64,000 nt of DNA from assembly GCF_002723995.1 (NCBI RefSeq), contig NZ_BEWP01000004.1:62001-126000 (forward strand), read 5' to 3'. The stretch comes from Gluconobacter kondonii (GTDB lineage: Bacteria > Pseudomonadota > Alphaproteobacteria > Acetobacterales > Acetobacteraceae). The notes under the pieces were generated by a model. That model searched no databases and was not told the DNA's origin. It was given only the letters and a program-made list of their open reading frames with translations. Position 1 is the stretch's first letter; the number at the start of each line of letters is the position of its first letter. The position numbers and the translations under genes are program-made. Below are positions 1 to 64,000 of the stretch, one piece after another.

Positions 1-126
1 GCCGACAATCTCGGCGCGCTGGGCTGGCGTGAAAGACGTGGCCGGAGCCGCCAGAGCCTGTCCGCCCACAAGAAAGGCCATTCCGGCAACAACAGCAGAC
101 GCCGTGGCAAGCAGATGGTGTTTCAA
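1..126 (-). CDS. DsbA-like thiol-disulfide oxidoreductase, N-terminus only (partial)
   Basis: Reading leftward, a TTG at 124-126 opens a frame that stays open to base 1. It encodes about 42 residues: a basic start (KHH), a hydrophobic stretch, an Ala-rich cleavage region (QALAAPA) and then FTPAQRAEIVG. That last segment resembles the region after the signal peptide of DsbA/27-kDa outer-membrane-type thioredoxin-fold proteins. The thioredoxin fold and its CXXC lie outside the window, so the family call is an inference. TTG is preferred because GGAG sits 7 bases upstream; an in-frame ATG at 178-180 would add 18 residues that spoil the signal peptide. It diverges from the gamma-glutamyltransferase-like gene. 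Confidence 0.55.
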   Translation of the reverse strand, partial: MKHHLLATASAVVAGMAFLVGGQALAAPATSFTPAQRAEIVG

Positions 127-358
127 TGGAAAGCTCCGGATCAGCTGAAAGAAAAACAGGACGTCTGATCCATACGCCATAAAGAACGTCCACCGCAAAG
201 AGAAGACACCAACTCGCCCCTCCCACAAACAGCAGATAACCGTTATGAGGGAACAAGAGCCGGAACCGGACCCACGGCGCAGACCCGTCTGCCCGCGCCC
301 GTCCTCCGCAAAGGCCACGAGGCCGGACAGTCGTGACCAGACATTGGAGAAACGCCAG

Positions 359-1777
359 GTGGCGCATCGTCAGCACCAGATTTCCACCCCGGACGCCACA
401 CAGACCCGTCGCATCGCGTCCCGTCTCCCGGCCTCACTGATGGCCTCGGTGGCCTCGGGCCTCCTTCTGGGCGCCTGCTCGTGGATCCCGGGCTCCCACC
501 TCGTGGGCATCAACGAAACAGCCGCCCCCGCAGGCGGCAGCATCGGCACGGTCGTCGCCGACGAGCCCCAGGCCGCGCTGGTCGGCCATGACGTGCTGGC
601 CCGCGGCGGCAACGCCGCCGATGCCGCAACCGCCACGGCCCTCGCCCTCGGCGTTACCCTGCCCTCCCGCGCTTCCTATGGCGGCGGCGGAGCGTGCCTG
701 ATCAGCCGCCCCGGCGAAGCGGCGCAGTCCATTTCCTTCCTGCCCCGCCCCGGCACCAGCAAAGGCGCCGACCGCCCGGCCGGCACACCTGCCAGCTTCC
801 GTGGCCTGTATCTGATGCAGCTCCATTACGGGACGGTGGAGTTCAACGATCTGATCGCCCCGGCCCTGAATCTCGCCAGCAGCGGCATCACCGTTAGCCG
901 CGCTCTGGCGACCGATCTGGCTGCTGTCCGCACGGCCCTTCTCGCGGATGAAAGTGCGCGCACGATTTTCGGACGCGGCGAAGCCAACACGCTCGCCGCC
1001 GGCGACAGTCTAGCCCAGCCCCGCCTCGCAGGCTTCTTAGAGCGCATCCGCGTCGCAGGCGTCGGCGACCTCTATAACGGCGCCCTCGCCGACGTTTACG
1101 TCACTGCCGCCCAGAAAGCGGGCGGCGGCCTGAACGACGACGACATGCGACAGACCCTCCCCGTCCAGACGGACGCCCTGACGACCCATCAGGGCGGCAT
1201 AAACGCCGCGTTCCTCGCCCCGCCCGCCGATGGCGGCCTCGGCGCGGCAATCCGATACACGACGGGCGCCTCCGCACAGGGCGCTGTCGCCGCATGGCGC
1301 GCCTCGGGTAACACGACCCTCGCCGCCGCTCAGGCAGCCCTCGACAGCGGCCGTTCCGGCAACGGCAGCCTGCCGTCCCTTCCGGCTTCGACGTCCTTCG
1401 TCGTGACGGACCATTCGGGCATGGCGGTCGCCTGCGCCCTGAGTGAAAATAACCTGTTCGGAACAGGTCGTATCGCTGGCAGCACCGGCGTTGTCCTCAG
1501 CGCTTCCCCGGCTCGCACACCACAGCCCCTGCTCTCCGCTGCAATCCTGCGTGACCAGCGCAGTCTGCGTGCCGTCATCGCCGCTTCGGGGCAGAATGAA
1601 GCCGCGGATGCCGTCGGAGACGCAGCCCGCGCCGCCGCCCATGACGCCCCGATCCCCCATGAAGGCGCCGGTCGCATCAACGCGATTGTCTGCCACGGCG
1701 ACGATTCGTGCCGCGGCGTCACCGATCCCCGCGCCGCAGGCCTTGCGGCAGGCACGACAAACGACAGCACCCACTAA
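359..1777 (+). CDS. Short gamma-glutamyltransferase-like lipoprotein
   Basis: About 472 residues from GTG 359, chosen because GGAGA lies about 9 bases upstream; an in-frame ATG at 245 would add an unlikely basic leader. The N-terminus has arginines, a hydrophobic core and the lipobox LLLGAC, so the protein is probably lipidated and periplasm-facing. Family landmarks are TVVADEPQAA, an ARGGNAADAA segment and a glycine cluster (SYGGGG), as in the N-terminal part of gamma-glutamyltranspeptidases. It is roughly 100 residues shorter than typical enzymes. Where they have the processing site (catalytic Thr, then Thr-His), this protein reads STSFVVTD, which by eye puts Ser at the nucleophile position. 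It may be a divergent Ntn-hydrolase or an inactive relative. A strong terminator follows. Confidence 0.7.
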   Translation: MAHRQHQISTPDATQTRRIASRLPASLMASVASGLLLGACSWIPGSHLVGINETAAPAGGSIGTVVADEPQAALVGHDVLARGGNAADAATATALALGVTLPSRASYGGGGACLISRPGEAAQSISFLPRPGTSKGADRPAGTPASFRGLYLMQLHYGTVEFNDLIAPALNLASSGITVSRALATDLAAVRTALLADESARTIFGRGEANTLAAGDSLAQPRLAGFLERIRVAGVGDLYNGALADVYVTAAQKAGGGLNDDDMRQTLPVQTDALTTHQGGINAAFLAPPADGGLGAAIRYTTGASAQGAVAAWRASGNTTLAAAQAALDSGRSGNGSLPSLPASTSFVVTDHSGMAVACALSENNLFGTGRIAGSTGVVLSASPARTPQPLLSAAILRDQRSLRAVIAASGQNEAADAVGDAARAAAHDAPIPHEGAGRINAIVCHGDDSCRGVTDPRAAGLAAGTTNDSTH

Positions 1778-1779
1778 CA

Positions 1780-1817
1780 AAAAAGCCCCGCCGTTTTGTG
1801 AAACGGCGGGGCTTTTT
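1780..1817. terminator. Bidirectional intrinsic terminator between the GGT-like gene and fliP
   Basis: A perfect 12-bp GC-rich stem (1785-1796 with 1801-1812) and a 4-base TGTG loop are flanked by an A-run on the left and a T-run on the right. It can therefore stop transcription in both directions. It begins 2 bases after the stop of the GGT-like gene and lies 12 bases beyond the fliP stop on the other strand. Confidence 0.9.
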
Positions 1818-1829
1818 CATCTCTGGACC

Positions 1830-2597
1830 CTATCCGGTAAAACTTCGCACCAGACTTCCCGCCACCAGTGACCATCCGTCAACAACCACGAAAAAGATCA
1901 GCTTGAACGGAAGCGACACGGTACTCGGCGGCAGCATCATCATGCCAAGGCTCATCAACACGCTGGACACCACCAGATCGATGACCAGAAACGGCAGATA
2001 GAGCAGAAATCCCATCTCAAAACCGCGCCGCAACTCCCCGATCATGAAGGCCGGCACCAACACACGCCAAGGCGTATCGCCAATCTTCGCAGGCGGCTTT
2101 TCATGCGCAATATTGAGGAACGTCGCCACATCCGCAGGCCGCGCCGTCACCGCCATGAAGTCATGAAACGGCTGGGCCGCAGCCGTCAGCCCCTCCATTT
2201 CCCCAACACGCCCCGCCATCATCGGCTCGATCCCGGCATCCCACGACTTCTGAAGCGTCGGCTGCATCACGAACAGCGTCAGAAACAGCGACAGCCCGAT
2301 CAAAACCGTATTGGGCGGCGTTCCCTGCGCGCCAAGCGCACTGCGCAACAGCGACAGAACAATCACGATCCGTGTAAACGCCGTAATCATCACCAGCAGG
2401 CTCGGCGCCAGAGAGAGAACCGTAATCAGCGCCGTAAGCTGCACCAGACGACTGGTCGTCCCAGCCCCCCCGTTCGCTCCGTTCTGCCCCAGATCAATGC
2501 TCACGGCCTGCGCATGCGCCAGAGACGGCACACACACACACGTCAGCAGCATCACAAACGGCAAAAAGGCTCCAAACCGCATCAGAGCCTGCCTCAT
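1830..2597 (-). CDS. fliP: Flagellar type III export gate protein FliP
   Basis: 255 residues. A cleavable signal peptide (about residues 1-29, ending AHA-Q) is followed by the FliP core: several membrane segments, the conserved loop around TRIVIVLSLLRSALG, the family signature PAFMIGELRRGFEMGF, and the C-terminal hydrophobic region containing SLGMMMLPP. With FliQ and FliR, FliP forms the inner-membrane export gate through which rod, hook and filament subunits pass. Its start overlaps the stop of the upstream fliO by 4 bases (ATGA), showing translational coupling. fliQ and fliR lie on the opposite strand in the diverging operon. Confidence 0.97.
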   Translation of the reverse strand: MRQALMRFGAFLPFVMLLTCVCVPSLAHAQAVSIDLGQNGANGGAGTTSRLVQLTALITVLSLAPSLLVMITAFTRIVIVLSLLRSALGAQGTPPNTVLIGLSLFLTLFVMQPTLQKSWDAGIEPMMAGRVGEMEGLTAAAQPFHDFMAVTARPADVATFLNIAHEKPPAKIGDTPWRVLVPAFMIGELRRGFEMGFLLYLPFLVIDLVVSSVLMSLGMMMLPPSTVSLPFKLIFFVVVDGWSLVAGSLVRSFTG

Positions 2598-2899
2598 GCC
2601 ACGTCCTCCACAGCGGAGTCATCCAGCGCCGAGGCAAACGTCTCCCGCTCCGTCCAGTCCATCAGGATGTCCTGATTGCCCCCCGTCAGAACCAGAATTT
2701 CCCGCGTGCCATACCGCACAACCGAAAGACGCCGCGTCCGGTCGAGCGCCATCTGCCCCACCAGCGACAACCCAGCCTGCCCACCCCGCGCACCGCTCTT
2801 TTTCTGCTCCAGAAACCGCAACAGGGGCCGGCTACAGAAAATCAGCACAACAATGAAAATCAACGCGGCAATCGCGTTCGCACATTCATGCAGGGTCAT
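2594..2899 (-). CDS. fliO: Flagellar biosynthesis protein FliO
   Basis: 101 residues: one N-terminal membrane helix (about 10-30), then a cytoplasmic domain with the FliO pattern (RLSVVRYGTREILVLTGG, then ILMDW). FliO is a small scaffold needed for stable assembly of the FliP ring in the flagellar export gate. It is the first gene of a two-gene minus-strand unit with fliP. Its upstream region is the divergent 225-bp interval that holds the CtrA-type box. Low sequence conservation in this family keeps the call slightly below certain, but position and size fit well. Confidence 0.88.
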   Translation of the reverse strand: MTLHECANAIAALIFIVVLIFCSRPLLRFLEQKKSGARGGQAGLSLVGQMALDRTRRLSVVRYGTREILVLTGGNQDILMDWTERETFASALDDSAVEDVA

Positions 2900-2941
2900 A
2901 GGTCAGTCATCCTCATTCCCCAGCATGATGCCCAAGATCGG

Positions 2942-2956
2942 TTAATGACCGCTTAA
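2942..2956. promoter_or_regulatory. CtrA-type box TTAA-N7-TTAA between fliO and flgB
   Basis: The bases read TTAA-TGACCGC-TTAA, an exact match to the full CtrA recognition pattern known from Caulobacter and other alphaproteobacteria. It lies 43 bp upstream of fliO and 169 bp upstream of flgB, where it could serve either flagellar operon. CtrA activates class II flagellar genes in that lineage. No ctrA gene is in the window, so use by CtrA is inferred. Confidence 0.65.
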
Positions 2957-3124
2957 TTGACGACGAATTTCACGCAGGCGGCGGACGGCACTCCCCAAAA
3001 CAGGCGATGCATATCGGTCGCCCACTCCCGAATCTGCGGCTCAGGCAACCATTTATTAAAGATTTCACGCCATCATGCCCCTCGCCGGCATTTTCCCGGT
3101 TCCTGCATGACGGAGACTGTCGCG

Positions 3125-3517
3125 ATGCGTAACATCGACTCAACAAGCGCAGGCGGCACCGATCTCTTTTCTCTGGGCCGTGACCGCATGAACTGGCTTC
3201 AGGCCCGTCAGCAGGTGCTGGCTGGCAACATCGCCAATTCTGACACACCGGACTATCAGGCCAAAGACGTCTCCCCGTTCGAAGCCGCTCTGGGCGAATT
3301 CGACATCACACCCACCGTCACGCAGCCCAATCATATCGGATACACCGCCTCCGGCGCGCACGTCATTGAAACGTCGTCGGAACAGTCTCTGGACGGAAAC
3401 CAGATCTCTCTGGACCAGCAGATGGAACAGGTCGCGGATGTGAACGACCAGCAGCACCTCGCTGTAAACGTCTATTCCAAATATCTGAGCATGTTCCAGA
3501 CAGCGCTCGGCAAATAA
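3125..3517 (+). CDS. flgB: Flagellar basal-body rod protein FlgB
   Basis: 130 residues from ATG 3125, supported by GGAG 9 bases upstream; an in-frame ATG at 3107 is less well placed. The N-terminal rod motif is present (ARQQVLAGNIANSDTPDYQAKDV), as is the C-terminal amphipathic helix ending YLSMFQTALGK, which pairs with the N-terminus in axial proteins. FlgB forms the proximal rod above the MS ring. First gene of flgB-flgC-fliE-fliQ-fliR-flhB, with 13 bases between it and flgC. Confidence 0.95.
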   Translation: MRNIDSTSAGGTDLFSLGRDRMNWLQARQQVLAGNIANSDTPDYQAKDVSPFEAALGEFDITPTVTQPNHIGYTASGAHVIETSSEQSLDGNQISLDQQMEQVADVNDQQHLAVNVYSKYLSMFQTALGK

Positions 3518-3530
3518 AGGACGCTGACGG

Positions 3531-3938
3531 ATGAACCTGTCCACCACCATTGGTATTTCCGCAAGCGGCATGGACGCACAGTCCCAGCGCCTGCGTATTG
3601 TTGCGGAAAACCTCGCTAACCAGGATACGACCGGCTCCCAGCCGGGCGCTGATCCCTATCGTCGCAAAACCATCACCTTTGCCGAACAGGTGGACAACGA
3701 AAGCGGTGCCTCGACCGTCGGCATCCAGAATGTCGGTCAGGACATGTCGGATTTCGACACCCGTTACGACCCGTCCCATCCCGCCGCCGACGAGCGCGGC
3801 TACGTCAAGGTTTCCAACGTGGATTCCATGACCGAGATGATGGACATGCGCGAAGCCGAGCGCTCTTACGAAGCCAACCTGAACGCCATGCAGAGCAGCC
3901 GGACCATGCTGTCCCGCACGCTCGACCTGCTGAAGTAA
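3531..3938 (+). CDS. flgC: Flagellar basal-body rod protein FlgC
   Basis: 135 residues, normal FlgC length. It starts with the rod-protein signature (TIGISASGMDAQSQRLRIVAENLANQDTTG) and continues with PYRRKTITF, typical of FlgC. It ends with the heptad-rich helix AMQSSRTMLSRTLDLLK found in axial proteins. It is a proximal rod component exported by the flagellar type III system. It sits between flgB and fliE in the usual order, with 5 bases separating it from fliE. Confidence 0.96.
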   Translation: MNLSTTIGISASGMDAQSQRLRIVAENLANQDTTGSQPGADPYRRKTITFAEQVDNESGASTVGIQNVGQDMSDFDTRYDPSHPAADERGYVKVSNVDSMTEMMDMREAERSYEANLNAMQSSRTMLSRTLDLLK

Positions 3939-3943
3939 CCCAG

Positions 3944-4291
3944 ATGCTCACCTCCCTTTCCCACGCCCATAACGCCTACGCCGTCCAGAGCCTCCAGAGC
4001 CGCCTCGAAAGCGTTACGGACGATATCGCAGACGGCATTCAGAGTGCCTCCGCAACAGGCAGCAGCAGTTCGGGCACAGATTTTGGGTCTGTCCTGTCCC
4101 AGTCCGTCAACAGCGTGATCGACAGCGGTCATGATGCTGAAGCCAAGGCCGCTCAGGGCCTCACAGGCGGTGGCGACATGACCCAGATCGTCACCGCCAT
4201 TTCAAACGCGCAGCTTGCCCTGCAGACCACGACTGTGATCCGTGACCGCATGGTGCAGGCGTATCAGGACGTGATGAAAATGACGATCTGA
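3944..4291 (+). CDS. fliE: Flagellar hook-basal body adaptor FliE
   Basis: 115 residues. The C-terminal half has the FliE signature: TDFGSVLSQSVNSV, then AKAAQGL, then MTQIVTAISNAQLALQTTTVIRDRMVQAYQDVMKM. FliE links the MS ring and export gate to the rod and is exported early. The first 45 residues are Ser-rich and less conserved. It sits directly behind flgC, and fliQ begins two bases after its stop, so the three are clearly one transcription unit. Confidence 0.95.
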   Translation: MLTSLSHAHNAYAVQSLQSRLESVTDDIADGIQSASATGSSSSGTDFGSVLSQSVNSVIDSGHDAEAKAAQGLTGGGDMTQIVTAISNAQLALQTTTVIRDRMVQAYQDVMKMTI

Positions 4292-4293
4292 CC

Positions 4294-4566
4294 ATGCAAG
4301 CCATCGATCTCGGTGCCATTCTTGAGCAGACGTTCATTGTTGCTCTCAAACTGAGCGCCCCTGCCCTGCTGACCGCACTCGGCGTTGGTCTTCTGGTCTC
4401 CCTCATACAGGCCGTGACCCAACTCAACGAAGCCACGCTGTCCTTTGTTCCAAAGGTTCTCGCCATCGGGGCCGTCATGGTGATGGCAGGGTCCTTCATG
4501 ACCGCGACCCTCATCGGCTTTGCCCGGCACCTTTTCGATCAGCTCATTCTTGTCGGCACGACCTGA
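4294..4566 (+). CDS. fliQ: Flagellar export gate protein FliQ
   Basis: 90 residues, two membrane helices (about 15-40 and 55-75), the standard FliQ architecture. Conserved stretches are LSAPALLTALGVGLLVSLIQAVTQLNEATL and FVPK. Four copies of FliQ join FliP and FliR in the export-gate complex. It follows fliE by two bases. The 59 bp before fliR contain no recognisable gene. Confidence 0.95.
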   Translation: MQAIDLGAILEQTFIVALKLSAPALLTALGVGLLVSLIQAVTQLNEATLSFVPKVLAIGAVMVMAGSFMTATLIGFARHLFDQLILVGTT

Positions 4567-4625
4567 GCTTGCCGCCCTTCAGACCCGGATTTGACTGACA
4601 TGCGTGCGCTCAAAGAAACCGTCCT

Positions 4626-5480
4626 GTGAACATGGGTCTTGTCGATACAGCAGCCCCTATAGCGCTTCAGGGTCTTGATCTCAGCGGCCCGGTTCTGAGC
4701 GTCTGGGCCCTCGCCTTCGTACTGGTTCTCTCCCGTACTGGCGGGGTCGTCATGCTCATGCCGGGCGTTGGCGAACAGTCCATGCCGATGATGGTCCGCG
4801 CCGGATGCGCCATCACGCTGACGGTCCTGCTCCTTCCGCTCGTCGCCCCCTTACTCATGCAGACACATCTGGACGCCCTCGCGCCCATCGGCCTGTGCGG
4901 TATGATTGCCGTCGAACTTTTCGCGGGGGTTCTGATCGGCTGGATGGCCCGACTGATCTGCATGGCCCTGCCAATTGCCGGTCAGATCATCGCAGTCTGC
5001 ATGGGAATTTCCAGCGTCCTTCAGCCCGATCCGGATCTGGGCTCCGGCAGTTCCGCTCCCGCCCGTTTCCTCAACCTGCTGGCGCCGCTCGTACTGCTCG
5101 TAACGGGGGCCTATATTCTGCCCATCCGCGCCATCCTCGGCAGCTATACCCTCATTCCTCCCGGTGGCACGCTTCTCCTTGCCAATACACATGCACACGG
5201 GAACCTGCTGGACGACTCCGCACAGGGCATCATCCAGCTCACAGAGCACAGCTTCGCTCTGGGACTAGAACTCAGCGCCCCTTTCCTGATCCTGTCCCTC
5301 GTCTGGCAGGGCATGCTGGGCATCATGACGCGCCTGCTGCCGACGCTACAGATCTACAACGCCGCCAGCCCCCTGCAACTTCTGGGCGGCATCGCCCTTC
5401 TCGGCCTCACCCTCCGCACCATGATCGCCATCTGGCAGGGACAGGCCTTCGACGTCCTCCGGGCTCTTCCGGGTCTCTGA
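4626..5480 (+). CDS. fliR: Flagellar export gate protein FliR
   Basis: 284 residues, normal FliR size, with six or more hydrophobic segments. Typical regions are the N-terminal FVLVLSRTGGVVMLMPGVG and the central GVLIGWMARLICMALPIAGQIIAVCMGISS. FliR is the single-copy subunit that plugs the FliP/FliQ export gate. GTG 4626 and ATG 4632 are both possible starts, and neither has a strong ribosome binding site, so expression may rely on coupling. flhB begins 3 bases after the stop. Confidence 0.95.
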   Translation: MNMGLVDTAAPIALQGLDLSGPVLSVWALAFVLVLSRTGGVVMLMPGVGEQSMPMMVRAGCAITLTVLLLPLVAPLLMQTHLDALAPIGLCGMIAVELFAGVLIGWMARLICMALPIAGQIIAVCMGISSVLQPDPDLGSGSSAPARFLNLLAPLVLLVTGAYILPIRAILGSYTLIPPGGTLLLANTHAHGNLLDDSAQGIIQLTEHSFALGLELSAPFLILSLVWQGMLGIMTRLLPTLQIYNAASPLQLLGGIALLGLTLRTMIAIWQGQAFDVLRALPGL

Positions 5481-5483
5481 ACC

Positions 5484-6560
5484 ATGGCTGATTCCGACGA
5501 CAAAACAGAAGCCCCGTCAGCCCAGCGCCTTCAGAAAGCGCGCGAGGACGGCCAGATCGTCATGTCCCGCGAGGCCATGAGTTTTATGGCTCTTCTGGGA
5601 GGATTTGCGGGGATCTTCATGATCCTGCCCCATCTCGTGACGGATTTCGTCCACAGCATGAAGGCCCTCATGGCCAATGCAGGCACCGTCCCGATGGCGC
5701 AGGGCGGTTTGCTGAACAGTACAGATCACGCCATTGAAGCGGGCCTGTCTCTGGCCGTGCCAATGGCTGCCACCGTTGCTGCCCTCTGCCTCGCTGCCGG
5801 ATTTCTGCAAACAGGTTTCCTCATCCACCCCGGTTCATTGTTACCAAAATTCGAACGGGTCTCTCCCCTCGCTGGCTTCAAGCGCATCGCGGGCGGCGGA
5901 ACCCTGCCGGACACGTTCAAGGCTCTCGCAAAATTCGCCATCTTCGCCGCGGTTCTTTGGCACATTAGTAAAAACGCCATTCCAACCGCGTCACGAATGG
6001 TCGGGCTGGAACCCGGCCCCCTCCTGAAAATGATGACGGATCTCGGTTTCAGTGCTGCCGCCTCCATGATCGGCGCACAACTGCTGATCGCGGGCTTCGA
6101 TATTTTCTGGATGCGCTTTCGCCATATGTCCAAACTGAAAATGAGCCGCGAGGACCTCAAGGACGAGTATCGGAACACGGAAGGCGACCCCCATGTCAAA
6201 GGCCGCCAGAAGGCCCTGCGCGCCAAAGCCGCCAGACAACGCATGATGGCAGCCGTCAAGACAGCTACCGTCGTCGTTACCAATCCAACGCATTACGCAG
6301 TCGCTCTCGTTTACGAAAAAGGCATAGGCGGGGCACCAAAAATCGTTGCCAAAGGCATGGATGACGTCGCCGCCAAAATCAGGGAAATCGCACAGAAGAA
6401 CCGTGTGCCGATTGTGCCCAACCCGCCACTGGCCCGCGCCCTCTTCACCCTCCCGCTTGAAAGCGAAATTCCGGCCGAACATTTTAAAGTCGTCGCGACC
6501 ATCATCGCCTATGTGTGGAAACTAAAGCGCCCCGGAGGTCTCTCCCTCCCTCCGAAATAA
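5484..6560 (+). CDS. flhB: Flagellar export switch protein FlhB
   Basis: 358 residues. The N-terminal DDKTEAPSAQRLQKAREDGQ is the FlhB/YscU opening, followed by four membrane helices (about 30-220). The cytoplasmic domain carries the autocleavage motif NPTH (in VVTNPTHYAVAL), where FlhB cuts itself to switch export from rod/hook to filament proteins. Later landmarks are MDDVAAKIREIAQKNRVPIVPNPPLARAL and the final helix. It is the last gene of the flagellar operon. About 200 bp of non-coding sequence then lead to recA. Confidence 0.97.
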   Translation: MADSDDKTEAPSAQRLQKAREDGQIVMSREAMSFMALLGGFAGIFMILPHLVTDFVHSMKALMANAGTVPMAQGGLLNSTDHAIEAGLSLAVPMAATVAALCLAAGFLQTGFLIHPGSLLPKFERVSPLAGFKRIAGGGTLPDTFKALAKFAIFAAVLWHISKNAIPTASRMVGLEPGPLLKMMTDLGFSAAASMIGAQLLIAGFDIFWMRFRHMSKLKMSREDLKDEYRNTEGDPHVKGRQKALRAKAARQRMMAAVKTATVVVTNPTHYAVALVYEKGIGGAPKIVAKGMDDVAAKIREIAQKNRVPIVPNPPLARALFTLPLESEIPAEHFKVVATIIAYVWKLKRPGGLSLPPK

Positions 6561-6648
6561 ATCAGACCATCTGTTTTGAAAAAATCTTCCTCCAAAGCCC
6601 CTCGTCCCCTTGGCGTTTGAGACCATAAACATGATATGCCTCTCAGAA

Positions 6649-6663
6649 GAACGTTTTGAGAAC
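6649..6663 (+). promoter_or_regulatory. SOS box (LexA operator) upstream of recA
   Basis: GAAC-GTTTTGA-GAAC fits the GAAC-N7-GAAC LexA operator described for alphaproteobacteria. It lies 101 bp before the recA ATG, in the only stretch available for the recA promoter. This predicts DNA-damage induction of recA by LexA; lexA itself is not in the window. Confidence 0.8.
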
Positions 6664-6764
6664 ACAGGAAGGCGGTTGTCGTAACTGAGACGACACTTTG
6701 CGAGAATGGCTACCCGGTCTATCGTGGTTTCCAAACGCCAGCCCGAACCTATTGCGAGGATTGA

Positions 6765-7802
6765 ATGGACAAGACCAAGGCGCTTGAAGGCGCACTCAGC
6801 CAGATTGAGCGTGCTTTCGGCAAGGGCTCGATCATGCGCATGGGCCAGCGGCCAAAAGTGGAAACGAATGTGATTTCCACCGGCTCCATCGGGCTGGATA
6901 TCGCGCTTGGGATCGGCGGCATGCCCCGGGGCCGCATTGTTGAGATCTATGGCCCGGAAAGCTCGGGCAAGACCACACTTGCCCTGCATGTTCTGGCCGA
7001 AGCCCAGAAGAAGGGCGGCACCGTCGCCTTCATCGATGCTGAACATGCTCTTGACCCCAGCTACGCCCGCAAACTCGGCGTCAATATCGACGATCTTCTC
7101 CTGAGCCAGCCGGATGCCGGCGAACAGGCTCTGGAAATTGCCGATACGCTCGTCCGTTCCGGCGCCGTGGACGTTCTCGTCGTGGATTCCGTTGCGGCCC
7201 TCGTCCCGCGCGCCGAGCTTGAGGGCGACATGGGCGACAGCCATGTGGGTCTGCACGCGCGCCTCATGAGTCAGGCTCTCCGCAAGCTGACAGGAACGGT
7301 CTCGCGCTCCAACACGCTCGTGATCTTCCTCAACCAGATCCGCATGAAGATCGGCGTGATGTTCGGCAATCCGGAGACGACCACGGGCGGCAACGCTCTG
7401 AAGTTCTACTCCTCTATCCGCCTCGACATCCGCCGCATCGGGTCCATCAAGGACAAGGACGAGGTTGTCGGCAACCAGACCCGCGTCAAGGTCGTCAAGA
7501 ACAAGATGGCCCCCCCGTTCCGTCAGGTTGAATTCGACATCATGTATGGCGAAGGCATCAGCAAGATGGGCGAACTGCTCGATCTGGGTGTGAAGGGCAA
7601 CATCGTCGAGAAATCGGGCGCATGGTTCTCCTTCGACAGCCAGCGGATCGGTCAGGGACGTGAGAACGCCAAGCAGTTCCTTCGCGATCATCCGGAAATG
7701 TCGTCCGAAATCGAACGACGTATCCGGGCCGAAGCCGGTGTTCTCGCCGACGCCCTGATGACGGACCCCGAACCCGACGCAGACGGCGCTTCGGAAGACT
7801 GA
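6765..7802 (+). CDS. recA: RecA recombinase
   Basis: 345 residues. Walker A GPESSGKT is at about 63-70, followed by [10 protein letters not shown], the Walker B strand [38 protein letters not shown] (loop L2 region) and the C-terminal acidic tail. RecA forms filaments on single-stranded DNA for homologous recombination and stimulates LexA cleavage. GAGGA lies 6 bases before the ATG. It is transcribed alone: an SOS box and 200 bp of leader precede it, and a strong terminator follows. Confidence 0.99.
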
Positions 7803-7806
7803 AACG

Positions 7807-7837
7807 AAAAAGGGCTCCCGTAACGGAGCCCTTTTTT
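7807..7837. terminator. Bidirectional intrinsic terminator after recA
   Basis: The stem GGGCTCC/GGAGCCC is extended by five A:T pairs (7807-7818 with 7825-7837), has a 6-base loop and ends in a run of six T. It lies between the convergent recA and ferritin-like genes and works on both strands. Confidence 0.92.
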
Positions 7838-7867
7838 ATGATCTGTCCTTCTGAGGAAGAGAAGCGT

Positions 7868-8842
7868 TCAGGCCGCAACCCGGTTACGAACCCGATCCCA
7901 GAGCTTCGCACCCTTGATAACGACGCGTGCAATCGCCGGGGTTGTCGTCGGCCGCAGCAGCCGCGGATCATAGCCTGCAAAACGACGGTCATTCTCATCC
8001 AGACAGAGCTGCATGAGGTCCGGAATCTTGACGTCCATGGCCGTCATGTCCTTGGCACCCGTGACGGTAAAATTGTTGTCCTGAGTGTGTTCTTCGCCAT
8101 TGTCGTCAATCGAGCGAGCCAGCCCCATGCGCTCATAGGCGAGGAACAGCCACACCCCGATCACACGCATCTCGAACCAAGGCCGCTTCCACACCGGCAT
8201 GGTCGCCCGATGCCAGGCCAGCCAGTTCGCAAACAACAGAATATGACGGCATTCTTCCTGCATTACCGGCTCGAACGTCTCGATCAGTTCCTGTGGAAAC
8301 AGACCGGCCCGCTCGGCGAGGGCAAAGAGTCCGAACGCAAAGAAGCTGTCCACACATTCCGAAAAACCCGTGACCAGATAGGCCCATTCCGTGTCTTTCG
8401 GCGTGATGTACGGAGGCTCCGGCGCCATCGGAATCTTGTAGGCCTCGACCAGCTTGGACAGGACTTCCTTGTGCCGGTTCTCTTCCCATGCATTCCGAGA
8501 AAGAGCGTCCTTCATGTCCGGATCGGTGATCATGTCCGCATAGGCGGCCATACGCAGGCGCGCCTTGCCCTCGGTCTGGACCGCAATATCCCAGATCGGC
8601 AGGGACGTGATGCGATGCAGCGTCTCCGGGTCCAGTTCAGGCCAGTCGATGACGGAGGGCTTGTACGGATTGAACGTATCGCGGAACATCGCAGCGACAG
8701 CCCGCTTGTGTTCTTCCGTACCGGGCTTGAGCGGGCCCTGGATCGGGCTGCTCCAATGGCGCGCTTCGTAATCAACGCGCTCTAGCGTCTTCTCCGACGG
8801 TGCGTCGGGAAGATGGGAATAGATTTCGGCCAGACTTTTCAT
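7868..8842 (-). CDS. Probable ferritin-like di-iron domain protein, function unknown
   Basis: 324 residues, no signal peptide. Two motifs of the E-x-x-H type are spaced as in di-iron four-helix bundles: ENRH (in NAWEENRHKE, about residue 121) and ECRH (in VMQEECRHILLF, about 208). Helical glutamates lie between them (FSECVDSFFAFGLFALAE). This suggests a carboxylate-bridged di-iron centre, either an oxidase/hydroxylase or an iron-binding protein. No closer family is recognised. It ends against the recA terminator and begins about 50 bp after the stop of the ClpP-like gene on the same strand, so the two may share a transcript. Confidence 0.6.
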   Translation of the reverse strand: MKSLAEIYSHLPDAPSEKTLERVDYEARHWSSPIQGPLKPGTEEHKRAVAAMFRDTFNPYKPSVIDWPELDPETLHRITSLPIWDIAVQTEGKARLRMAAYADMITDPDMKDALSRNAWEENRHKEVLSKLVEAYKIPMAPEPPYITPKDTEWAYLVTGFSECVDSFFAFGLFALAERAGLFPQELIETFEPVMQEECRHILLFANWLAWHRATMPVWKRPWFEMRVIGVWLFLAYERMGLARSIDDNGEEHTQDNNFTVTGAKDMTAMDVKIPDLMQLCLDENDRRFAGYDPRLLRPTTTPAIARVVIKGAKLWDRVRNRVAA

Positions 8843-8896
8843 GATGGTCTTCGCGGCGTGCCCGAAGACACGCCGTGCCCCTTGGAGCTTGTAGTT

Positions 8897-9574
8897 TTAC
8901 TTCAGATCGGTCGCGGAGTGGATGATACGGTTCACAAGCCCGTATTCAATCGCTTCCTGCGCCGACATCCAGTAGTTGCGGTCCGTATCCTTGGCGATCT
9001 TTTCGTAGGTCTGCCCGGTTTCTCTGGCGAAAAGACGGTTCAGACGCTCGCGCATCTTGATGATCTCGCGCGCCTCGATGTCGATATCCGTGGCCGGACC
9101 GCGCACCCCGCCCATCGGCTGATGCAGCAGAAAGCGCGTGTTCGGCAGGCAGACGCGCCGCTCAGGACGGCCAGCCGCATAGATCAGCGCGCCAGCGGAG
9201 GCGACCCAGCCGGTCCCGATCATGTTGATCGGCGCAATCGAATCCACGAAGCGGATCATGTCATGGATGGTGTCGCCACTCTCCACATGACCGCCCGGCG
9301 AGTTCACATAGACGTCGATCGGCTTGTCGGACGTTCCGGCCAGCGCCAGCAGACGACCGGTCACATCACGCGCGATCTTGTCGTTGATACCGCCGAAAAT
9401 CAGAACTTTCCGCTGATCGAACAGACGGCCTTCAAGCTCGCTGATCGGGCTGTTCAGCGTCTTGTTGTCTTCCTCGCGGGTTTCGCGCTCCGGAGCATCC
9501 GGCTCGTCATCCAGGCGGGTCGGGTTCATTCTGGTGATATCCATATCGTTTCCAGATCCAGCATGCATCTTCAT
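8897..9574 (-). CDS. ClpP-family serine protease paralogue with Asn at the catalytic Asp position
   Basis: About 225 residues from ATG 9574 (AGGA 8 bases upstream); a TTG at 9610 is possible but lies only 2 bases from its GGAGG. ClpP forms the barrel peptidase that works with ClpX or ClpA. The fold landmarks are present: [16 protein letters not shown], the serine in [11 protein letters not shown], and the histidine in FLLHQPMGG. Aligned by eye with E. coli ClpP, the third catalytic residue (Asp in ERDRFLS) falls on Asn here (DRNYWMS). Listeria ClpP1 has the same change and depends on a second ClpP. The 40-residue N-terminal extension is charged. It probably acts as a partner subunit, or as a low-activity protease. 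Confidence 0.9.
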
Positions 9575-9751
9575 AGCCCCTATCCTGCGCTTCGTTTTCG
9601 TCGGTGCCAAGTCCTCCTTCCACTTGGAGCGGACAGCACCACTCGCCTTCCCGGTTCCGAACCGCTAGTGTCCGCCATATTTCGATATTCCAAAGACGGC
9701 AGGAACGGCACAGTGGCCTCAGGAAAAAGCAGAGGGAACAGCAGGCAGCCC

Positions 9752-10747
9752 ATGACAGCGGCAACACGCAGAACTGCGGGAAAAATCCCGTTTCTTCTGC
9801 TGATGACCGCGCCACTTCTCTCGGCCTGCCAGCATCAGGACATGACCGACACCGTAACCGGCTGGTGGCACGGCTTTCAGGGCGGCGAAATCGCAAAACT
9901 GCGCGCCCCGCCACCGGGTGAAAATCTGGCCTACCCCCATGTCGGCCGGACCCCCACAGAAGCGCCGAACCTGCCGACCCCGGAGGCGCGCCTGTCGCTG
10001 ACGACCCGCCTTGAAGCGCAGCGCAACCTCGCCCAGCGCGAAAGTGCTGCTCAGGGCGCTCTGCCGACCATCCCGCCGCCACCCAAACCCACACCGGCCG
10101 CCGTAACGACCGCCAACGCCGAACAGAGCGGCATGACCATGACAACCGTTGGCCAGCCGGAGCCCGAAAGCCCGTCGGCCATCAATCCGCCCCCCGACAC
10201 CCCCTCCACGGCCTCTCCTGCGCCAGTTCAGGCACCGGCAAAGAAGCCCCCTGTTCAGGCACAGCCCCCCGCCCCAGAAGCCGAACTTCCTCCCGTGGTG
10301 GCCAAATCCATCCCGCCGACCCCTCCGGGCCAGTTTCCAAAAATCGGAGACCTCCCGCCCCCGCCGCCGCAGTTTCCGGGGTTCGACCTCCCGCGTGACG
10401 CCATGCTGAGCGATCCTGTCCAGCCGGATATCGACACCTCAACACCAGAAGGCACCCTGATCCGCTTTCAGCCCGCCACCGACCACGTCATGGGCAACCC
10501 TCAGGGCGATTACCAGCATATCGTCTCACAGCGCGGCAACCGTCCCCTGACCATCCGGGGCTTCGGCGCTTTCATGAGCGCGGATGCCGCTCTTGCCCCT
10601 GCGGATCAGAACCGCGAAATCGCCCTTGGCCTGCTTCGCGCCCGCGTGGTTGCGCGCGCGCTGATTGAACGTGGTGTTCCTGCCTCCTCCATCATCCTCA
10701 AGGCGGAAGCCATCGGCGACGGCGTGCGCGTCACGATCGGAGGCTAA
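9752..10747 (+). CDS. Proline-rich lipoprotein with OmpA-like C-terminus
   Basis: 331 residues from ATG 9752. The signal peptide ends in lipobox LLSAC (Cys about 27). A long Pro/Ala-rich linker (about 60-215, with runs such as PPPPP) follows. The C-terminal domain of about 100 residues has DQNREIALGLLRARVVARALIERGVPASSI, resembling the helix of OmpA/Pal-type peptidoglycan-binding domains. This architecture suggests an envelope anchor whose linker spans the periplasm. It stands alone between the divergent ClpP-like gene and the alaC promoter region. Exact binding partner unknown. Confidence 0.7.
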   Translation: MTAATRRTAGKIPFLLLMTAPLLSACQHQDMTDTVTGWWHGFQGGEIAKLRAPPPGENLAYPHVGRTPTEAPNLPTPEARLSLTTRLEAQRNLAQRESAAQGALPTIPPPPKPTPAAVTTANAEQSGMTMTTVGQPEPESPSAINPPPDTPSTASPAPVQAPAKKPPVQAQPPAPEAELPPVVAKSIPPTPPGQFPKIGDLPPPPPQFPGFDLPRDAMLSDPVQPDIDTSTPEGTLIRFQPATDHVMGNPQGDYQHIVSQRGNRPLTIRGFGAFMSADAALAPADQNREIALGLLRARVVARALIERGVPASSIILKAEAIGDGVRVTIGG

Positions 10748-10870
10748 CAGGGGGCTGAACCGAGAGGCCGAAAGACACATTGTGAGATCTGTCACAGTCA
10801 GACTGTTCCACTCCTGAAAAAACCTGTCTATCGTCGCCTCTCCCTTTCACCCTCTGCCCCAGAGCTGGTC

Positions 10871-12097
10871 ATGACCGAAGAGTTCCACCGCATCCGCCGC
10901 CTGCCGCCCTACGTGTTCGCTGAAGTGAACAAGGCCAAGGCCGCCGCGCGAGCCGCCGGTGACGACATCATCGATCTGGGCATGGGCAACCCCGACAGCG
11001 CACCGCCCGCGCATGTCGTGCAGAAGCTGATCGAAACGGTCGGCAATCCGCGCGCGCACGGCTATTCCGTCAGCCGCGGCATTCCGGGCTTACGCAAAGC
11101 CATGGCGAACTATTACGAGCGCCGCTTCAACGTCTCGCTGGACCCGGAAACCGAGGTCATCGCAACGCTCGGCTCCAAAGAAGGGCTGGCGAACCTCTCC
11201 GCCGCCATCACGAGCCCCGGCGATACGATCCTCGTCCCGAACCCGTCCTACCCGATCCACCAGTTCGGCTTCATCATCGCCGGAGCCTCCGTCCGCTCGA
11301 TCCCGGCCACACCGGACGAGGACATGCTCCGCGCTCTGGACCGCGCCGTCCGCCATTCCGTGCCCAAGCCCACGGCACTGATCGTCAACTTCCCGTCCAA
11401 TCCGACGGCTTTCGTCGCGAACCTTGATTTCTACAAGGAACTCGTGGCCTTCGCGCGTCGGGAAAACATCTGGATCCTGTCCGATCTGGCTTACGCGGAA
11501 ATCTATTTCAACGAGAACGAACCGCCGCCGTCCCTTCTCGCCGTTCCGGGCGCCAAGGACGTGGCCGTCGAGTTCACGTCCATGTCCAAGACCTACTCCA
11601 TGGCGGGCTGGCGCATGGGCTTTGCGGTCGGTAATCCGAAGCTGATCCAGGCCCTGACACGCATCAAGTCCTACTTGGATTACGGCGCCTTCACGCCCAT
11701 TCAGGTCGCCTCCGTCGCCGCGCTGAACGGCCCGCAGGACTACGTTTCGGAAATCCGTGCCATGTACAAAGACCGCCGGGATGTTCTCCTGCGTGGTCTT
11801 CAGAGTGCCGGATGGGACGTGCCCGTTCCCGCAGGCTCAATGTTCGCCTGGGCCCCTATCCCCCCTGCCTTCGCCGAAATGGGCAGCGTCGCCTTCTCCA
11901 AACTCCTACTCAAGGAAGCCGGGGTTGCGGTTGCACCCGGCCTTGGATTCGGGGAATACGGCGAGGGCTTTGTCCGGATCGGACTTGTCGAAAACACCCA
12001 GCGGCTGCGTCAGGCGACGCGGGCCATCAAGAGCTTCATGACCCGGCACGGCGCCGGGGCCGGAACCGCTGATCTTCTTGGAGCTGCATCATCGTGA
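10871..12097 (+). CDS. alaC: Alanine-forming class I/II aminotransferase (AlaC type)
   Basis: 408 residues. PLP-dependent fold type I enzyme. It has the DLGMGNPDS opening, GYSVSRGIPGLRKAMANYY, NPSYPIHQFG, the Asp-Tyr strand WILSDLAYAEIYF, and the Schiff-base lysine in SMSKTYSMAGWRMGF, followed by a C-terminal arginine in GFVRIGLV. These match the AlaC/YfdZ glutamate-pyruvate aminotransferases. First of four genes alaC-hom-glpX-recJ; its stop overlaps the GTG start of hom by 4 bases, so the two are coupled. Confidence 0.92.
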   Translation: MTEEFHRIRRLPPYVFAEVNKAKAAARAAGDDIIDLGMGNPDSAPPAHVVQKLIETVGNPRAHGYSVSRGIPGLRKAMANYYERRFNVSLDPETEVIATLGSKEGLANLSAAITSPGDTILVPNPSYPIHQFGFIIAGASVRSIPATPDEDMLRALDRAVRHSVPKPTALIVNFPSNPTAFVANLDFYKELVAFARRENIWILSDLAYAEIYFNENEPPPSLLAVPGAKDVAVEFTSMSKTYSMAGWRMGFAVGNPKLIQALTRIKSYLDYGAFTPIQVASVAALNGPQDYVSEIRAMYKDRRDVLLRGLQSAGWDVPVPAGSMFAWAPIPPAFAEMGSVAFSKLLLKEAGVAVAPGLGFGEYGEGFVRIGLVENTQRLRQATRAIKSFMTRHGAGAGTADLLGAASS

Positions 12098-13383
12098 AAC
12101 CACTGCGGATCGGACTGGCTGGACTCGGAACTGTCGGGATCGGTGTCATTCGTCTCCTGCGTGAGAACGCTGACCTGATTACCGCCCGGGCCGGTCGGCC
12201 GATCGAAGTCGTGGCCATCACGGCCCGAGACCGCACGCGCGACCGTGGCACCGACCTGTCCGCCATGCGCTGGCATGACAGCGCCACCGCCGTGGCGCAG
12301 GACCCGGAGATCGACGTGGCCGTCGAACTCATCGGCGGCTCCGAAGGTTCGGCGCATGACATGGTCCGCACCGCGCTCGAACGCGGCCTGCCGGTCGTGA
12401 CCGCCAACAAGGCGCTCGTAGCCCTGCATGGCGACAGCCTCAGCCGCCTGTCCGCGGAAAAGAACGCCCCCCTCCTGTTCGAGGCAGCTGTGGCAGGCGG
12501 CATCCCCGCCATCAAACTCGTGCGCGAAGGTCTGGCCGCAGATCGCCTCCTCAGCGTGGGTGGCATCCTGAACGGGACCTGCAACTACATCCTGACCGAA
12601 ATGCGCGCCACAGGCCGGGATTTCACGGACGTCCTGACCGAAGCACAGGCCAAGGGTTATGCTGAAGCCGAACCCTCCACGGACGTGGATGGCTGGGACA
12701 CCGCCCACAAGCTCGCCATTCTGGCTGGTCTGGCCTTCCGGCCCATCGCGTTCAAGACGCTCTCCGTTCAGGGCATCCGCGACATCACCGCGACAGATCT
12801 GAAATTCGCCGACGAACTCGGATACCGCATCAAGCTTCTCGGCATGGCCAGGCAGGCTGAAAACGGCAGTGTCGCAGCATGGGTCCGCCCCTGCCTCGTT
12901 CCCGCCAAAGCCCCCATCGCCGCCGTCGATGGTGTGTTCAACGCCGTCTCCACACAGGGAGTCTTCAGCGGTCCGATGACCATCTCCGGTCGTGGCGCGG
13001 GCGAAGGCCCGACCGCCAGCGCCGTCGTCGCCGATCTGATCGATCTGGCGCGGGGAACCGCCATTCCGGTGTGGGGCACAACCTCCGTTTCACCCGCTGC
13101 CGACTGCGCCAGTCTCGCTGATTTGAACAGCGCTTTCTATTTACGTCTAAACGTTCAGGACCGTCCGGGCGTAATGGCAGAGCTGACATCGGTTCTCCGG
13201 GACCACGATGTCTCCGTTCACTTTGTTTCCCAGCATGATGCTGCAACCGGATGCGCCGACCTGACAATCATCACCCATCAGGTTCCTGAAAAAGCCATTC
13301 ATGCAGCCGCAACAGCACTCGCCGTCCTTCCTGTCGTGACCGGAAAGCCGCTTGTGCTCAAAATCGAGGATCCCCTTGCGTGA
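12094..13383 (+). CDS. hom: Homoserine dehydrogenase
   Basis: 429 residues from GTG 12094. The N-terminal Rossmann motif GLAGLGTVGIGV is followed by VVTANKALVA, the catalytic-domain signatures GGIPAIKLVREGL and NGTCNYILTEM, and EPSTDVDGWDTAHKLAILA. A C-terminal ACT domain (about 350-425, VQDRPGVMAELTSVLRDHDVSV) would give threonine feedback. It reduces aspartate semialdehyde to homoserine for threonine, methionine and isoleucine synthesis. It overlaps both neighbours by 4 bases. Confidence 0.98.
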   Translation: MKPLRIGLAGLGTVGIGVIRLLRENADLITARAGRPIEVVAITARDRTRDRGTDLSAMRWHDSATAVAQDPEIDVAVELIGGSEGSAHDMVRTALERGLPVVTANKALVALHGDSLSRLSAEKNAPLLFEAAVAGGIPAIKLVREGLAADRLLSVGGILNGTCNYILTEMRATGRDFTDVLTEAQAKGYAEAEPSTDVDGWDTAHKLAILAGLAFRPIAFKTLSVQGIRDITATDLKFADELGYRIKLLGMARQAENGSVAAWVRPCLVPAKAPIAAVDGVFNAVSTQGVFSGPMTISGRGAGEGPTASAVVADLIDLARGTAIPVWGTTSVSPAADCASLADLNSAFYLRLNVQDRPGVMAELTSVLRDHDVSVHFVSQHDAATGCADLTIITHQVPEKAIHAAATALAVLPVVTGKPLVLKIEDPLA

Positions 13384-14381
13384 TCGACCCTCAGAACATC
13401 CCCCCCTATCGCGTCACTGACCGCAACCTTGCCCTTGAGCTCGTCCGCGTGACGGAAGCTGCCGCAATCGCTTCCGCACACTGGACCGGTCGCGGCCAGA
13501 AAAACGAGGCGGACGGCGCAGCCGTACAGGCCATGCGCGCCGCCTTCGACACCGTGGCCATCGACGGCATCGTCACCATCGGCGAAGGCGAGATGGACGA
13601 AGCCCCGATGCTTTATATCGGCGAGAAAGTCGGCTCCGGCGGACCGGCGATGGACATCGCGGTCGATCCGCTCGAAGGCACGAATCTCTGCGCCAAGAGC
13701 CTGCCCAACGCCCTGACAGTCGTGGCGCTGGCCGAACGCGGCAAGTTCCTCCACGCGCCTGACATCTACATGGAAAAGATCGTCGTCGGCCCGGACCTTC
13801 CGGAAGGCGTGGTGGATCTGGACGCCTCGATCGGCAACAATCTCCGCTCGCTGGCCAAGGCCAAGAAGCGCAACGTGTCGGACATGGTCCTGTGCGCGCT
13901 TGACCGTGAAAGACATGAAGAACTGATCGCCTACGCCCGCGAAGCTGGTGCCCGCGTCATGCTCCTCAGCGACGGCGACGTCGCAGCCGCCATCGCAACC
14001 TGCGTAGACGGCGGCGGTGTGGATCTGTACGCCGGTTCCGGTGGCGCTCCCGAAGGCGTTCTGGCCGCCGCAGCCATCCGCTGTATGGAAGGCCAGATGC
14101 AAGGTCGCCTCCTGTTCGAAGACGACACACAGCGTCAGCGCGCCCGCGAAATGGCGAACGGCCTCGACCCGGCCCGCAAGCTCTACCTGCACGATATGGC
14201 CGCCGGCAACGTCCTGTTCTCCGCAACAGGCGTCACATCCGGCCCGCTCCTGAAGGGCGTGGAACGTCCGAGCGCAACCCGTGCCCGCACGCATTCCATC
14301 GTGATGCGTTCAAAATCCCGCACGGTGCGCTATATAGAGAGCCATCACAGCTTCACACCACAGGCAGAACCCGCGTCCTGA
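13380..14381 (+). CDS. glpX: Class II fructose-1,6-bisphosphatase GlpX
   Basis: 333 residues from a GTG that overlaps the hom stop (GTGA). Motifs: HWTGRGQKNEADGAAV, the metal-site segment VTIGEGEMDEAPMLYIGE, and AVDPLEGTNLCAKSLPNAL, all characteristic of GlpX and absent from class I FBPases. It removes the 1-phosphate of fructose-1,6-bisphosphate; some class II enzymes also act on sedoheptulose-1,7-bisphosphate. The enzyme would serve gluconeogenic and pentose-cycle flux. recJ follows 10 bases later. Confidence 0.97.
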   Translation: MIDPQNIPPYRVTDRNLALELVRVTEAAAIASAHWTGRGQKNEADGAAVQAMRAAFDTVAIDGIVTIGEGEMDEAPMLYIGEKVGSGGPAMDIAVDPLEGTNLCAKSLPNALTVVALAERGKFLHAPDIYMEKIVVGPDLPEGVVDLDASIGNNLRSLAKAKKRNVSDMVLCALDRERHEELIAYAREAGARVMLLSDGDVAAAIATCVDGGGVDLYAGSGGAPEGVLAAAAIRCMEGQMQGRLLFEDDTQRQRAREMANGLDPARKLYLHDMAAGNVLFSATGVTSGPLLKGVERPSATRARTHSIVMRSKSRTVRYIESHHSFTPQAEPAS

Positions 14382-14391
14382 ACGGAGAACC

Positions 14392-16191
14392 ATGCTCGCA
14401 GACGATACGGGCGCCGTCCTCGGCGTAACCCGAAGTGCAGGAAACCGCCGCTGGATCTGGCGCGATCCCAGACTGGCGGAAGCAGACAACCGGCTGGCTC
14501 TTGCTCTCGCCCAGCAGGCCAATATTCCTGAGCTTCTGGCCCGTATCCTCTCGGCACGAGGCGTCGCACCCCACGACGCCTCTTCGTTTCTCAATCCCCG
14601 CCTGCGCGACGCCATGCCCGACCCCTCCTGCCTGCAGGACATGGACCGGGCCGCCGAACGCCTCGCACAGGCCGTCCGCAACCGCGAGCATGTTGGCCTG
14701 TTTGGCGACTACGACGTAGACGGCGCCTGCGGCACAGCCCTCGTCTGCGACACGCTGCGCGAACTCGGCTGCACCGTCAGCACCCATATCCCCGACCGCC
14801 TGACCGAAGGCTACGGCCCCAACACCGCAGCTCTCGAAAACCTGCTGTCACAAGGTGCGACCCTGCTTGTCTGCATCGACTGCGGCACGGCTGCGATCGA
14901 TATCCTCAACGGCCTGACAGACCGTGCCGACATCATCGTTCTCGATCACCACAAACCCGACGGAGCCGCCCTGCCGAAAGGCATCGTGGTCAACCCAAAC
15001 CGGCTGGACTGTGCGTCGGGCCTGAACAACATCTGCGCCACGGCCGTCGCATTCCTCACCATGGTCGCCACAATCCGCCTCCTACGCCGCACCAACTGGT
15101 TCGACGACGGGCAGGCCATCCCCGACCTGCTCCAGCGCCTCGACCTCACGGCCCTTGCCACCATCTGCGATGTCATGCCCTTGACCGGCCTGAACCGCGC
15201 TCTTGTCATGCAGGGCCTGCGCGTCATGTCGCGTGGAGAGCGCCTCGGACTGGCCACACTCTCCTCCGTCGCAGGCGTGAAGGAAGAAGCCAGCGCCATG
15301 GCTTGCGGCTTTGCCCTCGGCCCTCGCATCAATGCCGGAGGCCGCATCGCACAGGCGGATCTTGGTCTGAAACTTCTGTTATCCGAAGATGTCGTCGAAG
15401 CCCGCGCCCTCGCCGAACAACTCGACCGCGTCAACCGCCAGCGCCAGACCGTCGAATCCACAATCCTCGACTCCGCCATGGAACAGGCCCAGCAGCAGCT
15501 TGATGCAGGCCATGCCGTCATCTTCCTGCATGGTGAAAACTGGCACCCCGGTGTCGTCGGCATCGTCGCTGGGCGCCTGAAAGAACGCTACAACCGCCCA
15601 GCTCTGGTCGCCGCCCTGACCGATGGCGTCATCAAAGGTTCGGCCCGCTCGGTTCCCGGACTGGACCTCGGAACCGCCATCATCGCCGCCCGACAGAACG
15701 GTCTCCTCCTCACAGGCGGCGGACACGCCATGGCCGCCGGGTTCTCCCTTGCCGCAGAGCGGGCCGAGGAGTTTCACGCCGCCCTGAACGCACAGCTCTC
15801 CACCGCGCTGGCGTTGCCCAAACAGGACGCGCTGAAACTCGACGGCATCATGACACTGGCCGGAGCGTCCATTGCCGTGGCCGATCAGCTCGCGCGACTG
15901 GAACCTTTTGGCCCCGGCAATGAAGAACCGGTCCTCGCCATCAGCAATGTCCGCTGCGTCAAAAGCGAACGGATCGGCAAGGATGGCAACACGCTCCGCG
16001 TCATCCTTCAGGGCGAGGACGGAAACACCCGCCTGCGGGGTCTGGTCTTCCGTGCAGGCGACAAACCCTTCGCCCCCCTGCTGGAAGACCGCTCCATGCC
16101 ACTGCTCCACATCGCGGGCACATTACGCGCTGAAACATGGCAGGAGCGAAAAAATCTATCTTTTTTCATTTCCGACGCAACAGCCGCTTGA
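14392..16191 (+). CDS. recJ: Single-strand DNA exonuclease RecJ
   Basis: 599 residues. DHH-family nuclease: FGDYDVDGACGTA (about 104-116), CIDCG, VLDHHKPDG (the DHH motif), FALGPRINAGGRIAQADLGL, and the DHHA1-domain signature LTGGGHAMAAGFSL. An OB-like C-terminal domain follows. RecJ degrades single-stranded DNA 5' to 3' in recombination and repair. It is the last gene of the alaC-hom-glpX-recJ run and ends 41 bases before the tRNA. Confidence 0.97.
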   Translation: MLADDTGAVLGVTRSAGNRRWIWRDPRLAEADNRLALALAQQANIPELLARILSARGVAPHDASSFLNPRLRDAMPDPSCLQDMDRAAERLAQAVRNREHVGLFGDYDVDGACGTALVCDTLRELGCTVSTHIPDRLTEGYGPNTAALENLLSQGATLLVCIDCGTAAIDILNGLTDRADIIVLDHHKPDGAALPKGIVVNPNRLDCASGLNNICATAVAFLTMVATIRLLRRTNWFDDGQAIPDLLQRLDLTALATICDVMPLTGLNRALVMQGLRVMSRGERLGLATLSSVAGVKEEASAMACGFALGPRINAGGRIAQADLGLKLLLSEDVVEARALAEQLDRVNRQRQTVESTILDSAMEQAQQQLDAGHAVIFLHGENWHPGVVGIVAGRLKERYNRPALVAALTDGVIKGSARSVPGLDLGTAIIAARQNGLLLTGGGHAMAAGFSLAAERAEEFHAALNAQLSTALALPKQDALKLDGIMTLAGASIAVADQLARLEPFGPGNEEPVLAISNVRCVKSERIGKDGNTLRVILQGEDGNTRLRGLVFRAGDKPFAPLLEDRSMPLLHIAGTLRAETWQERKNLSFFISDATAA

Positions 16192-16232
16192 CGCCCTCCA
16201 AAACCCCTTCTATACACCCGCTCACGCCTCCA

Positions 16233-16308
16233 GTCCCGTTCGTCTAGAGGCCTAGGACACTGCCCTTTCACGGCGGCAACACGGGTTCGAATCCCGTACG
16301 GGACACCA
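16233..16308 (+). tRNA. tRNA-Glu (anticodon UUC)
   Basis: A full cloverleaf reads from sequence. The acceptor stem GTCCCGT pairs with ACGGGAC and the CCA end is encoded (16306-16308). The anticodon stem CTGCC/GGCGG encloses loop CTTTCAC with TTC at 16267-16269, and the T arm is ACGGGTTCGAATCCCGT. Length 76 nt. It lies just after recJ and is followed by a weak hairpin. Confidence 0.98.
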
Positions 16309-16324
16309 ATGGCCATAAGCCATT
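16308..16324 (+). terminator. Weak hairpin after tRNA-Glu
   Basis: AATGGC-CATAA-GCCATT forms a perfect 6-bp stem starting at the last base of the CCA end, followed by AT-rich sequence but no long T-run. It may help end or process the tRNA transcript. The rest of the gap to nagB (to 16423) shows no gene. Confidence 0.35.
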
Positions 16325-16423
16325 AATTTATGAGGTACGCTTCTCATATTATTACTTTTGTCACGCATAAGCGTTTCAGATTACGATATGGGCACAGATA
16401 GTTTCTTCAAAAACTAAACGATT

Positions 16424-16445
16424 ATAGATCACTCAACTGATCTAT
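16424..16445 (-). terminator. Probable terminator at the end of the nag operon
   Basis: A perfect 8-bp stem (ATAGATCA/TGATCTAT) with a 6-base loop overlaps the nagB stop codon. On the minus strand it is followed by a short imperfect T-rich tract (TTTAGTTTTTG). The stem is AT-rich, so termination may be incomplete. Confidence 0.5.
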
Positions 16446-17185
16446 CCTTGATGGCAACGCCAGATCCGGGCCGCGGCTTCGTCCAAAATGACTGTCACAT
16501 CGTCATGAAGACGGATCGCCGTGGCACTGACAGCCTCGTTAATCGGACCGTTCAGCGCCTCGTCAACGATCGCCGCCTTGCCCTCACCAACAGCCACCAG
16601 CAGAAGACGGCGCGCTTCCAAGATCGTCCCCACACCCATCGTCAGAGCGCGTTCCGGCACACGCTCCGGATCATCGCCAAACATGCCGCTGTTCTGACGT
16701 CGCGTCACATCATCCAGATGGACAACCCGCGTCCGGCTGTCGAACGCGGAGGGCGGCTCGTTGAAACCGATATGCCCCGTCTCGCCAATGCCCAGAAGCT
16801 GCAACCCGAGGCCGCCAGCCGCGCGAATGGCGGCCTCATAGCGCGCGCACTCAGCCTCCAGATCCACAGCAACACCATTCGGAACATGCCCCTGCCCTGC
16901 GGGCATGTTCACATGCGAAAACAGATGCTCCTGCATGTAATGGCTGTAGGAATTCGGGTCCGTCGGCGGCAGGCCAACATATTCGTCCAGATTGAACGAC
17001 GTCGTGCCGGAAAAATCCAGCGTCCCCGCGTCATGTTGCTGCACCAGAAGCTGGTAAATGCTCTCCATCGTGCGGCCCGTCGCCAATCCCAAAACGGGCG
17101 CCCCAAATCCGCGGATTTCCTCCGCAATCATGTCTGCCGCGGGCTGAAACGCCTGACCGGGCGTGTCCGTAACGATGATTTTCAT
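16442..17185 (-). CDS. nagB: Glucosamine-6-phosphate deaminase
   Basis: 247 residues, typical NagB size. LGLATGRTMESIY is the phosphate loop; FNLDEYVGLPPTDPNSY holds the proton-transfer Asp; GIGETGHIGFNEP holds the His and Glu of the ring-opening triad; GVGTILEA follows. The enzyme converts glucosamine-6-phosphate to fructose-6-phosphate and ammonia. At the position of E. coli Asp141 (GNDGH) this protein has Thr (GETGH), which may affect allostery or rate. Its start overlaps the nagA stop by 4 bases. Last gene of the GlcNAc operon. Confidence 0.95.
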   Translation of the reverse strand: MKIIVTDTPGQAFQPAADMIAEEIRGFGAPVLGLATGRTMESIYQLLVQQHDAGTLDFSGTTSFNLDEYVGLPPTDPNSYSHYMQEHLFSHVNMPAGQGHVPNGVAVDLEAECARYEAAIRAAGGLGLQLLGIGETGHIGFNEPPSAFDSRTRVVHLDDVTRRQNSGMFGDDPERVPERALTMGVGTILEARRLLLVAVGEGKAAIVDEALNGPINEAVSATAIRLHDDVTVILDEAAARIWRCHQG

Positions 17186-18291
17186 ACCCTGCGCTCTCCA
17201 TTGACCCAGACTTCGCTGACCTGAAACCTGTCATCCAGAACCGTGAAATCCGCCAGAAGATCCGGCGCAATCGTCCCCCGGTCCTGCAATCCGAGATAAG
17301 CGGCGGCATTTGTACTGACAAGACGCGCCGCCTTCGGGAGCGACATTCCGGCATCAAGGGCATTCCGCAACGCCTGATCCAGCGTCAGAATGCTCCCCGC
17401 AAGCGTGCCATCCGGCAGCCGAACCACGCCATTACGGATCATCACGTCCTGCCCGCCAAGCTGGCTCGGACCATCAGCCTCACCCGTACCCCGCATGGCG
17501 TCCGTCACGAACAGCAGCCGCTGCCCCATCATCCGCTCCGCCAGCCGGAAACTGGCAGGATGAACATGATGCGTATCGAAGATCATTTCCCCATACGCCA
17601 CATCACTGCACATCAGCGCCGTCACCGGACCGGGACGCCGCCCCTCAATCGCCGACATGGCATTGAACAGATGCGTCCCTCCGACGGTTCCCCCGGCCGC
17701 ACAAACCAGACAGATCGCCCGTTCGGCACCCTCAAAATCCGTGGTGGTATGCCCCAGACTGACCCGGACACCCGCCTGCGCAAAAGCCTTCATGGCCGTC
17801 GGCGCGTGTTCCAGCTCCGGCGCGATCGTCACGACACGCACACACCCGGTCGCAACAGCTTCCACCACCCGCTCGGCGGTCGGCTCGATATTGAACGGCG
17901 GCTGGGCCCCCAGCTTGTGCGGACTGACAAAAGGCCCTTCCAGATGCGCGCCATGAATGCGCGGCCCACCCTCTACACCCCGATCACAGACTTCCGCCAC
18001 CGCCCGCAACGCGTCCATAACCTCCGCCCAGGGCGCGGTGATCGTCGTCGGCAGGATCGTCGTGGTTCCGTGGCCCAGATGAAAGCGCGAGAGCGTCTCA
18101 ATGGCCGCAACCCCGTCCATCGTATCGGCCCCGCCGCCACCATGAACATGACCATCAATAAAGCCCGGCAGAATATAGCGCTCCGGCACTCCGGACTGAG
18201 GCACAATCTCGCGGATATGGCTGTCAAAATCCACCCGCCCCGAAACAATGCGATCGCGCAGGACGATCCTGCCCTCAAGATGCGCCATCAT
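17182..18291 (-). CDS. nagA: N-acetylglucosamine-6-phosphate deacetylase
   Basis: 369 residues. Amidohydrolase fold: GFIDGHVHGGGG (metal-site His-x-His), GAHLEGPFVSPHKLGAQP (metal Glu), SLGHTTTDFEGAERA, GGTHLFNAMSAIEGRRPGP, FVTDAMRGTG (catalytic Asp) and GSILTLDQALRNAL. It removes acetate from GlcNAc-6-phosphate to give the NagB substrate. It is coupled by 4-base overlaps to the MFS gene upstream and nagB downstream. Confidence 0.97.
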   Translation of the reverse strand: MMAHLEGRIVLRDRIVSGRVDFDSHIREIVPQSGVPERYILPGFIDGHVHGGGGADTMDGVAAIETLSRFHLGHGTTTILPTTITAPWAEVMDALRAVAEVCDRGVEGGPRIHGAHLEGPFVSPHKLGAQPPFNIEPTAERVVEAVATGCVRVVTIAPELEHAPTAMKAFAQAGVRVSLGHTTTDFEGAERAICLVCAAGGTVGGTHLFNAMSAIEGRRPGPVTALMCSDVAYGEMIFDTHHVHPASFRLAERMMGQRLLFVTDAMRGTGEADGPSQLGGQDVMIRNGVVRLPDGTLAGSILTLDQALRNALDAGMSLPKAARLVSTNAAAYLGLQDRGTIAPDLLADFTVLDDRFQVSEVWVNGERRV

Positions 18292-19577
18292 GGCTCCTGA
18301 TCCAGTGGTAAAAGCCCAGTCCGACCATAACGCCGGGCATAGAGCAGCAAGGCCAGATAAGACGGCAGAACCAGCAGCGCAAACATGCCCTGAAAGCCCA
18401 CGAACGGCTTGAGAATGACGTAAATCTGCGGAATGATTGCCCCGCCACTATACGCCATGACCAACAGGGCGGATGCGAGCGGCGTCCACGCCCCGCCCCC
18501 CCGAATGGCGATGGGGAAAATCGAGGGCATCAGCATGGCATTGGCCGCCCCCAGCAACGCCACACACAGAACCGAAACATAGCCCTGCGTCAGAAACGCC
18601 GCGACCGTCAGCCCCGCGCCCAGAAAACAGGCTAGTTCCATGAGCCGCTCCTGCGTCACAATCCGCGGCACGACCAGAAACCCGAGGATATATCCCCCCA
18701 GCATTCCGGCCAGCGTCAGGGACGTGAAAAAGCGTGTCTGGCTCAGCGGCAGGCCAAAACCCTGCCCATAGGTCCCAATGGCGTCCCCGGCCATGACTTC
18801 CACGCCGACATACAGGAACATCACGACAATCCCGAACACCAGATGCGGCCGGAAAATACGCCGGCTCCCCTCCAGAGGCCCCGGCAGCGCAGGCGCCTGC
18901 AAATCCGGCAGCGGACAGAGCGCCACGCCGATGGCCGTCAGCAACAGAACAACAGCCATCGTCATGTAAGGCGCATAAATCGCCTGCACGAACCCCGACA
19001 GAAGTGCATTGCGCGCCACAGGGTCCGTCGTCTCCTGCGCCCGCTGGGACAGCGTCCCAATATCCCCCATCACCACAGTCGCCAGAACGATCGGGGCCAG
19101 AATTCCCGCGCATTTGTTACACACGCCCATAATGGCAATGCGCTGCGAGGCCCGTTCGGACGGCCCCAGCAGACTGACCAGCGGGTTAATCACCACCTGC
19201 ATCAGAGACAGCCCGGCCCCCATCACCAGCAACCCGGTCAGGGCACCCCCGTAAAGACGCATGGCAATAAACTGTCCAAACAGCGCCACGCCCGCCGCAC
19301 ACAACACGAGCGAAACAGCCAGCCCCCGCCGCAGACCAAGCCTCCGGGCCACGAAAGACGCAGGCAGGGAAAACAGGAAATACGAAAAATAGAACACCAT
19401 CGGCACGAGAAAGGCGCTCGTATCGCTCAAATCAAACGCCACACGCACGAACGAAATCAGCGGACCGTTCATCTAGGTCACAAAACCCATGATGAAGAAA
19501 ATCGCCGCAGCCACACCCAGAGGCGCCAGTCCATAATCCCCGGTCAGCCCCCTGCCGGACTGGACAGGCGCCGTCAC
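18288..19577 (-). pseudogene. MFS sugar (GlcNAc/glucose-type) permease interrupted by in-frame TAG
   Basis: The full frame runs from GTG 19575-19577, overlapping the kinase stop (GTGA), and gives 34 residues ending IFFIMGFVT. A TAG at 19473-19475 follows, and the same frame then continues uninterrupted for 394 residues beginning MNGPLISFVRVAFDLSDT. In the FucP/GluP sugar-symporter family this spot reads WxNGPLI, so TGG (Trp) has become TAG within membrane helix 1. The rest shows 11 or so helices, no frameshift and normal codon use. An ATG directly after TAG could restart translation but would lack half of helix 1. The tight 4-base overlaps mean the stop may also reduce nagA and nagB translation. 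Could be a recent pseudogene or a suppressed codon. Confidence 0.85.
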
Positions 19578-20560
19578 GACGTCAGCCCCGCATCGCGGAG
19601 TGCAACGGACACGCGCTCAATCCACGCATCATCCACGTCCCACCCGGCCAGACGCGCAGCATTGAGCAGCCCCCCTCCGACCGGCGGAAGGCGCGGCGGC
19701 ACAGGCGCACCATAGCGCAGGGCAATGCTTTCCCGAAGAAACCGGCTCTGGAACGTTCCCCCCGCATAACTCCACGGCAGCGATGTTTCGGGAAAATGGC
19801 GCTGGGCGGCCTCGATATGGGCGCAGAGATGATCCGCCGCCTCACGCATCAGCCGCCGGGCCGGTTCCAGTCCGCCCTCGGCCAGATCCGAAACAATCCG
19901 CGCCAGAGCCGCAACACTGGCCCTCGGATGACGCAGCGTCCCATACCATTCCAGAAGCGCCGTCCCACACGCCGCTTTTTCAGTCGGAAGGCCCATCGCC
20001 GCCACGAACGGCGCGAAAAACGCATGATCCGCCTGATTGCGTCCATCCAGAAGCGCCGTCAGCAGCGCCAGCGCCTGACGCCCGATCCAGAACCCACTGC
20101 CCTCGTCCCCGAACAATCCGCCCCAGCCGCCAATCTTGACCTGGCCGTCCCGGCCATCCGTAGCCCATGCCACCGACCCCGTGCCTGACAAAACCAGAAC
20201 CCCCGCCTCCCCCGCGAAAGCCCCGGTACAGGCCATTTCCACATCGCTGCAGATGTTGAAGGGCCCCGCAAAGGCGTTTTCCACAACCTCGCTCTGTTCA
20301 CGCCCCAGAACCCGCGTCTCCTCATACCCTGCAAGCCCCAGAGACAGCGCAGCCGTCGTGGAGGGAAGTTGCCCCAGCAAAGACTGCAACACATCCTGCC
20401 ATCCGGCCTGATCAAACGGATTGGATCCTGCCCCCCGAAGCACAGGCCCCAGCGATCCGTCCCTGCCCACAACAGCCAGAAGCGTCTTGGTCCCCCCGCC
20501 GTCTATGGCGGCAATGCGGGGCTGATGAAGGGGCGTTAGGACCGGAGAAGAGACTGTCAT
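19574..20560 (-). CDS. BadF/BadG-family ATPase, probable N-acetylglucosamine kinase
   Basis: 328 residues from ATG 20560; 16 extra codons upstream are open but look non-coding. Sugar-kinase ATPase fold: AIDGGGTKTLLAVV (phosphate 1), SLGLAGY, the Asp loop in ICSDVEMACTGAF, VLVLSGTGSVAWA (phosphate 2), and IGGWGGLFGDEGSGFWIGRQAL, which is specific to the BadF/GlcNAc kinase group. Located first in an operon with a permease, nagA and nagB, it most likely phosphorylates GlcNAc to GlcNAc-6-phosphate. It diverges from a TonB receptor. Confidence 0.9.
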   Translation of the reverse strand: MTVSSPVLTPLHQPRIAAIDGGGTKTLLAVVGRDGSLGPVLRGAGSNPFDQAGWQDVLQSLLGQLPSTTAALSLGLAGYEETRVLGREQSEVVENAFAGPFNICSDVEMACTGAFAGEAGVLVLSGTGSVAWATDGRDGQVKIGGWGGLFGDEGSGFWIGRQALALLTALLDGRNQADHAFFAPFVAAMGLPTEKAACGTALLEWYGTLRHPRASVAALARIVSDLAEGGLEPARRLMREAADHLCAHIEAAQRHFPETSLPWSYAGGTFQSRFLRESIALRYGAPVPPRLPPVGGGLLNAARLAGWDVDDAWIERVSVALRDAGLTS

Positions 20561-20840
20561 GTGGGACGCTTCGCTTGAGAAAACAGAGGCAGAGAGAAAG
20601 ACGAGCAACCATGTCCGATGAATGATCGCATATCCAGCGTCTCAATAATTTTTACCGCTTTTCAGGCTGCCCTGACAGATGGCTTTCGGTACCGGACTCT
20701 CCTGATCATCCGATCCACTCTCTTGCGGCAGACCTTATGCTGATTGATATAGCATATTGCATATCATAACGCTGATGCTTTAAGTCTGACACTGCCCCCC
20801 TGATTCCGGGTGGCTGAACCCCACTCCTCAGGCCGCCCGC
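20561..20840. promoter_or_regulatory. Divergent promoter region between the nag operon and a TonB receptor
   Basis: 280 bp with no gene. It contains an AT-rich imperfect palindrome at 20746-20767 with outer arms TGATAT/ATATCA. The 11-mer ATATCATAACG (20762-20772) overlaps the right end. The same 11-mer recurs at 39923-39933 before the related TonB receptor. It could be a regulator site for both; the regulator is unknown. Confidence 0.35.
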
Positions 20841-23075
20841 ATGCACCCCAGCAGATATAGCAAATACTATACCATGATCAGTTTACTATCGTGCCGGAAA
20901 TGCTTCCGGACCTGCGGTTTGATGGCCGTCAGCCTGACCCTCATCGGCACAGGTTTCGCCAACGACACCCCATCCAGACACAAATCCCGGACCGTCAAAA
21001 AAGCCGATCCTGCGAAAAAAACCGCCCCTTCCGAACACATCAGCGTCGTCGGGCATCTCAACAACGAACGCGCGCGCATTTTTCCCGGTCTCGGCGCCGT
21101 GGACTACACCATCGACCAGCGCCAGATCACCACCACCCCTGGCGGCCAGAACGCGGCCTTCAGCCAGATCCTCCTCCGCGTCCCCGGCGTCGTTCTCGAC
21201 AGCTATGGGGAAGTCCATGTCCGCGGCGAACATGGCGGCCTGACCTATCGCGTCAACGGCGTTCTGCTGCCGGAAGGGCTGAACGGTTTCGGACAGGAAC
21301 TCGACACCCGCATCATCCAGTCCGTAGACCTGCTGACCGGCACGCTGCCCGCCCAGTTCGGCTTCCGCACCGCAGGCGTGGTGGACGTCACAACCAAGAC
21401 CGGCGACAGCCTCAAACACAACCAGGTCTCGCTGTATGGCGGGAGCTACAACACCTTCGTCCCGTCCATGCAGTTTGGCGGCCAGCACGGCAAGCTGGAC
21501 TATTTCACCACCCTGTCCTTCACTCGCAACAATATCGGCATCGAAAACCCGAGCAACACGTTCCGCGCCATCCATGACGTGACCGAACAGGAAAAAGCCT
21601 TCGCGTATCTGTCCTACCATCTCGACGACGCAAGCCGGATCACGCTGCTGACGAGCGCCTCCTACGCGGATTTCGAAATCCCCAACTCGTTCAAGACATT
21701 CGACACAACCAGCCCGGACTACACGACCCTGTACAACGTCGCGGGCGTCAATTCGCATGACCCGTCCCTGAACTGGGCCAATCTGAACGACAGCCAGACC
21801 GAACAAAACTACTACGCCGTGCTGTCCTATCAGCGCACGACCGAAAAGCTGAACCTTCAGGTCTCACCCTATTTCCGCTACGGCCGGATCGACTACACCC
21901 CCGACCGTGACCGCGACCTGATCTATCAGGGCGTCTCGGAACATGAAGTCAACGACTTCACGACCGGCGGCATGCAGGCCGATCTGTCCTACGACATCGC
22001 CCCTCATCACACGCTGCGGGCCGGTCTTCTGGGGCAGTACACGTCCGAACGGCTGGACACCGATACGCTGGCTTTCCCCGTGGACGACGCCGGAAACCAG
22101 ACATCCGACATCGCAAAACGCATGATCGACAATACCGGAAACTGGTCCGTCGAAGCGGGCGCCTATATTCAGGATGAGTACAAGATCACCCATAACCTAA
22201 CCTTCAATTACGGCATCCGCTACGACCGTTTCGCCTCGTCTTTCGACACTGAAGGACAATTAAGCCCACGCGCGAACATGGTCTGGAAACCCACCCGCAC
22301 CACAACGCTGCATCTTGGCTATTCGCGCTATTTCGCCCCGCCGTCCCCGCAATATGTCTACCCGTCCACGCTCGCGCGCTTTGCGGGCACCACCAACGCG
22401 GCCGCGAACACGATCAACAACGCCACGAAAGTCGAGAAATCGAATTACGTCGATGGCGGGATCCTCCAGCGCATCACACCCGAATTCCAGATCACGCTCG
22501 ACGCCTACGCCAAATGGGCGCATGACCTCACCGATCTCGGACAGTTCGGCCGCGCGGTCATCCTCGCCCCCTTCAGCTACAAACGCGGCCGTGTCTATGG
22601 CGCGGAATTCGGCAGTTCATGGCGGCACGGACCCTGGTCGATGTACGGCAATTTTTCCTACGTCAAAACTTCGGCCCAGGACATCAATTCGGCGCAGTAC
22701 CAGTTCGATCTGGTTGAACTCGCCTATATCCGCAACCACGCGATCCAGCTCGACCATCAGGGCGAATTCACCGCCACCGCAGGCGCATCCTGGACCACGA
22801 AACACGACATGGCCTATGTCGATTTCGTCTATGGCTACGGCCTGCGCAGCGGCTTCGCCAATCTGGAAAAAGAGCCGCAATACGACGTCTTCAACATCGG
22901 CTACCAGCATACCTTCACGAAGGTCCCGTTCGGACATGACATCAAAATTCGCGCGGACGTCATGAACCTGTTCGACAAACGCTACCAGCTCCGCAACGGC
23001 AGCGGCGTCGGCATCTATCAGGCCCAATACGGCCAGCGGCGCGGCACGTTTTTCTCAGTCGTTTCGGAGTTCTGA
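20841..23075 (+). CDS. TonB-dependent outer-membrane receptor
   Basis: 744 residues; the start could also be at 20874 or 20922 since none has a good ribosome binding site. A signal-like segment (LMAVSLTLIGTGFAN) is followed by the plug domain (ILLRVPGVVLDSYGEVHVRGEHGG, RVNGVLLPEGLNGFGQ, LLTGTLPAQFGFRTAGVVDVTTK). A 22-strand-type barrel comes next and ends in an aromatic residue (VVSEF). It imports a ligand across the outer membrane using TonB energy. It is clearly related to the receptor at 37552-39858. Divergence from the GlcNAc operon hints at a chitooligosaccharide or aminosugar ligand, but this is inference. Confidence 0.9.
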   Translation: MHPSRYSKYYTMISLLSCRKCFRTCGLMAVSLTLIGTGFANDTPSRHKSRTVKKADPAKKTAPSEHISVVGHLNNERARIFPGLGAVDYTIDQRQITTTPGGQNAAFSQILLRVPGVVLDSYGEVHVRGEHGGLTYRVNGVLLPEGLNGFGQELDTRIIQSVDLLTGTLPAQFGFRTAGVVDVTTKTGDSLKHNQVSLYGGSYNTFVPSMQFGGQHGKLDYFTTLSFTRNNIGIENPSNTFRAIHDVTEQEKAFAYLSYHLDDASRITLLTSASYADFEIPNSFKTFDTTSPDYTTLYNVAGVNSHDPSLNWANLNDSQTEQNYYAVLSYQRTTEKLNLQVSPYFRYGRIDYTPDRDRDLIYQGVSEHEVNDFTTGGMQADLSYDIAPHHTLRAGLLGQYTSERLDTDTLAFPVDDAGNQTSDIAKRMIDNTGNWSVEAGAYIQDEYKITHNLTFNYGIRYDRFASSFDTEGQLSPRANMVWKPTRTTTLHLGYSRYFAPPSPQYVYPSTLARFAGTTNAAANTINNATKVEKSNYVDGGILQRITPEFQITLDAYAKWAHDLTDLGQFGRAVILAPFSYKRGRVYGAEFGSSWRHGPWSMYGNFSYVKTSAQDINSAQYQFDLVELAYIRNHAIQLDHQGEFTATAGASWTTKHDMAYVDFVYGYGLRSGFANLEKEPQYDVFNIGYQHTFTKVPFGHDIKIRADVMNLFDKRYQLRNGSGVGIYQAQYGQRRGTFFSVVSEF

Positions 23076-23095
23076 ACGGATGTAAAAACCCGGTC

Positions 23096-24319
23096 TCACA
23101 CTGGAACAACCAGCCCCCGGGCAGGCTCCACAGCCGACCCCGGGAAGACCGTCCCCACCGCATGCTGCGGCAGATGCAGATGATCGCACAGCACCCCCGC
23201 CACGACCGACCGCAGATCGGTCGTAGGCGCAAGGTCGCGGTTCTCGAACAACTGCCCGGACCGCAGGCCGGGCCAGGTTCCCCCGACCTTCCCGCCCGCA
23301 ACCGCGCCACCTGCCAGAAACGCGACCGTCCCCGTCCCGTGATCCGTCCCGCCCGTGCCATTGATCCGCACGGTCCGTCCGAATTCCGTCAAAGCCAGAA
23401 CCACGGTGCGGTTCCAGCTCTCGCCCAGCCCCTGACGCAGCGCCCCGATCCCGCGGTCAAGCTGCGCCAGCGGTCCGCCCAACCGCCCGAGCTGCCCGGC
23501 ATGCGTGTCCCACCCCCCGATTTCGAGCGCCGCCACACGCGGGCCATGCGCTGTCGCCAGCATCTCTCCCGCTGCCGTGGAAAGCTGCGTAAACGCGTCG
23601 ATTTTCCGCGGCTTGCCCGCAGCATCCACACCCGGCGCACCTGCCATGCCCCCTTGCGTCATGGCGGCATCCGAAAATCCCCGCGCTTTCAGAGCATTCC
23701 GCAACGCCGGTCCCGTCACCGGATCGGACGCATTCAGCGCCAGAATCTGACCATACAGATCCGCATCCGGATGCTGGCTTCCCGCAGGCGCATAACTTCC
23801 AACCCGCGCCGAACCGCGCAGCAGAAGCGGCACCGTCAGCCCCATCGCCAGACCATACCCATCCGGCCGGTTCGCCTTGCCCTGAAGCACGGAAACAGCC
23901 CGGTTCAGCCATCCGCTCCCCAGACGCTCATCCGCCCCGCTCTCCAGATAATCCTGCGCCTCGAAATGCGACCGGCTGCGATAATGCCCCGCAACGGCAT
24001 GGATCGGCAGCATCTGCCCCTGACCGTAAAGCCCATGCAGCGCCACAAGCGACGGATGCAGCCCGTAAAACCCACCCAGATCGAGCAGCCCGCCCTCCTG
24101 CCCCGGCTCGGGCAGAACCAGCGCCCGGCGATACGACGCCAGATCCGGATCTCCATACGGCGTCACAGCCGACAGTCCGTCGAGCGCACCCCGAAGCAGG
24201 ATCACCACCAGACGCGGATCATCCGGCCCACCGGAAGAGCCCGCAAAAGCAAGGGAAGAACGCCCGAGCGTCCAGGCAGACGTCAGACCCAGCAGAGCGT
24301 TACGACGAGACATCATCAT
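23096..24319 (-). CDS. DUF1501 family exported protein
   Basis: 407 residues. A twin-arginine-like start (SRRNALLGLTSAWTLG) is followed by the DUF1501 core: PRLVVILLRGALDGLSAVTPYGDP, IHAVAGHYRSRSHFEAQDYLESG, LEIGGWDTHAGQ, LALTEFGRTVRINGTGGTDHGTGTVAFLAGG. The family is related to alkaline-phosphatase/sulfatase-like folds, and its function is not established. It follows the DUF1800 gene by 3 bases; the two families occur as a conserved pair. It converges with the TonB receptor, ending 20 bp from it. Confidence 0.93.
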   Translation of the reverse strand: MMMSRRNALLGLTSAWTLGRSSLAFAGSSGGPDDPRLVVILLRGALDGLSAVTPYGDPDLASYRRALVLPEPGQEGGLLDLGGFYGLHPSLVALHGLYGQGQMLPIHAVAGHYRSRSHFEAQDYLESGADERLGSGWLNRAVSVLQGKANRPDGYGLAMGLTVPLLLRGSARVGSYAPAGSQHPDADLYGQILALNASDPVTGPALRNALKARGFSDAAMTQGGMAGAPGVDAAGKPRKIDAFTQLSTAAGEMLATAHGPRVAALEIGGWDTHAGQLGRLGGPLAQLDRGIGALRQGLGESWNRTVVLALTEFGRTVRINGTGGTDHGTGTVAFLAGGAVAGGKVGGTWPGLRSGQLFENRDLAPTTDLRSVVAGVLCDHLHLPQHAVGTVFPGSAVEPARGLVVPV

Positions 24320-24322
24320 GGC

Positions 24323-25630
24323 TCAGCGCCTCTGAAATTCAGGGGAGGAAAACAGCAGGGCCAGCGCATCCTGACGCGACCCGGCATGATGCATGGCCGT
24401 GCGGGTCTGCGGTCGCAGGGCCGGACCAAGAGCAGTATCGGCAACATCCATCGGATCGCCGGTCCGGACATGCGCCGCCACGCGCCAAGCCCAGTCCGTC
24501 CGTGCCAGCATGTCCGCAGGCGCGGACCAGTCCGCCGCATCGTCGCTCCACCCGTTGGGCAGCGGTGCGGTCCACAGAGGCTGCCCAAGCGACGCAAAAC
24601 CCGAGACCAACTGATGCGCCGGAGAATGCGGATCGCCCGGCTGGCTGGGCGCCCCCCCTACGGACAACGCCCGCAAAACCGCCGTGACATAATCCATGGG
24701 GGAACGGAATTTGCCCCCGCCCAAAGCCGGTTCCGGCAATGCCCCCAGCGCCAGAGACGCGGCCCGCAGATCCCCGCCACTGGCCTGCAAAACACCCTCG
24801 ACATGCCGCACGGAGGCCGGCGCTGGCGTATCCGAAACGAAATGCCGGACCATCTGCGTCGCAATATGACGGTACGTCGCCGGATGCGTGCCCAGAAACT
24901 GCAACGCCTGCACGCCGCCGTCCTCGCCTTCGGGGAAAGCCTGTCCCATGAGCGTTTTCACACCCGGCTCATGCGCCTTTTCGCGGAACACAAACCCCGG
25001 TTCGTCAGCTTTCAGATCCACGCCCCATCCCGTCAGGATCGCGGCAAAAGACGTCACATCCGCCTGACTGTACCCGGACGCAGGCGAGACGGTATGCAAC
25101 TCCAGACATTCGCGGGCCAGATTTTCATTCAGTCCGCGATGGCTCCTGCGCCCCGCCACGCTGTCCGGCCCGATGGAGGACGCGTTGTCCAGATACATCA
25201 ACATCGCCGGATGCCGCATGACCGCCAGCAGCATGTCCGAAAACCGCCCCGTCACATGCGGGCGGATCGCCTCGCGCATATAGGCGCCCACAACGGCGCG
25301 CGTACTGCCCTGCCGCAGACTGACCGTGAAATGATTGAACCAGAACCAGACGAGCCGCTCCCGGAACGGCTGCTCCGTCAGCAGCAGCGTGTCCATCTGC
25401 GTTGCGACTTCAGCCTGAAAGATCGGTTTGACCAGCGGATCGCCCTGCATCTTGGCCTTCCGCTGTTCCCGCAGCGCCACCAGCCCGTCCGCACACGACC
25501 CCACACCCGCAAAAACGGCCCTGTCCGGCCCGGTCAACTGACCCGCCAGCCAGTCCTGAACGGACAGACCAGAACTGGAGCCATCCCGCTGGCCCCACCC
25601 AAACCTGTTGATTGCGCTGACTGATCGCAT
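24323..25630 (-). CDS. DUF1800 family protein
   Basis: 435 residues from ATG 25630 with GAGGA 5 bases upstream. DUF1800 features: the N-terminal INRFGWGQ, RERLVWFWFNHFTVS, MLMYLDNASS, NENLARECLELHTVS, YSQADVTSFAAILTGW, PATYRHIATQMVRHFVSD. Function unknown; genes of this family nearly always accompany DUF1501, suggesting a joint envelope or secretion role. No clear signal peptide is visible. The 157 bp to the amidase gene hold no recognisable feature. Confidence 0.92.
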   Translation of the reverse strand: MRSVSAINRFGWGQRDGSSSGLSVQDWLAGQLTGPDRAVFAGVGSCADGLVALREQRKAKMQGDPLVKPIFQAEVATQMDTLLLTEQPFRERLVWFWFNHFTVSLRQGSTRAVVGAYMREAIRPHVTGRFSDMLLAVMRHPAMLMYLDNASSIGPDSVAGRRSHRGLNENLARECLELHTVSPASGYSQADVTSFAAILTGWGVDLKADEPGFVFREKAHEPGVKTLMGQAFPEGEDGGVQALQFLGTHPATYRHIATQMVRHFVSDTPAPASVRHVEGVLQASGGDLRAASLALGALPEPALGGGKFRSPMDYVTAVLRALSVGGAPSQPGDPHSPAHQLVSGFASLGQPLWTAPLPNGWSDDAADWSAPADMLARTDWAWRVAAHVRTGDPMDVADTALGPALRPQTRTAMHHAGSRQDALALLFSSPEFQRR

Positions 25631-25787
25631 GGCATCCTCGCGAAACGGGGCGATAACGGGAGTCGATACCCTACAGAACGCTGATCCCTCGATATGGCGA
25701 AAGATGGGCCGTCAGATGTGAAATTTTTTAGACTTTCCCCGAGACGATTATCGGAGGTTTCCCCCCGACAGAAACCAGAAAAACACC

Positions 25788-26579
25788 TTAGCGGTCAGCC
25801 AGAACCGGGTCAGCGAAGCGGCGGTTTTCCAAAACAGGGAGTACGCGCCGCGCATGAGCAACCCGCTCGCGATCCAGTGTAGCAAAACCCAGAGCGGGCG
25901 ATTCACCCAGCGCGAGCGCAATCACGCCCAGCGGATCGACCACCATGCTGGCGCCGCAATTGCGCGCACCGCATTCCCCAACCGCCACGACATAACAGGT
26001 GTTCTCCAGAGCCCGCGCCACGGCCATGATTTCCCAGTGCCGTTCCTTCATCGGGCCTCTGACCCAAGCCGCGGGCAACAATATGGCCTCGGCCCCGGCC
26101 AGAGCGAGATGGCGCGCCAGTTCCGGGAAGCGCACATCATAGCAGGTCATCAGACCGACCTTCATGTCACCGATCTGCACCACCGGCGGCAGCTCCAGAC
26201 CCGGCGATGTCCGCTGGGATTCCTTCATGCTGAACGCATCATAAAGATGCAGCTTGCGATACTGCGCGATGAACGCCCCGTCACGCAAAACAAACTGCGT
26301 GTTGTAGAAGCGTCCGTGCCCGTCCGGCACATTCACACATCCCGCTATGGCAATCCCGTGACTGGCGGCGCGCAGTCCTTCCATGAACGGTCCGTCCAGC
26401 GGCTGTGCCGTCTGGGGCAGAAGCTCAGGATTGTTGATGTCCTGCGCCAGAATACCTTCGGGCAGAAGCAGCAGTTCAGCGCCGCCCGCCTTTGCCTGCG
26501 CGATCAGATCCAGACATTGCCGCTGGTTGGTTTCCCAGTCCGGCGCAACTGCAAACTGTCCCAGAGCAACTTTCATCAT
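25788..26579 (-). CDS. Carbon-nitrogen hydrolase (omega-amidase/nitrilase family)
   Basis: 263 residues from ATG 26579, next to a second ATG at 26576; a longer open frame upstream lacks family similarity. The nitrilase-superfamily triad is visible: Glu in ELLLLPEGIL (about 42), Lys in AQYRKLHLYD (about 110), Cys in LMTCYDVRFPELAR (about 145). The RKLHLYDAF context resembles the Nit2/omega-amidase group that deaminates alpha-ketoglutaramate. Cytosolic and monocistronic. A TATAAT -10 element is about 100 bp upstream. Confidence 0.9.
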   Translation of the reverse strand: MMKVALGQFAVAPDWETNQRQCLDLIAQAKAGGAELLLLPEGILAQDINNPELLPQTAQPLDGPFMEGLRAASHGIAIAGCVNVPDGHGRFYNTQFVLRDGAFIAQYRKLHLYDAFSMKESQRTSPGLELPPVVQIGDMKVGLMTCYDVRFPELARHLALAGAEAILLPAAWVRGPMKERHWEIMAVARALENTCYVVAVGECGARNCGASMVVDPLGVIALALGESPALGFATLDRERVAHARRVLPVLENRRFADPVLADR

Positions 26580-27052
26580 CGCATTCCATTTTCCAAAAGA
26601 GTGGACACACGCCCACATCCAGTCTCCCAGCATGCCCGACCCATACGTCACGGTGAAGATGCGAAAGGTTGATACTTTTTATTATAGGAACAGAATCTTC
26701 AAACAGAAATCATGAAAAAATAAACTATAAGGAAAATCCAGAAATATGAAACATAAATTCCAAATAACACAATGCATTAATAATATTAATCAGCTTATTT
26801 CCGTAGATTTTTAGACGAATTTTATCGAAATTCATCCTGATTTTTTCTTCCCTCAACTCGGATCAACATTCCCACCTTTAAAAAAGACTTCACGATTCCG
26901 TGATATTTTCAGACTCCCTCCGAAAATATTGTCATTTTTCCGCGCATCTCTGCGGTTTCCGGGCTTCTACCATTCCTCTGAAAATATTTTTAAGAGCTAT
27001 CGGGCCCGTGTTCATGCACATGTTCGTGACATCTTTTGACACGGGGGATTAC
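26580..27052. other. AT-rich intergenic region before the broken porin
   Basis: About 470 bp without a recognisable gene. Its middle (26660-26990) is far more AT-rich than the flanks and contains a palindrome-like ATTAATAATATTAAT. On the minus strand, TATAAT at 26681-26686 is a probable -10 for the amidase gene. The right end leads into the porin start; a GGGGGA lies 5 bases before TTG 27053. Confidence 0.5.
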
Positions 27053-29005
27053 TTGATTCTGCTCACCTTTCACATGCTGCGGTCCCTGCGTTATTCGGGA
27101 CGCACATCCCTGTTTCTTGGAACGGCTCTAGGCGCACTCGCACTGAGCACACAGGCGCGGGCCGACGACGATATCGTTTCAAAAATGGAACAGGAAATGA
27201 GCCGCCTTCAGGCCGCTCAGGCTCATGTGCAGGAAGAGCAGCGCGCCATCAATCACGACATGGCCATCCTGAAAGCAGAAATCGCCCGACACCACGCCTC
27301 AGGCACATCCCCGATCCACGCGAACTCTCCTCATGCCGAACAGATCGCTACACAGGAAAACCATTCCGAAAACATAACCACCGCATCCATCCGTCGTCAC
27401 GGAAACAAAACGACTGAATCCCCTGAAACCATCAGTGCTGAGCGTGGAATGACAACAACGTCTGCTTCGGCACCGCTGCATGGTGCTCACACACGACGCG
27501 ATAGGGTGTCTCTCTCACCAACCGGACGCGACCTGATCGACACCGACAAGGGATCGGAACTCGCCGTCGTGGGCCATCGCGCCGAAGACGTTCTGGTTCA
27601 TTTCGCATAAAACGACGTTGGGCCCCATCCGCGTGAAACGCTTGGCGCACAGGCCGCAGGTGCGATTGGCGATCACGGGGTTTTCCATCTCGGTCCCGTC
27701 ACGCTCATCCTGGGTGGCTTCGTCGATACCGCCGCCGTACTCGAAAACCGCCATATCGCCTCGGACACGTTCAATTACTGGCAGGACATGCCGTATCCGA
27801 ACGAGCCGCGCTATCACACCAACAATTTCACGGGCGGCGCGCGTTACAGCCGCCTGTCACTGCTGGCACGCGGCAATATTGATTCGGAATCAACAATTTC
27901 CGGCTTCTTTGAATCCGATTTCGGCGCAGGTGCGGTCACGACCGATCCTTACGAAAGCAACAGCTATTCCTTCCGGCTGCGTCAGGCCTATCTCGCCTAT
28001 GACAACAACACGGAAGGCTGGCATTTTCTCGGCGGTCAGGCCTGGAGCCTCCTGACGCCGGGCCGTGCGGGCATCGTCGCGCGGCAGGAAAGTCTTCCGG
28101 AAACCATTGAGGCGTCCATGCTCGCAGGCTAGACATGGTCCCGGCAATGGCAGGTCCGCATCGTGAAGGATTTCTTCCATCACCGCCTCTGGACCGGCCT
28201 TTCCATCGAAAACCCCGCTACGCTGTATGATACGACAGGCTTTTCAAACACGAACGGCGCTGTCGCGATGCCCAATGGCTCGACCATCACGATCGGCGAG
28301 AACGGCGTCGGTCTGACCAATGATACGACCAATTTTTCCAACGAAATCGCCCCGGATGTCATTGGCAAGGTCGCTTACGATCCCGTTTGGGGCCACTACG
28401 AAATGGAAGGCATCCTGCACTTCCCCCATGACCGCGTAACCATGGGCCATACCGGCCATAACAACACCGCTGTCGGCGGAGGTGCTGGTGGTTCCATGAT
28501 CCTGCCCCTCATCCCCGGCAAACTAGAACTGCGTATGGCTGGCCTTGCGGGCTGGGGCATCAACCGCTACGGCTCTGTTATGCTCCCCGACGCCACGCTC
28601 AAGGCCAATGGCAGCCCTGATCCACTCTTCGGCGTTCAGGCGCAGGCGGGCATCATCGCGCACCCCAATCCGCGCATTGATGTGTACGGATACTTCGGCA
28701 CTCAGCGCGTCGGCCATTCCTATTTCAACGAAAACGGCGGGTCTTACGGCTACGGTAACCCCGCCTACTCCAACGCTGGCTGTCTTCAGGAACTCTCCAC
28801 CCTGTCCTGCACGGCCAACACGCGCGGCGTGTCCGAAGTCACAATTGGCGGCTGGTGGCGCTTCTTCAAGGGCAAGTTCGGAACTGTCGAGGCGGGCACA
28901 CAGCTTGCCTATTCCCGACGTCAGATCTGGTCCGGCATCGGTGGCGATCCGCATACCAGCATGAGCCAGATCTTCTTCGACTTCCGCTACCTGCCCTTCC
29001 AGTAA
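27053..29005 (+). pseudogene. Outer-membrane porin with two in-frame stop codons
   Basis: One reading frame runs from TTG 27053 (GGGGGA 5 bases upstream; ATG 27074 also possible) to 29005. It is cut by TAA at 27608-27610 and TAG at 28130-28132, with no frameshift. Part 1 has a signal peptide (ALALSTQARA) and a coiled-coil start (MEQEMSRLQAAQAHVQEEQR). Part 2 resumes directly after TAA and reaches HLGPVTLILGGFVDTAAVLE and FRLRQAYLAYDN, which are barrel strands. Part 3 after TAG reads TWSRQWQVRIVKDFF and continues to the C-terminal strand IFFDFRYLPFQ. Coiled coil plus barrel is a common acetic acid bacterial porin plan. Both stops are one C-to-T change from Gln codons. Residues 85-205 are low-complexity and less certain. 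Confidence 0.85.
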
Positions 29006-29014
29006 GAGCCCCCT

Positions 29015-29045
29015 GCACCGGACAGATTTAGGTCTGCTCCGGTGC
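29015..29045. terminator. GC-rich hairpin between the porin and the RND efflux gene
   Basis: GCACCGG pairs with CCGGTGC (29015-29021 with 29039-29045), and an inner CAGA/TCTG also pairs. It lies between two convergent genes and overlaps the last codons of the RND transporter. It has no T-run, so it is a structural barrier more than a textbook terminator. Confidence 0.4.
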
Positions 29046-32000
29046 TTCCTGATCGTCGCGGCCAAAGAAACGGGCATAAAGCGTCGGCAGGACAAACAGC
29101 GTCAGGAGCGTGGAGGATATCAGCCCTCCGATTACGACAGACGCCAGAGGCCGTTCCACTTCCGCGCCCGACCCGCCTGAAAACGCCATCGGGAAAAAGC
29201 CCAGACTGGCTACGGATGCCGTCGCCAGAACAGGCCGCAACCGGCTCCGGGCCGCCTGAAACGCCGCATCCGCCGCTGCCAGCCCCTGTTCCCGGAACAC
29301 GCGGATCTGGCTGACCAGCACCACACCGTTCAGGATCGCCACACCGAACAGTGCGATGAACCCGATCCCTGCCGCAATACTGAAAGGCAGCCCACGCAGC
29401 GCCAGCATGAAAATGCCGCCCGTCGCCGCCATCGGCAGGTTGGCAAACACGAGCGACGCCGCGCCGAACGATCCCAGAGCCGCCACGAGCAGCAGGAAAA
29501 TCAGCGCCAGCGCGATCGGCACAACAATGAACAGACGGTGCAACGCCGATTGCAGATTGCGGAACTGCCCGGCCCAGACCATCCGGTAGCCCTGTGGCAG
29601 CTTCACAGTCTGCGCCACCGCTTTCTGCGCGGCCGCCACGAACGAACTGACGTCCCGCCCGCGGATATTGGCCTGCACGATCACCCGGCGATGGATATTG
29701 TCCCGATCAATGCGCGGCACACCATCCGACAGCACAATGTCCGCGACCTGTGACAGCAGAACCCAGCCTTTTCCATCCGCCCGGCGCACCTGTAGATGCC
29801 CGATCCTGTCCGGCGAACTAACCGCATCCGCCCGCAGACGCACCTGCGTCGGAATGATCGCGCCTTGCACCGTCACAGGCTTGCCCACATGACCGCCCAC
29901 GGCCTCCACCACCGCCAGAATATCCGGCACAGCGACCCCGAGCCGTGCTGCCGCATCGCGGTTCACGTCGATATGCAGAAACGGCACGGTCCCGCTTCCC
30001 TGCAACGCCACATCCGCCGCGCCCCGCACGGTTTGCAGCGTCGTGACAACCTGTCCGGCAATCCGGTTCAGCTCTGACAGGTCATCACCATAGATCGAAA
30101 TCGCAAGCTGTGTCCTGACCCCGGCGAGCAGGTCGTCCATCCGCATCTGAATCGGCTGCGACCACGAATATGCCGCATCCGGCAGGGTTTTCTGCAGGGC
30201 GTCATTGATTTTCGTGACCAGTTCCGTCTGTGTAGACGCCGTTTTCCATTCGTCATGGGGACGCAGGAAAACGAACGTATCGGTCTCGTTCGTCCCCATC
30301 GGATCGGTCGGGATTGCCGCCGTTCCCGTGCTGCTCACAACCGTCCGAACTTCGGGGAAGGAGCGCAGGATCTTTTCCTCCGCCGTCACGCTGGCCAGCA
30401 CCGTCTCCAGCGAAGCCCCCGGCAGGCGCGTCGAGGTCACGACCAGCGAGCCTTCTTCAAGCTGCGGCACGAATTCGCCCCCCAGCCGTCCGCCGATCAA
30501 TACCGCCGTGATAAATGCCACACCCGTGACGATCAGCAGCCGCCCACTATGATGCTCGGTCCAGCGCAGAGCGGGTTCGTAATACCGACGCACGGTCCGG
30601 ACGAACACGGTTTCCCGGTCCGCCTGAACCTTGCGCATCAGCATTGCCGCAAGAACCGGCACGCAGACGAAGCAGTAAACCAGCGACGCCAACAGGGCCA
30701 TAATGACCGTCTGCGCCATCGGCCGGAACATCTTGCCCTCGATGCCCTGAAGCGTGAGCACCGGCAGATAGACCATGATGATGACGAAAATCGCAAAACT
30801 CACCGGTCGCACCACGGCGCGCGCCGCATCCGCAGTCAGCGCGGCAAAGGGCTTCCCTTCCCGGTTCTCACCGCGCTCGACCATGATGTGTTCCACCACG
30901 ACGAGCGAACTGTCCACGATCATCCCGAAATCAATCGCACCCAGACTCAGCAGATTGGCCGACACGCCAAACAGCCGCATCCCCGCCATCGCCGCGACCA
31001 GCGACGCCGGAATGACGGACACGATCACCAGCGCCGCCCGCCAGTCGCCCAGAACGACCACCAGCACGACTAGTACCAGAACCGCACCGATCAGCAGGTT
31101 TTCTTTGACCGTGTGGATGGTCTGCCCCGTCAGATCCGCCCGGCTGTAAAACGGCTCCAGCGTGACACCCGGCGGCAGGGACTGACGGATCGTCGGCAGG
31201 ACATGCCGGATCGCATCCAGCGTCGCATTCGAACTTGCGCCGGTCTGCATCATCACAACGCCAATGACCGCCTCGCCCTGCCCGTCCCGCGTCACGGCCC
31301 CAAGCCGCGTGCGGGGCCCTGCGGACACAACGCCCATGTCGCGCAGCCGGATCACATGCCCATTCGTGCCGAACTTCACGGGGATGGCGCCGAAATCAGC
31401 CAGACTGCCCACGAGCGCACGCCCGACCACGACATTCTGTTCGGCATGATGTGCGATCCAGCCCCCACCCGACGAGGCATTATTTGTGTCCACGGCCTGA
31501 ACGATGTCGCCAATCGATACGCCAAACGCCCGCATCCGCGCCGGATCGACCGCCACCTGATATGTCTCGACCGCCCCGCCATTGACGTTGACATCAACCA
31601 CACCCGGCACCAGCCGAAGCTGCGGCACGACCGTCCAGGTCATGAGCCGATTCAGTTCCATCAGCGACAGGCCACCGCCCCGGATTTGGAGCTGCATGAT
31701 CTCGCCCATGCCCGTCGCAAGTGGTCCCATCGACACACTCACACCCGGTAGCGTGATGCTGTCCCGCGCCGCCTGTAGCCGTTCCGACACCCGCGCCCGG
31801 TCCAGATCAATATCCGTAGCATCATCGAACTGGAGATAGACCGCCGACACACCCGTCCGCGACACGGACCGCAGATCCGTCACGCCCGGAATTCCGGTCA
31901 GGCTGGCCTCGACGGGGAAGGTGATAAGTTTTTCGACTTCTTCCGTCGCCAGCCCCGGCGCCGTAACGGAGACCATGACCTGTTTGGGCGAAATATCCGG

Positions 32001-32105
32001 TACCGGCTCGACCGGCAGTCCCGGCACGGTCATGATCCCGCCGATCATCAGCGCGACGAGCAGCCCCAGCAAGACAAAACGGTTGGACTGGAAAAAACAC
32101 AGCAT
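29028..32105 (-). CDS. Heavy-metal RND efflux pump inner-membrane transporter (CzcA/CusA type)
   Basis: 1025 residues, typical size. The HME-RND start is LPVEPVPDISPKQVMVS, followed by PGLATEEVEKLITFPVEASLTGIPGV. The proton-relay helix reads DFGMIVDSSLVVVEH, keeping the Asp-Asp-Glu pattern of CzcA. Twelve membrane helices and two large periplasmic loops are present. It exports metal ions from periplasm or cytoplasm through the adaptor and outer-membrane channel encoded just upstream. Metal specificity cannot be read; the usual DGAVVMVEN has become DSSLVVVEH. It begins 9 bp after the adaptor stop. Confidence 0.94.
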   Translation of the reverse strand: MLCFFQSNRFVLLGLLVALMIGGIMTVPGLPVEPVPDISPKQVMVSVTAPGLATEEVEKLITFPVEASLTGIPGVTDLRSVSRTGVSAVYLQFDDATDIDLDRARVSERLQAARDSITLPGVSVSMGPLATGMGEIMQLQIRGGGLSLMELNRLMTWTVVPQLRLVPGVVDVNVNGGAVETYQVAVDPARMRAFGVSIGDIVQAVDTNNASSGGGWIAHHAEQNVVVGRALVGSLADFGAIPVKFGTNGHVIRLRDMGVVSAGPRTRLGAVTRDGQGEAVIGVVMMQTGASSNATLDAIRHVLPTIRQSLPPGVTLEPFYSRADLTGQTIHTVKENLLIGAVLVLVVLVVVLGDWRAALVIVSVIPASLVAAMAGMRLFGVSANLLSLGAIDFGMIVDSSLVVVEHIMVERGENREGKPFAALTADAARAVVRPVSFAIFVIIMVYLPVLTLQGIEGKMFRPMAQTVIMALLASLVYCFVCVPVLAAMLMRKVQADRETVFVRTVRRYYEPALRWTEHHSGRLLIVTGVAFITAVLIGGRLGGEFVPQLEEGSLVVTSTRLPGASLETVLASVTAEEKILRSFPEVRTVVSSTGTAAIPTDPMGTNETDTFVFLRPHDEWKTASTQTELVTKINDALQKTLPDAAYSWSQPIQMRMDDLLAGVRTQLAISIYGDDLSELNRIAGQVVTTLQTVRGAADVALQGSGTVPFLHIDVNRDAAARLGVAVPDILAVVEAVGGHVGKPVTVQGAIIPTQVRLRADAVSSPDRIGHLQVRRADGKGWVLLSQVADIVLSDGVPRIDRDNIHRRVIVQANIRGRDVSSFVAAAQKAVAQTVKLPQGYRMVWAGQFRNLQSALHRLFIVVPIALALIFLLLVAALGSFGAASLVFANLPMAATGGIFMLALRGLPFSIAAGIGFIALFGVAILNGVVLVSQIRVFREQGLAAADAAFQAARSRLRPVLATASVASLGFFPMAFSGGSGAEVERPLASVVIGGLISSTLLTLFVLPTLYARFFGRDDQEAPEQT

Positions 32106-32114
32106 GAAACCCGC

Positions 32115-33278
32115 TCAGTCCGTATCCAGCCCGCTGACGAGCGACATGGATTTCAGGGCAAAACTGCCTTCCGTCACCACGGTGTCCCCCACTTTCAGAG
32201 GGCCCTGCACGACGGCGCTTTCATCGGTAACCAGCCTGACCCGGACCTCGCGCGGCGCATACTGACCTTCCGACGTCTGGACATAGACAAGGTCATGCCC
32301 CTCGATCGTCTGCACTGCATCGGCCGGGACGATCATGCCCTCAACAGCCTTGCTGGTTTCAAGGGTCGCATCCAGCATGACGCCCGGTCTCAGGAACGCC
32401 ACAGGCCGGTCCACGACACAGACGACCTTGACCAGCCCCGTCACCGGGTCTGCAACGCCATCAATCGTCGTAATCTTCGCACGGAACGGCTCGGCCCGCG
32501 CATTTCCTGAAGGCCGGACCGTCACGACGCTTCCCACGCCCAGTCGGGACACTTCATCGGGCCGCAGATCCGCGACGATCCACACGCCCGACAGATCTAC
32601 AACCGTCGCCACGGCCTGCCCCGGCGTCACATCCGACGCTACGGAGGTCTGGATGGACTGCACCACACCCCGCACCGGCGAAATAAGCGTGGAGGCTTCG
32701 TCCTGCACGATCTTTTCCGTCACGGAAGTGAACTCTTCCGTCAGCCTGTGCTCGATCAGCCCGATATCCGCTTCCCGCGCCACAACCATGCTGCGGGCCT
32801 GCTGTACCGCCGCCTGACGCCGCCGCACTTCCCCGACCGACACCGTACTGCCCACAAGCGACTGCCCCCGCCGGTAGGCCAGTTCGGCCTCCCCCAGCGT
32901 CGCTTTCGCCGAAGCCAGAGCCGCCTGATCCTGCTCCATCTGAAGATGCAGCACATGCAGCGAATGGTCGGTGTAATCAATCAGTGCCTGCCCCGGCTCC
33001 ACGGTCTGCCCCGGTGTCACCCGAACCGCCGTGACCTTGCCGTCTCCGCTCGAACGGATCACGACCGTCCGTGACAGATCCGCGCTCACCTGAGCCAGCG
33101 CCGAGACCGTGTCATGCAAGGTTCCCTGCCGGACGGTCGCGGTCCGCAGGTGCTCCGCATCCCGCGCCTGCGTTCCCAGTGTCAGGGGCTGCATCCAGCC
33201 CGGTGTTTCAGCCGCATGTGCGCAACCCACAGCACATGCAGCCACCCCGACAAACAGAAAACGTGAAAAGCGGCTCAT
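32115..33278 (-). CDS. RND efflux periplasmic adaptor (CzcB/CusB type)
   Basis: 387 residues. A signal peptide (cleavage near CAHA-AE) precedes a membrane-fusion fold: a barrel-sandwich half (VRVTPGQTVEPGQALIDYTDHSLHVLHLQMEQDQAALASAKATL is the helical hairpin start), LISPVRGVVQSIQTSVASDVTPGQAV, then a beta-barrel domain and a membrane-proximal domain (VYVQTSEGQYAPREVRV, VVTEGSFALKS). It bridges the pump and outer-membrane channel. It overlaps the channel gene stop by 4 bases. No His-rich metal-binding tail is seen. Confidence 0.93.
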   Translation of the reverse strand: MSRFSRFLFVGVAACAVGCAHAAETPGWMQPLTLGTQARDAEHLRTATVRQGTLHDTVSALAQVSADLSRTVVIRSSGDGKVTAVRVTPGQTVEPGQALIDYTDHSLHVLHLQMEQDQAALASAKATLGEAELAYRRGQSLVGSTVSVGEVRRRQAAVQQARSMVVAREADIGLIEHRLTEEFTSVTEKIVQDEASTLISPVRGVVQSIQTSVASDVTPGQAVATVVDLSGVWIVADLRPDEVSRLGVGSVVTVRPSGNARAEPFRAKITTIDGVADPVTGLVKVVCVVDRPVAFLRPGVMLDATLETSKAVEGMIVPADAVQTIEGHDLVYVQTSEGQYAPREVRVRLVTDESAVVQGPLKVGDTVVTEGSFALKSMSLVSGLDTD

Positions 33279-34570
33279 GGAATGGTCCCCGTCGCTATGC
33301 CCATCCGGATGACAGCCGCATGCCAGGCTATTTCTGCACGGTTCAGATCCAGAAGCGCGCGATATGCATCCGTCCGGGCGCGAAGCGCTTCAATGAGCGG
33401 CGTCTCACCGACCCGCCAGGAGCGCTCCATCCCTTCCGCCCGGTGCAACATGGAACTGGCTTCGATGCGGGCGTTGGAGCGCGCGCCGGTCGCCGCCACG
33501 AGCCGCGCCCGGACCTGCGCCATCTCGTTCCGCACGGCCCGGCGCGCCTCGACCTCCTGTCGTGTCGCAGCCGCCATGCGGTCCCGGGCGGCGGATTCCT
33601 GCGGCGTATTCGTCACCGCACTCGGCAGCGGCACCCGCAAATTAACGCCCACCTGCGTATCCCACGGACTACCATACTGCCCTTGATCGATCGCATCGAC
33701 ACCCACTTCGGGGTTGGGCATGAAGCTCCTGCGGACCAGCTTCATCTGGTTCTGCGCTGCAATCACGGCCTGATGCGTCGCCCGCACCCGTGGGTCAATA
33801 TCCTCGATCCACCGCCCATCGTTGGCCCGCGTCAGTGCCAACCAGTGCTCATCCGCCTGAGTAATGTCCGGCACCCCCGGCAGACCGGTCAGGGTTCGCA
33901 ACTGGCTCGTGGTAGTTTCGATTTCCTCAGCGGCCATGTCGGCTTCAGTCCGGGCCTGAGCAAGCTGTGCTTCTACGGCCTGCTGGTCGGACATTGCGGT
34001 TTCGCCCGAACGCTCGGCCCGCTGCACATCGGCTTCAATCCGGCGCAAGGCAGACACCGTTGCGAGTGCGGCGGTCTGGCGACGCATCGCCATGATCGCA
34101 GCCCCGGTCGCATCCACGACCCGTACCGCAACAGACATGCGCTCCACATCCAGACGAACGGTCGCAGTTTTGGCTTCGGCCTTCGCAACATTCTCGGTCG
34201 CCGTACCCTGACCCGGCAGCCAGAGCGGCACCGAGACCCCCCCCTGCCAGGTGATGTAGCCGTGATTGTCCCCGCTGATACGGTCATCATAATATTCACC
34301 GCTCAGCGTCGGGCCGCCCGCAAACCAGGACTGCGCCGCCTTCGCCCGCGCATCCGCGGACTCCTGATTGGTCTCAAGCTCGATCCGGACGGGATCGTTT
34401 TTCCAGGCCGCAGCAATCGCATCATGCATCGAAAGGGGTGCGGCCATACTCCCTTCGGCACGGCCGCAATCTGCGCCCGCGACGCAGACCGCAGCCAGAA
34501 GCGCAACGCTGGCCAACAGCCTGCGCGACGCCCCCGTACACTGCGCAACGCAAAGGGAATGAAATGCCAT
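33275..34570 (-). CDS. Outer-membrane efflux channel (TolC/CzcC family)
   Basis: About 431 residues from ATG 34570, which directly precedes a signal peptide (RRLLASVALLAAVCVAGA); an upstream in-frame ATG would bury it. Two long helical repeats typical of OEP proteins follow, with MHDAIAAAWKNDP at the first and VAKAEAKTATVRLDVERMSVAVRVVDA in the first coiled part. It forms the exit duct of the tripartite metal pump. First gene of the operon channel-adaptor-pump. The region upstream diverges from the PiuC-type gene. Confidence 0.9.
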   Translation of the reverse strand: MAFHSLCVAQCTGASRRLLASVALLAAVCVAGADCGRAEGSMAAPLSMHDAIAAAWKNDPVRIELETNQESADARAKAAQSWFAGGPTLSGEYYDDRISGDNHGYITWQGGVSVPLWLPGQGTATENVAKAEAKTATVRLDVERMSVAVRVVDATGAAIMAMRRQTAALATVSALRRIEADVQRAERSGETAMSDQQAVEAQLAQARTEADMAAEEIETTTSQLRTLTGLPGVPDITQADEHWLALTRANDGRWIEDIDPRVRATHQAVIAAQNQMKLVRRSFMPNPEVGVDAIDQGQYGSPWDTQVGVNLRVPLPSAVTNTPQESAARDRMAAATRQEVEARRAVRNEMAQVRARLVAATGARSNARIEASSMLHRAEGMERSWRVGETPLIEALRARTDAYRALLDLNRAEIAWHAAVIRMGIATGTIP

Positions 34571-34700
34571 TCCGGTCTCATCCCTCGCCCCGCCAGACGT
34601 GTCAACGGACGGAAATGCGACTCTTTCCTTCCGTCCCGGATGCGGCACACGGCCCCCGCACCAATTGCTCCCCTTCCCAAACGACCTTATGACTTCAAGC

Positions 34701-34715
34701 TAAGAGTTATTCTCA
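34701..34715. promoter_or_regulatory. Fur-like box upstream of the PiuC-type gene
   Basis: TAAGAGT-T-ATTCTCA (reverse TGAGAATAACTCTTA) fits the 7-1-7 Fur pattern TGATAAT-N-ATTATCA at 10 of 14 positions by eye. It lies 18 bp before the ATG at 34733. This predicts iron repression of the hydroxylase gene, in keeping with PiuC genes elsewhere. Confidence 0.55.
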
Positions 34716-34732
34716 TTTAAGGCCCGACACTT

Positions 34733-35416
34733 ATGCTGATCCATATTCCGAACGTCCTTACTACTGAACAGATCCGCCATTTCCGCGAGAGACTGGAAGC
34801 GGCCGAATGGACAGATGGTCGCATCACCGCTGGAGAACAGTCCGCACAGGCCAAACTGAACCTCCAGATCCCGCAGGACTCTGCGGAATGCCGCGAACTT
34901 GGGGAAATCATCCTGCGCGCTTTGGGCCGTAACCCGACCTTCAACAGTGCAGCCCTGCCGTTGCGCGTCTACCCGCCGCTTTTCAACCGCTATGACACCG
35001 GCATGCATTTCGATGCCCATGTGGACAATGCCATCCGCCCTGTTCCCGGCACGGGCATGCGCATCCGGACCGACGTGTCCTCCACGCTCTTCCTTACCGG
35101 CCCGGACGAGTATGAAGGCGGCGAGCTCGTCATACAGGACACTTACGGCACCCAGAGTGTGAAACTTCCTGCCGGGGATATGGTGCTCTATCCCTCGACC
35201 AGCCTGCACAGTGTCAACCGCATCACCAGCGGCAGTCGCTGGGCCTCGTTCTTCTGGTCCCAGTCCATGGTACGTGACGACACAAAGCGCAGACTGCTCT
35301 ACGACTTCGACTGCTCCATCATCGAGACCCGCAAGACCCTGCCCGACAGCCACCCCGCCGTCCTTGGCCTGACCTCGACCTATCACAATCTTCTACGACA
35401 GTGGGCGGAACTCTGA
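34733..35416 (+). CDS. piuC: PKHD-type Fe(II)/2-oxoglutarate hydroxylase (PiuC family)
   Basis: 227 residues, the usual PiuC length. The double-stranded beta-helix dioxygenase motif is visible: His and Asp in [12 protein letters not shown], the distal His in [13 protein letters not shown], and the 2-oxoglutarate-binding Arg in [23 protein letters not shown] is conserved. Members are commonly iron-regulated and found next to TonB receptors; the precise substrate is not known. It is followed by an AT-rich non-coding stretch. Confidence 0.92.
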
Positions 35417-35735
35417 ACCCACAGAAATTTTTAGTGGGAAAAAACATTCCGATAGAGGCGTTTCAATCAAAATAAACGCCTCTGCGGACACATATAAAAA
35501 CAGAAAAGCGGGTTCTCAACCCTGTGTCAGAGGCACTATGAAAGACCAAATTTCCTCACAGAAATGATGAAAAATATTCCCCTCAGAATAGGTTAAATAA
35601 AAACTGACACTACCCACAAAAATATCAGACAACATGTTTGGAGAAGATTGATACAAAAGACTCAGACAGCCTTTTAACGAACGTTTAATTATTGTAGGAT
35701 AGTAGTCAGTTCTCCTATCGAGAGAGTCAATCCAG
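35417..35735. other. AT-rich intergenic region with hairpin and CtrA-type box
   Basis: 319 bp with no gene. It contains a perfect 9-bp stem GAGGCGTTT/AAACGCCTC (35455-35463 with 35474-35482) that may end the piuC transcript, although no T-run follows. The region is distinctly AT-rich. Its right end holds the TTAA-N7-TTAA box listed separately. Confidence 0.5.
35674..35688. promoter_or_regulatory. CtrA-type box TTAA-N7-TTAA upstream of the GGDEF-EAL gene
   Basis: TTAA-CGAACGT-TTAA is an exact match to the full CtrA pattern, 47 bp before the start codon. It is the second such box in the window and, like the first, precedes a motility-related gene. Activation by CtrA is inferred. Confidence 0.6.
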
Positions 35736-37496
35736 GTGATGGAAAAGCAAAAGGATGATTTCAGGAAAAGCCTGAATTCTGTCCAGAACTGGCCTCAAGG
35801 AGCCCGTGATGACTTTGTCCTTCACGCTCTGGACTGCTCCGCAATTGTTGCCATTACCGATACACGTGGCCGCATTCTTTCAGTCAACAGCCGCTTCGAG
35901 GAAATCAGTGGCTACACTCGTCAAGAGCTGATCGGAAACGACCACCGCATGCTGCGATCAAAGCAGCACGACAAGAAATTCTTCCGCCAGATGTACCGTA
36001 CAATCGCCTCAGGTAATGTCTGGCATGGCGAGATCTGCAATCGTCGTCAGGACGGCAGCCTTTACTGGGTCGACACCACAATTGTACCCCATGTTTCAGA
36101 AACTGGAAAAGTCACGAGCTACGTGGCTATTCGGTTCGACATAACAGCCCGGAAACAAGCCGAAAATCACCTGAAATCAAGCCGACAAAAACTTCAGAAA
36201 GTCGTCAATACAGACTTTCTTACCAAAATTTCAAACCGACTCCATTTCTCACATATCCTCCGCAGGACACTGCGCGCGAGCACGGCAAGCCATATCTGTC
36301 TGGCTCTGCTCGACGTGGACACCTTCAAAACGATCAACGATACCTCAGGCCATGATTCAGGTGATCGTCTGCTGCGTAAGATTGCCGAAAAACTTCAAGC
36401 CTTCGAGAATGAAAACTGTTTCATCGCCCGCATTGGAGGAGACGAATTTGCGGTTCTTATGACAGGCGAAACACCAAGCCTGTTTGAAACAGTTCTTTTG
36501 AACATCCTGAAGCAGATGCGGTTCAGCCTCCGTCACAGAACCGTGACACATGCCTGTACTGTCAGTATCGGTTATGTCTGCGTCCCCCTTTCCGGCGCTC
36601 GGGAGAAAGTCCTTCTGAAATGCGCCGATCTGGCCCTTTATGCAGCCAAAACCGGTGGTCGGAACCGTGTCCGGGAATACCACCCCGCCATGGAAGAGAA
36701 ACTGGACCTCGCGGCGCGTTTGCGTCGTCGTGTCCAGACCGGACTGCGCGACCAGAGCATAAAGGTCTTCTATCAGCCCATTTTTTCCCTGAGTGTCCCC
36801 GGACGCATTTCATTCGAAGCTCTGCTGCACTGGGACCACCCACAACATAAAGTTCTCTCTCCGCAGTATTTCCCGGAGGTTTTTGAAGATCACAGTCTGA
36901 CCATGACTCTGAATACTTTCATGACACACAAAGTCATGGAAGATATGAGCAAACTTCGTGAACAGAACGTCCGTTTTGAACGCATCGCCATCAACATCAC
37001 GTCCTGCGATTTCGAGAATACCGACTTTTTCCGAAAGCTCGACAGCCTCGCAGAGGGCATGAATGTTCCGCTCACTTCTCTGGCCCTCGAAATCACCGAA
37101 AACGTCTTTTCCCGGCCGCACCATCAGCAGGTTGAACGCGAACTCGATACCCTGCATCGCAAGGGCGTTCAGATTTCACTGGACGATTTCGGCACGGGGT
37201 TTGCATCCCTGACCCACCTCAAAACCATCACATTCGACTACGTCAAAATCAACCGCGCGTTTGTAGCCGGACTGGAGCGTCACGGAACCGACGCGGCAAT
37301 TATCAGGGGTGTGATCGACATCGTCCACAGCCTCGGACGTAAAGTGGTCGCCGAAGGAATCAGGAGCGCCTCGCAGGTCCGCGCGCTTCTGGAAATGGAA
37401 TGTGATTTCGTGCAGGGAGATTTTCTGTGCGAAGCGGTGCCTGTGATGGACATTCCGGCCGCGCTGGAAAAAATCCGGTACAAGGCGCTTCTGTAA
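35736..37496 (+). CDS. PAS-GGDEF-EAL c-di-GMP turnover protein
   Basis: 586 residues, no membrane segment, hence cytosolic. PAS domain at about 25-145 (AIVAITDTRGRILSVNSRFEEISGYTRQELIG, then a PAC-like ITARKQAENHL). The GGDEF domain at about 165-330 has RIGGDEFAVLM intact and no obvious RxxD inhibitory site. The EAL domain at about 335-586 has SFEALLHWDHP, LEITENVF and LDDFGTGFASL. Two EAL boxes deviate: KID reads KIN and AEGVET reads AEGIRS, so phosphodiesterase activity is uncertain. It makes or removes c-di-GMP in response to a PAS signal. Start GTG 35736 or the next ATG. Monocistronic, ending at a shared hairpin. Confidence 0.94.
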   Translation: MMEKQKDDFRKSLNSVQNWPQGARDDFVLHALDCSAIVAITDTRGRILSVNSRFEEISGYTRQELIGNDHRMLRSKQHDKKFFRQMYRTIASGNVWHGEICNRRQDGSLYWVDTTIVPHVSETGKVTSYVAIRFDITARKQAENHLKSSRQKLQKVVNTDFLTKISNRLHFSHILRRTLRASTASHICLALLDVDTFKTINDTSGHDSGDRLLRKIAEKLQAFENENCFIARIGGDEFAVLMTGETPSLFETVLLNILKQMRFSLRHRTVTHACTVSIGYVCVPLSGAREKVLLKCADLALYAAKTGGRNRVREYHPAMEEKLDLAARLRRRVQTGLRDQSIKVFYQPIFSLSVPGRISFEALLHWDHPQHKVLSPQYFPEVFEDHSLTMTLNTFMTHKVMEDMSKLREQNVRFERIAINITSCDFENTDFFRKLDSLAEGMNVPLTSLALEITENVFSRPHHQQVERELDTLHRKGVQISLDDFGTGFASLTHLKTITFDYVKINRAFVAGLERHGTDAAIIRGVIDIVHSLGRKVVAEGIRSASQVRALLEMECDFVQGDFLCEAVPVMDIPAALEKIRYKALL

Positions 37497-37515
37497 AGGG
37501 GCTTGTACCGGAGAC

Positions 37516-37543
37516 ATCTGACGGGAGTTTCAGCCCGTCAGAT
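37516..37543. terminator. Hairpin between the convergent GGDEF-EAL and TonB receptor genes
   Basis: A perfect 10-bp stem, ATCTGACGGG with CCCGTCAGAT, and an 8-base loop lie between the two gene ends (37496 and 37552). No strong T-run on either side, so it is probably a weak bidirectional terminator or an mRNA-end protector. Confidence 0.5.
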
Positions 37544-37551
37544 CGTGTTAC

Positions 37552-39858
37552 TCAGAAACGCTGATCAATACCGGTCAGGATCGTGCGGCGCAGACCATAT
37601 TGCGGTGCCCCGACGCCGATGCCGCTGCCGTCACGCAGCAGATAGGTCCGGTCAAACAGATTGGTCACATCCAGACGAAGCTGCGTCCGCTTGAGGAACG
37701 GAACCTGAAACAGATCCTTAAAGGACTGGACCAGCGACAGGTTGAATGTGGCATATTGCGGAACCGAAGCACCGTTGGGTGTCGCACCATCCGCTCGCAG
37801 ACCGCTGCCATAGACCATCGTAGCCGACAAACGCAGCGGATGACCGGTCCTGTGGAAGAAGGAATAGCTTCCACCCGCCGAAGCAGTCCAGCGCTGATCA
37901 TGATCCAGATGGATCCAGCGCTTGCTGGTATAGGCCAGATCGTCCGGATCGAAGTTCCACTGGGCGGTCGTGATGTCCTTTCCGATCGCGCGGGACCAGG
38001 AGAAATTGCCGTAAACGCTGAATGCGCCGCGGGTATAATCCGTGGCGAATTCATAACCATGAACCTGACCACGACGATAGTTGAACGCCGACAGGATGAC
38101 CGGAGAGCCGAACTGGCCTTCATCGATCATGTTCTTGGCCAGCTTCACATACGCATCAAAAGAAGCATGCCAACCCGGCAGAATGGTCTGTGCGAAACCC
38201 GCATCGAAATAATGGTCACGTTCGGCCTTGACGTTACTGTTCAGGAACGTTCCTGGAGCCGCAGACGTATTGGCGAACTTGTTAAGCGACGTACCACCCA
38301 CCAGTTCGAACGGCGGCGGCGTGAAGTAACGGGAATATCCCGCATGGAACGTGCCGCCATGCCAGGGCTTGTAAACAATGTTCAGACGCGGGCTGACCTG
38401 CTTGGCGTGCGTGTATTCATCCACGCCATCAAAACGCAGACCGTAATTGACTGTCAGGTTCTTGAGCGGACGCCATTCGTCCTGCGCATAGAGCCCGTAC
38501 ATCCAGCCCGTACGGCCCGTGCCGTCATGAATGGTGAGGGGATTGTCGGAATAAATCGCTCCTCCGTCGGCGTCTTCGCCCGTCTGCGGATAGACGGTTG
38601 AATCCGATTTGGAAACGTTTCGCTCCACATAGATCTGGTAGCCGAAGCGGACGGTATGATCCTTCGCGGCCTGCCATGTGGCATCCGACTGCGTTCCCGT
38701 CGAAAAGACCGAACGGGCTGCACGCTGTGCAATGCCGTTATAAACCAGATCGCCCAGCGGATCGGGCGAATAGCGCAGGGAACTGTAGCGCATCACGGCG
38801 GAAGTCTGGAAGCTCAGCTTGCCCATGTCCTTTTGCAGGGACAGGATGCCGAAATCCGTGATTTCCTTCTGATGCTCATTCAGGCTTGAGCTGTCGCCAT
38901 TCCCGTAAAGCTGCTGCGACAGGTCACTGTTGGCAAAGGACGGATTGGCGAACTGGCGCTGCTGCCCGGGGTTGTTGGGAAGCTGATATTCAGCGTTGGA
39001 CACACCGGCCGTAAAGCTGATCCGGGTGTTCTCATCAACCGTGTAACGGCCGTGACCGAGGAAATGATACTGGTTGGTCAGATCGTGCAGAGCATTGAAG
39101 CTCGGCGTCGTGTTTTCGATACCAACGCGGTTATGCACGAAGTCACCCGTCGCAAACCAGTCCCACTTACCGTGATGACCACCGAACTGCACGGACGGGA
39201 AGAAGTAATCGCGCGCACCACCATAAATCGAAACGTCGCCGCCAGCATCCGAATAGCCGTTCTTGGTGGTGATATCGATCACACCGGCCTGAAGAAATCC
39301 GTATTCGCTGGGAAGCGCGCCAGTCGTCAGGGACATGGAGTGGGCAAAACGCGTCATGAGCGTCTGTCCGAACACGCTCATGCCCTCGGGAAGCGCCACG
39401 CCATCCAGACGGAACTGCACTTCATTATGGTCACCGCGAATATGGATCTGCCCGTAACTATCCTGCGCCACGCCCGGAGCCTGAAGCAACAGCGCGTTCA
39501 GCGGCGCATTGTCGCCGCCCGGATTGGTCTCGATCGCCTGACGCGAGAAATTATAGACCGTGGCCCCCGTTGACGGCTGAAGCGCAGCGCGGGCGCGTTC
39601 GAGATGGGCGTTGACCGTCACCGCATCCTCACCTGCCCGGCTTGTCTCCGTCGTTGTCGCTCCATGCTGGTCGTCAGCATGGCCGAAGCTGGAACGGGCG
39701 GCGGAAGCCTCATCGTCCGTCTGGGCATCGGCGGGAGCCGCAGTTGTCTGGGAAGAGGTTGCGGACGGCGTGACCGACTGGGCAAACGCGGAATCGGCAA
39801 GGGCGGTAGTGCAACCCAGCAGCAGCAGAAAGGAACGGGCAGACACGAAAGACGGCAT
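37552..39858 (-). CDS. TonB-dependent outer-membrane receptor, paralogue of the 20841 receptor
   Basis: 768 residues from ATG 39858, chosen because GGAGG is 4 bases upstream. A signal peptide ends AFA-Q. A low-complexity segment (Thr/Ala/Asp, 30-70) precedes the plug: LLLQAPGVAQDSYGQIHIRGDHNEVQFRLDGVALPEGMSVFGQ, LTTGALPSEYGFLQAGVIDITTKNG. The barrel ends in Phe (GIDQRF). Plug and last strands align visibly with the receptor at 20841-23075 (GSGIGVGAPQYGLRR against GSGVGIYQAQYGQRR), so the two share an ancestor. Ligand unknown. It diverges from another TonB receptor. Confidence 0.92.
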   Translation of the reverse strand: MPSFVSARSFLLLLGCTTALADSAFAQSVTPSATSSQTTAAPADAQTDDEASAARSSFGHADDQHGATTTETSRAGEDAVTVNAHLERARAALQPSTGATVYNFSRQAIETNPGGDNAPLNALLLQAPGVAQDSYGQIHIRGDHNEVQFRLDGVALPEGMSVFGQTLMTRFAHSMSLTTGALPSEYGFLQAGVIDITTKNGYSDAGGDVSIYGGARDYFFPSVQFGGHHGKWDWFATGDFVHNRVGIENTTPSFNALHDLTNQYHFLGHGRYTVDENTRISFTAGVSNAEYQLPNNPGQQRQFANPSFANSDLSQQLYGNGDSSSLNEHQKEITDFGILSLQKDMGKLSFQTSAVMRYSSLRYSPDPLGDLVYNGIAQRAARSVFSTGTQSDATWQAAKDHTVRFGYQIYVERNVSKSDSTVYPQTGEDADGGAIYSDNPLTIHDGTGRTGWMYGLYAQDEWRPLKNLTVNYGLRFDGVDEYTHAKQVSPRLNIVYKPWHGGTFHAGYSRYFTPPPFELVGGTSLNKFANTSAAPGTFLNSNVKAERDHYFDAGFAQTILPGWHASFDAYVKLAKNMIDEGQFGSPVILSAFNYRRGQVHGYEFATDYTRGAFSVYGNFSWSRAIGKDITTAQWNFDPDDLAYTSKRWIHLDHDQRWTASAGGSYSFFHRTGHPLRLSATMVYGSGLRADGATPNGASVPQYATFNLSLVQSFKDLFQVPFLKRTQLRLDVTNLFDRTYLLRDGSGIGVGAPQYGLRRTILTGIDQRF

Positions 39859-40094
39859 GAAACCTCCGGACGGGGATGCAGGCAAAGACGAAGGATTGTC
39901 AGAGCGGCCCTCTTATTATGTTATATCATAACGGTTCAAGCGAAATCTGCCCTACCAGCCCGCCACAAGGCGTTGCGCGTTGGCGCTGTTGCACAAGTAC
40001 AATATAAGCACCGTGAATTGCCGGGTTTGCCTGCGCTCTCAGGCAGACTGCCCCCACGACTGACGCCGTCCTTTTCAGGAGCTCCGACCTTTCC
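39859..40094. promoter_or_regulatory. Divergent promoter region between two TonB receptor genes
   Basis: 236 bp, no gene. An AT-rich patch (39911-39933) holds GTTAT-ATC-ATAAC and the 11-mer ATATCATAACG that recurs at 20762-20772. Closer to the plus-strand gene, TGCCTG/CAGGCA forms a short stem. The AT patch is the likely control site for the minus-strand receptor. Confidence 0.35.
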
Positions 40095-42419
40095 ATGACG
40101 CTTCGCAAGGCCCTTCTCCTGAGCGCCAGCCTCCTCGGTCCGTCCCTCGCTCTCGCCGCCCCGACGGAGAAAGCGAAGCCGCTGCACGGAAAAACCGGAG
40201 CCCCCCATCACGCGAATGCCCATCCGTCAGGGACAAAGCCAGCCCCGCGCAAAACCACTCCACAATCCGTTCAGGCCCGTAATACCGAAACGATCGCCGT
40301 CACCGCGCGCCGCACGGATTTCGCCTTTGTTGCAGCACAACACCTACCGGATGCTGACACCCGCCTGAGCGCAGAACGCCTGATCCAGCGCGGCGTCGTC
40401 ACCCTGCGCGGTCTGGAGCGCGTGGCCCCCAACCTGACGATCCAGTCAGTCAACGGCACGGCCTCCAACAATTTCTACCTGCGCGGCGTCGGCTTCAACG
40501 ACTTCACCCAGAACAATATTCCTACCGTCATGACCTATTTCGATGACGTGCCGTTCGCGTTCTCGACGCTGTCGAGCGGGTTGATGTTCGATCTGGCGGA
40601 CGTCACAGTTGCTCCGGGCCCGGTCGGGACCACGCATGGGCAGTCCGATACCGGCGGCGAAATCCGCTTCCGCACCGCCGACCCAACCAGCACATGGCAC
40701 TACGGCGCCAGTCAGGACATCGCGTCTTACGCCCGAAGCCGGAGCGAGGCCTATATTTCAGGTCCGATCGCCAAGGGGCTCGATTTCCGTCTGGCCGGAC
40801 AGATCCGGCAGGGTGGTGGCTGGCAGACCGATCCGCAAAACGGTGCCCATCTGGGCGATGCAGACTCCTACGCCCTGCGTGGCAAGCTGCGCTGGCATTC
40901 AGACGACAACCGCACCACGATCCTGCTATCCGGGCATTTCGTGCAGGACAACAGTCAGGTCGTCACCAGTCAGGCCGTCCATCGCCTGATCGGTTCGGCC
41001 GCGCTGCCGCATCTCGGCCAGCAACAGGCCGAATGGTCGATGCGACCGCAATTCGCGAACCTGATCGGACGTCCGGAAGGTCTCAAACCCAGCGAACACA
41101 ACCAGTTCTGGGGCTGGGACCTGCATATGGACCATGATTTCGGAGTTGCGAAACTCACATCCGTCACGGCCTTCGAAACCGGACGACAGGGCGAATACAC
41201 CGATCAGGACGGCACATCACGGGCCGAAGCCGACACCTACCGCACCATCAGTGCCAACGCCTTCACGCAGGAGCTGCGTCTGGGCTCCAGCAATCCCGAC
41301 AGCCGCCTGCAATGGGTAGTAGGCGCATTCTATCAGCGCAGCCGGATGAAACAGCGTTTCTTCTTCGATTATACCGACTATGCGGCGCGCGGTTACATGA
41401 TGGCGACGTCCTTTTCCATGAATCAGGAAAGCACGTCCGAATTTGGCCATGTCAGCTATCGCCTGCCTCATAATGTGACACTTTTCGCGGGTCTGCTGCA
41501 CGAAATCGACGACCGCAGCCTGCCGGGCCTGACGTCTGAAATTTTCGGCGGAAAGACGACGGCTTTCCACGGCGAGAGCACGGCTGCGGCCCAGTTCGCC
41601 GGACAGGTCGGCGTTTCATGGCAGGCGACAAAAACCACGCTCGTCTATTACAAGATGAGCAAAGGCTTCAAACCCGGCGGTTTCAGCGCCAACAACACCC
41701 AGATCCAGGCCCAGCTTGATCCGTTCGGCCCCGAGACGGTTCTGACCTACGAATTCGGTTTCAAAAGCGATCCGATCCCCAATGTCCTGCGTCTGAATGG
41801 TGCGGCATTCTATAACGACTTCCACGGCCAGCAGGTTGTCGGCACGGTCCTGATCCCGAATTACGGCCCGCTCAGCGAAATCACGAATGTCCCGAAGTCC
41901 GAAAGCTGGGGTTTCGAAGGCACGGTCGAATTCCACCCCATACGCCATGTTTTCGTGACGCAGAATATTGGCTGGCAGCGTGGCAATTATCAGGACTTTC
42001 TGAACGTCAACCGCGCCGCCACGAATGCGGCCTACGCCAAAACGGGCGTCTGGCGGGCCGTCAACAGCAACTTTGCAGGCGTGGATAACGGCCAGCCCAA
42101 GCTGACCCTGAACGGTCAGGCGGAATGGCGACAGCCTCTGACATCGGCTCTCGGGCTCGATGTCGGGCCAGACTGGTCCTATCGCGGCAGTCAGGCCATC
42201 GCGGTCGGCGGCACGGGCTTCTATCGCCTGCCACCGTATTTTCTGCTCGGCGCCCATGCGACCCTGCGCCCCTCGTCAGGGAAGTGGGAGGCCACGATTT
42301 ACGCCTCCAACCTGCTCAACCGCAGCTTTTTCGAAAGCGGCGGTATGGCGACGACGACCTATTTCTACATCCCCGGGCCACCGCGCTTTATCGGCGGCCG
42401 GATCTCATACGGCTTCTGA
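40095..42419 (+). CDS. TonB-dependent receptor, FepA/CirA-like iron-complex type
   Basis: 774 residues. A signal peptide (SLALAAP) is followed by a Lys/Pro/His-rich stretch, then a TonB-box-like ETIAVTA at about 58 and a plug with LRGLERVAPNLTIQSVNG, NNFYLRGVGFNDF, DDVPFAF and VTVAPGPVGTTHGQSDTGGEIRF. The barrel has YYKMSKGFKPGGFS and ends with GGRISYGF (terminal Phe). The layout is that of iron-complex or related receptors, and it is unlike the other two TonB receptors in the window. The TetR gene lies convergently just downstream. Ligand unknown. Confidence 0.9.
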   Translation: MTLRKALLLSASLLGPSLALAAPTEKAKPLHGKTGAPHHANAHPSGTKPAPRKTTPQSVQARNTETIAVTARRTDFAFVAAQHLPDADTRLSAERLIQRGVVTLRGLERVAPNLTIQSVNGTASNNFYLRGVGFNDFTQNNIPTVMTYFDDVPFAFSTLSSGLMFDLADVTVAPGPVGTTHGQSDTGGEIRFRTADPTSTWHYGASQDIASYARSRSEAYISGPIAKGLDFRLAGQIRQGGGWQTDPQNGAHLGDADSYALRGKLRWHSDDNRTTILLSGHFVQDNSQVVTSQAVHRLIGSAALPHLGQQQAEWSMRPQFANLIGRPEGLKPSEHNQFWGWDLHMDHDFGVAKLTSVTAFETGRQGEYTDQDGTSRAEADTYRTISANAFTQELRLGSSNPDSRLQWVVGAFYQRSRMKQRFFFDYTDYAARGYMMATSFSMNQESTSEFGHVSYRLPHNVTLFAGLLHEIDDRSLPGLTSEIFGGKTTAFHGESTAAAQFAGQVGVSWQATKTTLVYYKMSKGFKPGGFSANNTQIQAQLDPFGPETVLTYEFGFKSDPIPNVLRLNGAAFYNDFHGQQVVGTVLIPNYGPLSEITNVPKSESWGFEGTVEFHPIRHVFVTQNIGWQRGNYQDFLNVNRAATNAAYAKTGVWRAVNSNFAGVDNGQPKLTLNGQAEWRQPLTSALGLDVGPDWSYRGSQAIAVGGTGFYRLPPYFLLGAHATLRPSSGKWEATIYASNLLNRSFFESGGMATTTYFYIPGPPRFIGGRISYGF

Positions 42420-42434
42420 AAAACACCCGTTCCT

Positions 42435-43088
42435 TCAGCAGGAAATCAGACACCGCGCGAGCGACTGGATTTCCCGCAGATTGCTCTGCGCGTCCATGGG
42501 CTCGCGCCCCAGCATGTTCATGGCGCGGAAATGGATCGTGCTGAGAAGCATGTCCAGAACTGTATCGGCATGCTGGCAGAAGACTTTCTCGCCACGCTGA
42601 CTTGCGCGCTCAAGGAACAGCGCCATCTGAGCGCGCGCCGGCACCACACTGACTTCCCACAGAACCTGACCGAACTCCGGATCATGCACGGCCTCACCCA
42701 GCAGAGTGCCGTAAGTCCGGCCCAGCGGGGTGGCGAGGAAGCGGATGCGCGCGGCAATGAGTTCGTCTACATCCCCGGCAAAGCTTCCCGTATCAATCTG
42801 CGGCGTCAGATCATCGCGCCACAAACGGATCGCATCGAAGAACATCGCCTGTTTCGTGGGCCAGCGCCGATAGACCGTAGCGGTTGAAACGCCTGCGGCC
42901 TTGGCCACGCGACTGATGGTGAGGCCCTGATAGCCTTCTTCCGCCAGAACCTGCGCGATTGCCGCGAGGATATTGTCTTTCAGGCCAAGATTGATCGGCC
43001 GTCCCGGCGCACGGATCAACGCACGGTCCCGGACGGGAACATGAACAGGCTTTAGCGGTAAAGTATGCGTCACTGCGGTCTGCGACAT
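42435..43088 (-). CDS. TetR/AcrR-family transcriptional regulator
   Basis: 217 residues. The N-terminal helix-turn-helix (about 33-85) reads ILAAIAQVLAEEGYQGLTISRVAKAAGVSTATVYRRWPTKQAMF, standard for TetR. The C-terminal ligand-binding domain is of the longer type (FLATPLGRTYGTLLGEAVHD). It probably represses its own gene through the palindrome 17 bp upstream. The neighbouring genes are a convergent TonB receptor and a cytochrome c, so the effector cannot be deduced. Confidence 0.95.
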   Translation of the reverse strand: MSQTAVTHTLPLKPVHVPVRDRALIRAPGRPINLGLKDNILAAIAQVLAEEGYQGLTISRVAKAAGVSTATVYRRWPTKQAMFFDAIRLWRDDLTPQIDTGSFAGDVDELIAARIRFLATPLGRTYGTLLGEAVHDPEFGQVLWEVSVVPARAQMALFLERASQRGEKVFCQHADTVLDMLLSTIHFRAMNMLGREPMDAQSNLREIQSLARCLISC

Positions 43089-43104
43089 GAGTATTTCCCT
43101 TCCT

Positions 43105-43120
43105 GACCATTTGATCGGTC
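43105..43120. promoter_or_regulatory. TetR-type operator candidate
   Basis: GACC-ATTTGATC-GGTC is an inverted repeat with 4-bp perfect outer arms and partial inner symmetry, 17 bp before the TetR start codon. Position and size fit an autoregulatory operator. Confidence 0.45.
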
Positions 43121-43217
43121 GACATCATCTTTTGAGTTAACGCAGCTAGTCAGAGATAGACGCTTCGTTACAACACGCAATTGCGTTTATTTGATATCAA
43201 AAGATGTCCATTTTCCA

Positions 43218-43691
43218 TCAGGGAATAACGTGACTCGCCTGAAGCGCCGTTCTTTTGGCCTGAACTGCCGCTGCATCCATCGGGACCGATCGGACGGATG
43301 CGACCTCCTGAGCGGAAATCCCGGACGACGATCCGCCTCCCAGCGTCGCTGCATAGCTCAGAACAGCGGCAATATCGTCATCGGAGAGCGCCTTAAACGA
43401 CGGCATAAATCCCTTGTAGGACTGCCCTTCCACAAGAATCGGCCCATGCAGCCCATTCACCAGAACCGCCGCAAGATATGCCTTCCCCTCGGGTGAAGAA
43501 GCGATGGCACCAACCCGCCCCGCAAGGGCCGGAAAAGTGCCGGGCCGCCCTGCGCCCGCAGGGCCGTGACACATCGCGCATTTTCCCGCGTAGAGCGCCG
43601 CACCATCCGCCGCCATCGCCGCAGACGCCACCAACGGTCCCATGCCAAGAAGCCCCGCCAGCATGATCCTGAACCCGTGTCTCATCATCAT
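43218..43691 (-). CDS. Periplasmic monoheme cytochrome c
   Basis: 157 residues. A signal peptide ends near AAMA-AD. One heme motif CAMCH is followed by GPAGAGRPGTFPALAGR, and the probable axial Met lies in YKGFMPSFKALSDDDIAAVLSY. The C-terminal 30 residues are Ala/Ser/Val-rich and look disordered. It diverges from the bc1 operon 176 bp away, so it may be an electron acceptor from the bc1 complex, or carry electrons elsewhere in the periplasm. Confidence 0.93.
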   Translation of the reverse strand: MMMRHGFRIMLAGLLGMGPLVASAAMAADGAALYAGKCAMCHGPAGAGRPGTFPALAGRVGAIASSPEGKAYLAAVLVNGLHGPILVEGQSYKGFMPSFKALSDDDIAAVLSYAATLGGGSSSGISAQEVASVRSVPMDAAAVQAKRTALQASHVIP

Positions 43692-43867
43692 GGCCCGAAG
43701 CCCTCCGGCATATGCGTTGTCGTAGCAGTTTGAAACACACTACCCCCCGCTTCGTCTGAAAGCTACCGCTCCCGGCGAAGCAGCGTGTCTTTCTCGAAAA
43801 CGCAAATCCGCCTATCCTGCGCGCATCTTTCCTGCCGGAACTCCGGCACAGTCGACAGAGGTTCCGC

Positions 43868-44500
43868 ATGACCCAGAGCGAGACGTCCCCTTCCTCGGGC
43901 GGCACGAAACGGCGCGACCTGCTGACGACCGCAACCGTAACACTGGGCTGCGCGGGTGCCTGCGCCCTTGCCGTCCCTTTTCTCACCAGCCTGAAAAATC
44001 CGGCCGCCACGACGCTGTCCGACAAAACGCTGGAGGTCGATCTGTCTTCCCTTGCTCCCGGACAGGACATGACCGTGCAATGGCAGGACTGGCCCATTTT
44101 CATCCAGCGCCGCACACCACAGATGCTGGCCGCACTCCAGACCCCCGCGCACATCGCCACCCTGCGCGACGCAGACTCGAAAATGCTTCAGCAACCGAAA
44201 GATGCCACGAACTGGCACCGCTCGGTCCGCCCCGATTACGGGGTTCTGGTCGGGATCTGCACCCATCTGGGCTGTGTCCCGTCTTTCGAGAAACCCGGCT
44301 CTGCGCCCGAGGCAGAAGGCGGATATTTCTGCCCCTGTCATGGCTCGCATTTCGATGCCGCAGGCCGTGTCGCACAACGCGCGCCCGCGCCGTACAATCT
44401 GCCGGTCCCGCCGGTGACGTTCCTCTCCGACACGAAAATCCGCATCGGCCACAGTGCGGGCGATCCGGGCTTCAGCATGTCCGACATCCAGCAGATCTGA
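43868..44500 (+). CDS. petA: Ubiquinol-cytochrome c reductase Rieske iron-sulfur subunit
   Basis: 210 residues. An N-terminal twin-arginine-like KRRDLLTTATVTLGCAGACALAVPFL anchor is followed by the Rieske boxes CTHLGCVPS (about 135) and CPCHGSHFD (about 155), which provide the two Cys and two His of the 2Fe-2S cluster plus the disulfide pair. AGRVAQRAPAPYNLPVPP follows. It takes electrons from ubiquinol at the Qo site. First gene of petA-petB-petC, with 12 bp before petB. Confidence 0.97.
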   Translation: MTQSETSPSSGGTKRRDLLTTATVTLGCAGACALAVPFLTSLKNPAATTLSDKTLEVDLSSLAPGQDMTVQWQDWPIFIQRRTPQMLAALQTPAHIATLRDADSKMLQQPKDATNWHRSVRPDYGVLVGICTHLGCVPSFEKPGSAPEAEGGYFCPCHGSHFDAAGRVAQRAPAPYNLPVPPVTFLSDTKIRIGHSAGDPGFSMSDIQQI

Positions 44501-44512
44501 GGACCGGACCCC

Positions 44513-45676
44513 ATGCCCGCACCTGAGAAAACTCCCGGATGGCTTGAACGACGTCTGCCCGTCATGAGCGTCCTGCGCCGCGAATACATCGCGTTTCCGA
44601 TGCCCCGGAATCTCAATGCCCTCTGGAGCTTCGGCGCCTTCCTGATGGTCACGATGGCCATCATGATTGCCAGCGGCCTGTTCCTCGCCATCAACTACAC
44701 CCCCGACATCACACAGGCCTTCGCCAGCGTCGAAGCGATCGACCGTCAGATCCCCTCAGGCTGGTTCCTGCGCAGCCTGCATATGGGCGGCGTGACGATG
44801 CTGTTCGCCTGCCTCTACATCCATATTGCGCGCAGCCTCTGGTACGGCTCCTACAAGGCTCCGCGCGAGTTACTCTGGCTGACAGGGCTCGGCCTGATGC
44901 TGATGGTGATGGTCACAGCGTTCGCCGGTTATGTCCTACCCTGGGGGCAAATGTCCTACTGGGGCGCCACGGTGGTCCTGAATGCCGCCCACACCATTCC
45001 CCTGATCGGCAAGCCGGTTTCCGAACTGCTTCTGGGTGGCGAAACGCTGGGGAATACGGCCCTGCACCGCCTGTTCGTGCTGCATTTCACAATGGCCTTT
45101 GCGATCGTCGCCGTCATTGCCCTGCATGTTACGGCCCTGCATGTGGTCAAGCCGAACAATCCTTCCGGCATCGACCCCGTCAGCCCGAAACAGACCCTCC
45201 CGTTCCATCCGTATTACACCAGCCGGGACGGCTTCGCGCTCTGTCTGTTCCTGATGGTCTATGCCGGACTGGTCTTTTTCCTGCCCGATCTGCTGACGCT
45301 CGCGGACAATTATGTTCAGGCCAATCCCCTCGTGACACCGCGTGACATCCGGCCGGAATGGTATTTCGCACCGTTCTACGCGATCCTCCGTGCAGTGCCG
45401 TCCCGCCTTGGCGGGCTGCTCCTCGCTGTCGGCAGCCTCGCCGTTCTGTTCGCCCTGCCCTCGCTGGACCGTTCCCCCACCCGTTCGGCCACACGCCGCC
45501 CACTGGTACGACTGTCCCTGCCAGTGGCTTTCCTGTCTTTTATTCTGCTGGGCGTCGCGGGGATGCATCCGCCGACCGAAACATGGCTGATCGTCAGCCG
45601 TCTGGCGATGGCATGGTGGTTTATCCACTTTCTGGTGGTCATGCCGCTCGTTTCGGAACGGGAGATCACATCATGA
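44513..45676 (+). CDS. petB: Cytochrome b subunit of the bc1 complex
   Basis: 387 residues with eight or so membrane helices. Heme-ligand histidines are visible in LRSLHMGGVTM and LHFTMAFAIVAVIALHVTALH. The Qo segment YVLPWGQMSYWGATV is intact. In place of the usual PEWY there is RPEWYFAPFYAILRAVP, which retains PEWY. The C-terminus is short. It overlaps the petC start by 4 bases (ATGA). Confidence 0.97.
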   Translation: MPAPEKTPGWLERRLPVMSVLRREYIAFPMPRNLNALWSFGAFLMVTMAIMIASGLFLAINYTPDITQAFASVEAIDRQIPSGWFLRSLHMGGVTMLFACLYIHIARSLWYGSYKAPRELLWLTGLGLMLMVMVTAFAGYVLPWGQMSYWGATVVLNAAHTIPLIGKPVSELLLGGETLGNTALHRLFVLHFTMAFAIVAVIALHVTALHVVKPNNPSGIDPVSPKQTLPFHPYYTSRDGFALCLFLMVYAGLVFFLPDLLTLADNYVQANPLVTPRDIRPEWYFAPFYAILRAVPSRLGGLLLAVGSLAVLFALPSLDRSPTRSATRRPLVRLSLPVAFLSFILLGVAGMHPPTETWLIVSRLAMAWWFIHFLVVMPLVSEREITS

Positions 45677-46380
45677 ACCGCCTGATCCGAGATCTCATAC
45701 TTGTCGCCAGCCTCCCCCCCCTGCTCGCAACCCTCCCTGCCTGCGCCAGCACACCCGCCCAGCGTGGCCTGATGGTCTTCCAGCAGGTTTGCGCCGCCTG
45801 CCACGGCATGGATCATGTCGACTACGGCGATATGGCCGCCTTCGGACTCTCTCCAGACGCCATCCGAAGCTGGGCTGCCGATCAGCAGATCCCGAACGGA
45901 ACGGACGACAATGGCGATCCGAAAACCCGTCCCGCCACACCCGCCGATCCCATCCTCTCGCCCTATCCCAACGAGGCTGTAGGGCGTCTGGCCAATCACG
46001 GGCTGCTTCCGCCGGATCTCTCCCGTCTGGCCATGACATTACCGGGGGGCGCAGAACAGATCCGGCGCATCCTCCTGTCCTATGCCCCCACACCTGCAGG
46101 TGTGAAACTCGATGACGGCCGTTATTACAACACTGCGCTGAAATGGAAGCATATCGGCATGCCGCCGCCCCTTCAGGACGGAATGCTGACCTACCCGGAC
46201 GGTACAAAAGCCACCACCCAACAGATGGCAACCGACGTTTCGGCCTTTCTCAACGACGTCGCGCATCCGCACGCAGCAGAACGCAGACGGATCGGCCTCT
46301 ACGCTCTGGCGTACCTCGCCCTGATGGCGCTCCTGACCTTCGTGCTGCAACGCCGGATCTGGAAATCGCGCCCCCAATAA
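45673..46380 (+). CDS. petC: Cytochrome c1 subunit of the bc1 complex
   Basis: 235 residues from ATG 45673, overlapping the petB stop; a longer open frame upstream is inside petB. A signal peptide is followed by QVCAACHGMDHVDY (heme motif CAACH), then NEAVGRLANHGLLPPDLS, RYYNTALKWKHIGMPPPLQDG (axial Met) and a C-terminal membrane anchor (LYALAYLALMALLTFVL). It passes electrons from the Rieske centre to a c-type cytochrome. Confidence 0.95.
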   Translation: MNRLIRDLILVASLPPLLATLPACASTPAQRGLMVFQQVCAACHGMDHVDYGDMAAFGLSPDAIRSWAADQQIPNGTDDNGDPKTRPATPADPILSPYPNEAVGRLANHGLLPPDLSRLAMTLPGGAEQIRRILLSYAPTPAGVKLDDGRYYNTALKWKHIGMPPPLQDGMLTYPDGTKATTQQMATDVSAFLNDVAHPHAAERRRIGLYALAYLALMALLTFVLQRRIWKSRPQ

Positions 46381-46392
46381 CTGGAACAACAC

Positions 46393-46815
46393 TTACAGAT
46401 GCGAGGCATGATCCCTGCGATGCGCCTCGCGATAGGTCAGCGGCATGACCGCCAGCCCCTGAACCGTCTCGATCACGTCCAGTTCCGCATTGCCCAGCAG
46501 CCGCACCAGCGCACCCCGTGGTGTATACAGCCCCCTGACGGTCACGCTTCTTCCGTCCTGCAAAAGCGCATCATCCATCAACACCGGGCATCGCGTCTTG
46601 CGCTCCAGCTCTGCGACAGCCGCTGCAAGCGCCTTCGTGTCGATCTGCAAAACGGCTTTGCGAACCGGGCAGATGTCAGGTGTCCGCGTGACGGTTTCTC
46701 CCCATACCGTCCCCTCCAGAACGCACACGCACATCAACACGCGTAGCCCCGTCCGCACAAATCCGGATACGAGACGTCGCCAGTTGATACGTTCAGGATA
46801 CGGACGGTCTCGCAT
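46393..46815 (-). CDS. Exported protein made of a lone STN (secretin/TonB N-terminal) domain
   Basis: 140 residues. A basic N-terminus and hydrophobic signal (LRVLMCVCVLEGTVWG) precede one STN-like domain: QIDTKALAAAVAELERKTRCPVLMDDALLQDG, then TVRGLYTPRGALVRLLGNAELDV. STN normally heads signal-transducing TonB receptors and secretins. Here the protein ends right after it, with no plug or barrel. It might signal to an anti-sigma factor or act as an inhibitor; no partner is adjacent. It ends 12 bp after petC on the opposite strand. GGGGAG lies about 9 bases before the ATG. Confidence 0.65.
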   Translation of the reverse strand: MRDRPYPERINWRRLVSGFVRTGLRVLMCVCVLEGTVWGETVTRTPDICPVRKAVLQIDTKALAAAVAELERKTRCPVLMDDALLQDGRSVTVRGLYTPRGALVRLLGNAELDVIETVQGLAVMPLTYREAHRRDHASHL

Positions 46816-46937
46816 GCCCGCGGCTCCCCCCTGAGCACACCCATCTCACATGTCTGACAGGCCCACCAGACGATAGAACGCAGCAACCGGGAGACGGCCA
46901 CACCCCTCCCGTTCTTTTGAAGATCAGAACAAAAAGC

Positions 46938-47480
46938 TCAGAATGTCGGTGGCGTACAGGCGCTGATGATCTCACAGCCTTCGGAACTCAGACATCGGAA
47001 CCGGTGTGGCTGGCGACTGTCAAAATGATAGGCATCCCCCGGTTCCAGGATCTCCTGCCGCTCCCCGACCGTAATCTCTATACGTCCTTGCAGAACGAAA
47101 CCGCCTTCTTCACCTTCATGGGCATAAACCGCAGCCCCGGTATCGGCACCAAACGCATAGTTCTCCCGCAAAATCTGGAGTGTCCGCCTACAGGATGGCG
47201 CCCCCACTTGCCGGAACACCACACCGTCCTGCTCAAACGTCAGCAGTTCATTCGCCCGGTAGAAGATTTTCTCATCACCCTCCGGGACAAGGCTGAAAAA
47301 CTCGCCAAGCGTTACGGGAATCCCGTCCAGAACCCGCTTGAGCGTTCCAACCGAAGGATTCATATCCCCGGATTCAATCAGGGAAATGGTGGAATTGGTG
47401 ACGCCGGTCCGCTTGGCCAGTTCACGCTGGGACAGATTTCTGGCTGTCCGGACAAACCGCAGGCGCGCTCCCAGATCCAT
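46938..47480 (-). CDS. XRE-family regulator with C-terminal cupin sensor domain
   Basis: 180 residues. The N-terminal helix-turn-helix (about 5-60) reads LRFVRTARNLSQRELAKRTGVTNSTISLIESGDMNPSVGTLKRVLDG. The C-terminal cupin (about 105-175) has AHEGEEGGFVLQGRIEITVG and LEPGDAYHFDSRQPHRF. This PuuR-like design binds a small molecule or metal in the cupin and represses nearby genes. A 35-bp inverted repeat lies just upstream and could be its operator. Next plus-strand gene: a small membrane protein. Confidence 0.95.
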   Translation of the reverse strand: MDLGARLRFVRTARNLSQRELAKRTGVTNSTISLIESGDMNPSVGTLKRVLDGIPVTLGEFFSLVPEGDEKIFYRANELLTFEQDGVVFRQVGAPSCRRTLQILRENYAFGADTGAAVYAHEGEEGGFVLQGRIEITVGERQEILEPGDAYHFDSRQPHRFRCLSSEGCEIISACTPPTF

Positions 47481-47500
47481 CCTGTCCCATGCCCCCTCTC

Positions 47501-47535
47501 CTGTTTCGTTTCATGAGTATGTCATATCGAAACAG
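47501..47535. promoter_or_regulatory. Inverted repeat, probable operator of the XRE-cupin regulator
   Basis: Perfect 8-bp arms CTGTTTCG (47501-47508) and CGAAACAG (47528-47535) are separated by 19 bp. They start 21 bp upstream of the regulator start codon, between it and the divergent small membrane gene. A TTGAAA -35 for the plus strand follows at 47546. Confidence 0.5.
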
Positions 47536-47545
47536 AAAGGAAACC

Positions 47546-47574
47546 TTGAAAATCATCATACCTCTGGGTGGTAT
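47546..47574 (+). promoter_or_regulatory. Possible promoter for the small membrane protein
   Basis: TTGAAA (47546-47551) and TGGTAT (47569-47574) are 17 bp apart. The -35 is good and the -10 weak. A perfect 9-bp inverted repeat CCGTTCTGG/CCAGAACGG (47635-47665) lies downstream in the leader. Confidence 0.3.
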
Positions 47575-47634
47575 CGATTTTTATATACCTGCTCTGACAA
47601 GGGCGCGATGGTCCGGAACATATGGCCCGCAAAA

Positions 47635-47665
47635 CCGTTCTGGAGTAAACAAACCACCAGAACGG
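47635..47665 (+). repeat. 9-bp inverted repeat in the leader of the small membrane gene
   Basis: CCGTTCTGG and CCAGAACGG are perfect arms with a 13-base spacer. In RNA this would be a stable hairpin about 70 bases before the start codon. Regulatory or attenuator role is only a guess. Confidence 0.4.
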
Positions 47666-47733
47666 CATGTGCGGACTTCCGACTGCTCCAGTCACGGCTC
47701 CGCGATTTTGCGCAGAGACAGGATGGACGACTG

Positions 47734-48084
47734 ATGCTGTATGCTTCGACGGGGTGCTTCACTCTCACGGTGATCATGGGCGTCTGGCTCGCTATCTTCG
47801 CGGCCCGCTACAAGCGCCCTTTCAGCTTCCTCACGCCCGTCCATGTCGGATCGGCCATTGTTGGCGCGGTCTTTCTCGTCATTGCGATCAGCAATGGTGA
47901 CAATCGCCTCATGCTAAACGTGGCGCTCGCCGTCGCCATTGCGACCTTTGGTGTCCTGATGGCGTTTTTCCGCAGACGCGGCGCCATGATTGCACCGCTT
48001 TATATGTGTCACATCCTGCTGGCGGTCATGTTCTATTTCTCAATGGTGTGCTTCACGATTTTTCCGAATTTCGGCCTCGACTGA
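47734..48084 (+). CDS. Small membrane protein of unknown function
   Basis: 116 residues from ATG 47734. Four hydrophobic helices are predicted by eye: LTVIMGVWLAIFAA, VHVGSAIVGAVFLVIAIS, LNVALAVAIATFGVLMAFF and ICHILLAVMFYFSMVCF-like. The fold suggests a four-helix integral membrane protein. The start is chosen for the first good membrane helix; a weak GGA precedes it. It converges with the TauE gene, 6 bp away, and diverges from the XRE-cupin gene. No family recognised. Confidence 0.6.
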   Translation: MLYASTGCFTLTVIMGVWLAIFAARYKRPFSFLTPVHVGSAIVGAVFLVIAISNGDNRLMLNVALAVAIATFGVLMAFFRRRGAMIAPLYMCHILLAVMFYFSMVCFTIFPNFGLD

Positions 48085-48090
48085 CGCCTC

Positions 48091-48858
48091 TTACAGCGCG
48101 GCGAGGCTCTTCCAGATCATGTACGCCGCAACCATAAAGATGACGCAAGCAAAGAACGTCGTCAGCGCAGGACCGGAGCCTGAAAGGCGCTTTGCCGCAC
48201 GGGTCCCGAGAAAGCTGCCGATGACGCCCCCCGCCACAAACAGCAAACCCATCACCCAGTCCACATAGCCCGAAAGCATGTAACTCAGCGCCGTACTGGC
48301 ACCCAGCGCCGCCACCGCGACCAGCGATGTGCCGACCGCATTGAGAATGGGCATCCGTGTGCAGGCAATCAGCGCCGGGACGATCAGAAACCCGCCGCCA
48401 ATCCCGAAAAACCCGGACAGCACGCCCGTCCCGGCCCCGGCCATCATGACGCGCGGCATGTTCTGACGGTTACACGCCGCCCCGGCCTCCCCCTTGTTGC
48501 GGCGCCCCCGCAGCATGAGCACACCGACCACGACCATCAGCAGCGCAAAACACAGCAACAGCTTTTCGCCATTCACCGCCTTACCAAACGCTGCCCCGAT
48601 CAACGCCCCAGCTACGCCGCACGGTGCGAAAATGCCCGCGCATTTCCATTTGACCGTCCCCGCGCGGGCATGGCTGACCAACCCAGCCAGAGCGTTGACC
48701 GCTACCGCCATGGCGCTCGTTCCGATGGCGACATGGGCGTTTTTCACACCCACGACATAGACCATCAGGGGAACGGCCAGAATGGACCCGCCGCCCCCGA
48801 TCAGTCCCAGCGTAAACCCGATCAGAACACCGCAGGCCAGCTCAAGGGCAATATGCAC
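48091..48858 (-). CDS. TauE/SafE family sulfite or sulfonate exporter
   Basis: 255 residues with eight or so membrane helices. TauE pattern: GFTLGLIGGGGSILAVPLMVYVVG near the start and the internal repeat GVLSGFFGIGGGFLIVPALIACTRMPILNAVGTSLVAVA. As the last gene of the module sqr-tauE, downstream of the persulfide dioxygenase, it probably exports sulfite made by that enzyme. The gap to the fused Blh-SQR gene is only 7 bp. Confidence 0.95.
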   Translation of the reverse strand: MHIALELACGVLIGFTLGLIGGGGSILAVPLMVYVVGVKNAHVAIGTSAMAVAVNALAGLVSHARAGTVKWKCAGIFAPCGVAGALIGAAFGKAVNGEKLLLCFALLMVVVGVLMLRGRRNKGEAGAACNRQNMPRVMMAGAGTGVLSGFFGIGGGFLIVPALIACTRMPILNAVGTSLVAVAALGASTALSYMLSGYVDWVMGLLFVAGGVIGSFLGTRAAKRLSGSGPALTTFFACVIFMVAAYMIWKSLAAL

Positions 48859-48865
48859 GATCCGC

Positions 48866-50554
48866 TCAGCCGCCCTTTTTCACATTCAGGGGCTTGGGCG
48901 CGACCATCAGCTCACGCCCTTTCAACATCCCGTCCCAATACATCAGCGGCATGATGTATTTCTTGAGCCACCAGGCAAGGCGCGTCGGCTTCTGTCCGTT
49001 GAGCAGCCATTTCGGCAACGTCGGAGCCAGTTTGCCGCCATAGCTGAACTCGGCCAGCACGATCCGTCCGTTCTCCACCGTCAGCGGACAGGCGCCATAG
49101 CCCTCATATTCCGAAACCGGGCCCTGATGCTTCAGAAACGCGAGCACATTGGTCGCCACCACAGGCGCCTGCACGCGGACCGCCGCTGCGGTCTTGGCGC
49201 AGGACGTGCCGATCACATCCCCAAGAGCGAACACATCCGGGAAACGCACATGCTGCAACGTCGCCGGATTGACCTCAACAAACCCGTCCGATCCCGAGAG
49301 CGCACTGTCGCGGATCACCTGCGGCGCGCTCTGCGGCGGCACGACATGCAGCATGTCGAACGTCCGCTCGACCCGCTCCGCATTCTCCCCGACCTTGCGC
49401 TCGAAAACGGCCTTGCGGTTCGGTCCGTCCACTTCCACGAGCTTCGATCCGGTGCGCAACCCGACGTGATAGCGCTTGATGTACTCCATCAGCGGCGGCA
49501 CGAAATCCTTCACACCGAACAGCCCCGGTGTCGCGGTATCGAACTCGACCGAAATGTTGTCCAGAACGCCCCGGCGCTTCCACGCATCGCACGACAGATA
49601 CACGGCTTTCTGCGGCGCGCCCGCGCATTTGATCGGCATAGGCGGCTGGGTAAAGATCGCCGTTCCACCCTTGAGCTGCTGCACAAGCTGCCAAGTGTAA
49701 GGGGCCAGATCGAAACGGTAGTTCGACGTCACGCCATTCTTGCCCAGCGTCTCCGCCAGACCGGGAATAGCGTCCCAGTTCAGCGTAATCCCCGTCGCCA
49801 CGACCAGCGCGTCATAGGACACGACCGTGCCGTCCGTCAGAACCACTTCGCGCACATCCGGCCGGAACAGCTTTGCCGCCTGCTTCACCCAGACAACGTC
49901 TTTCGGCATGACATCCGCTTCCTTGCGGCGCGTTTGTGCGGCCTGAAAAACACCGCCGCCCACAAGCGTCCAGCCCGGCTGGTAGAAATGCTCGTTGGAC
50001 GGCTCCACCACACCAATCGACAGATTCCGGTTCCGCTTGAGCAGGCTTCCCGCAGTCGACAAACCACCCGCGCCACCGCCGATGATCAGAACCTGAAAAT
50101 GAGCTGCGTCCTTGCGCGGGGCCGCCGCAGGAGCGGCAACCTGTTCGATCCGTGTCCGCAGACGGCTGATATCCACACCAGCCCGCTCCGTTGCCGCAAA
50201 GATTTCCGCGGCGGGGCGTTTGCCAGCCTCGGCCAAGGCCCAGATCTGCCCCGCCCGCGTGCCGGAGCGGCAATAGCCCACGACTGGCGCGGGCAGCGTT
50301 GCCAGAATCTGTCGCGTTTCGGCGATCTGTGCGTCGCTCGGCACAGTCCCGGATTTCACCGGGATTGCAGCGAACGCCAGCCCTGCTTCCTTCGCGGCAG
50401 CCTCGATTACTTTCATTTCCGGCTGGTCCGGCGCTTCCCCATCAGGACGGAAGCAGAGGATTGTGTGAAATCCCTCAGCCTTCAGATCGGCAATATCCTG
50501 CACGGCAATCTGGGGGGAAATGGCATAGCTGTCGGTCAGATGACGGGTTGGCAT
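48866..50554 (-). CDS. Fused Blh-type phosphatase domain and sulfide:quinone oxidoreductase
   Basis: 562 residues. Domain 1 (about 1-140) is a DUF442/Blh protein-tyrosine-phosphatase-like unit with GYCRSGTRAG (CxxGxR loop). Domain 2 (about 150-562) is a flavin disulfide reductase of SQR type: LIIGGGAGGLSTAGSLL (FAD), YDALVVATG, Cys in MPIKCAGAPQKAVYLS and Cys in VIGTSCAKTAAAV. It should oxidise sulfide at the membrane, passing electrons to quinone and producing persulfide for the dioxygenase upstream. It begins 55 bp after the dioxygenase stop, with GGAG before the ATG. Confidence 0.93.
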   Translation of the reverse strand: MPTRHLTDSYAISPQIAVQDIADLKAEGFHTILCFRPDGEAPDQPEMKVIEAAAKEAGLAFAAIPVKSGTVPSDAQIAETRQILATLPAPVVGYCRSGTRAGQIWALAEAGKRPAAEIFAATERAGVDISRLRTRIEQVAAPAAAPRKDAAHFQVLIIGGGAGGLSTAGSLLKRNRNLSIGVVEPSNEHFYQPGWTLVGGGVFQAAQTRRKEADVMPKDVVWVKQAAKLFRPDVREVVLTDGTVVSYDALVVATGITLNWDAIPGLAETLGKNGVTSNYRFDLAPYTWQLVQQLKGGTAIFTQPPMPIKCAGAPQKAVYLSCDAWKRRGVLDNISVEFDTATPGLFGVKDFVPPLMEYIKRYHVGLRTGSKLVEVDGPNRKAVFERKVGENAERVERTFDMLHVVPPQSAPQVIRDSALSGSDGFVEVNPATLQHVRFPDVFALGDVIGTSCAKTAAAVRVQAPVVATNVLAFLKHQGPVSEYEGYGACPLTVENGRIVLAEFSYGGKLAPTLPKWLLNGQKPTRLAWWLKKYIMPLMYWDGMLKGRELMVAPKPLNVKKGG

Positions 50555-50609
50555 GGAAATTCACTCCAGAAACAATAAAGACGGCACAACCGTGCCGGAT
50601 TGTTGGAAT

Positions 50610-51536
50610 TCAAACGCGATTGACGGGGATCTTGATGTAGCTCACGCCGTCCGCTTCAGGTTCGGGGAGGTGCCCACCGCGCATATTGACCTGCACGGAC
50701 GGCATCAGCAGACGGGGCATGGCCAGCGTCGCGTCGCGGGCGGTGCGCATCTGTACGAACTCTTCTTCGCTCACACCGTCATGAACATGAATGTTGTAGC
50801 CGCGCTCATGCCCGACCGTCGTCAGCCAGACATACTCATCCCGTCCCGGTGCCTTGTAGTCATGACACAGGAACAGCCGCGTCTCGACGGGCAGTGACAG
50901 GAGTCGACGGATGGAGCGGAACAACTGGCGTGGATCACCACCCGGAAAATCCGCCCGCGCCGTGCCGAAATCCGGCATGAAGATCGTATCGCCCACAAAC
51001 GCCGCATCCCCGATCACGAACGCCATATCCGCAGGTGTGTGGCCCGGAACATGCAGCACCGTCACGGGAAGTTCTCCGATCCGGAAGGTCTCTCCATCGC
51101 GGAACAGGTGGTCAAACTGCGACCCATCCCGCGCAAACCGGGTTCCCGCATTAAAGATCTTGCCGAACACAGCCTGAACCAGCGTGATATCCGCGCCGAT
51201 CCCCAATTTGCCGCCAATTTTTTCCTGCAACCAGGGCGCGGCGGAGAGATGATCCGCATGGGCATGCGTCTCAAGCTGCCAGTCCACAGTCAGACCTTCG
51301 CGCTCCACATAATCGACAATCGCCTGTGCCGAACCATGCGACGTGCGCCCCGCCGCGGCGTCATAATCAAGCACACTGTCAATGACGGCAGCGCGCTTCG
51401 TGACGGGGCAATGGACCACATGCGTCGCGGTGTTCGTGGCTTCATCGAAAAACGTACAGACGACGGGAACGGGCGTCGCACCTTGCTCGGTTCGCCGGAT
51501 CTGGCCGGTCGCGGCCTGAATTGCTGCATCGTGCAT
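50610..51536 (-). CDS. Persulfide dioxygenase (ETHE1-like metallo-beta-lactamase fold)
   Basis: 308 residues from ATG 51536, with AAGGTGG just upstream; longer open frame to the left of this start runs over the operator and the divergent peroxiredoxin gene. MBL metal motif HAHADH in LETHAHADHLSAAPW, His in VLHVPGHTPADMAF, Asp in FVGDTIFMPDFGTARADF, and the family tail RLFLCHDYKAPGRDEY. It oxidises glutathione persulfide to sulfite. First gene of the operon dioxygenase-SQR-tauE, 42 bp beyond the palindrome that also faces the peroxiredoxin operon. Confidence 0.94.
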   Translation of the reverse strand: MHDAAIQAATGQIRRTEQGATPVPVVCTFFDEATNTATHVVHCPVTKRAAVIDSVLDYDAAAGRTSHGSAQAIVDYVEREGLTVDWQLETHAHADHLSAAPWLQEKIGGKLGIGADITLVQAVFGKIFNAGTRFARDGSQFDHLFRDGETFRIGELPVTVLHVPGHTPADMAFVIGDAAFVGDTIFMPDFGTARADFPGGDPRQLFRSIRRLLSLPVETRLFLCHDYKAPGRDEYVWLTTVGHERGYNIHVHDGVSEEEFVQMRTARDATLAMPRLLMPSVQVNMRGGHLPEPEADGVSYIKIPVNRV

Positions 51537-51578
51537 GGCGTCCACCTTCTGGCTACGGAGTGTCTTTACGACACTTTC

Positions 51579-51596
51579 ATTAACTGTTAAGTTAAT
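51579..51596. promoter_or_regulatory. Perfect palindrome, probable ArsR-type operator of the sulfur module
   Basis: ATTAACT-GTTA-AGTTAAT has perfect 7-bp arms and a 4-bp centre. It lies between the divergent dioxygenase (ATG 51536) and peroxiredoxin (ATG 51645) genes, in an AT-rich promoter interval. An ArsR regulator is encoded in the plus-strand operon. BigR-type repressors bind AT-rich palindromes of this kind. Confidence 0.7.
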
Positions 51597-51644
51597 ATTG
51601 TAAGTATTGCATGTCAAGCGCCCTGATGCTTTTGGAACCGGACC

Positions 51645-52292
51645 ATGATCGTATCCCCTCCCGCTGAATCGTCTTTTCCGTCCCTTCGCATCGGCGACCG
51701 CGCTCCAGATTTCAGCGCCCGGACCACGCATGGCGAGTTCATCATGAGCGCCCTGCGCGGGCATTGGGTGCTGTTGTTCGCCCACCCGGCCGATTTCACC
51801 CCCGTCTGCACCAGCGAATTCATTGCTCTCGCCCGCAGCGCGGAAGAGTTCCAGCAGCGGGACTGCGCACTTCTCGGAATCTCGGCTGACAGTCTTCCCG
51901 CCCATCTGGCCTGGGTGAACGCCATCCGGACGCAGTTCGACGTTCACGTCCCCTTTCCCATTATCGAAGACCCGTCCCTTGCCGTCGCCAAGGCTTACGG
52001 CATGCTCGACAGCACAGCTCAGGACAGCGCGACCGTCCGCTCCGTTTTCATGATCGATCCCACGGGCATCGTCCGAGCAATCCTGAACTACCCCGCCACG
52101 GTCGGGCGCTCCGTTCCCGAACTTCTGCGCCTACTCTGCGCGCTACAGGAAGTAGACCGCGCAGGAGCCCTCACGCCCGAAAGCTGGCAACCCGGACAGC
52201 GCACCATCGCGCCTCCGCTCCAGACGCAGGCCGCCGTGGAAAAAGCCGGTGCCAAATGGTTCTTCCAGCCCATGCCCCGGGAGCGTTCATGA
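51645..52292 (+). CDS. 1-Cys type peroxiredoxin (AhpC/TSA family)
   Basis: 215 residues. The peroxidatic motif is FTPVCTSEFIAL (Cys about 55) following HPADF; IGDRAPDFSARTTHGEF is the usual start. The long C-terminal part (LLRLLCALQEVDRAGALTPESWQPG) matches the Prx6 (1-Cys) group; it contains one further Cys at LLCAL. It reduces peroxides, and probably also persulfide-derived oxidants given its location. It is coupled to the ArsR gene by a 4-base ATGA overlap. Confidence 0.95.
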   Translation: MIVSPPAESSFPSLRIGDRAPDFSARTTHGEFIMSALRGHWVLLFAHPADFTPVCTSEFIALARSAEEFQQRDCALLGISADSLPAHLAWVNAIRTQFDVHVPFPIIEDPSLAVAKAYGMLDSTAQDSATVRSVFMIDPTGIVRAILNYPATVGRSVPELLRLLCALQEVDRAGALTPESWQPGQRTIAPPLQTQAAVEKAGAKWFFQPMPRERS

Positions 52293-52672
52293 CCGTCCTG
52301 CTTCCCCTTGAGAAAAGCCGCGAGCTGGCGGAATGGTTGCGTATTCTCGCCCAGCCACAGCGGCTCATGATCCTCTCAGCCCTGCTCGACAGCACCCATG
52401 CCGTCAGCAAGATCGAGACCATGACCGGCATCGGACAGCCAACACTGAGCCAGCATCTGGGCGCACTCAGACGCGCGGGGCTGATCGAATCCCAGCGCGA
52501 ATCCCGCGCCATCCATTACTGCTGGGCCGACACGCCCGACGCCCGACGCGCGCGCGTCCTTTTGATGAGCCTCCAACCCGGAGCGCTCCCGCCTGAACTT
52601 CCTGCCCCTGTCACCGAAACTGCACCCGGCCCGGCGGCTTCGGCGCGATTTGCCCGTATTCTTCACTCCTGA
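52289..52672 (+). CDS. ArsR-family repressor related to BigR/SqrR persulfide sensors
   Basis: 127 residues from ATG 52289, overlapping the peroxiredoxin stop. The winged-helix core reads LRILAQPQRLMILSALLDS, GIGQPTLSQHLGALRRAGLIESQRESRAIHYCWAD, close to BigR/YgaV. Those regulators sense persulfide through two cysteines. This protein has only one Cys (HYCW), and the position of the first sensor Cys falls on THAV. The C-terminal extension is Pro-rich. It very likely binds the palindrome at 51579-51596. Confidence 0.88.
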   Translation: MTVLLPLEKSRELAEWLRILAQPQRLMILSALLDSTHAVSKIETMTGIGQPTLSQHLGALRRAGLIESQRESRAIHYCWADTPDARRARVLLMSLQPGALPPELPAPVTETAPGPAASARFARILHS

Positions 52673-52749
52673 CAGTCACCAATAAAGTTTCTTCAGACTG
52701 AAACCGTAAAAAGCCCCACACGCTTACTTCAGTAATCAGGAGAACACAC

Positions 52750-53007
52750 ATGATCCGTTATTGTATCGCGTTGGCCGGACTGTCCCTTGCACTCACGCAC
52801 GGGGCTTCCGCCGCAACACGCGAAGAACAGACGAAAGCCTGCAGAGGCGATGCGTTGCGCCTGTGCGCGCTGGCTATTCCCAACGAAGCCAAGATCACAG
52901 CCTGCATGCAGAAAAAGATCGACAAGCTCTCCCCGCAATGCCGCGCGATGTTCGCACCTGTCCCTCAGGCGAAAAAAGCCCCCGCTCCCAAGCCGAAACA
53001 GGCCTGA
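52750..53007 (+). CDS. Small exported Cys-rich protein
   Basis: 85 residues, signal peptide (ALAGLSLALTHGASA) then a short mature part of about 60 residues with four cysteines in CRGDALRLCALAIP and ACMQKKIDKLSPQCRAMF, and a Lys/Pro tail. The pattern C-x7-C ... C-x11-C resembles GLG1-type cysteine-rich repeats seen in small periplasmic proteins of related bacteria. A GGAGAA is just upstream of the ATG. Function unknown; its place next to the sulfur module is notable. Confidence 0.7.
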   Translation: MIRYCIALAGLSLALTHGASAATREEQTKACRGDALRLCALAIPNEAKITACMQKKIDKLSPQCRAMFAPVPQAKKAPAPKPKQA

Positions 53008-53157
53008 GGTCCCAGCGAAAACACGGGTCAGCGGGTTTGTGATTACGAAATCTGTCATTTTCGCGGCGCCTCCCGCGTCCGTGACTGGTTTCAGCCCGGC
53101 AGACTGGATATGGTGCCACCAGTGATTTTAAGAGAAAACTGACACCATGCCGCCACC

Positions 53158-53175
53158 GTCAGGATCAACCCTGAC
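53158..53175. promoter_or_regulatory. Palindrome upstream of the LacI regulator
   Basis: GTCAGG-ATCAAC-CCTGAC, perfect 6-bp arms with a 6-bp centre, 34 bp before the LacI start. A second palindrome TGGTG-C-CACCA lies at 53111-53121. Either could be an autoregulatory site, but neither has the central CG common in LacI operators. Confidence 0.3.
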
Positions 53176-53209
53176 AGGTCTGGTGTCTTTTGCTGGACAG
53201 ACCGAAAGC

Positions 53210-54283
53210 ATGACCCGACAGTACGACCGCCGCAAAGTAACCCTCAAGGATGTGGCAGCACAGGTCGGGGTCTCTCACACAACGGTCTCCAATGCCTATA
53301 TCCGCCCCGGCCAGCTTTCGGCCGCCCTGCGCGAAAAGATCCTCGCCGCCGCGCAGGAGCTCGGATATACCGGCCCCGATCCAGCCGCCAAACAGCTTGC
53401 CACCGGCCGCGCAGGCGCTCTGGGCTTCCTGTTCAGCGAAGACCTGCCCTACGCCTTCACCGACCCCGCAATCCTGAGCGTTCTCAACGGCGTCGCCCGG
53501 TCCTGTGACGATCTGGAAACCGATCTCGCCCTGATTTCCGCCGGCAGCAATCTGCGCAACCGCACCGCCCCCGTCTCGCTCGGCAACGCTGCCGTGGACG
53601 GCTATATCCTCTATTCCGTCGCTCCCGACAGTCGCTGCGTGCTCATGGCCCAGCAGCGCAATGTTCCGCTCGTCGTGGTGGACCAGCCCCGCCTCGATGG
53701 CGTGCCGTATGTCGGGATCGACGACCGCGGCTCCGCGTATCGCGCCGCCAAAACCCTCCTTGAGCTCGGACACCGGCATTTCGGCATTCTGTCGCTCAAA
53801 ACAGCCCATGACGGCTATTTCGGCCCTCTGACGGCAAAGCGACGCGCCAATATCGCTCACAGCACGATCGCCATGCGCCTTGAAGGCTATCTTCTGGCGC
53901 TGCAAGAAGCGAAAATCGCTCCCGAAGACGTCCCCGCCTGGGAAATCCCGATTAATTCCGAAGACATGGGAGCGGAAGGCGTTCGCCACCTGCTGAACCG
54001 CGCCCAGCGTCCGACCGCCATTCTCGCCATGAGCGACCGCGTCGCCATCGGCGCCATGCAGACCATCCGTGCTCTGGGTCTGAACATCCCGCAGGACGTC
54101 TCGATCTTCGGCTTCGACGACATCCCTGCCGCCGAAGGCGCCGATCTGAGCACGATCCGCCAACCTCACGAACGCAAGGGAACGGAAGCCGTGCGTCTGC
54201 TGAGTGCAGCCAGCGGCAGCGAGAACGTCATCCTCGACACCGAACTGGTCCTGCGCGGCAGTATCGGCCCCGCCGCGCCCTGA
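53210..54283 (+). CDS. LacI-family transcriptional regulator
   Basis: 357 residues from ATG 53210; an open frame 21 codons longer begins at 53147. The helix-turn-helix (about 8-60) VTLKDVAAQVGVSHTTVSNAYIRP and the hinge LATGRAGALGFLFS are typical. The periplasmic-binding-like domain has YILYSVAPDSRC, VVVDQPRLDGVPYVGIDDRG and SIFGFDDIPAA. It likely controls a sugar pathway; the nearest carbohydrate gene is the GH20 hexosaminidase about 0.7 kb away on the other strand, so a role in aminosugar use is possible. Confidence 0.95.
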   Translation: MTRQYDRRKVTLKDVAAQVGVSHTTVSNAYIRPGQLSAALREKILAAAQELGYTGPDPAAKQLATGRAGALGFLFSEDLPYAFTDPAILSVLNGVARSCDDLETDLALISAGSNLRNRTAPVSLGNAAVDGYILYSVAPDSRCVLMAQQRNVPLVVVDQPRLDGVPYVGIDDRGSAYRAAKTLLELGHRHFGILSLKTAHDGYFGPLTAKRRANIAHSTIAMRLEGYLLALQEAKIAPEDVPAWEIPINSEDMGAEGVRHLLNRAQRPTAILAMSDRVAIGAMQTIRALGLNIPQDVSIFGFDDIPAAEGADLSTIRQPHERKGTEAVRLLSAASGSENVILDTELVLRGSIGPAAP

Positions 54284-54298
54284 CCAGACGGCGGCGTT

Positions 54299-54964
54299 TC
54301 AGTTCCGAAGTGCAGCGGGTAGGTCGCTGAAAGACCTGATCCGCAGATCCGGGTCCAGTGCCGCGCACTGAGTGGCCGATCCGTGGCCGTAACTGGCCCA
54401 GCAGGATGCGATCCCGGCATTGCGGGCAAACTGAAGGTCGGCCACGGTATCGCCCACCATCAAAAAGTCCGAGCGCGGCTGCTTCGGAAACAGCGGCACA
54501 ATGCGTTCATCCATCACGCGCGGATCAGGCTTGTGCGGAAAATGCGGTTCGGAGGCCACAACACCTGAAAAGAATGGCGTCAGGCCAAAGCGCGCGATGC
54601 TCGCACAGACGGTCGGCGCGTGTTTGTTGCTGAGAATGGTGAGGATGGTGCCCTGTTCTTTCAGCGCCGCCAGCGTGTCCACCACACCGTCAAACAGAAC
54701 CGTCTCTTCCTCGTCCGCCGTCGGATAGAACGCCCGGTAATGACGTACGAACGCCGCCGCATCCTGTTCGTCACTTTCGGGAACAATCCCCTGAAACAGC
54801 GTCTGGAGCGTGCCGCCCCGCGTCAGTTCCTGTTTGAGCGCGTCCGACGTGGGCGCGGAAACGCCCACGGCATCGAATGCCTCTTTCAGGCTGCGAAGAA
54901 TGGCCGGCTGCGTTTCCGCCAGCGTGCCATCATAATCGAGGAGGAGGATCGGAAAACGTGTCAT
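54299..54964 (-). CDS. HAD-family hydrolase (phosphoglycolate phosphatase-like)
   Basis: 221 residues from ATG 54964, with GGGGGAG a few bases upstream. HAD motif I LLLDYDGTLAETQ, motif II TILSNKHA, motif III Lys in HKPDP and motif IV DFLMVGDTVADLQFARNAG are all present, with a cap domain (20-90). Such enzymes remove phosphate from small sugars or phosphoglycolate. It converges with the LacI gene and follows the GH20 gene by 62 bp on the same strand. Confidence 0.93.
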   Translation of the reverse strand: MTRFPILLLDYDGTLAETQPAILRSLKEAFDAVGVSAPTSDALKQELTRGGTLQTLFQGIVPESDEQDAAAFVRHYRAFYPTADEEETVLFDGVVDTLAALKEQGTILTILSNKHAPTVCASIARFGLTPFFSGVVASEPHFPHKPDPRVMDERIVPLFPKQPRSDFLMVGDTVADLQFARNAGIASCWASYGHGSATQCAALDPDLRIRSFSDLPAALRN

Positions 54965-55025
54965 GCTCCCCTTGTCCCCCGCCGCGCGCCGGAAATCCAC
55001 CCCCAGAGGCGCAGATCCGAGACGC

Positions 55026-57191
55026 TTATCGCCCCCCTGCCGCAAGAAGTGCTTTGATTCCCGGCAGGATCGCAATCAGCAATCCTCCCGGCGGTTGCGG
55101 AGCATGGGCGGAGGCCAGCATACTGGCCGAATTCTCAAACGCCGCGTCCTGATCCTGAAGCAGACGGACCGCATCCATCCGCCATGCCGAGCCGCTCCGC
55201 CCGTTCAGAACATTCAACCCCGCGCGGGACAACTGCCCTACGGCATGCGAGACGGGCGCCACGGCCTCAAGCGCCGGAATTCCTTTCGCACTTGTCACGA
55301 ACGCCGCGTCATTATCAGCCCAGCGCTGGAGTATCTGCCGCAGCGGGCCTGCCAGCGCCGTCTCGCCCTGCGCATAACGCTCCGCCATCGCATTGAACTG
55401 GGTCGCCACAAACGAATCAGGCTCCGCGACTGCCACAGGTGTCGACAGCATGGCCTCTCCGGTGGGGGCTGCAAGATGGTTGAGCGCATAATTGCGGACG
55501 GGAACTGTCACATCCGTCAGCACTGCCAGAGGCTCTGAACGTCCCGGCGCCATGGCTTCCCGCATGGCATGACGATGCTGCGTGGCCTGTAATCCCGTCG
55601 CTTCAAGCTCCGTCATCACGCCCGGCAAACGGCGCTCCAAATCAGGAACATCCCGCACGTCCTGCGCGGACCAGAACCGCTCGGCCAGTGCCGCCATCCG
55701 GGGCCAAAGCCGTGAATCGAGCATCGGTTCGGACACCATTTCCGCCCAGAGCGTCCCTTCCGCTCCCAGCACCAGCTTTTTCTGTGCGTCATCCAGAGGC
55801 GGGGCGTTCACGTCCAGTTCAAACGGCACGGAGAACTCGGGATGTTTGGGCGGGAACTTCGCCAGCTGCTCGGGCGTAATGCCGTCCGCCCGCGTATCGA
55901 ACGGATCGACCGCATAATGCGTGGCGGCAGGACGCAGCAGATCGAGATAATATCCCGCCGACACCACGACCGGATGCCCGGCGCGCGTGGCCGATCCCGT
56001 CCATTTCGACGCACGCCACGGCTCGACGACCACGTTTTTCGGGATCGGGGCCTCGCTGACCTCGTCCCATCCCATCATCACATGACCTTGCGAGGCGATG
56101 ATGGCCGCGACCTGCCCCGTGAAAGCAGCCTGAAGCGCTTCGGCGGTTTCGTAGCCATGCGCTTTCATATAGGCCGCGATCGCCGGATTTTTCGTCCACT
56201 GGGAGGACACAACTTCATCACCGCCCGCATGGATATAGCGGTCCGGGAAAAGACGCCCCATCTCGCCATACAGAACCCGTACGAAGCGCAGCGTCTGCGG
56301 ATTGGTCGGGTCGAGGGCAGCATTGTTGAGGTTCAGCCCCTTGGCGCTCATATCCGGCAAAGGCTGTGCCGCCAGTTCCGGATAGGCGCGCACGATGGCC
56401 AACGCATGCCCCGGAACGTCGAATTCTGGCACAACACGAATACCGCGATCAGCCGCATAGGACACGACCTCGCGGATCTGCGCCTGCGTATAATACTGAT
56501 CCGGGGCGGTCATGGCCTGAAGCTGCGGATATGTCCGGCTTTCGACCCGAAAGGCCGTTCCGTCACTCAGATGCCAGTGCAACACGTTAAGCTTGACCAG
56601 TTCCATCGCATCAAGCTGGCGCTCCACAGTTTCGACCGTATCGAAATGCCGCGACACGTCCAGCAGCAGACCGCGCCACGCAAACCGGGGCGCATCTTCG
56701 ATATGGATCCGCTCGACAACCGCACCATCCGGGGTGGTGCGGACAAGCTGAAGAAGCGTCGCCAGACCGTGAATCACACCCGCCGGACCATCCGCCTCCA
56801 GCCGCGCGCCCTTGGCCGCCGTCGTGAGCGCGTAACGCTCCTTTTCATCCACACTCAGATAGGCCCGGTCCGGCCCAGCAGACACATGCAGCACATACGG
56901 ATCACCCTGACCCGCAGGCCCGGCGATGGCCGCAAGACGTGTCGTGAACCGTGCAGCCGCCCGTTGCAGCAGGGGAGAGGGGCGTGTGTCCCACGCGATC
57001 TGCACCCCGCCACCGATCGGCGCCACACCATTGGGCACCGAAACGCTCTGCGGAACGGGCAGCAGACTCACTTCCGCTCGTGCTTTGCCGACAGAAATCC
57101 CCGCCAGAACGCTTCCCGCGAGAAGCAGCCCCACTGCGCCACGAACCCTGCGGCGAACGATCCGACCGCGTTGTGAAGCTGTCTGCGTCAT
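55026..57191 (-). CDS. Beta-N-acetylhexosaminidase (glycoside hydrolase family 20)
   Basis: About 721 residues from ATG 57191 (AGGGA upstream). N-terminal arginines and a hydrophobic signal (GLLLAGSVLAGISVGKARA-E) indicate export. GH20b domain first, then the catalytic barrel: LLLDVSRHFDTVETVERQLDAMELVKLNVLHWHLSDGTAFRVES, VVPEFDVPGHA, and the catalytic Asp-Glu in IHAGGDEVVSSQW. The C-terminal 200 residues are specific to this subgroup. It releases GlcNAc from chitobiose or glycans in the periplasm, feeding the nag operon. It follows the substrate-binding protein gene by 25 bp. Confidence 0.95.
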   Translation of the reverse strand: MTQTASQRGRIVRRRVRGAVGLLLAGSVLAGISVGKARAEVSLLPVPQSVSVPNGVAPIGGGVQIAWDTRPSPLLQRAAARFTTRLAAIAGPAGQGDPYVLHVSAGPDRAYLSVDEKERYALTTAAKGARLEADGPAGVIHGLATLLQLVRTTPDGAVVERIHIEDAPRFAWRGLLLDVSRHFDTVETVERQLDAMELVKLNVLHWHLSDGTAFRVESRTYPQLQAMTAPDQYYTQAQIREVVSYAADRGIRVVPEFDVPGHALAIVRAYPELAAQPLPDMSAKGLNLNNAALDPTNPQTLRFVRVLYGEMGRLFPDRYIHAGGDEVVSSQWTKNPAIAAYMKAHGYETAEALQAAFTGQVAAIIASQGHVMMGWDEVSEAPIPKNVVVEPWRASKWTGSATRAGHPVVVSAGYYLDLLRPAATHYAVDPFDTRADGITPEQLAKFPPKHPEFSVPFELDVNAPPLDDAQKKLVLGAEGTLWAEMVSEPMLDSRLWPRMAALAERFWSAQDVRDVPDLERRLPGVMTELEATGLQATQHRHAMREAMAPGRSEPLAVLTDVTVPVRNYALNHLAAPTGEAMLSTPVAVAEPDSFVATQFNAMAERYAQGETALAGPLRQILQRWADNDAAFVTSAKGIPALEAVAPVSHAVGQLSRAGLNVLNGRSGSAWRMDAVRLLQDQDAAFENSASMLASAHAPQPPGGLLIAILPGIKALLAAGGR

Positions 57192-57216
57192 CTGAAGCTG
57201 TCCCTGAGTATGAATT

Positions 57217-58227
57217 TCAGTGCGTATCGGACGCGGGAGGGCGCGCATCGAGCATCAGCTCCGCATCCCCGGCAGACAGCGCAATACCATAGAACTCATG
57301 ATAGAAAGAGCGGATAGACCGGATCATCGCAGGCCGATCCACTTGTCCGGTCTGGACGATCTGCCGCGACCAGAGAACCTGAAGCAGAAGCTCCGGCCCG
57401 TAGCGATCCCAAGGAAACAGGCCGGTCGGATTGCGATAGACTCGCCCGGACTTTACGGCCTTGATTTTCGACCAGACCAGGTCCTGCGTCAGCGTCGCCG
57501 GATCGCCCGCATTGGCACCAATAATGACGATATCCGGGTTCCACGACAGGACCTGCTCGATCGAAACGGGCTGTTTGTTGCCATGAATGCCCTGTGCGGC
57601 GTTCCGTCCACCCGCACTGCGGATCCACTGGTCGATGATGCTGGCGTCACCATCCACCCTGAGCGGCTTGAGGGACTCCACATGCAGCACAAGCGGCCCC
57701 TGCGGATTGGTCGGGGCCTGCGAAACAGCCTGAAGAAACGCCAGACGATAGGCCTGCGCCCGCTTTGCTGCCAAAGGCGTCTGAAGCAGGGTCGCGGTTC
57801 CGTCCACGCAGTCGAGCATCGAATCAAACCGGTCGAACCCTTCAGGCACCACGTTCAGCCCGGCCCGCGTCAGGGCATCGGCGGAATGGCTCGAAGCCAT
57901 CACGAATACCAGATCAGGATGAAGCGCCAGAAGCTCTTCCGCATTCAGATTGCCGGGGTCCAGCGTCTCGGCTCTGGACAGCGACGGCACCAGCTTGAAC
58001 ATCCAGGGCAGCATTGCCGGACGCGCCACGGTTCCCACGATCTGGTTCTGCGCCCCCAGCATGATGAGCATCGCATTATGGGCGTACCAGCCTTCCACAA
58101 TCCGGGTGGGAGGGGCCGCGTAGGCGACCGGCCCCGTCAGCGCAATCGCACCCAGCAAAGCCGTCCCCAGAAATGTCAGGACCGAAAACCGCTTCAGAGT
58201 CCGTGACAATGTCAGTCCCAATGTCAT
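57217..58227 (-). CDS. ABC transporter substrate-binding protein (FecB/FhuD/BtuF type)
   Basis: 336 residues. A signal peptide ends AYA-AP. The cluster A-7/class III binding fold is suggested by AHNAMLIMLGAQNQIVGTV, LNAEELLALHPDLVFVMAS, VEQVLSWNPDIVIIGANAG, and VYRNPTGLFPWDRYGPELLLQVLW. It delivers an iron chelate, heme or cobalamin to the permease encoded downstream in the operon order permease-ATPase-binding protein. Ligand not resolved, but the Fur-like box upstream favours iron. Overlaps the ATPase stop by 4 bases. Confidence 0.88.
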   Translation of the reverse strand: MTLGLTLSRTLKRFSVLTFLGTALLGAIALTGPVAYAAPPTRIVEGWYAHNAMLIMLGAQNQIVGTVARPAMLPWMFKLVPSLSRAETLDPGNLNAEELLALHPDLVFVMASSHSADALTRAGLNVVPEGFDRFDSMLDCVDGTATLLQTPLAAKRAQAYRLAFLQAVSQAPTNPQGPLVLHVESLKPLRVDGDASIIDQWIRSAGGRNAAQGIHGNKQPVSIEQVLSWNPDIVIIGANAGDPATLTQDLVWSKIKAVKSGRVYRNPTGLFPWDRYGPELLLQVLWSRQIVQTGQVDRPAMIRSIRSFYHEFYGIALSAGDAELMLDARPPASDTH

Positions 58228-59006
58228 TTCTCGTTCCTTTCCTGATGGAAAAAGCGGTTTCCGGCATGATCCATCTGCATCAGAGGCACCCCGTAAAGCG
58301 CTGACATCCGTTGTGCCGTCACGACGTCCTGTGGCGGCCCATCCGCTTCGATCCGGCCATGATCCAGAACCAGAACCCGGCTGGCATACGCATACAGCTC
58401 TTCCGGTCGGTGCGACGTGAGCATAACAAGCCGCCCCTCCCGCGCAAGTTCCGCCAGCAACGCCATCAGACGCAGCTGATACCCGTAATCCAGCCCCGTC
58501 ATCGGCTCATCCAGCAACAGGCCCCGCGCATCCTGTGCGATGGCCCGTGCCAGAACGACCCGCTGACGCTCACCGCCGGACAGCTCCGTGACGGGACGAT
58601 CGGCAAAACGCTCCAGCCCCATCCGCTCCAGCGCCGCCGCCACGGTCCTCCCGTCCTGCGGAGACAAACGCCCCATCAGGCCGGAATGCGGCACCCGCCC
58701 AAGCTCCACCATCCGCCGCACTGTATAAGGAAACGTCGCCACATGGCTTTGCGGCACATAGGCCAGATGCCGCGCAATGGCAGAGGCAGGCCACTCCCGC
58801 AGAGACCGCCCCTCAAGAAAGACCTCGCCGGTCGAGGGTGTGAGAAACCCCATCAGAAGCCGCAGCAGCGTACTTTTGCCCGCACCGTTCAGCCCCAGAA
58901 GCCCGACCAGTTCGCCTTCCCGCAACGAAAGATCGATATCCTCCAGCACAAACCCGGCCTGCCGTGGCTGGCGGAAGTCAAGATTGCGACACGACAGCAA
59001 CGTCAT
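58224..59006 (-). CDS. ABC transporter ATP-binding protein (FecE/FhuC type)
   Basis: 260 residues. Walker A GLNGAGKST (about 37-45), signature LSGGERQRVVLARAIA, Walker B ARGLLLDEPMTGLD and the His switch MLTSHRPEELYA are intact. Belongs to iron-chelate/cobalamin importers (FepC/FhuC/BtuD). It powers the importer of the permease and substrate-binding protein next to it; overlaps the permease stop by 4 bases. Confidence 0.96.
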   Translation of the reverse strand: MTLLSCRNLDFRQPRQAGFVLEDIDLSLREGELVGLLGLNGAGKSTLLRLLMGFLTPSTGEVFLEGRSLREWPASAIARHLAYVPQSHVATFPYTVRRMVELGRVPHSGLMGRLSPQDGRTVAAALERMGLERFADRPVTELSGGERQRVVLARAIAQDARGLLLDEPMTGLDYGYQLRLMALLAELAREGRLVMLTSHRPEELYAYASRVLVLDHGRIEADGPPQDVVTAQRMSALYGVPLMQMDHAGNRFFHQERNEK

Positions 59007-60061
59007 GCCATCCCACCCCGCAGGCGCCGCAGAACCAGCACGAAAGCCAGAGCGCCGAACAACTGCGTGACGATCCCAAGCGGAACCTCGCCCGTTGTGA
59101 GGCTACGCGCGCAGGTATCGGCCAGCACCAGCCCCCCGGCCCCCAGCAGCGCCGTCACCGGCATCATGTTCCGGTGCTCTGCCCCGACGAGCAGGCGCGC
59201 CACATGCGGCACCAGAAGCCCGATCCAGCCGATGATCCCGGCCATTGAAATCGTCATGGCGCAGGCCAGCGTCGCCAGAACGATCAGCACCGGACGCATC
59301 ACCCGCACGGAAACACCCAGACTCCGCGCCTCGTCATCGCCCAAAGACAGAACGTCCAGAACAGGCGCGCACAGAACAAGCGCCATTGTCAGGATAATGA
59401 GCGGGCCAGACACCCATGCCAGTTCGTGCCATCCGCTCGGCGCCAGACTGCCCAGAAGCCAGTCCACAATGGCCGGAAGCTGATCCATCGGATCGGCCAG
59501 ATATTTCACCAGAGACAGCAAAGCCGTGAAAATCGCATTCCCGATCAGCCCCCCCAGAAGCAGGGCTAAAATCCCGCCCCCCGGCAAGGTTCTGCTGATC
59601 AGCAGCCCACACCCGACCGCCAGCAACCCGCCCCCGAAGGCGCCCATCTGCACCACGAACGCCGAGCCGCCACTCACGATCGCAAGCGCCGCCCCAAACG
59701 CCGCGCCACTTAGGACACCCAGCAGATCCGGCGAAACCAGCGGGTTACGGAACACCGCCTGATAGGTCGCGCCGCCACAGGACAATGCGCTTCCGACCAA
59801 GAGCGCCGCCAGAATACGCGGCAACCGCGCCTGCATCACCACCACCTGCGCAAGCGGGTCAACTCCGGCGGACAGATGCAGAAAATGCCCGAATACTCCC
59901 AACACCCGCAGCGGTGACAGCGGATAACGCCCCAGACAAAGCGCGCACAACACGCTCAGAACCACACCTGCCAGAGCAAGGGAACGGATCAGGGCAGGAC
60001 GGACGAAAATGGCAGGTCCTCTCGGCAGAGCGACAGACGAAACCCGCCGCAGAAAAACCAT
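59003..60061 (-). CDS. FecCD-family ABC permease for iron chelates or cobalamin
   Basis: About 352 residues from ATG 60061. Ten or so hydrophobic helices; family features are RLPRILAALLVGSALSCGGATYQAVFRNPLVSPDLLGVLSGAAFG, DVLSLGDDEARSLGVSV (ATPase-contact loop) and GIIGWIGLLVPHVARLLVG. First gene of the permease-ATPase-binding protein operon. No TonB receptor is adjacent; the three in the window lie elsewhere. Preceded by a Fur-like box at 60177. Confidence 0.94.
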   Translation of the reverse strand: MVFLRRVSSVALPRGPAIFVRPALIRSLALAGVVLSVLCALCLGRYPLSPLRVLGVFGHFLHLSAGVDPLAQVVVMQARLPRILAALLVGSALSCGGATYQAVFRNPLVSPDLLGVLSGAAFGAALAIVSGGSAFVVQMGAFGGGLLAVGCGLLISRTLPGGGILALLLGGLIGNAIFTALLSLVKYLADPMDQLPAIVDWLLGSLAPSGWHELAWVSGPLIILTMALVLCAPVLDVLSLGDDEARSLGVSVRVMRPVLIVLATLACAMTISMAGIIGWIGLLVPHVARLLVGAEHRNMMPVTALLGAGGLVLADTCARSLTTGEVPLGIVTQLFGALAFVLVLRRLRGGMA

Positions 60062-60490
60062 AAGCCAAGCCTTCCTGCGCCGCCAGAACCCTCGCACAAC
60101 GGCCTCAACCCAGTCTTCATATCTTTCACCGGCACCTGAAATGCCTCAAAAGCATAGGATTTTTTGGCACTCGGTGTCACAATAATTGTCATAAATCATA
60201 CTTAAAATTGAAGACATTGTAACAATCTTTCAAACAATACCCTCAGTATCACCGTTATTGTCCGCAAGATCTTTATCCGGAAATACTCAAATCAGGACTG
60301 AAACAGTCCCGGATTTACGCTGCAACATCCGAAAACCTGTGTTATTTTCATGACTCTGATTGCATTTATTTTAGGAAACGCACGGTTTTGAGATAGCGCA
60401 ATCTTCCCTTTCATGATCCGGTGCCTTAGGTTGCACGCAACAGCCGCCTTTTGTGGCAAATGATTTCAATCCTTCCGGGACAGTCCAACC
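60062..60490. other. Divergent intergenic region before the aldehyde dehydrogenase operon
   Basis: 429 bp with no recognisable gene. It is AT-rich between 60160 and 60380 and contains the Fur-like box listed separately. It must hold promoters for the iron-type ABC operon (minus) and the dehydrogenase operon (plus). A weak GGGA precedes the start at 60491. Confidence 0.5.
60177..60191. promoter_or_regulatory. Fur-like box upstream of the iron-type ABC operon
   Basis: TCACAAT-A-ATTGTCA fits the 7-1-7 Fur pattern TGATAAT-N-ATTATCA at 11 of 14 positions by eye, and its two arms are inverted copies at 6 of 7. It lies 116 bp before the permease ATG and 300 bp before the dehydrogenase gene. It supports iron-related function for the ABC genes. 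Confidence 0.5.
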
Positions 60491-61825
60491 ATGCTCAAAC
60501 GGATAGCTGCCGCTGTCATTGGCCTTGGTGCCGTGGGAGGCATCGGCTTTCTTGCCTATGCCTGGTACCCCGCCATCGCCCCGATCCCCCGGCCCGCCGC
60601 ATCGTCGTTCTCCGCTGACGCCATCAGCCGTGGCGCCATCGTCGCGAATGGCGGCTATTGTGCGGAATGTCATACCCGCGTGGATGGCACCCCCGGCCCT
60701 GAACTGGCCGGTGACTTCAAAATGGCCACGCCGTTCGGCGATATCTTCTCGTCCAACATCACCCCGGACGAGCAGTGGGGAATCGGCAACTGGTCTCTGG
60801 CCGCCTTCAAGCGCGCCATGAACAAGGGCATCGCCCGCGACGGTTCCCAGCTCTATCCGGCGTTCCCGTTCGATCACTTTACGAAGGTCAACGATCAGGA
60901 CGTCTCGGACCTCTACGCCTATCTGATGACGCGCCCGGCCATTCATCTCAAGCCTCGCGACAACACGGTTCCCTTCCCGATCAACATCCGCCTGATCGGA
61001 CAGGGCTTCTGGAAACTGCTGTTCTTCACGCCGGGCCGCTACCAGAACGACCCCAAGCATGATGCCCAGTGGAACCGCGGCGCCTATCTCGCCGAGGGTA
61101 ACGAACACTGCGGCGCCTGCCACACGCCGCGTAATCTTCTCGGTGCAGAGAAGATGAGCAAGGTCTATGACGGCGCAGTCATCGACGGCTGGATCGCGCC
61201 GCCCCTGAACGACCATAACCCGACGCCGGTCGTCTGGACCGAAGACGAATTGTTCCAGTATCTGCGCTTCGGCGTGGCTCCGCTGCACGGTTCGGCCGCT
61301 GGCCCGATGTCTCCCGTGCCGCATCGCTTCCTATCGAAAATCCCCGAGGAAGACGTGCGCGCCATCGCTCATTATTATGCAGATGTGGACAAAGCCGCAC
61401 AGCGCAGCGGCGGCGATCAGACCGCGATTGCCCGCGCCATGCACATGTCCGGCATCAACCTGACCGGCCCGCTGACGCAGGATCCCGATGCCCGTCTGTA
61501 TCAGGCCGCCTGTGGCGCCTGCCACTACAACTCCGGCCCGAACCCCGTGCTCGGCCGCCCGGAACTGGCTCTGAACAACGCGCTGTGGCTGGATGAGCCG
61601 AACAACCTCTATCAGGTCATGCTGCATGGCATCACCGCAGAGGAAGGTCAGGATCACATCTCGATGCCGAGCTTCTATTCCGGCCTGTCCGATCATGACA
61701 TGGCCCGCATCGCCGCGTATCTGCGTCGCACACGCACCACGCTTCCCCCCTGGACGGATCTGGAAAAGAAGGCCGCCAGCGCGCGCGCCACGCTTGAAGC
61801 TCCGCCCATCACCGCTTCGCACTGA
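60491..61825 (+). CDS. Aldehyde dehydrogenase triheme cytochrome c subunit
   Basis: 444 residues. An N-terminal membrane anchor (AAVIGLGAVGGIGFLAYAWY) is followed by three CXXCH heme motifs: YCAECHTRVDG (about 57), HCGACHTPRNL (about 207) and ACGACHYNSGPN (about 348), each with a Met-containing partner region (for example MPSFYSGL). This subunit passes electrons from the dehydrogenase to ubiquinone in the membrane of acetic acid bacteria. First of the three-gene operon; 26 bp to the 2Fe-2S subunit. Confidence 0.93.
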   Translation: MLKRIAAAVIGLGAVGGIGFLAYAWYPAIAPIPRPAASSFSADAISRGAIVANGGYCAECHTRVDGTPGPELAGDFKMATPFGDIFSSNITPDEQWGIGNWSLAAFKRAMNKGIARDGSQLYPAFPFDHFTKVNDQDVSDLYAYLMTRPAIHLKPRDNTVPFPINIRLIGQGFWKLLFFTPGRYQNDPKHDAQWNRGAYLAEGNEHCGACHTPRNLLGAEKMSKVYDGAVIDGWIAPPLNDHNPTPVVWTEDELFQYLRFGVAPLHGSAAGPMSPVPHRFLSKIPEEDVRAIAHYYADVDKAAQRSGGDQTAIARAMHMSGINLTGPLTQDPDARLYQAACGACHYNSGPNPVLGRPELALNNALWLDEPNNLYQVMLHGITAEEGQDHISMPSFYSGLSDHDMARIAAYLRRTRTTLPPWTDLEKKAASARATLEAPPITASH

Positions 61826-61851
61826 TCCGGGCAGGACTGGGAATACAGGAC

Positions 61852-62328
61852 ATGACCACGAAATTTGAACTCAACGGACAGCCCGTTACGGTCGACGCCC
61901 CGGCAGACACCCCCCTGCTCTGGGTCATCCGTGACGACCTGAACATGACCGGCACCAAGTTCGGCTGCGGTATCGGCGAATGCGGTGCCTGCACCGTCCA
62001 TGTCGGCGGCCGCGCCACACGCTCCTGCATCACGCCGCTTTCCGCCGTGGAAGGCGCTTCGATCACCACGATCGAAGGGCTCGACCCGGAAGGCAACCAC
62101 GTCGTGCAGGTCGCCTGGCGGGATCAGCAGGTGCCGCAGTGCGGCTACTGCCAGTCCGGTCAGATCATGCAGGCCGCAAGCCTCCTGAAGGACTATCCGA
62201 ACCCGACTGACGATCAGATCGACGGCGTGATGGGCGGCAGCCTCTGTCGCTGCATGACCTATATCCGCATTCGCAAGGCCATCAAGGAAGCTGCTTCCAA
62301 GCAGCAGGAAGGCGCCAACAATGGCTAA
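61852..62328 (+). CDS. Aldehyde dehydrogenase 2Fe-2S subunit
   Basis: 158 residues. The plant-type cluster binding segment is GCGIGECGACTVHVGG, with Cys in RSCITP, and the second cluster is in CGYCQSGQIMQA and GSLCRCMTY. This is the small subunit of molybdenum hydroxylases such as isoquinoline oxidoreductase. It relays electrons from the molybdopterin subunit to the heme subunit. The stop overlaps the next gene by 8 bases. Confidence 0.96.
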   Translation: MTTKFELNGQPVTVDAPADTPLLWVIRDDLNMTGTKFGCGIGECGACTVHVGGRATRSCITPLSAVEGASITTIEGLDPEGNHVVQVAWRDQQVPQCGYCQSGQIMQAASLLKDYPNPTDDQIDGVMGGSLCRCMTYIRIRKAIKEAASKQQEGANNG

Positions 62329-64000
62329 AATCGAACAGATTGCGAAAAAGAGCGACGCCGCGCGCCTCTCCCGCCGCAACTTCCTGATGACGGCCGCTGG
62401 CGGCGGACTGATGTTCGGTTTCGCCCGCAAGGCCGGTGCCGCCGTAACGCTGCCCTCCCCGATGCCGCCGGAAGCTGCGTTCGAGCCGAACATCTGGTGC
62501 GCCATCGCCCCTGACGGCGCGATCAACGTCAACATCGTGCGCGCCGAAATGGGCCAGCATGTCGGCACGGCCCTCGCCCGCATCATCGCGGACGAAATGG
62601 ACGCGAGCTGGGATAAGATCAAGATCACCGAAGTGGACACCGCCCCCAAATGGGCCGGGAAATACGTCACCGGTGGTTCTTGGTCCGTCTGGGACACATG
62701 GGACACCTTCCGTCAGGCCGGTGCCGCAGCCCGCAGCGTGATGCTTGAAGAAGGCGCCAAGCTCCTCGGCACAACGCCGGAACGCTGCACCGTCAGCGAA
62801 AGCGTTGTTTCTGCTGGCGGCAAGAGCGTGTCCTTCGGCGACATCGTGGCCCGCGCCAAGCCGACCCGGACCTTCACACCCGAAGAAATGGCGAAGCTGC
62901 CGCTCAAGCCGGTCGCGGACCGCCGCCTCATCAGCAAGCCGGTCCCGGCGCTCGATATCCCGGACAAAACGACCGGCAAGGCCATTTACGGCATCGACGT
63001 CAAACTGGACGGCATGCTGTATGGCCGCCCGAAAATGCCGCCAACCCGCTATGCCTCGAAGGTCGTCTCCGTGGACGACAGCGCCGCGAAGAAAATTCCC
63101 GGCTATGAGCGCTATGTGGTTCTGGACGACCCGTCTGGAATCGTTCCGGGCTGGGTCGTGGCGCTGGCCAAGACCTATCCCGCAGCGATCCGCGCCGCCG
63201 ACGCCCTGAAAGTGCAGTGGAATCCCGGCCCGACGATCCATGTCTCCGAAGCGGACATCATCGAACATGGCCGCAAGCTGACGCTCAATCCGAAGAACGG
63301 CGCCTGCGTCTTTAATGACAAGGGCGTGGACGAAGCGCTTGCGATCCATCCCAATCAGGTCTTCGAACGCCGCTATACCTGCGCATCCGTCGCTCATTAC
63401 CAGCTTGAGCCGGTCAATGCCGTGGCGCGTCATATCGACGGCATGTGGGAAGTTCATACCGGCAACCAGTGGCAGTCCCTCATTCTGCCGCAGCTCGCCA
63501 AGTCGCTTCAGGTGCCCGAAGAGCAGGTCGTCATGCGCACCTATATGCTTGGCGGCGGCTTCGGGCGCCGTCTGAACGGCGATTACTGCATCCCGGCCGC
63601 TCTGGCCTCCAAGGCCATCGGTGGCGCTCCAGTCAAGCTGATCCTGACACGCTCCGACGACATGGAGCTGGACTCCATCCGCTCGCCGTCCTTCCAGAAC
63701 ATCAAGGTCGCGCTCGACAACGATCGCAAAAAGATCACGACCATGGACTATGTCGCGGTCGCGGGCTGGCCAACGCAGGTGATGGCTCCGGCCTTCCTCG
63801 CCACGGCTGAAGACGGGAAGAAATACGATCCGTTCGCCATCGCAGGCGCGGATCACTGGTATGACACAGGCCCGACGCGCGTCCGCGCCGTCAGCAACGA
63901 CCTTGCCAACGCCACCTTCCGTCCCGGCTGGCTGCGCTCGGTCAGCGCTGGCTGGACGCCCTGGGCACTGGAATCCTTCCTCGACGAGGTTGCTCATTCC
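62321..64000 (+). CDS. Aldehyde dehydrogenase molybdopterin-binding large subunit (partial)
   Basis: 560 residues, open at the right edge of the window. A twin-arginine signal (SRRNFLMTAAGGGLMFGFARKAGA) indicates folded export to the periplasm, as expected for a Mo cofactor enzyme. Landmarks: the GQHVGTALARIIADE segment, VTGGSWSVWDTWDT, VAHYQLEPVNAVARH and GGGFGRRLNGDY (cofactor-binding glycine run). This is the aldehyde oxidation site of the membrane-bound dehydrogenase; the catalytic Glu near the C-terminus lies outside. Start ATG 62321 overlaps the 2Fe-2S gene. Confidence 0.95.
   Translation, partial: MAKIEQIAKKSDAARLSRRNFLMTAAGGGLMFGFARKAGAAVTLPSPMPPEAAFEPNIWCAIAPDGAINVNIVRAEMGQHVGTALARIIADEMDASWDKIKITEVDTAPKWAGKYVTGGSWSVWDTWDTFRQAGAAARSVMLEEGAKLLGTTPERCTVSESVVSAGGKSVSFGDIVARAKPTRTFTPEEMAKLPLKPVADRRLISKPVPALDIPDKTTGKAIYGIDVKLDGMLYGRPKMPPTRYASKVVSVDDSAAKKIPGYERYVVLDDPSGIVPGWVVALAKTYPAAIRAADALKVQWNPGPTIHVSEADIIEHGRKLTLNPKNGACVFNDKGVDEALAIHPNQVFERRYTCASVAHYQLEPVNAVARHIDGMWEVHTGNQWQSLILPQLAKSLQVPEEQVVMRTYMLGGGFGRRLNGDYCIPAALASKAIGGAPVKLILTRSDDMELDSIRSPSFQNIKVALDNDRKKITTMDYVAVAGWPTQVMAPAFLATAEDGKKYDPFAIAGADHWYDTGPTRVRAVSNDLANATFRPGWLRSVSAGWTPWALESFLDEVAHS

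Follow-up and report, generated by a model that had tools for sequence, protein, structure and literature searches.

The closest described counterparts of the locus studied here are the GlcNAc pathways of Shewanella oneidensis (NagP, SO3503, GGP family) and of Xanthomonas and Stenotrophomonas, in which an MFS permease of the NagP type likewise acts with a cytoplasmic kinase, NagA and NagB. In S. oneidensis, a nagP deletion strain is reported not to grow on GlcNAc, and the GGP permeases of Shewanella are commonly partnered by outer-membrane transporters of the TonB type (PMC2996990); an auxiliary permease, NagF, is described in Stenotrophomonas (PMC13055268). Further relatives are the gluP glucose/galactose MFS transporters (TIGR01272) and FucP (PDB 3o7q), a structural relative.

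In the window, i.e., the whole stretch of 64,000 nucleotides of Gluconobacter kondonii DNA analyzed here, a nag operon lies on the minus strand in the order nagK-nagP-nagA-nagB. The features are listed below.

19574..20560, minus strand: intact kinase resembling NagK, of the BadF/BadG family; overlaps the permease frame by 4 bases
18288..19577, minus strand: frame of a nagP-type sugar permease; opens with GTG and has 429 codons, a terminal TGA and one internal TAG
19473..19475, minus strand: in-frame TAG, permease codon 35
18288..19472, minus strand: open part 3' of the TAG, 394 codons; its first codon, ATG, abuts the stop (TAGATG)
17182..18291, minus strand: nagA, GlcNAc-6-phosphate deacetylase, intact
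16442..17185, minus strand: nagB, glucosamine-6-phosphate deaminase, intact
20841..23075, plus strand: TonB-dependent receptor, divergent from the nag operon; candidate outer-membrane partner

The initial annotation had described a frame that is open from GTG, interrupted by TAG and then open for 394 codons. We re-read the minus strand and found exactly this arrangement: GTG at 19577-19575, 34 sense codons ending in IFFIMGFVT, TAG at 19475-19473, and 394 codons from ATG 19472 to TGA 18290-18288. The 4-base overlaps claimed for the remaining operon joints were likewise present at nagK/nagP (19574-19577), nagP/nagA (18288-18291) and nagA/nagB (17182-17185). The TonB receptor adjoins the nag operon in the three nearest species too (L033-L035). 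Another nag cluster lies on contig C25 (L032; 19,220 bases) of the same draft genome and includes an intact permease of 427 codons that is 83% identical to that of the window over the 394-residue part. When aligned with FucP through this paralogue, the TAG corresponds to Asn43 and so lies three residues ahead of Asp46. In FucP, Asp46 is the putative proton site; this column holds Gly in the C25 paralogue. The alignment thus places the stop inside the first membrane helix, as had been proposed.

The 394-residue part scored 55.8 bits with MFS_1 (cut-off 33.4) and 238.1 bits with TIGR01272, the gluP subfamily (curated cut-off 202.55); the C25 paralogue scored 243.8 bits with the latter. With the NagP equivalog NF046060, which has a cut-off of 625, the two reached 216.2 and 247.5 bits, respectively. 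With the C25 paralogue as the query, two PDB sequences matched at E up to 1, and both were FucP (best E 5.5e-32). We took DUF5009 (PF16401) to be a possible model for such permeases; it had no match in the organism's own genome. Meanwhile, the window nagA and nagB scored above the cut-offs of TIGR00221 (236.9 vs. 225.65 bits) and TIGR00502 (265.5 vs. 236.9 bits), and the kinase exceeded the cut-off of PF01869, the BadF/BadG family, while reaching 63.6 of the 370 bits set for the NagK equivalog NF046058. In contrast to NagP (SO3503), therefore, the window permease lies far under the NagP equivalog cut-off and its frame is interrupted; it belongs to the gluP family by score, and it is the operon context that suggests GlcNAc as its substrate and a NagP-like role.

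We used the 394-residue part as the query against 80 genomes, the organism's own included, and 32 of the 80 had a match at E 0.001 or less. Loci were obtained for the best match in most of the matching genomes, and the stop column was read at 31 loci, the window included. TAG was found in the window only. Each of the 28 homologues with at least 49% identity (L002-L029; 27 from other genomes plus L002, the paralogue in the own genome) has TGG at this column, as expected from the claim that the family has Trp here and that one base has changed; two distant paralogues have GTC (L030, 29% identity) and AGC (L031, 26%). The frame is unbroken, and the protein 98-99% identical, in each of the three Gluconobacter species nearest to the window, which are G. 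cadivus LMG 1744, G. cerevisiae LMG 27748 and G. albidus NBRC 3250. The initial annotation had called for this comparison and had named as evidence against its reading any relatives that begin at the position of ATG 19472. None does so: the upstream segment FFxxGFVTW is present in 28/28 homologues and ATG follows the stop column in only 10/28, indicating that ATG 19472 is not a conserved start, and we rejected it as the true start of the gene. As in a pseudogene, the inactivating change is absent from the relatives, every one of the 28 having a sense codon.

To date the stop, we counted singleton codon changes on the window branch, comparing the permease and nagK with the three nearest species and nagA and nagB with two. 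The permease has 14 such changes, namely 13 synonymous, 0 missense and 1 nonsense. The corresponding counts are 16 synonymous changes and 5 replacements in nagK, 15 and 2 in nagA, and 14 and 4 in nagB. With a missense-to-synonymous opportunity of 2.29, approximately 30 missense changes would be expected in the permease on a fully neutral branch; the neutral fraction of the branch is at most approximately 4-7% (95% bound, assuming an earlier dN/dS of 0.03-0.06). Zero missense changes are unremarkable if constraint acted throughout the branch (P 0.17-0.41). That is, no relaxed constraint is visible after the stop, implying that the stop is very young, that it is a base error, or that the downstream product is still under selection.

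The second cluster bears on what the stop means for the cell. On C25, the permease and nagB (247 codons) are intact, nagA retains just two stretches, residues 1-138 and about 309-367, and nagK is an open 159-codon remnant according to ORF reading and tblastn. The window nagA is the sole full copy found in the own genome, and the C25 nagB is a second copy of that gene. The last 10 residues of the nagK remnant match the end of the G. morbifer SIS gene at 8/10 positions, and in G. morbifer this gene sits between nagK and nagP. Since the remnant ends with residues resembling the C-terminal end of SIS, the protein sequence may point to a single deletion that fused the two genes; DNA comparison of the remnant and the SIS end returned short chance-like matches only, so the fusion was not confirmed at that level. 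The DNA upstream of the remnant is IS-like, with one promoter-like site where 0.7 would be expected by chance. The dN/dS of the C25 permease against G. morbifer is 0.085, a value from a long branch on which a recent loss would not show.

Family scans of C25 identified a GH20 hexosaminidase, a TonB receptor, a ROK regulator, a family-5 solute-binding protein, an M81 peptidase and CutC; a ROK kinase came nearest to GlcNAc kinase models, under their cut-offs. ABC permeases and ATPases beside the scanned genes were named by reading. The island at 801-15240 looks like one for chitobiose or cell-wall sugar scavenging. Its gene order (ROK kinase, TonB receptor, GH20, nagB, nagA, nagP) is shared with the nag island of G. 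morbifer (G008, L040), with identities of 83% for the ROK kinase, 90% for the TonB receptor, 79% for GH20, 80% for nagB and 85% for nagP; G. morbifer has full-length copies of nagA, the SIS gene and nagK, whereas their C25 counterparts are deleted or truncated. The C25-type GH20 has an 80% match in 1/25 genus relatives, the other 24 giving best matches at 46-55%. In the permease tree, C25 branches outside a nine-row clade (96/90) to which the window, G. roseus and G. oxydans belong, indicating that it is not a recent duplicate. G. morbifer lies one fork deeper than C25 (85/70) and the two do not pair; a G. morbifer-like source of the C25 permease is thus not supported. Sequences near the two ends of C25 match transposase genes of the IS6 and IS3 types that are plasmid-borne. 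In the plasmid collection, 17 records matched C25, each over 1-2% of the contig, and none matched the window operon. Taken from these comparisons, C25 is probably an island imported from another Gluconobacter lineage. The assembly is a draft in 63 contigs for which 2.3% contamination is estimated; in principle, therefore, C25 might be foreign DNA rather than part of the genome.

The window locus thus keeps nagK, nagA and nagB with a stopped permease, and C25 keeps the permease and nagB with nagK and nagA lost. The initial annotation had concluded that the GlcNAc pathway would lose its carrier. At the level of the genome this does not hold, provided that the intact C25 permease, which lies beside an intact nagB, is expressed; we therefore rejected the loss of all GlcNAc-type carriers.

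Across the genus, a permease at 49% identity or more is present in 23/25 relatives, with none in G003 and G005. Window-type nagK was matched in 20/26 and a near full-length nagA-like match was found in 25/26 genus genomes, the own genome included in both counts. Three of the 25 relatives (G002, G008 and G015) have extra broken nagP pieces together with an intact nagP elsewhere, and on this basis the decay of redundant nagP copies appears to be recurrent in the genus. The broken pieces (L037 16976-17334, L042 6295-6866 and L043 4519-4890) adjoin nagA, nagB or nagK. In G. albidus, G. aidae and G. roseus, nagA-nagB lies on a different contig from nagK-nagP. In G. oxydans NBRC 14819 (L039 5167-5797), nagB is read in two frames covering residues 1-123 and about 155-243, apparently owing to a frameshift or deletion.

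The permease is not the only interrupted gene of the window. When compared with G. cadivus, 20 of 45 ORFs were matched, two of them distantly, leaving 18 colinear ORFs, four of which have in-frame stops relative to that species. The plus-strand gene at 27008-29005 contains two, TAA at 27608 and TAG at 28130, and its G. cadivus counterpart is a single 665-codon ORF (L107:15278-17275, minus strand) whose intact 665-residue product matched no Pfam family. The TGA codons at 44190 and 25714 were dropped, as we judged them to lie in over-extended or shadow reading frames. At 25732-25787 the colinearity with G. cadivus is interrupted, that species having approximately 20.6 kb of other DNA there (L107-L109); it stops once more at 16458, where nagB ends, close to tRNA-Glu 16233-16308.

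We next weighed whether the stop is bypassed. The initial annotation had allowed that it may be read through, and insertion of an amino acid at the amber codon would yield the full-length permease. The constraint on the downstream frame agrees with this, as does the rarity of TAG as a terminator in the window (3/48 greedy ORFs of 120 codons or more). However, TAG is conserved in 0/28 homologues, and we rejected conserved readthrough on this evidence. None of the 42 typed RF00005 tRNA matches has a CUA anticodon, and a suppressor tRNA is rejected among these 42, a set that is incomplete and lacks at least tRNA-Ile(GAU). PylS reached 26.5 bits against a cut-off of 178.15, so we rejected a Pyl system; in control scans, 13/14 genomes gave PylS matches, 12 under the cut-off and one over it. 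Compared with shuffled sequences, the RNA surrounding the stop shows no unusual folding (z -0.74), which speaks against a structured readthrough element. Moreover, the presence of TAA as well as TAG in the gene at 27008-29005 favors ordinary decay over an amber-specific code. An excess of in-frame stops in G. oxydans was reported to trace to one transposon-linked, TAA-rich cluster, by a method described there as blind to readthrough confined to one species (PMC1914089). We regard readthrough as extremely improbable. Restarting at TAGATG is a different matter, as TAG and ATG follow one another without a gap: ribosomes that terminate could reinitiate, giving a partly functional 394-residue permease and keeping nagA and nagB translationally coupled. 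The lack of missense changes is in line with such a product, and the 4-base overlap at the nagA start suggests coupling to upstream translation. Nevertheless, the beginning of helix 1 would be missing from the product, no Shine-Dalgarno-like run was seen by eye in the 30 bases before the ATG, and the ATG occurs in just the 10 homologues mentioned above, none of which needs it as a start. A restart may also aid nagA and nagB without giving a working carrier. Reinitiation to a partly working permease therefore seems quite improbable to us, and we consider it highly improbable that TAGATG has become a working joint that preserves the coupling of nagA and nagB and whose truncated permease is active or has taken a new role beside the intact C25 permease.

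Two further explanations leave the stop without a bypass. If the TAG were a base-calling or assembly error or a mutation acquired in culture, the gene would be intact in the wild strain; 13 synonymous changes against no missense change would be seen in that case as well, and the genome is a draft. No second isolate of the species was found in collections from which records close to the window's genome may be missing. Counting against an error, well covered contigs seldom contain isolated substitution errors. Furthermore, the two stops in the gene at 27008-29005 indicate that gene loss does occur in this region, and mixing of the two permease copies would not produce TAG, since the paralogue has TGG at the site. 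We give this explanation a minor but real chance. It is also conceivable that the whole GlcNAc pathway is being lost, so that neither permease matters and the complementary pattern is a coincidence. In several relatives the nag genes are fragmentary or distributed over more than one contig, damage to the C25 cluster is heavy and another window gene is broken, all of which would fit. Yet the changes in the window nagA and nagK look constrained, a nagA-like gene persists in nearly the whole genus, and, nagB aside, each locus retains what the other has lost. We find such a general loss distinctly unlikely.

We consider it probable that the TAG is genuine and arose very recently, inactivating the native nagP-type permease, and that this loss is tolerated because of the C25 paralogue, although the absence of missense changes weakens this explanation in that it also fits a base error or a product under selection. 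According to this preferred explanation, ribosomes coupled from nagK would start at GTG 19577 and halt after 34 residues inside the first helix; with translation ending there, the window gene would yield no working carrier. The second cluster, probably acquired from another lineage, would supply an intact permease and nagB, and its intact permease would make the loss tolerable. This explanation presumes that the C25 permease is expressed and transports the same sugar, and that its presence accounts for the tolerance. Both loci have kept nagB and otherwise decayed in a complementary manner, and between them one full set of kinase, permease, deacetylase and deaminase is encoded. The observation of the initial annotation is thus confirmed, and its interpretation is partly supported.

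In kind, the finding is ordinary. A young pseudogene covered by a paralogue, probably after horizontal transfer, likewise shows one inactivating change in a constrained gene; here, in contrast to the typical case, two operons have lost different members and one set is spread over both. Mosaic pathways arising from transfer and erosion are reported in ant-gut Acetobacteraceae (PMC6558740). The complementary damage of two operons is the memorable part: it offers a small, clean case of early gene loss, in which a carrier is lost by a single codon and a second, damaged operon encodes one. A single window can suggest a dead pathway although the whole genome completes it and, if confirmed, the present case would mean that gene gain and decay can re-partition one pathway over two loci.
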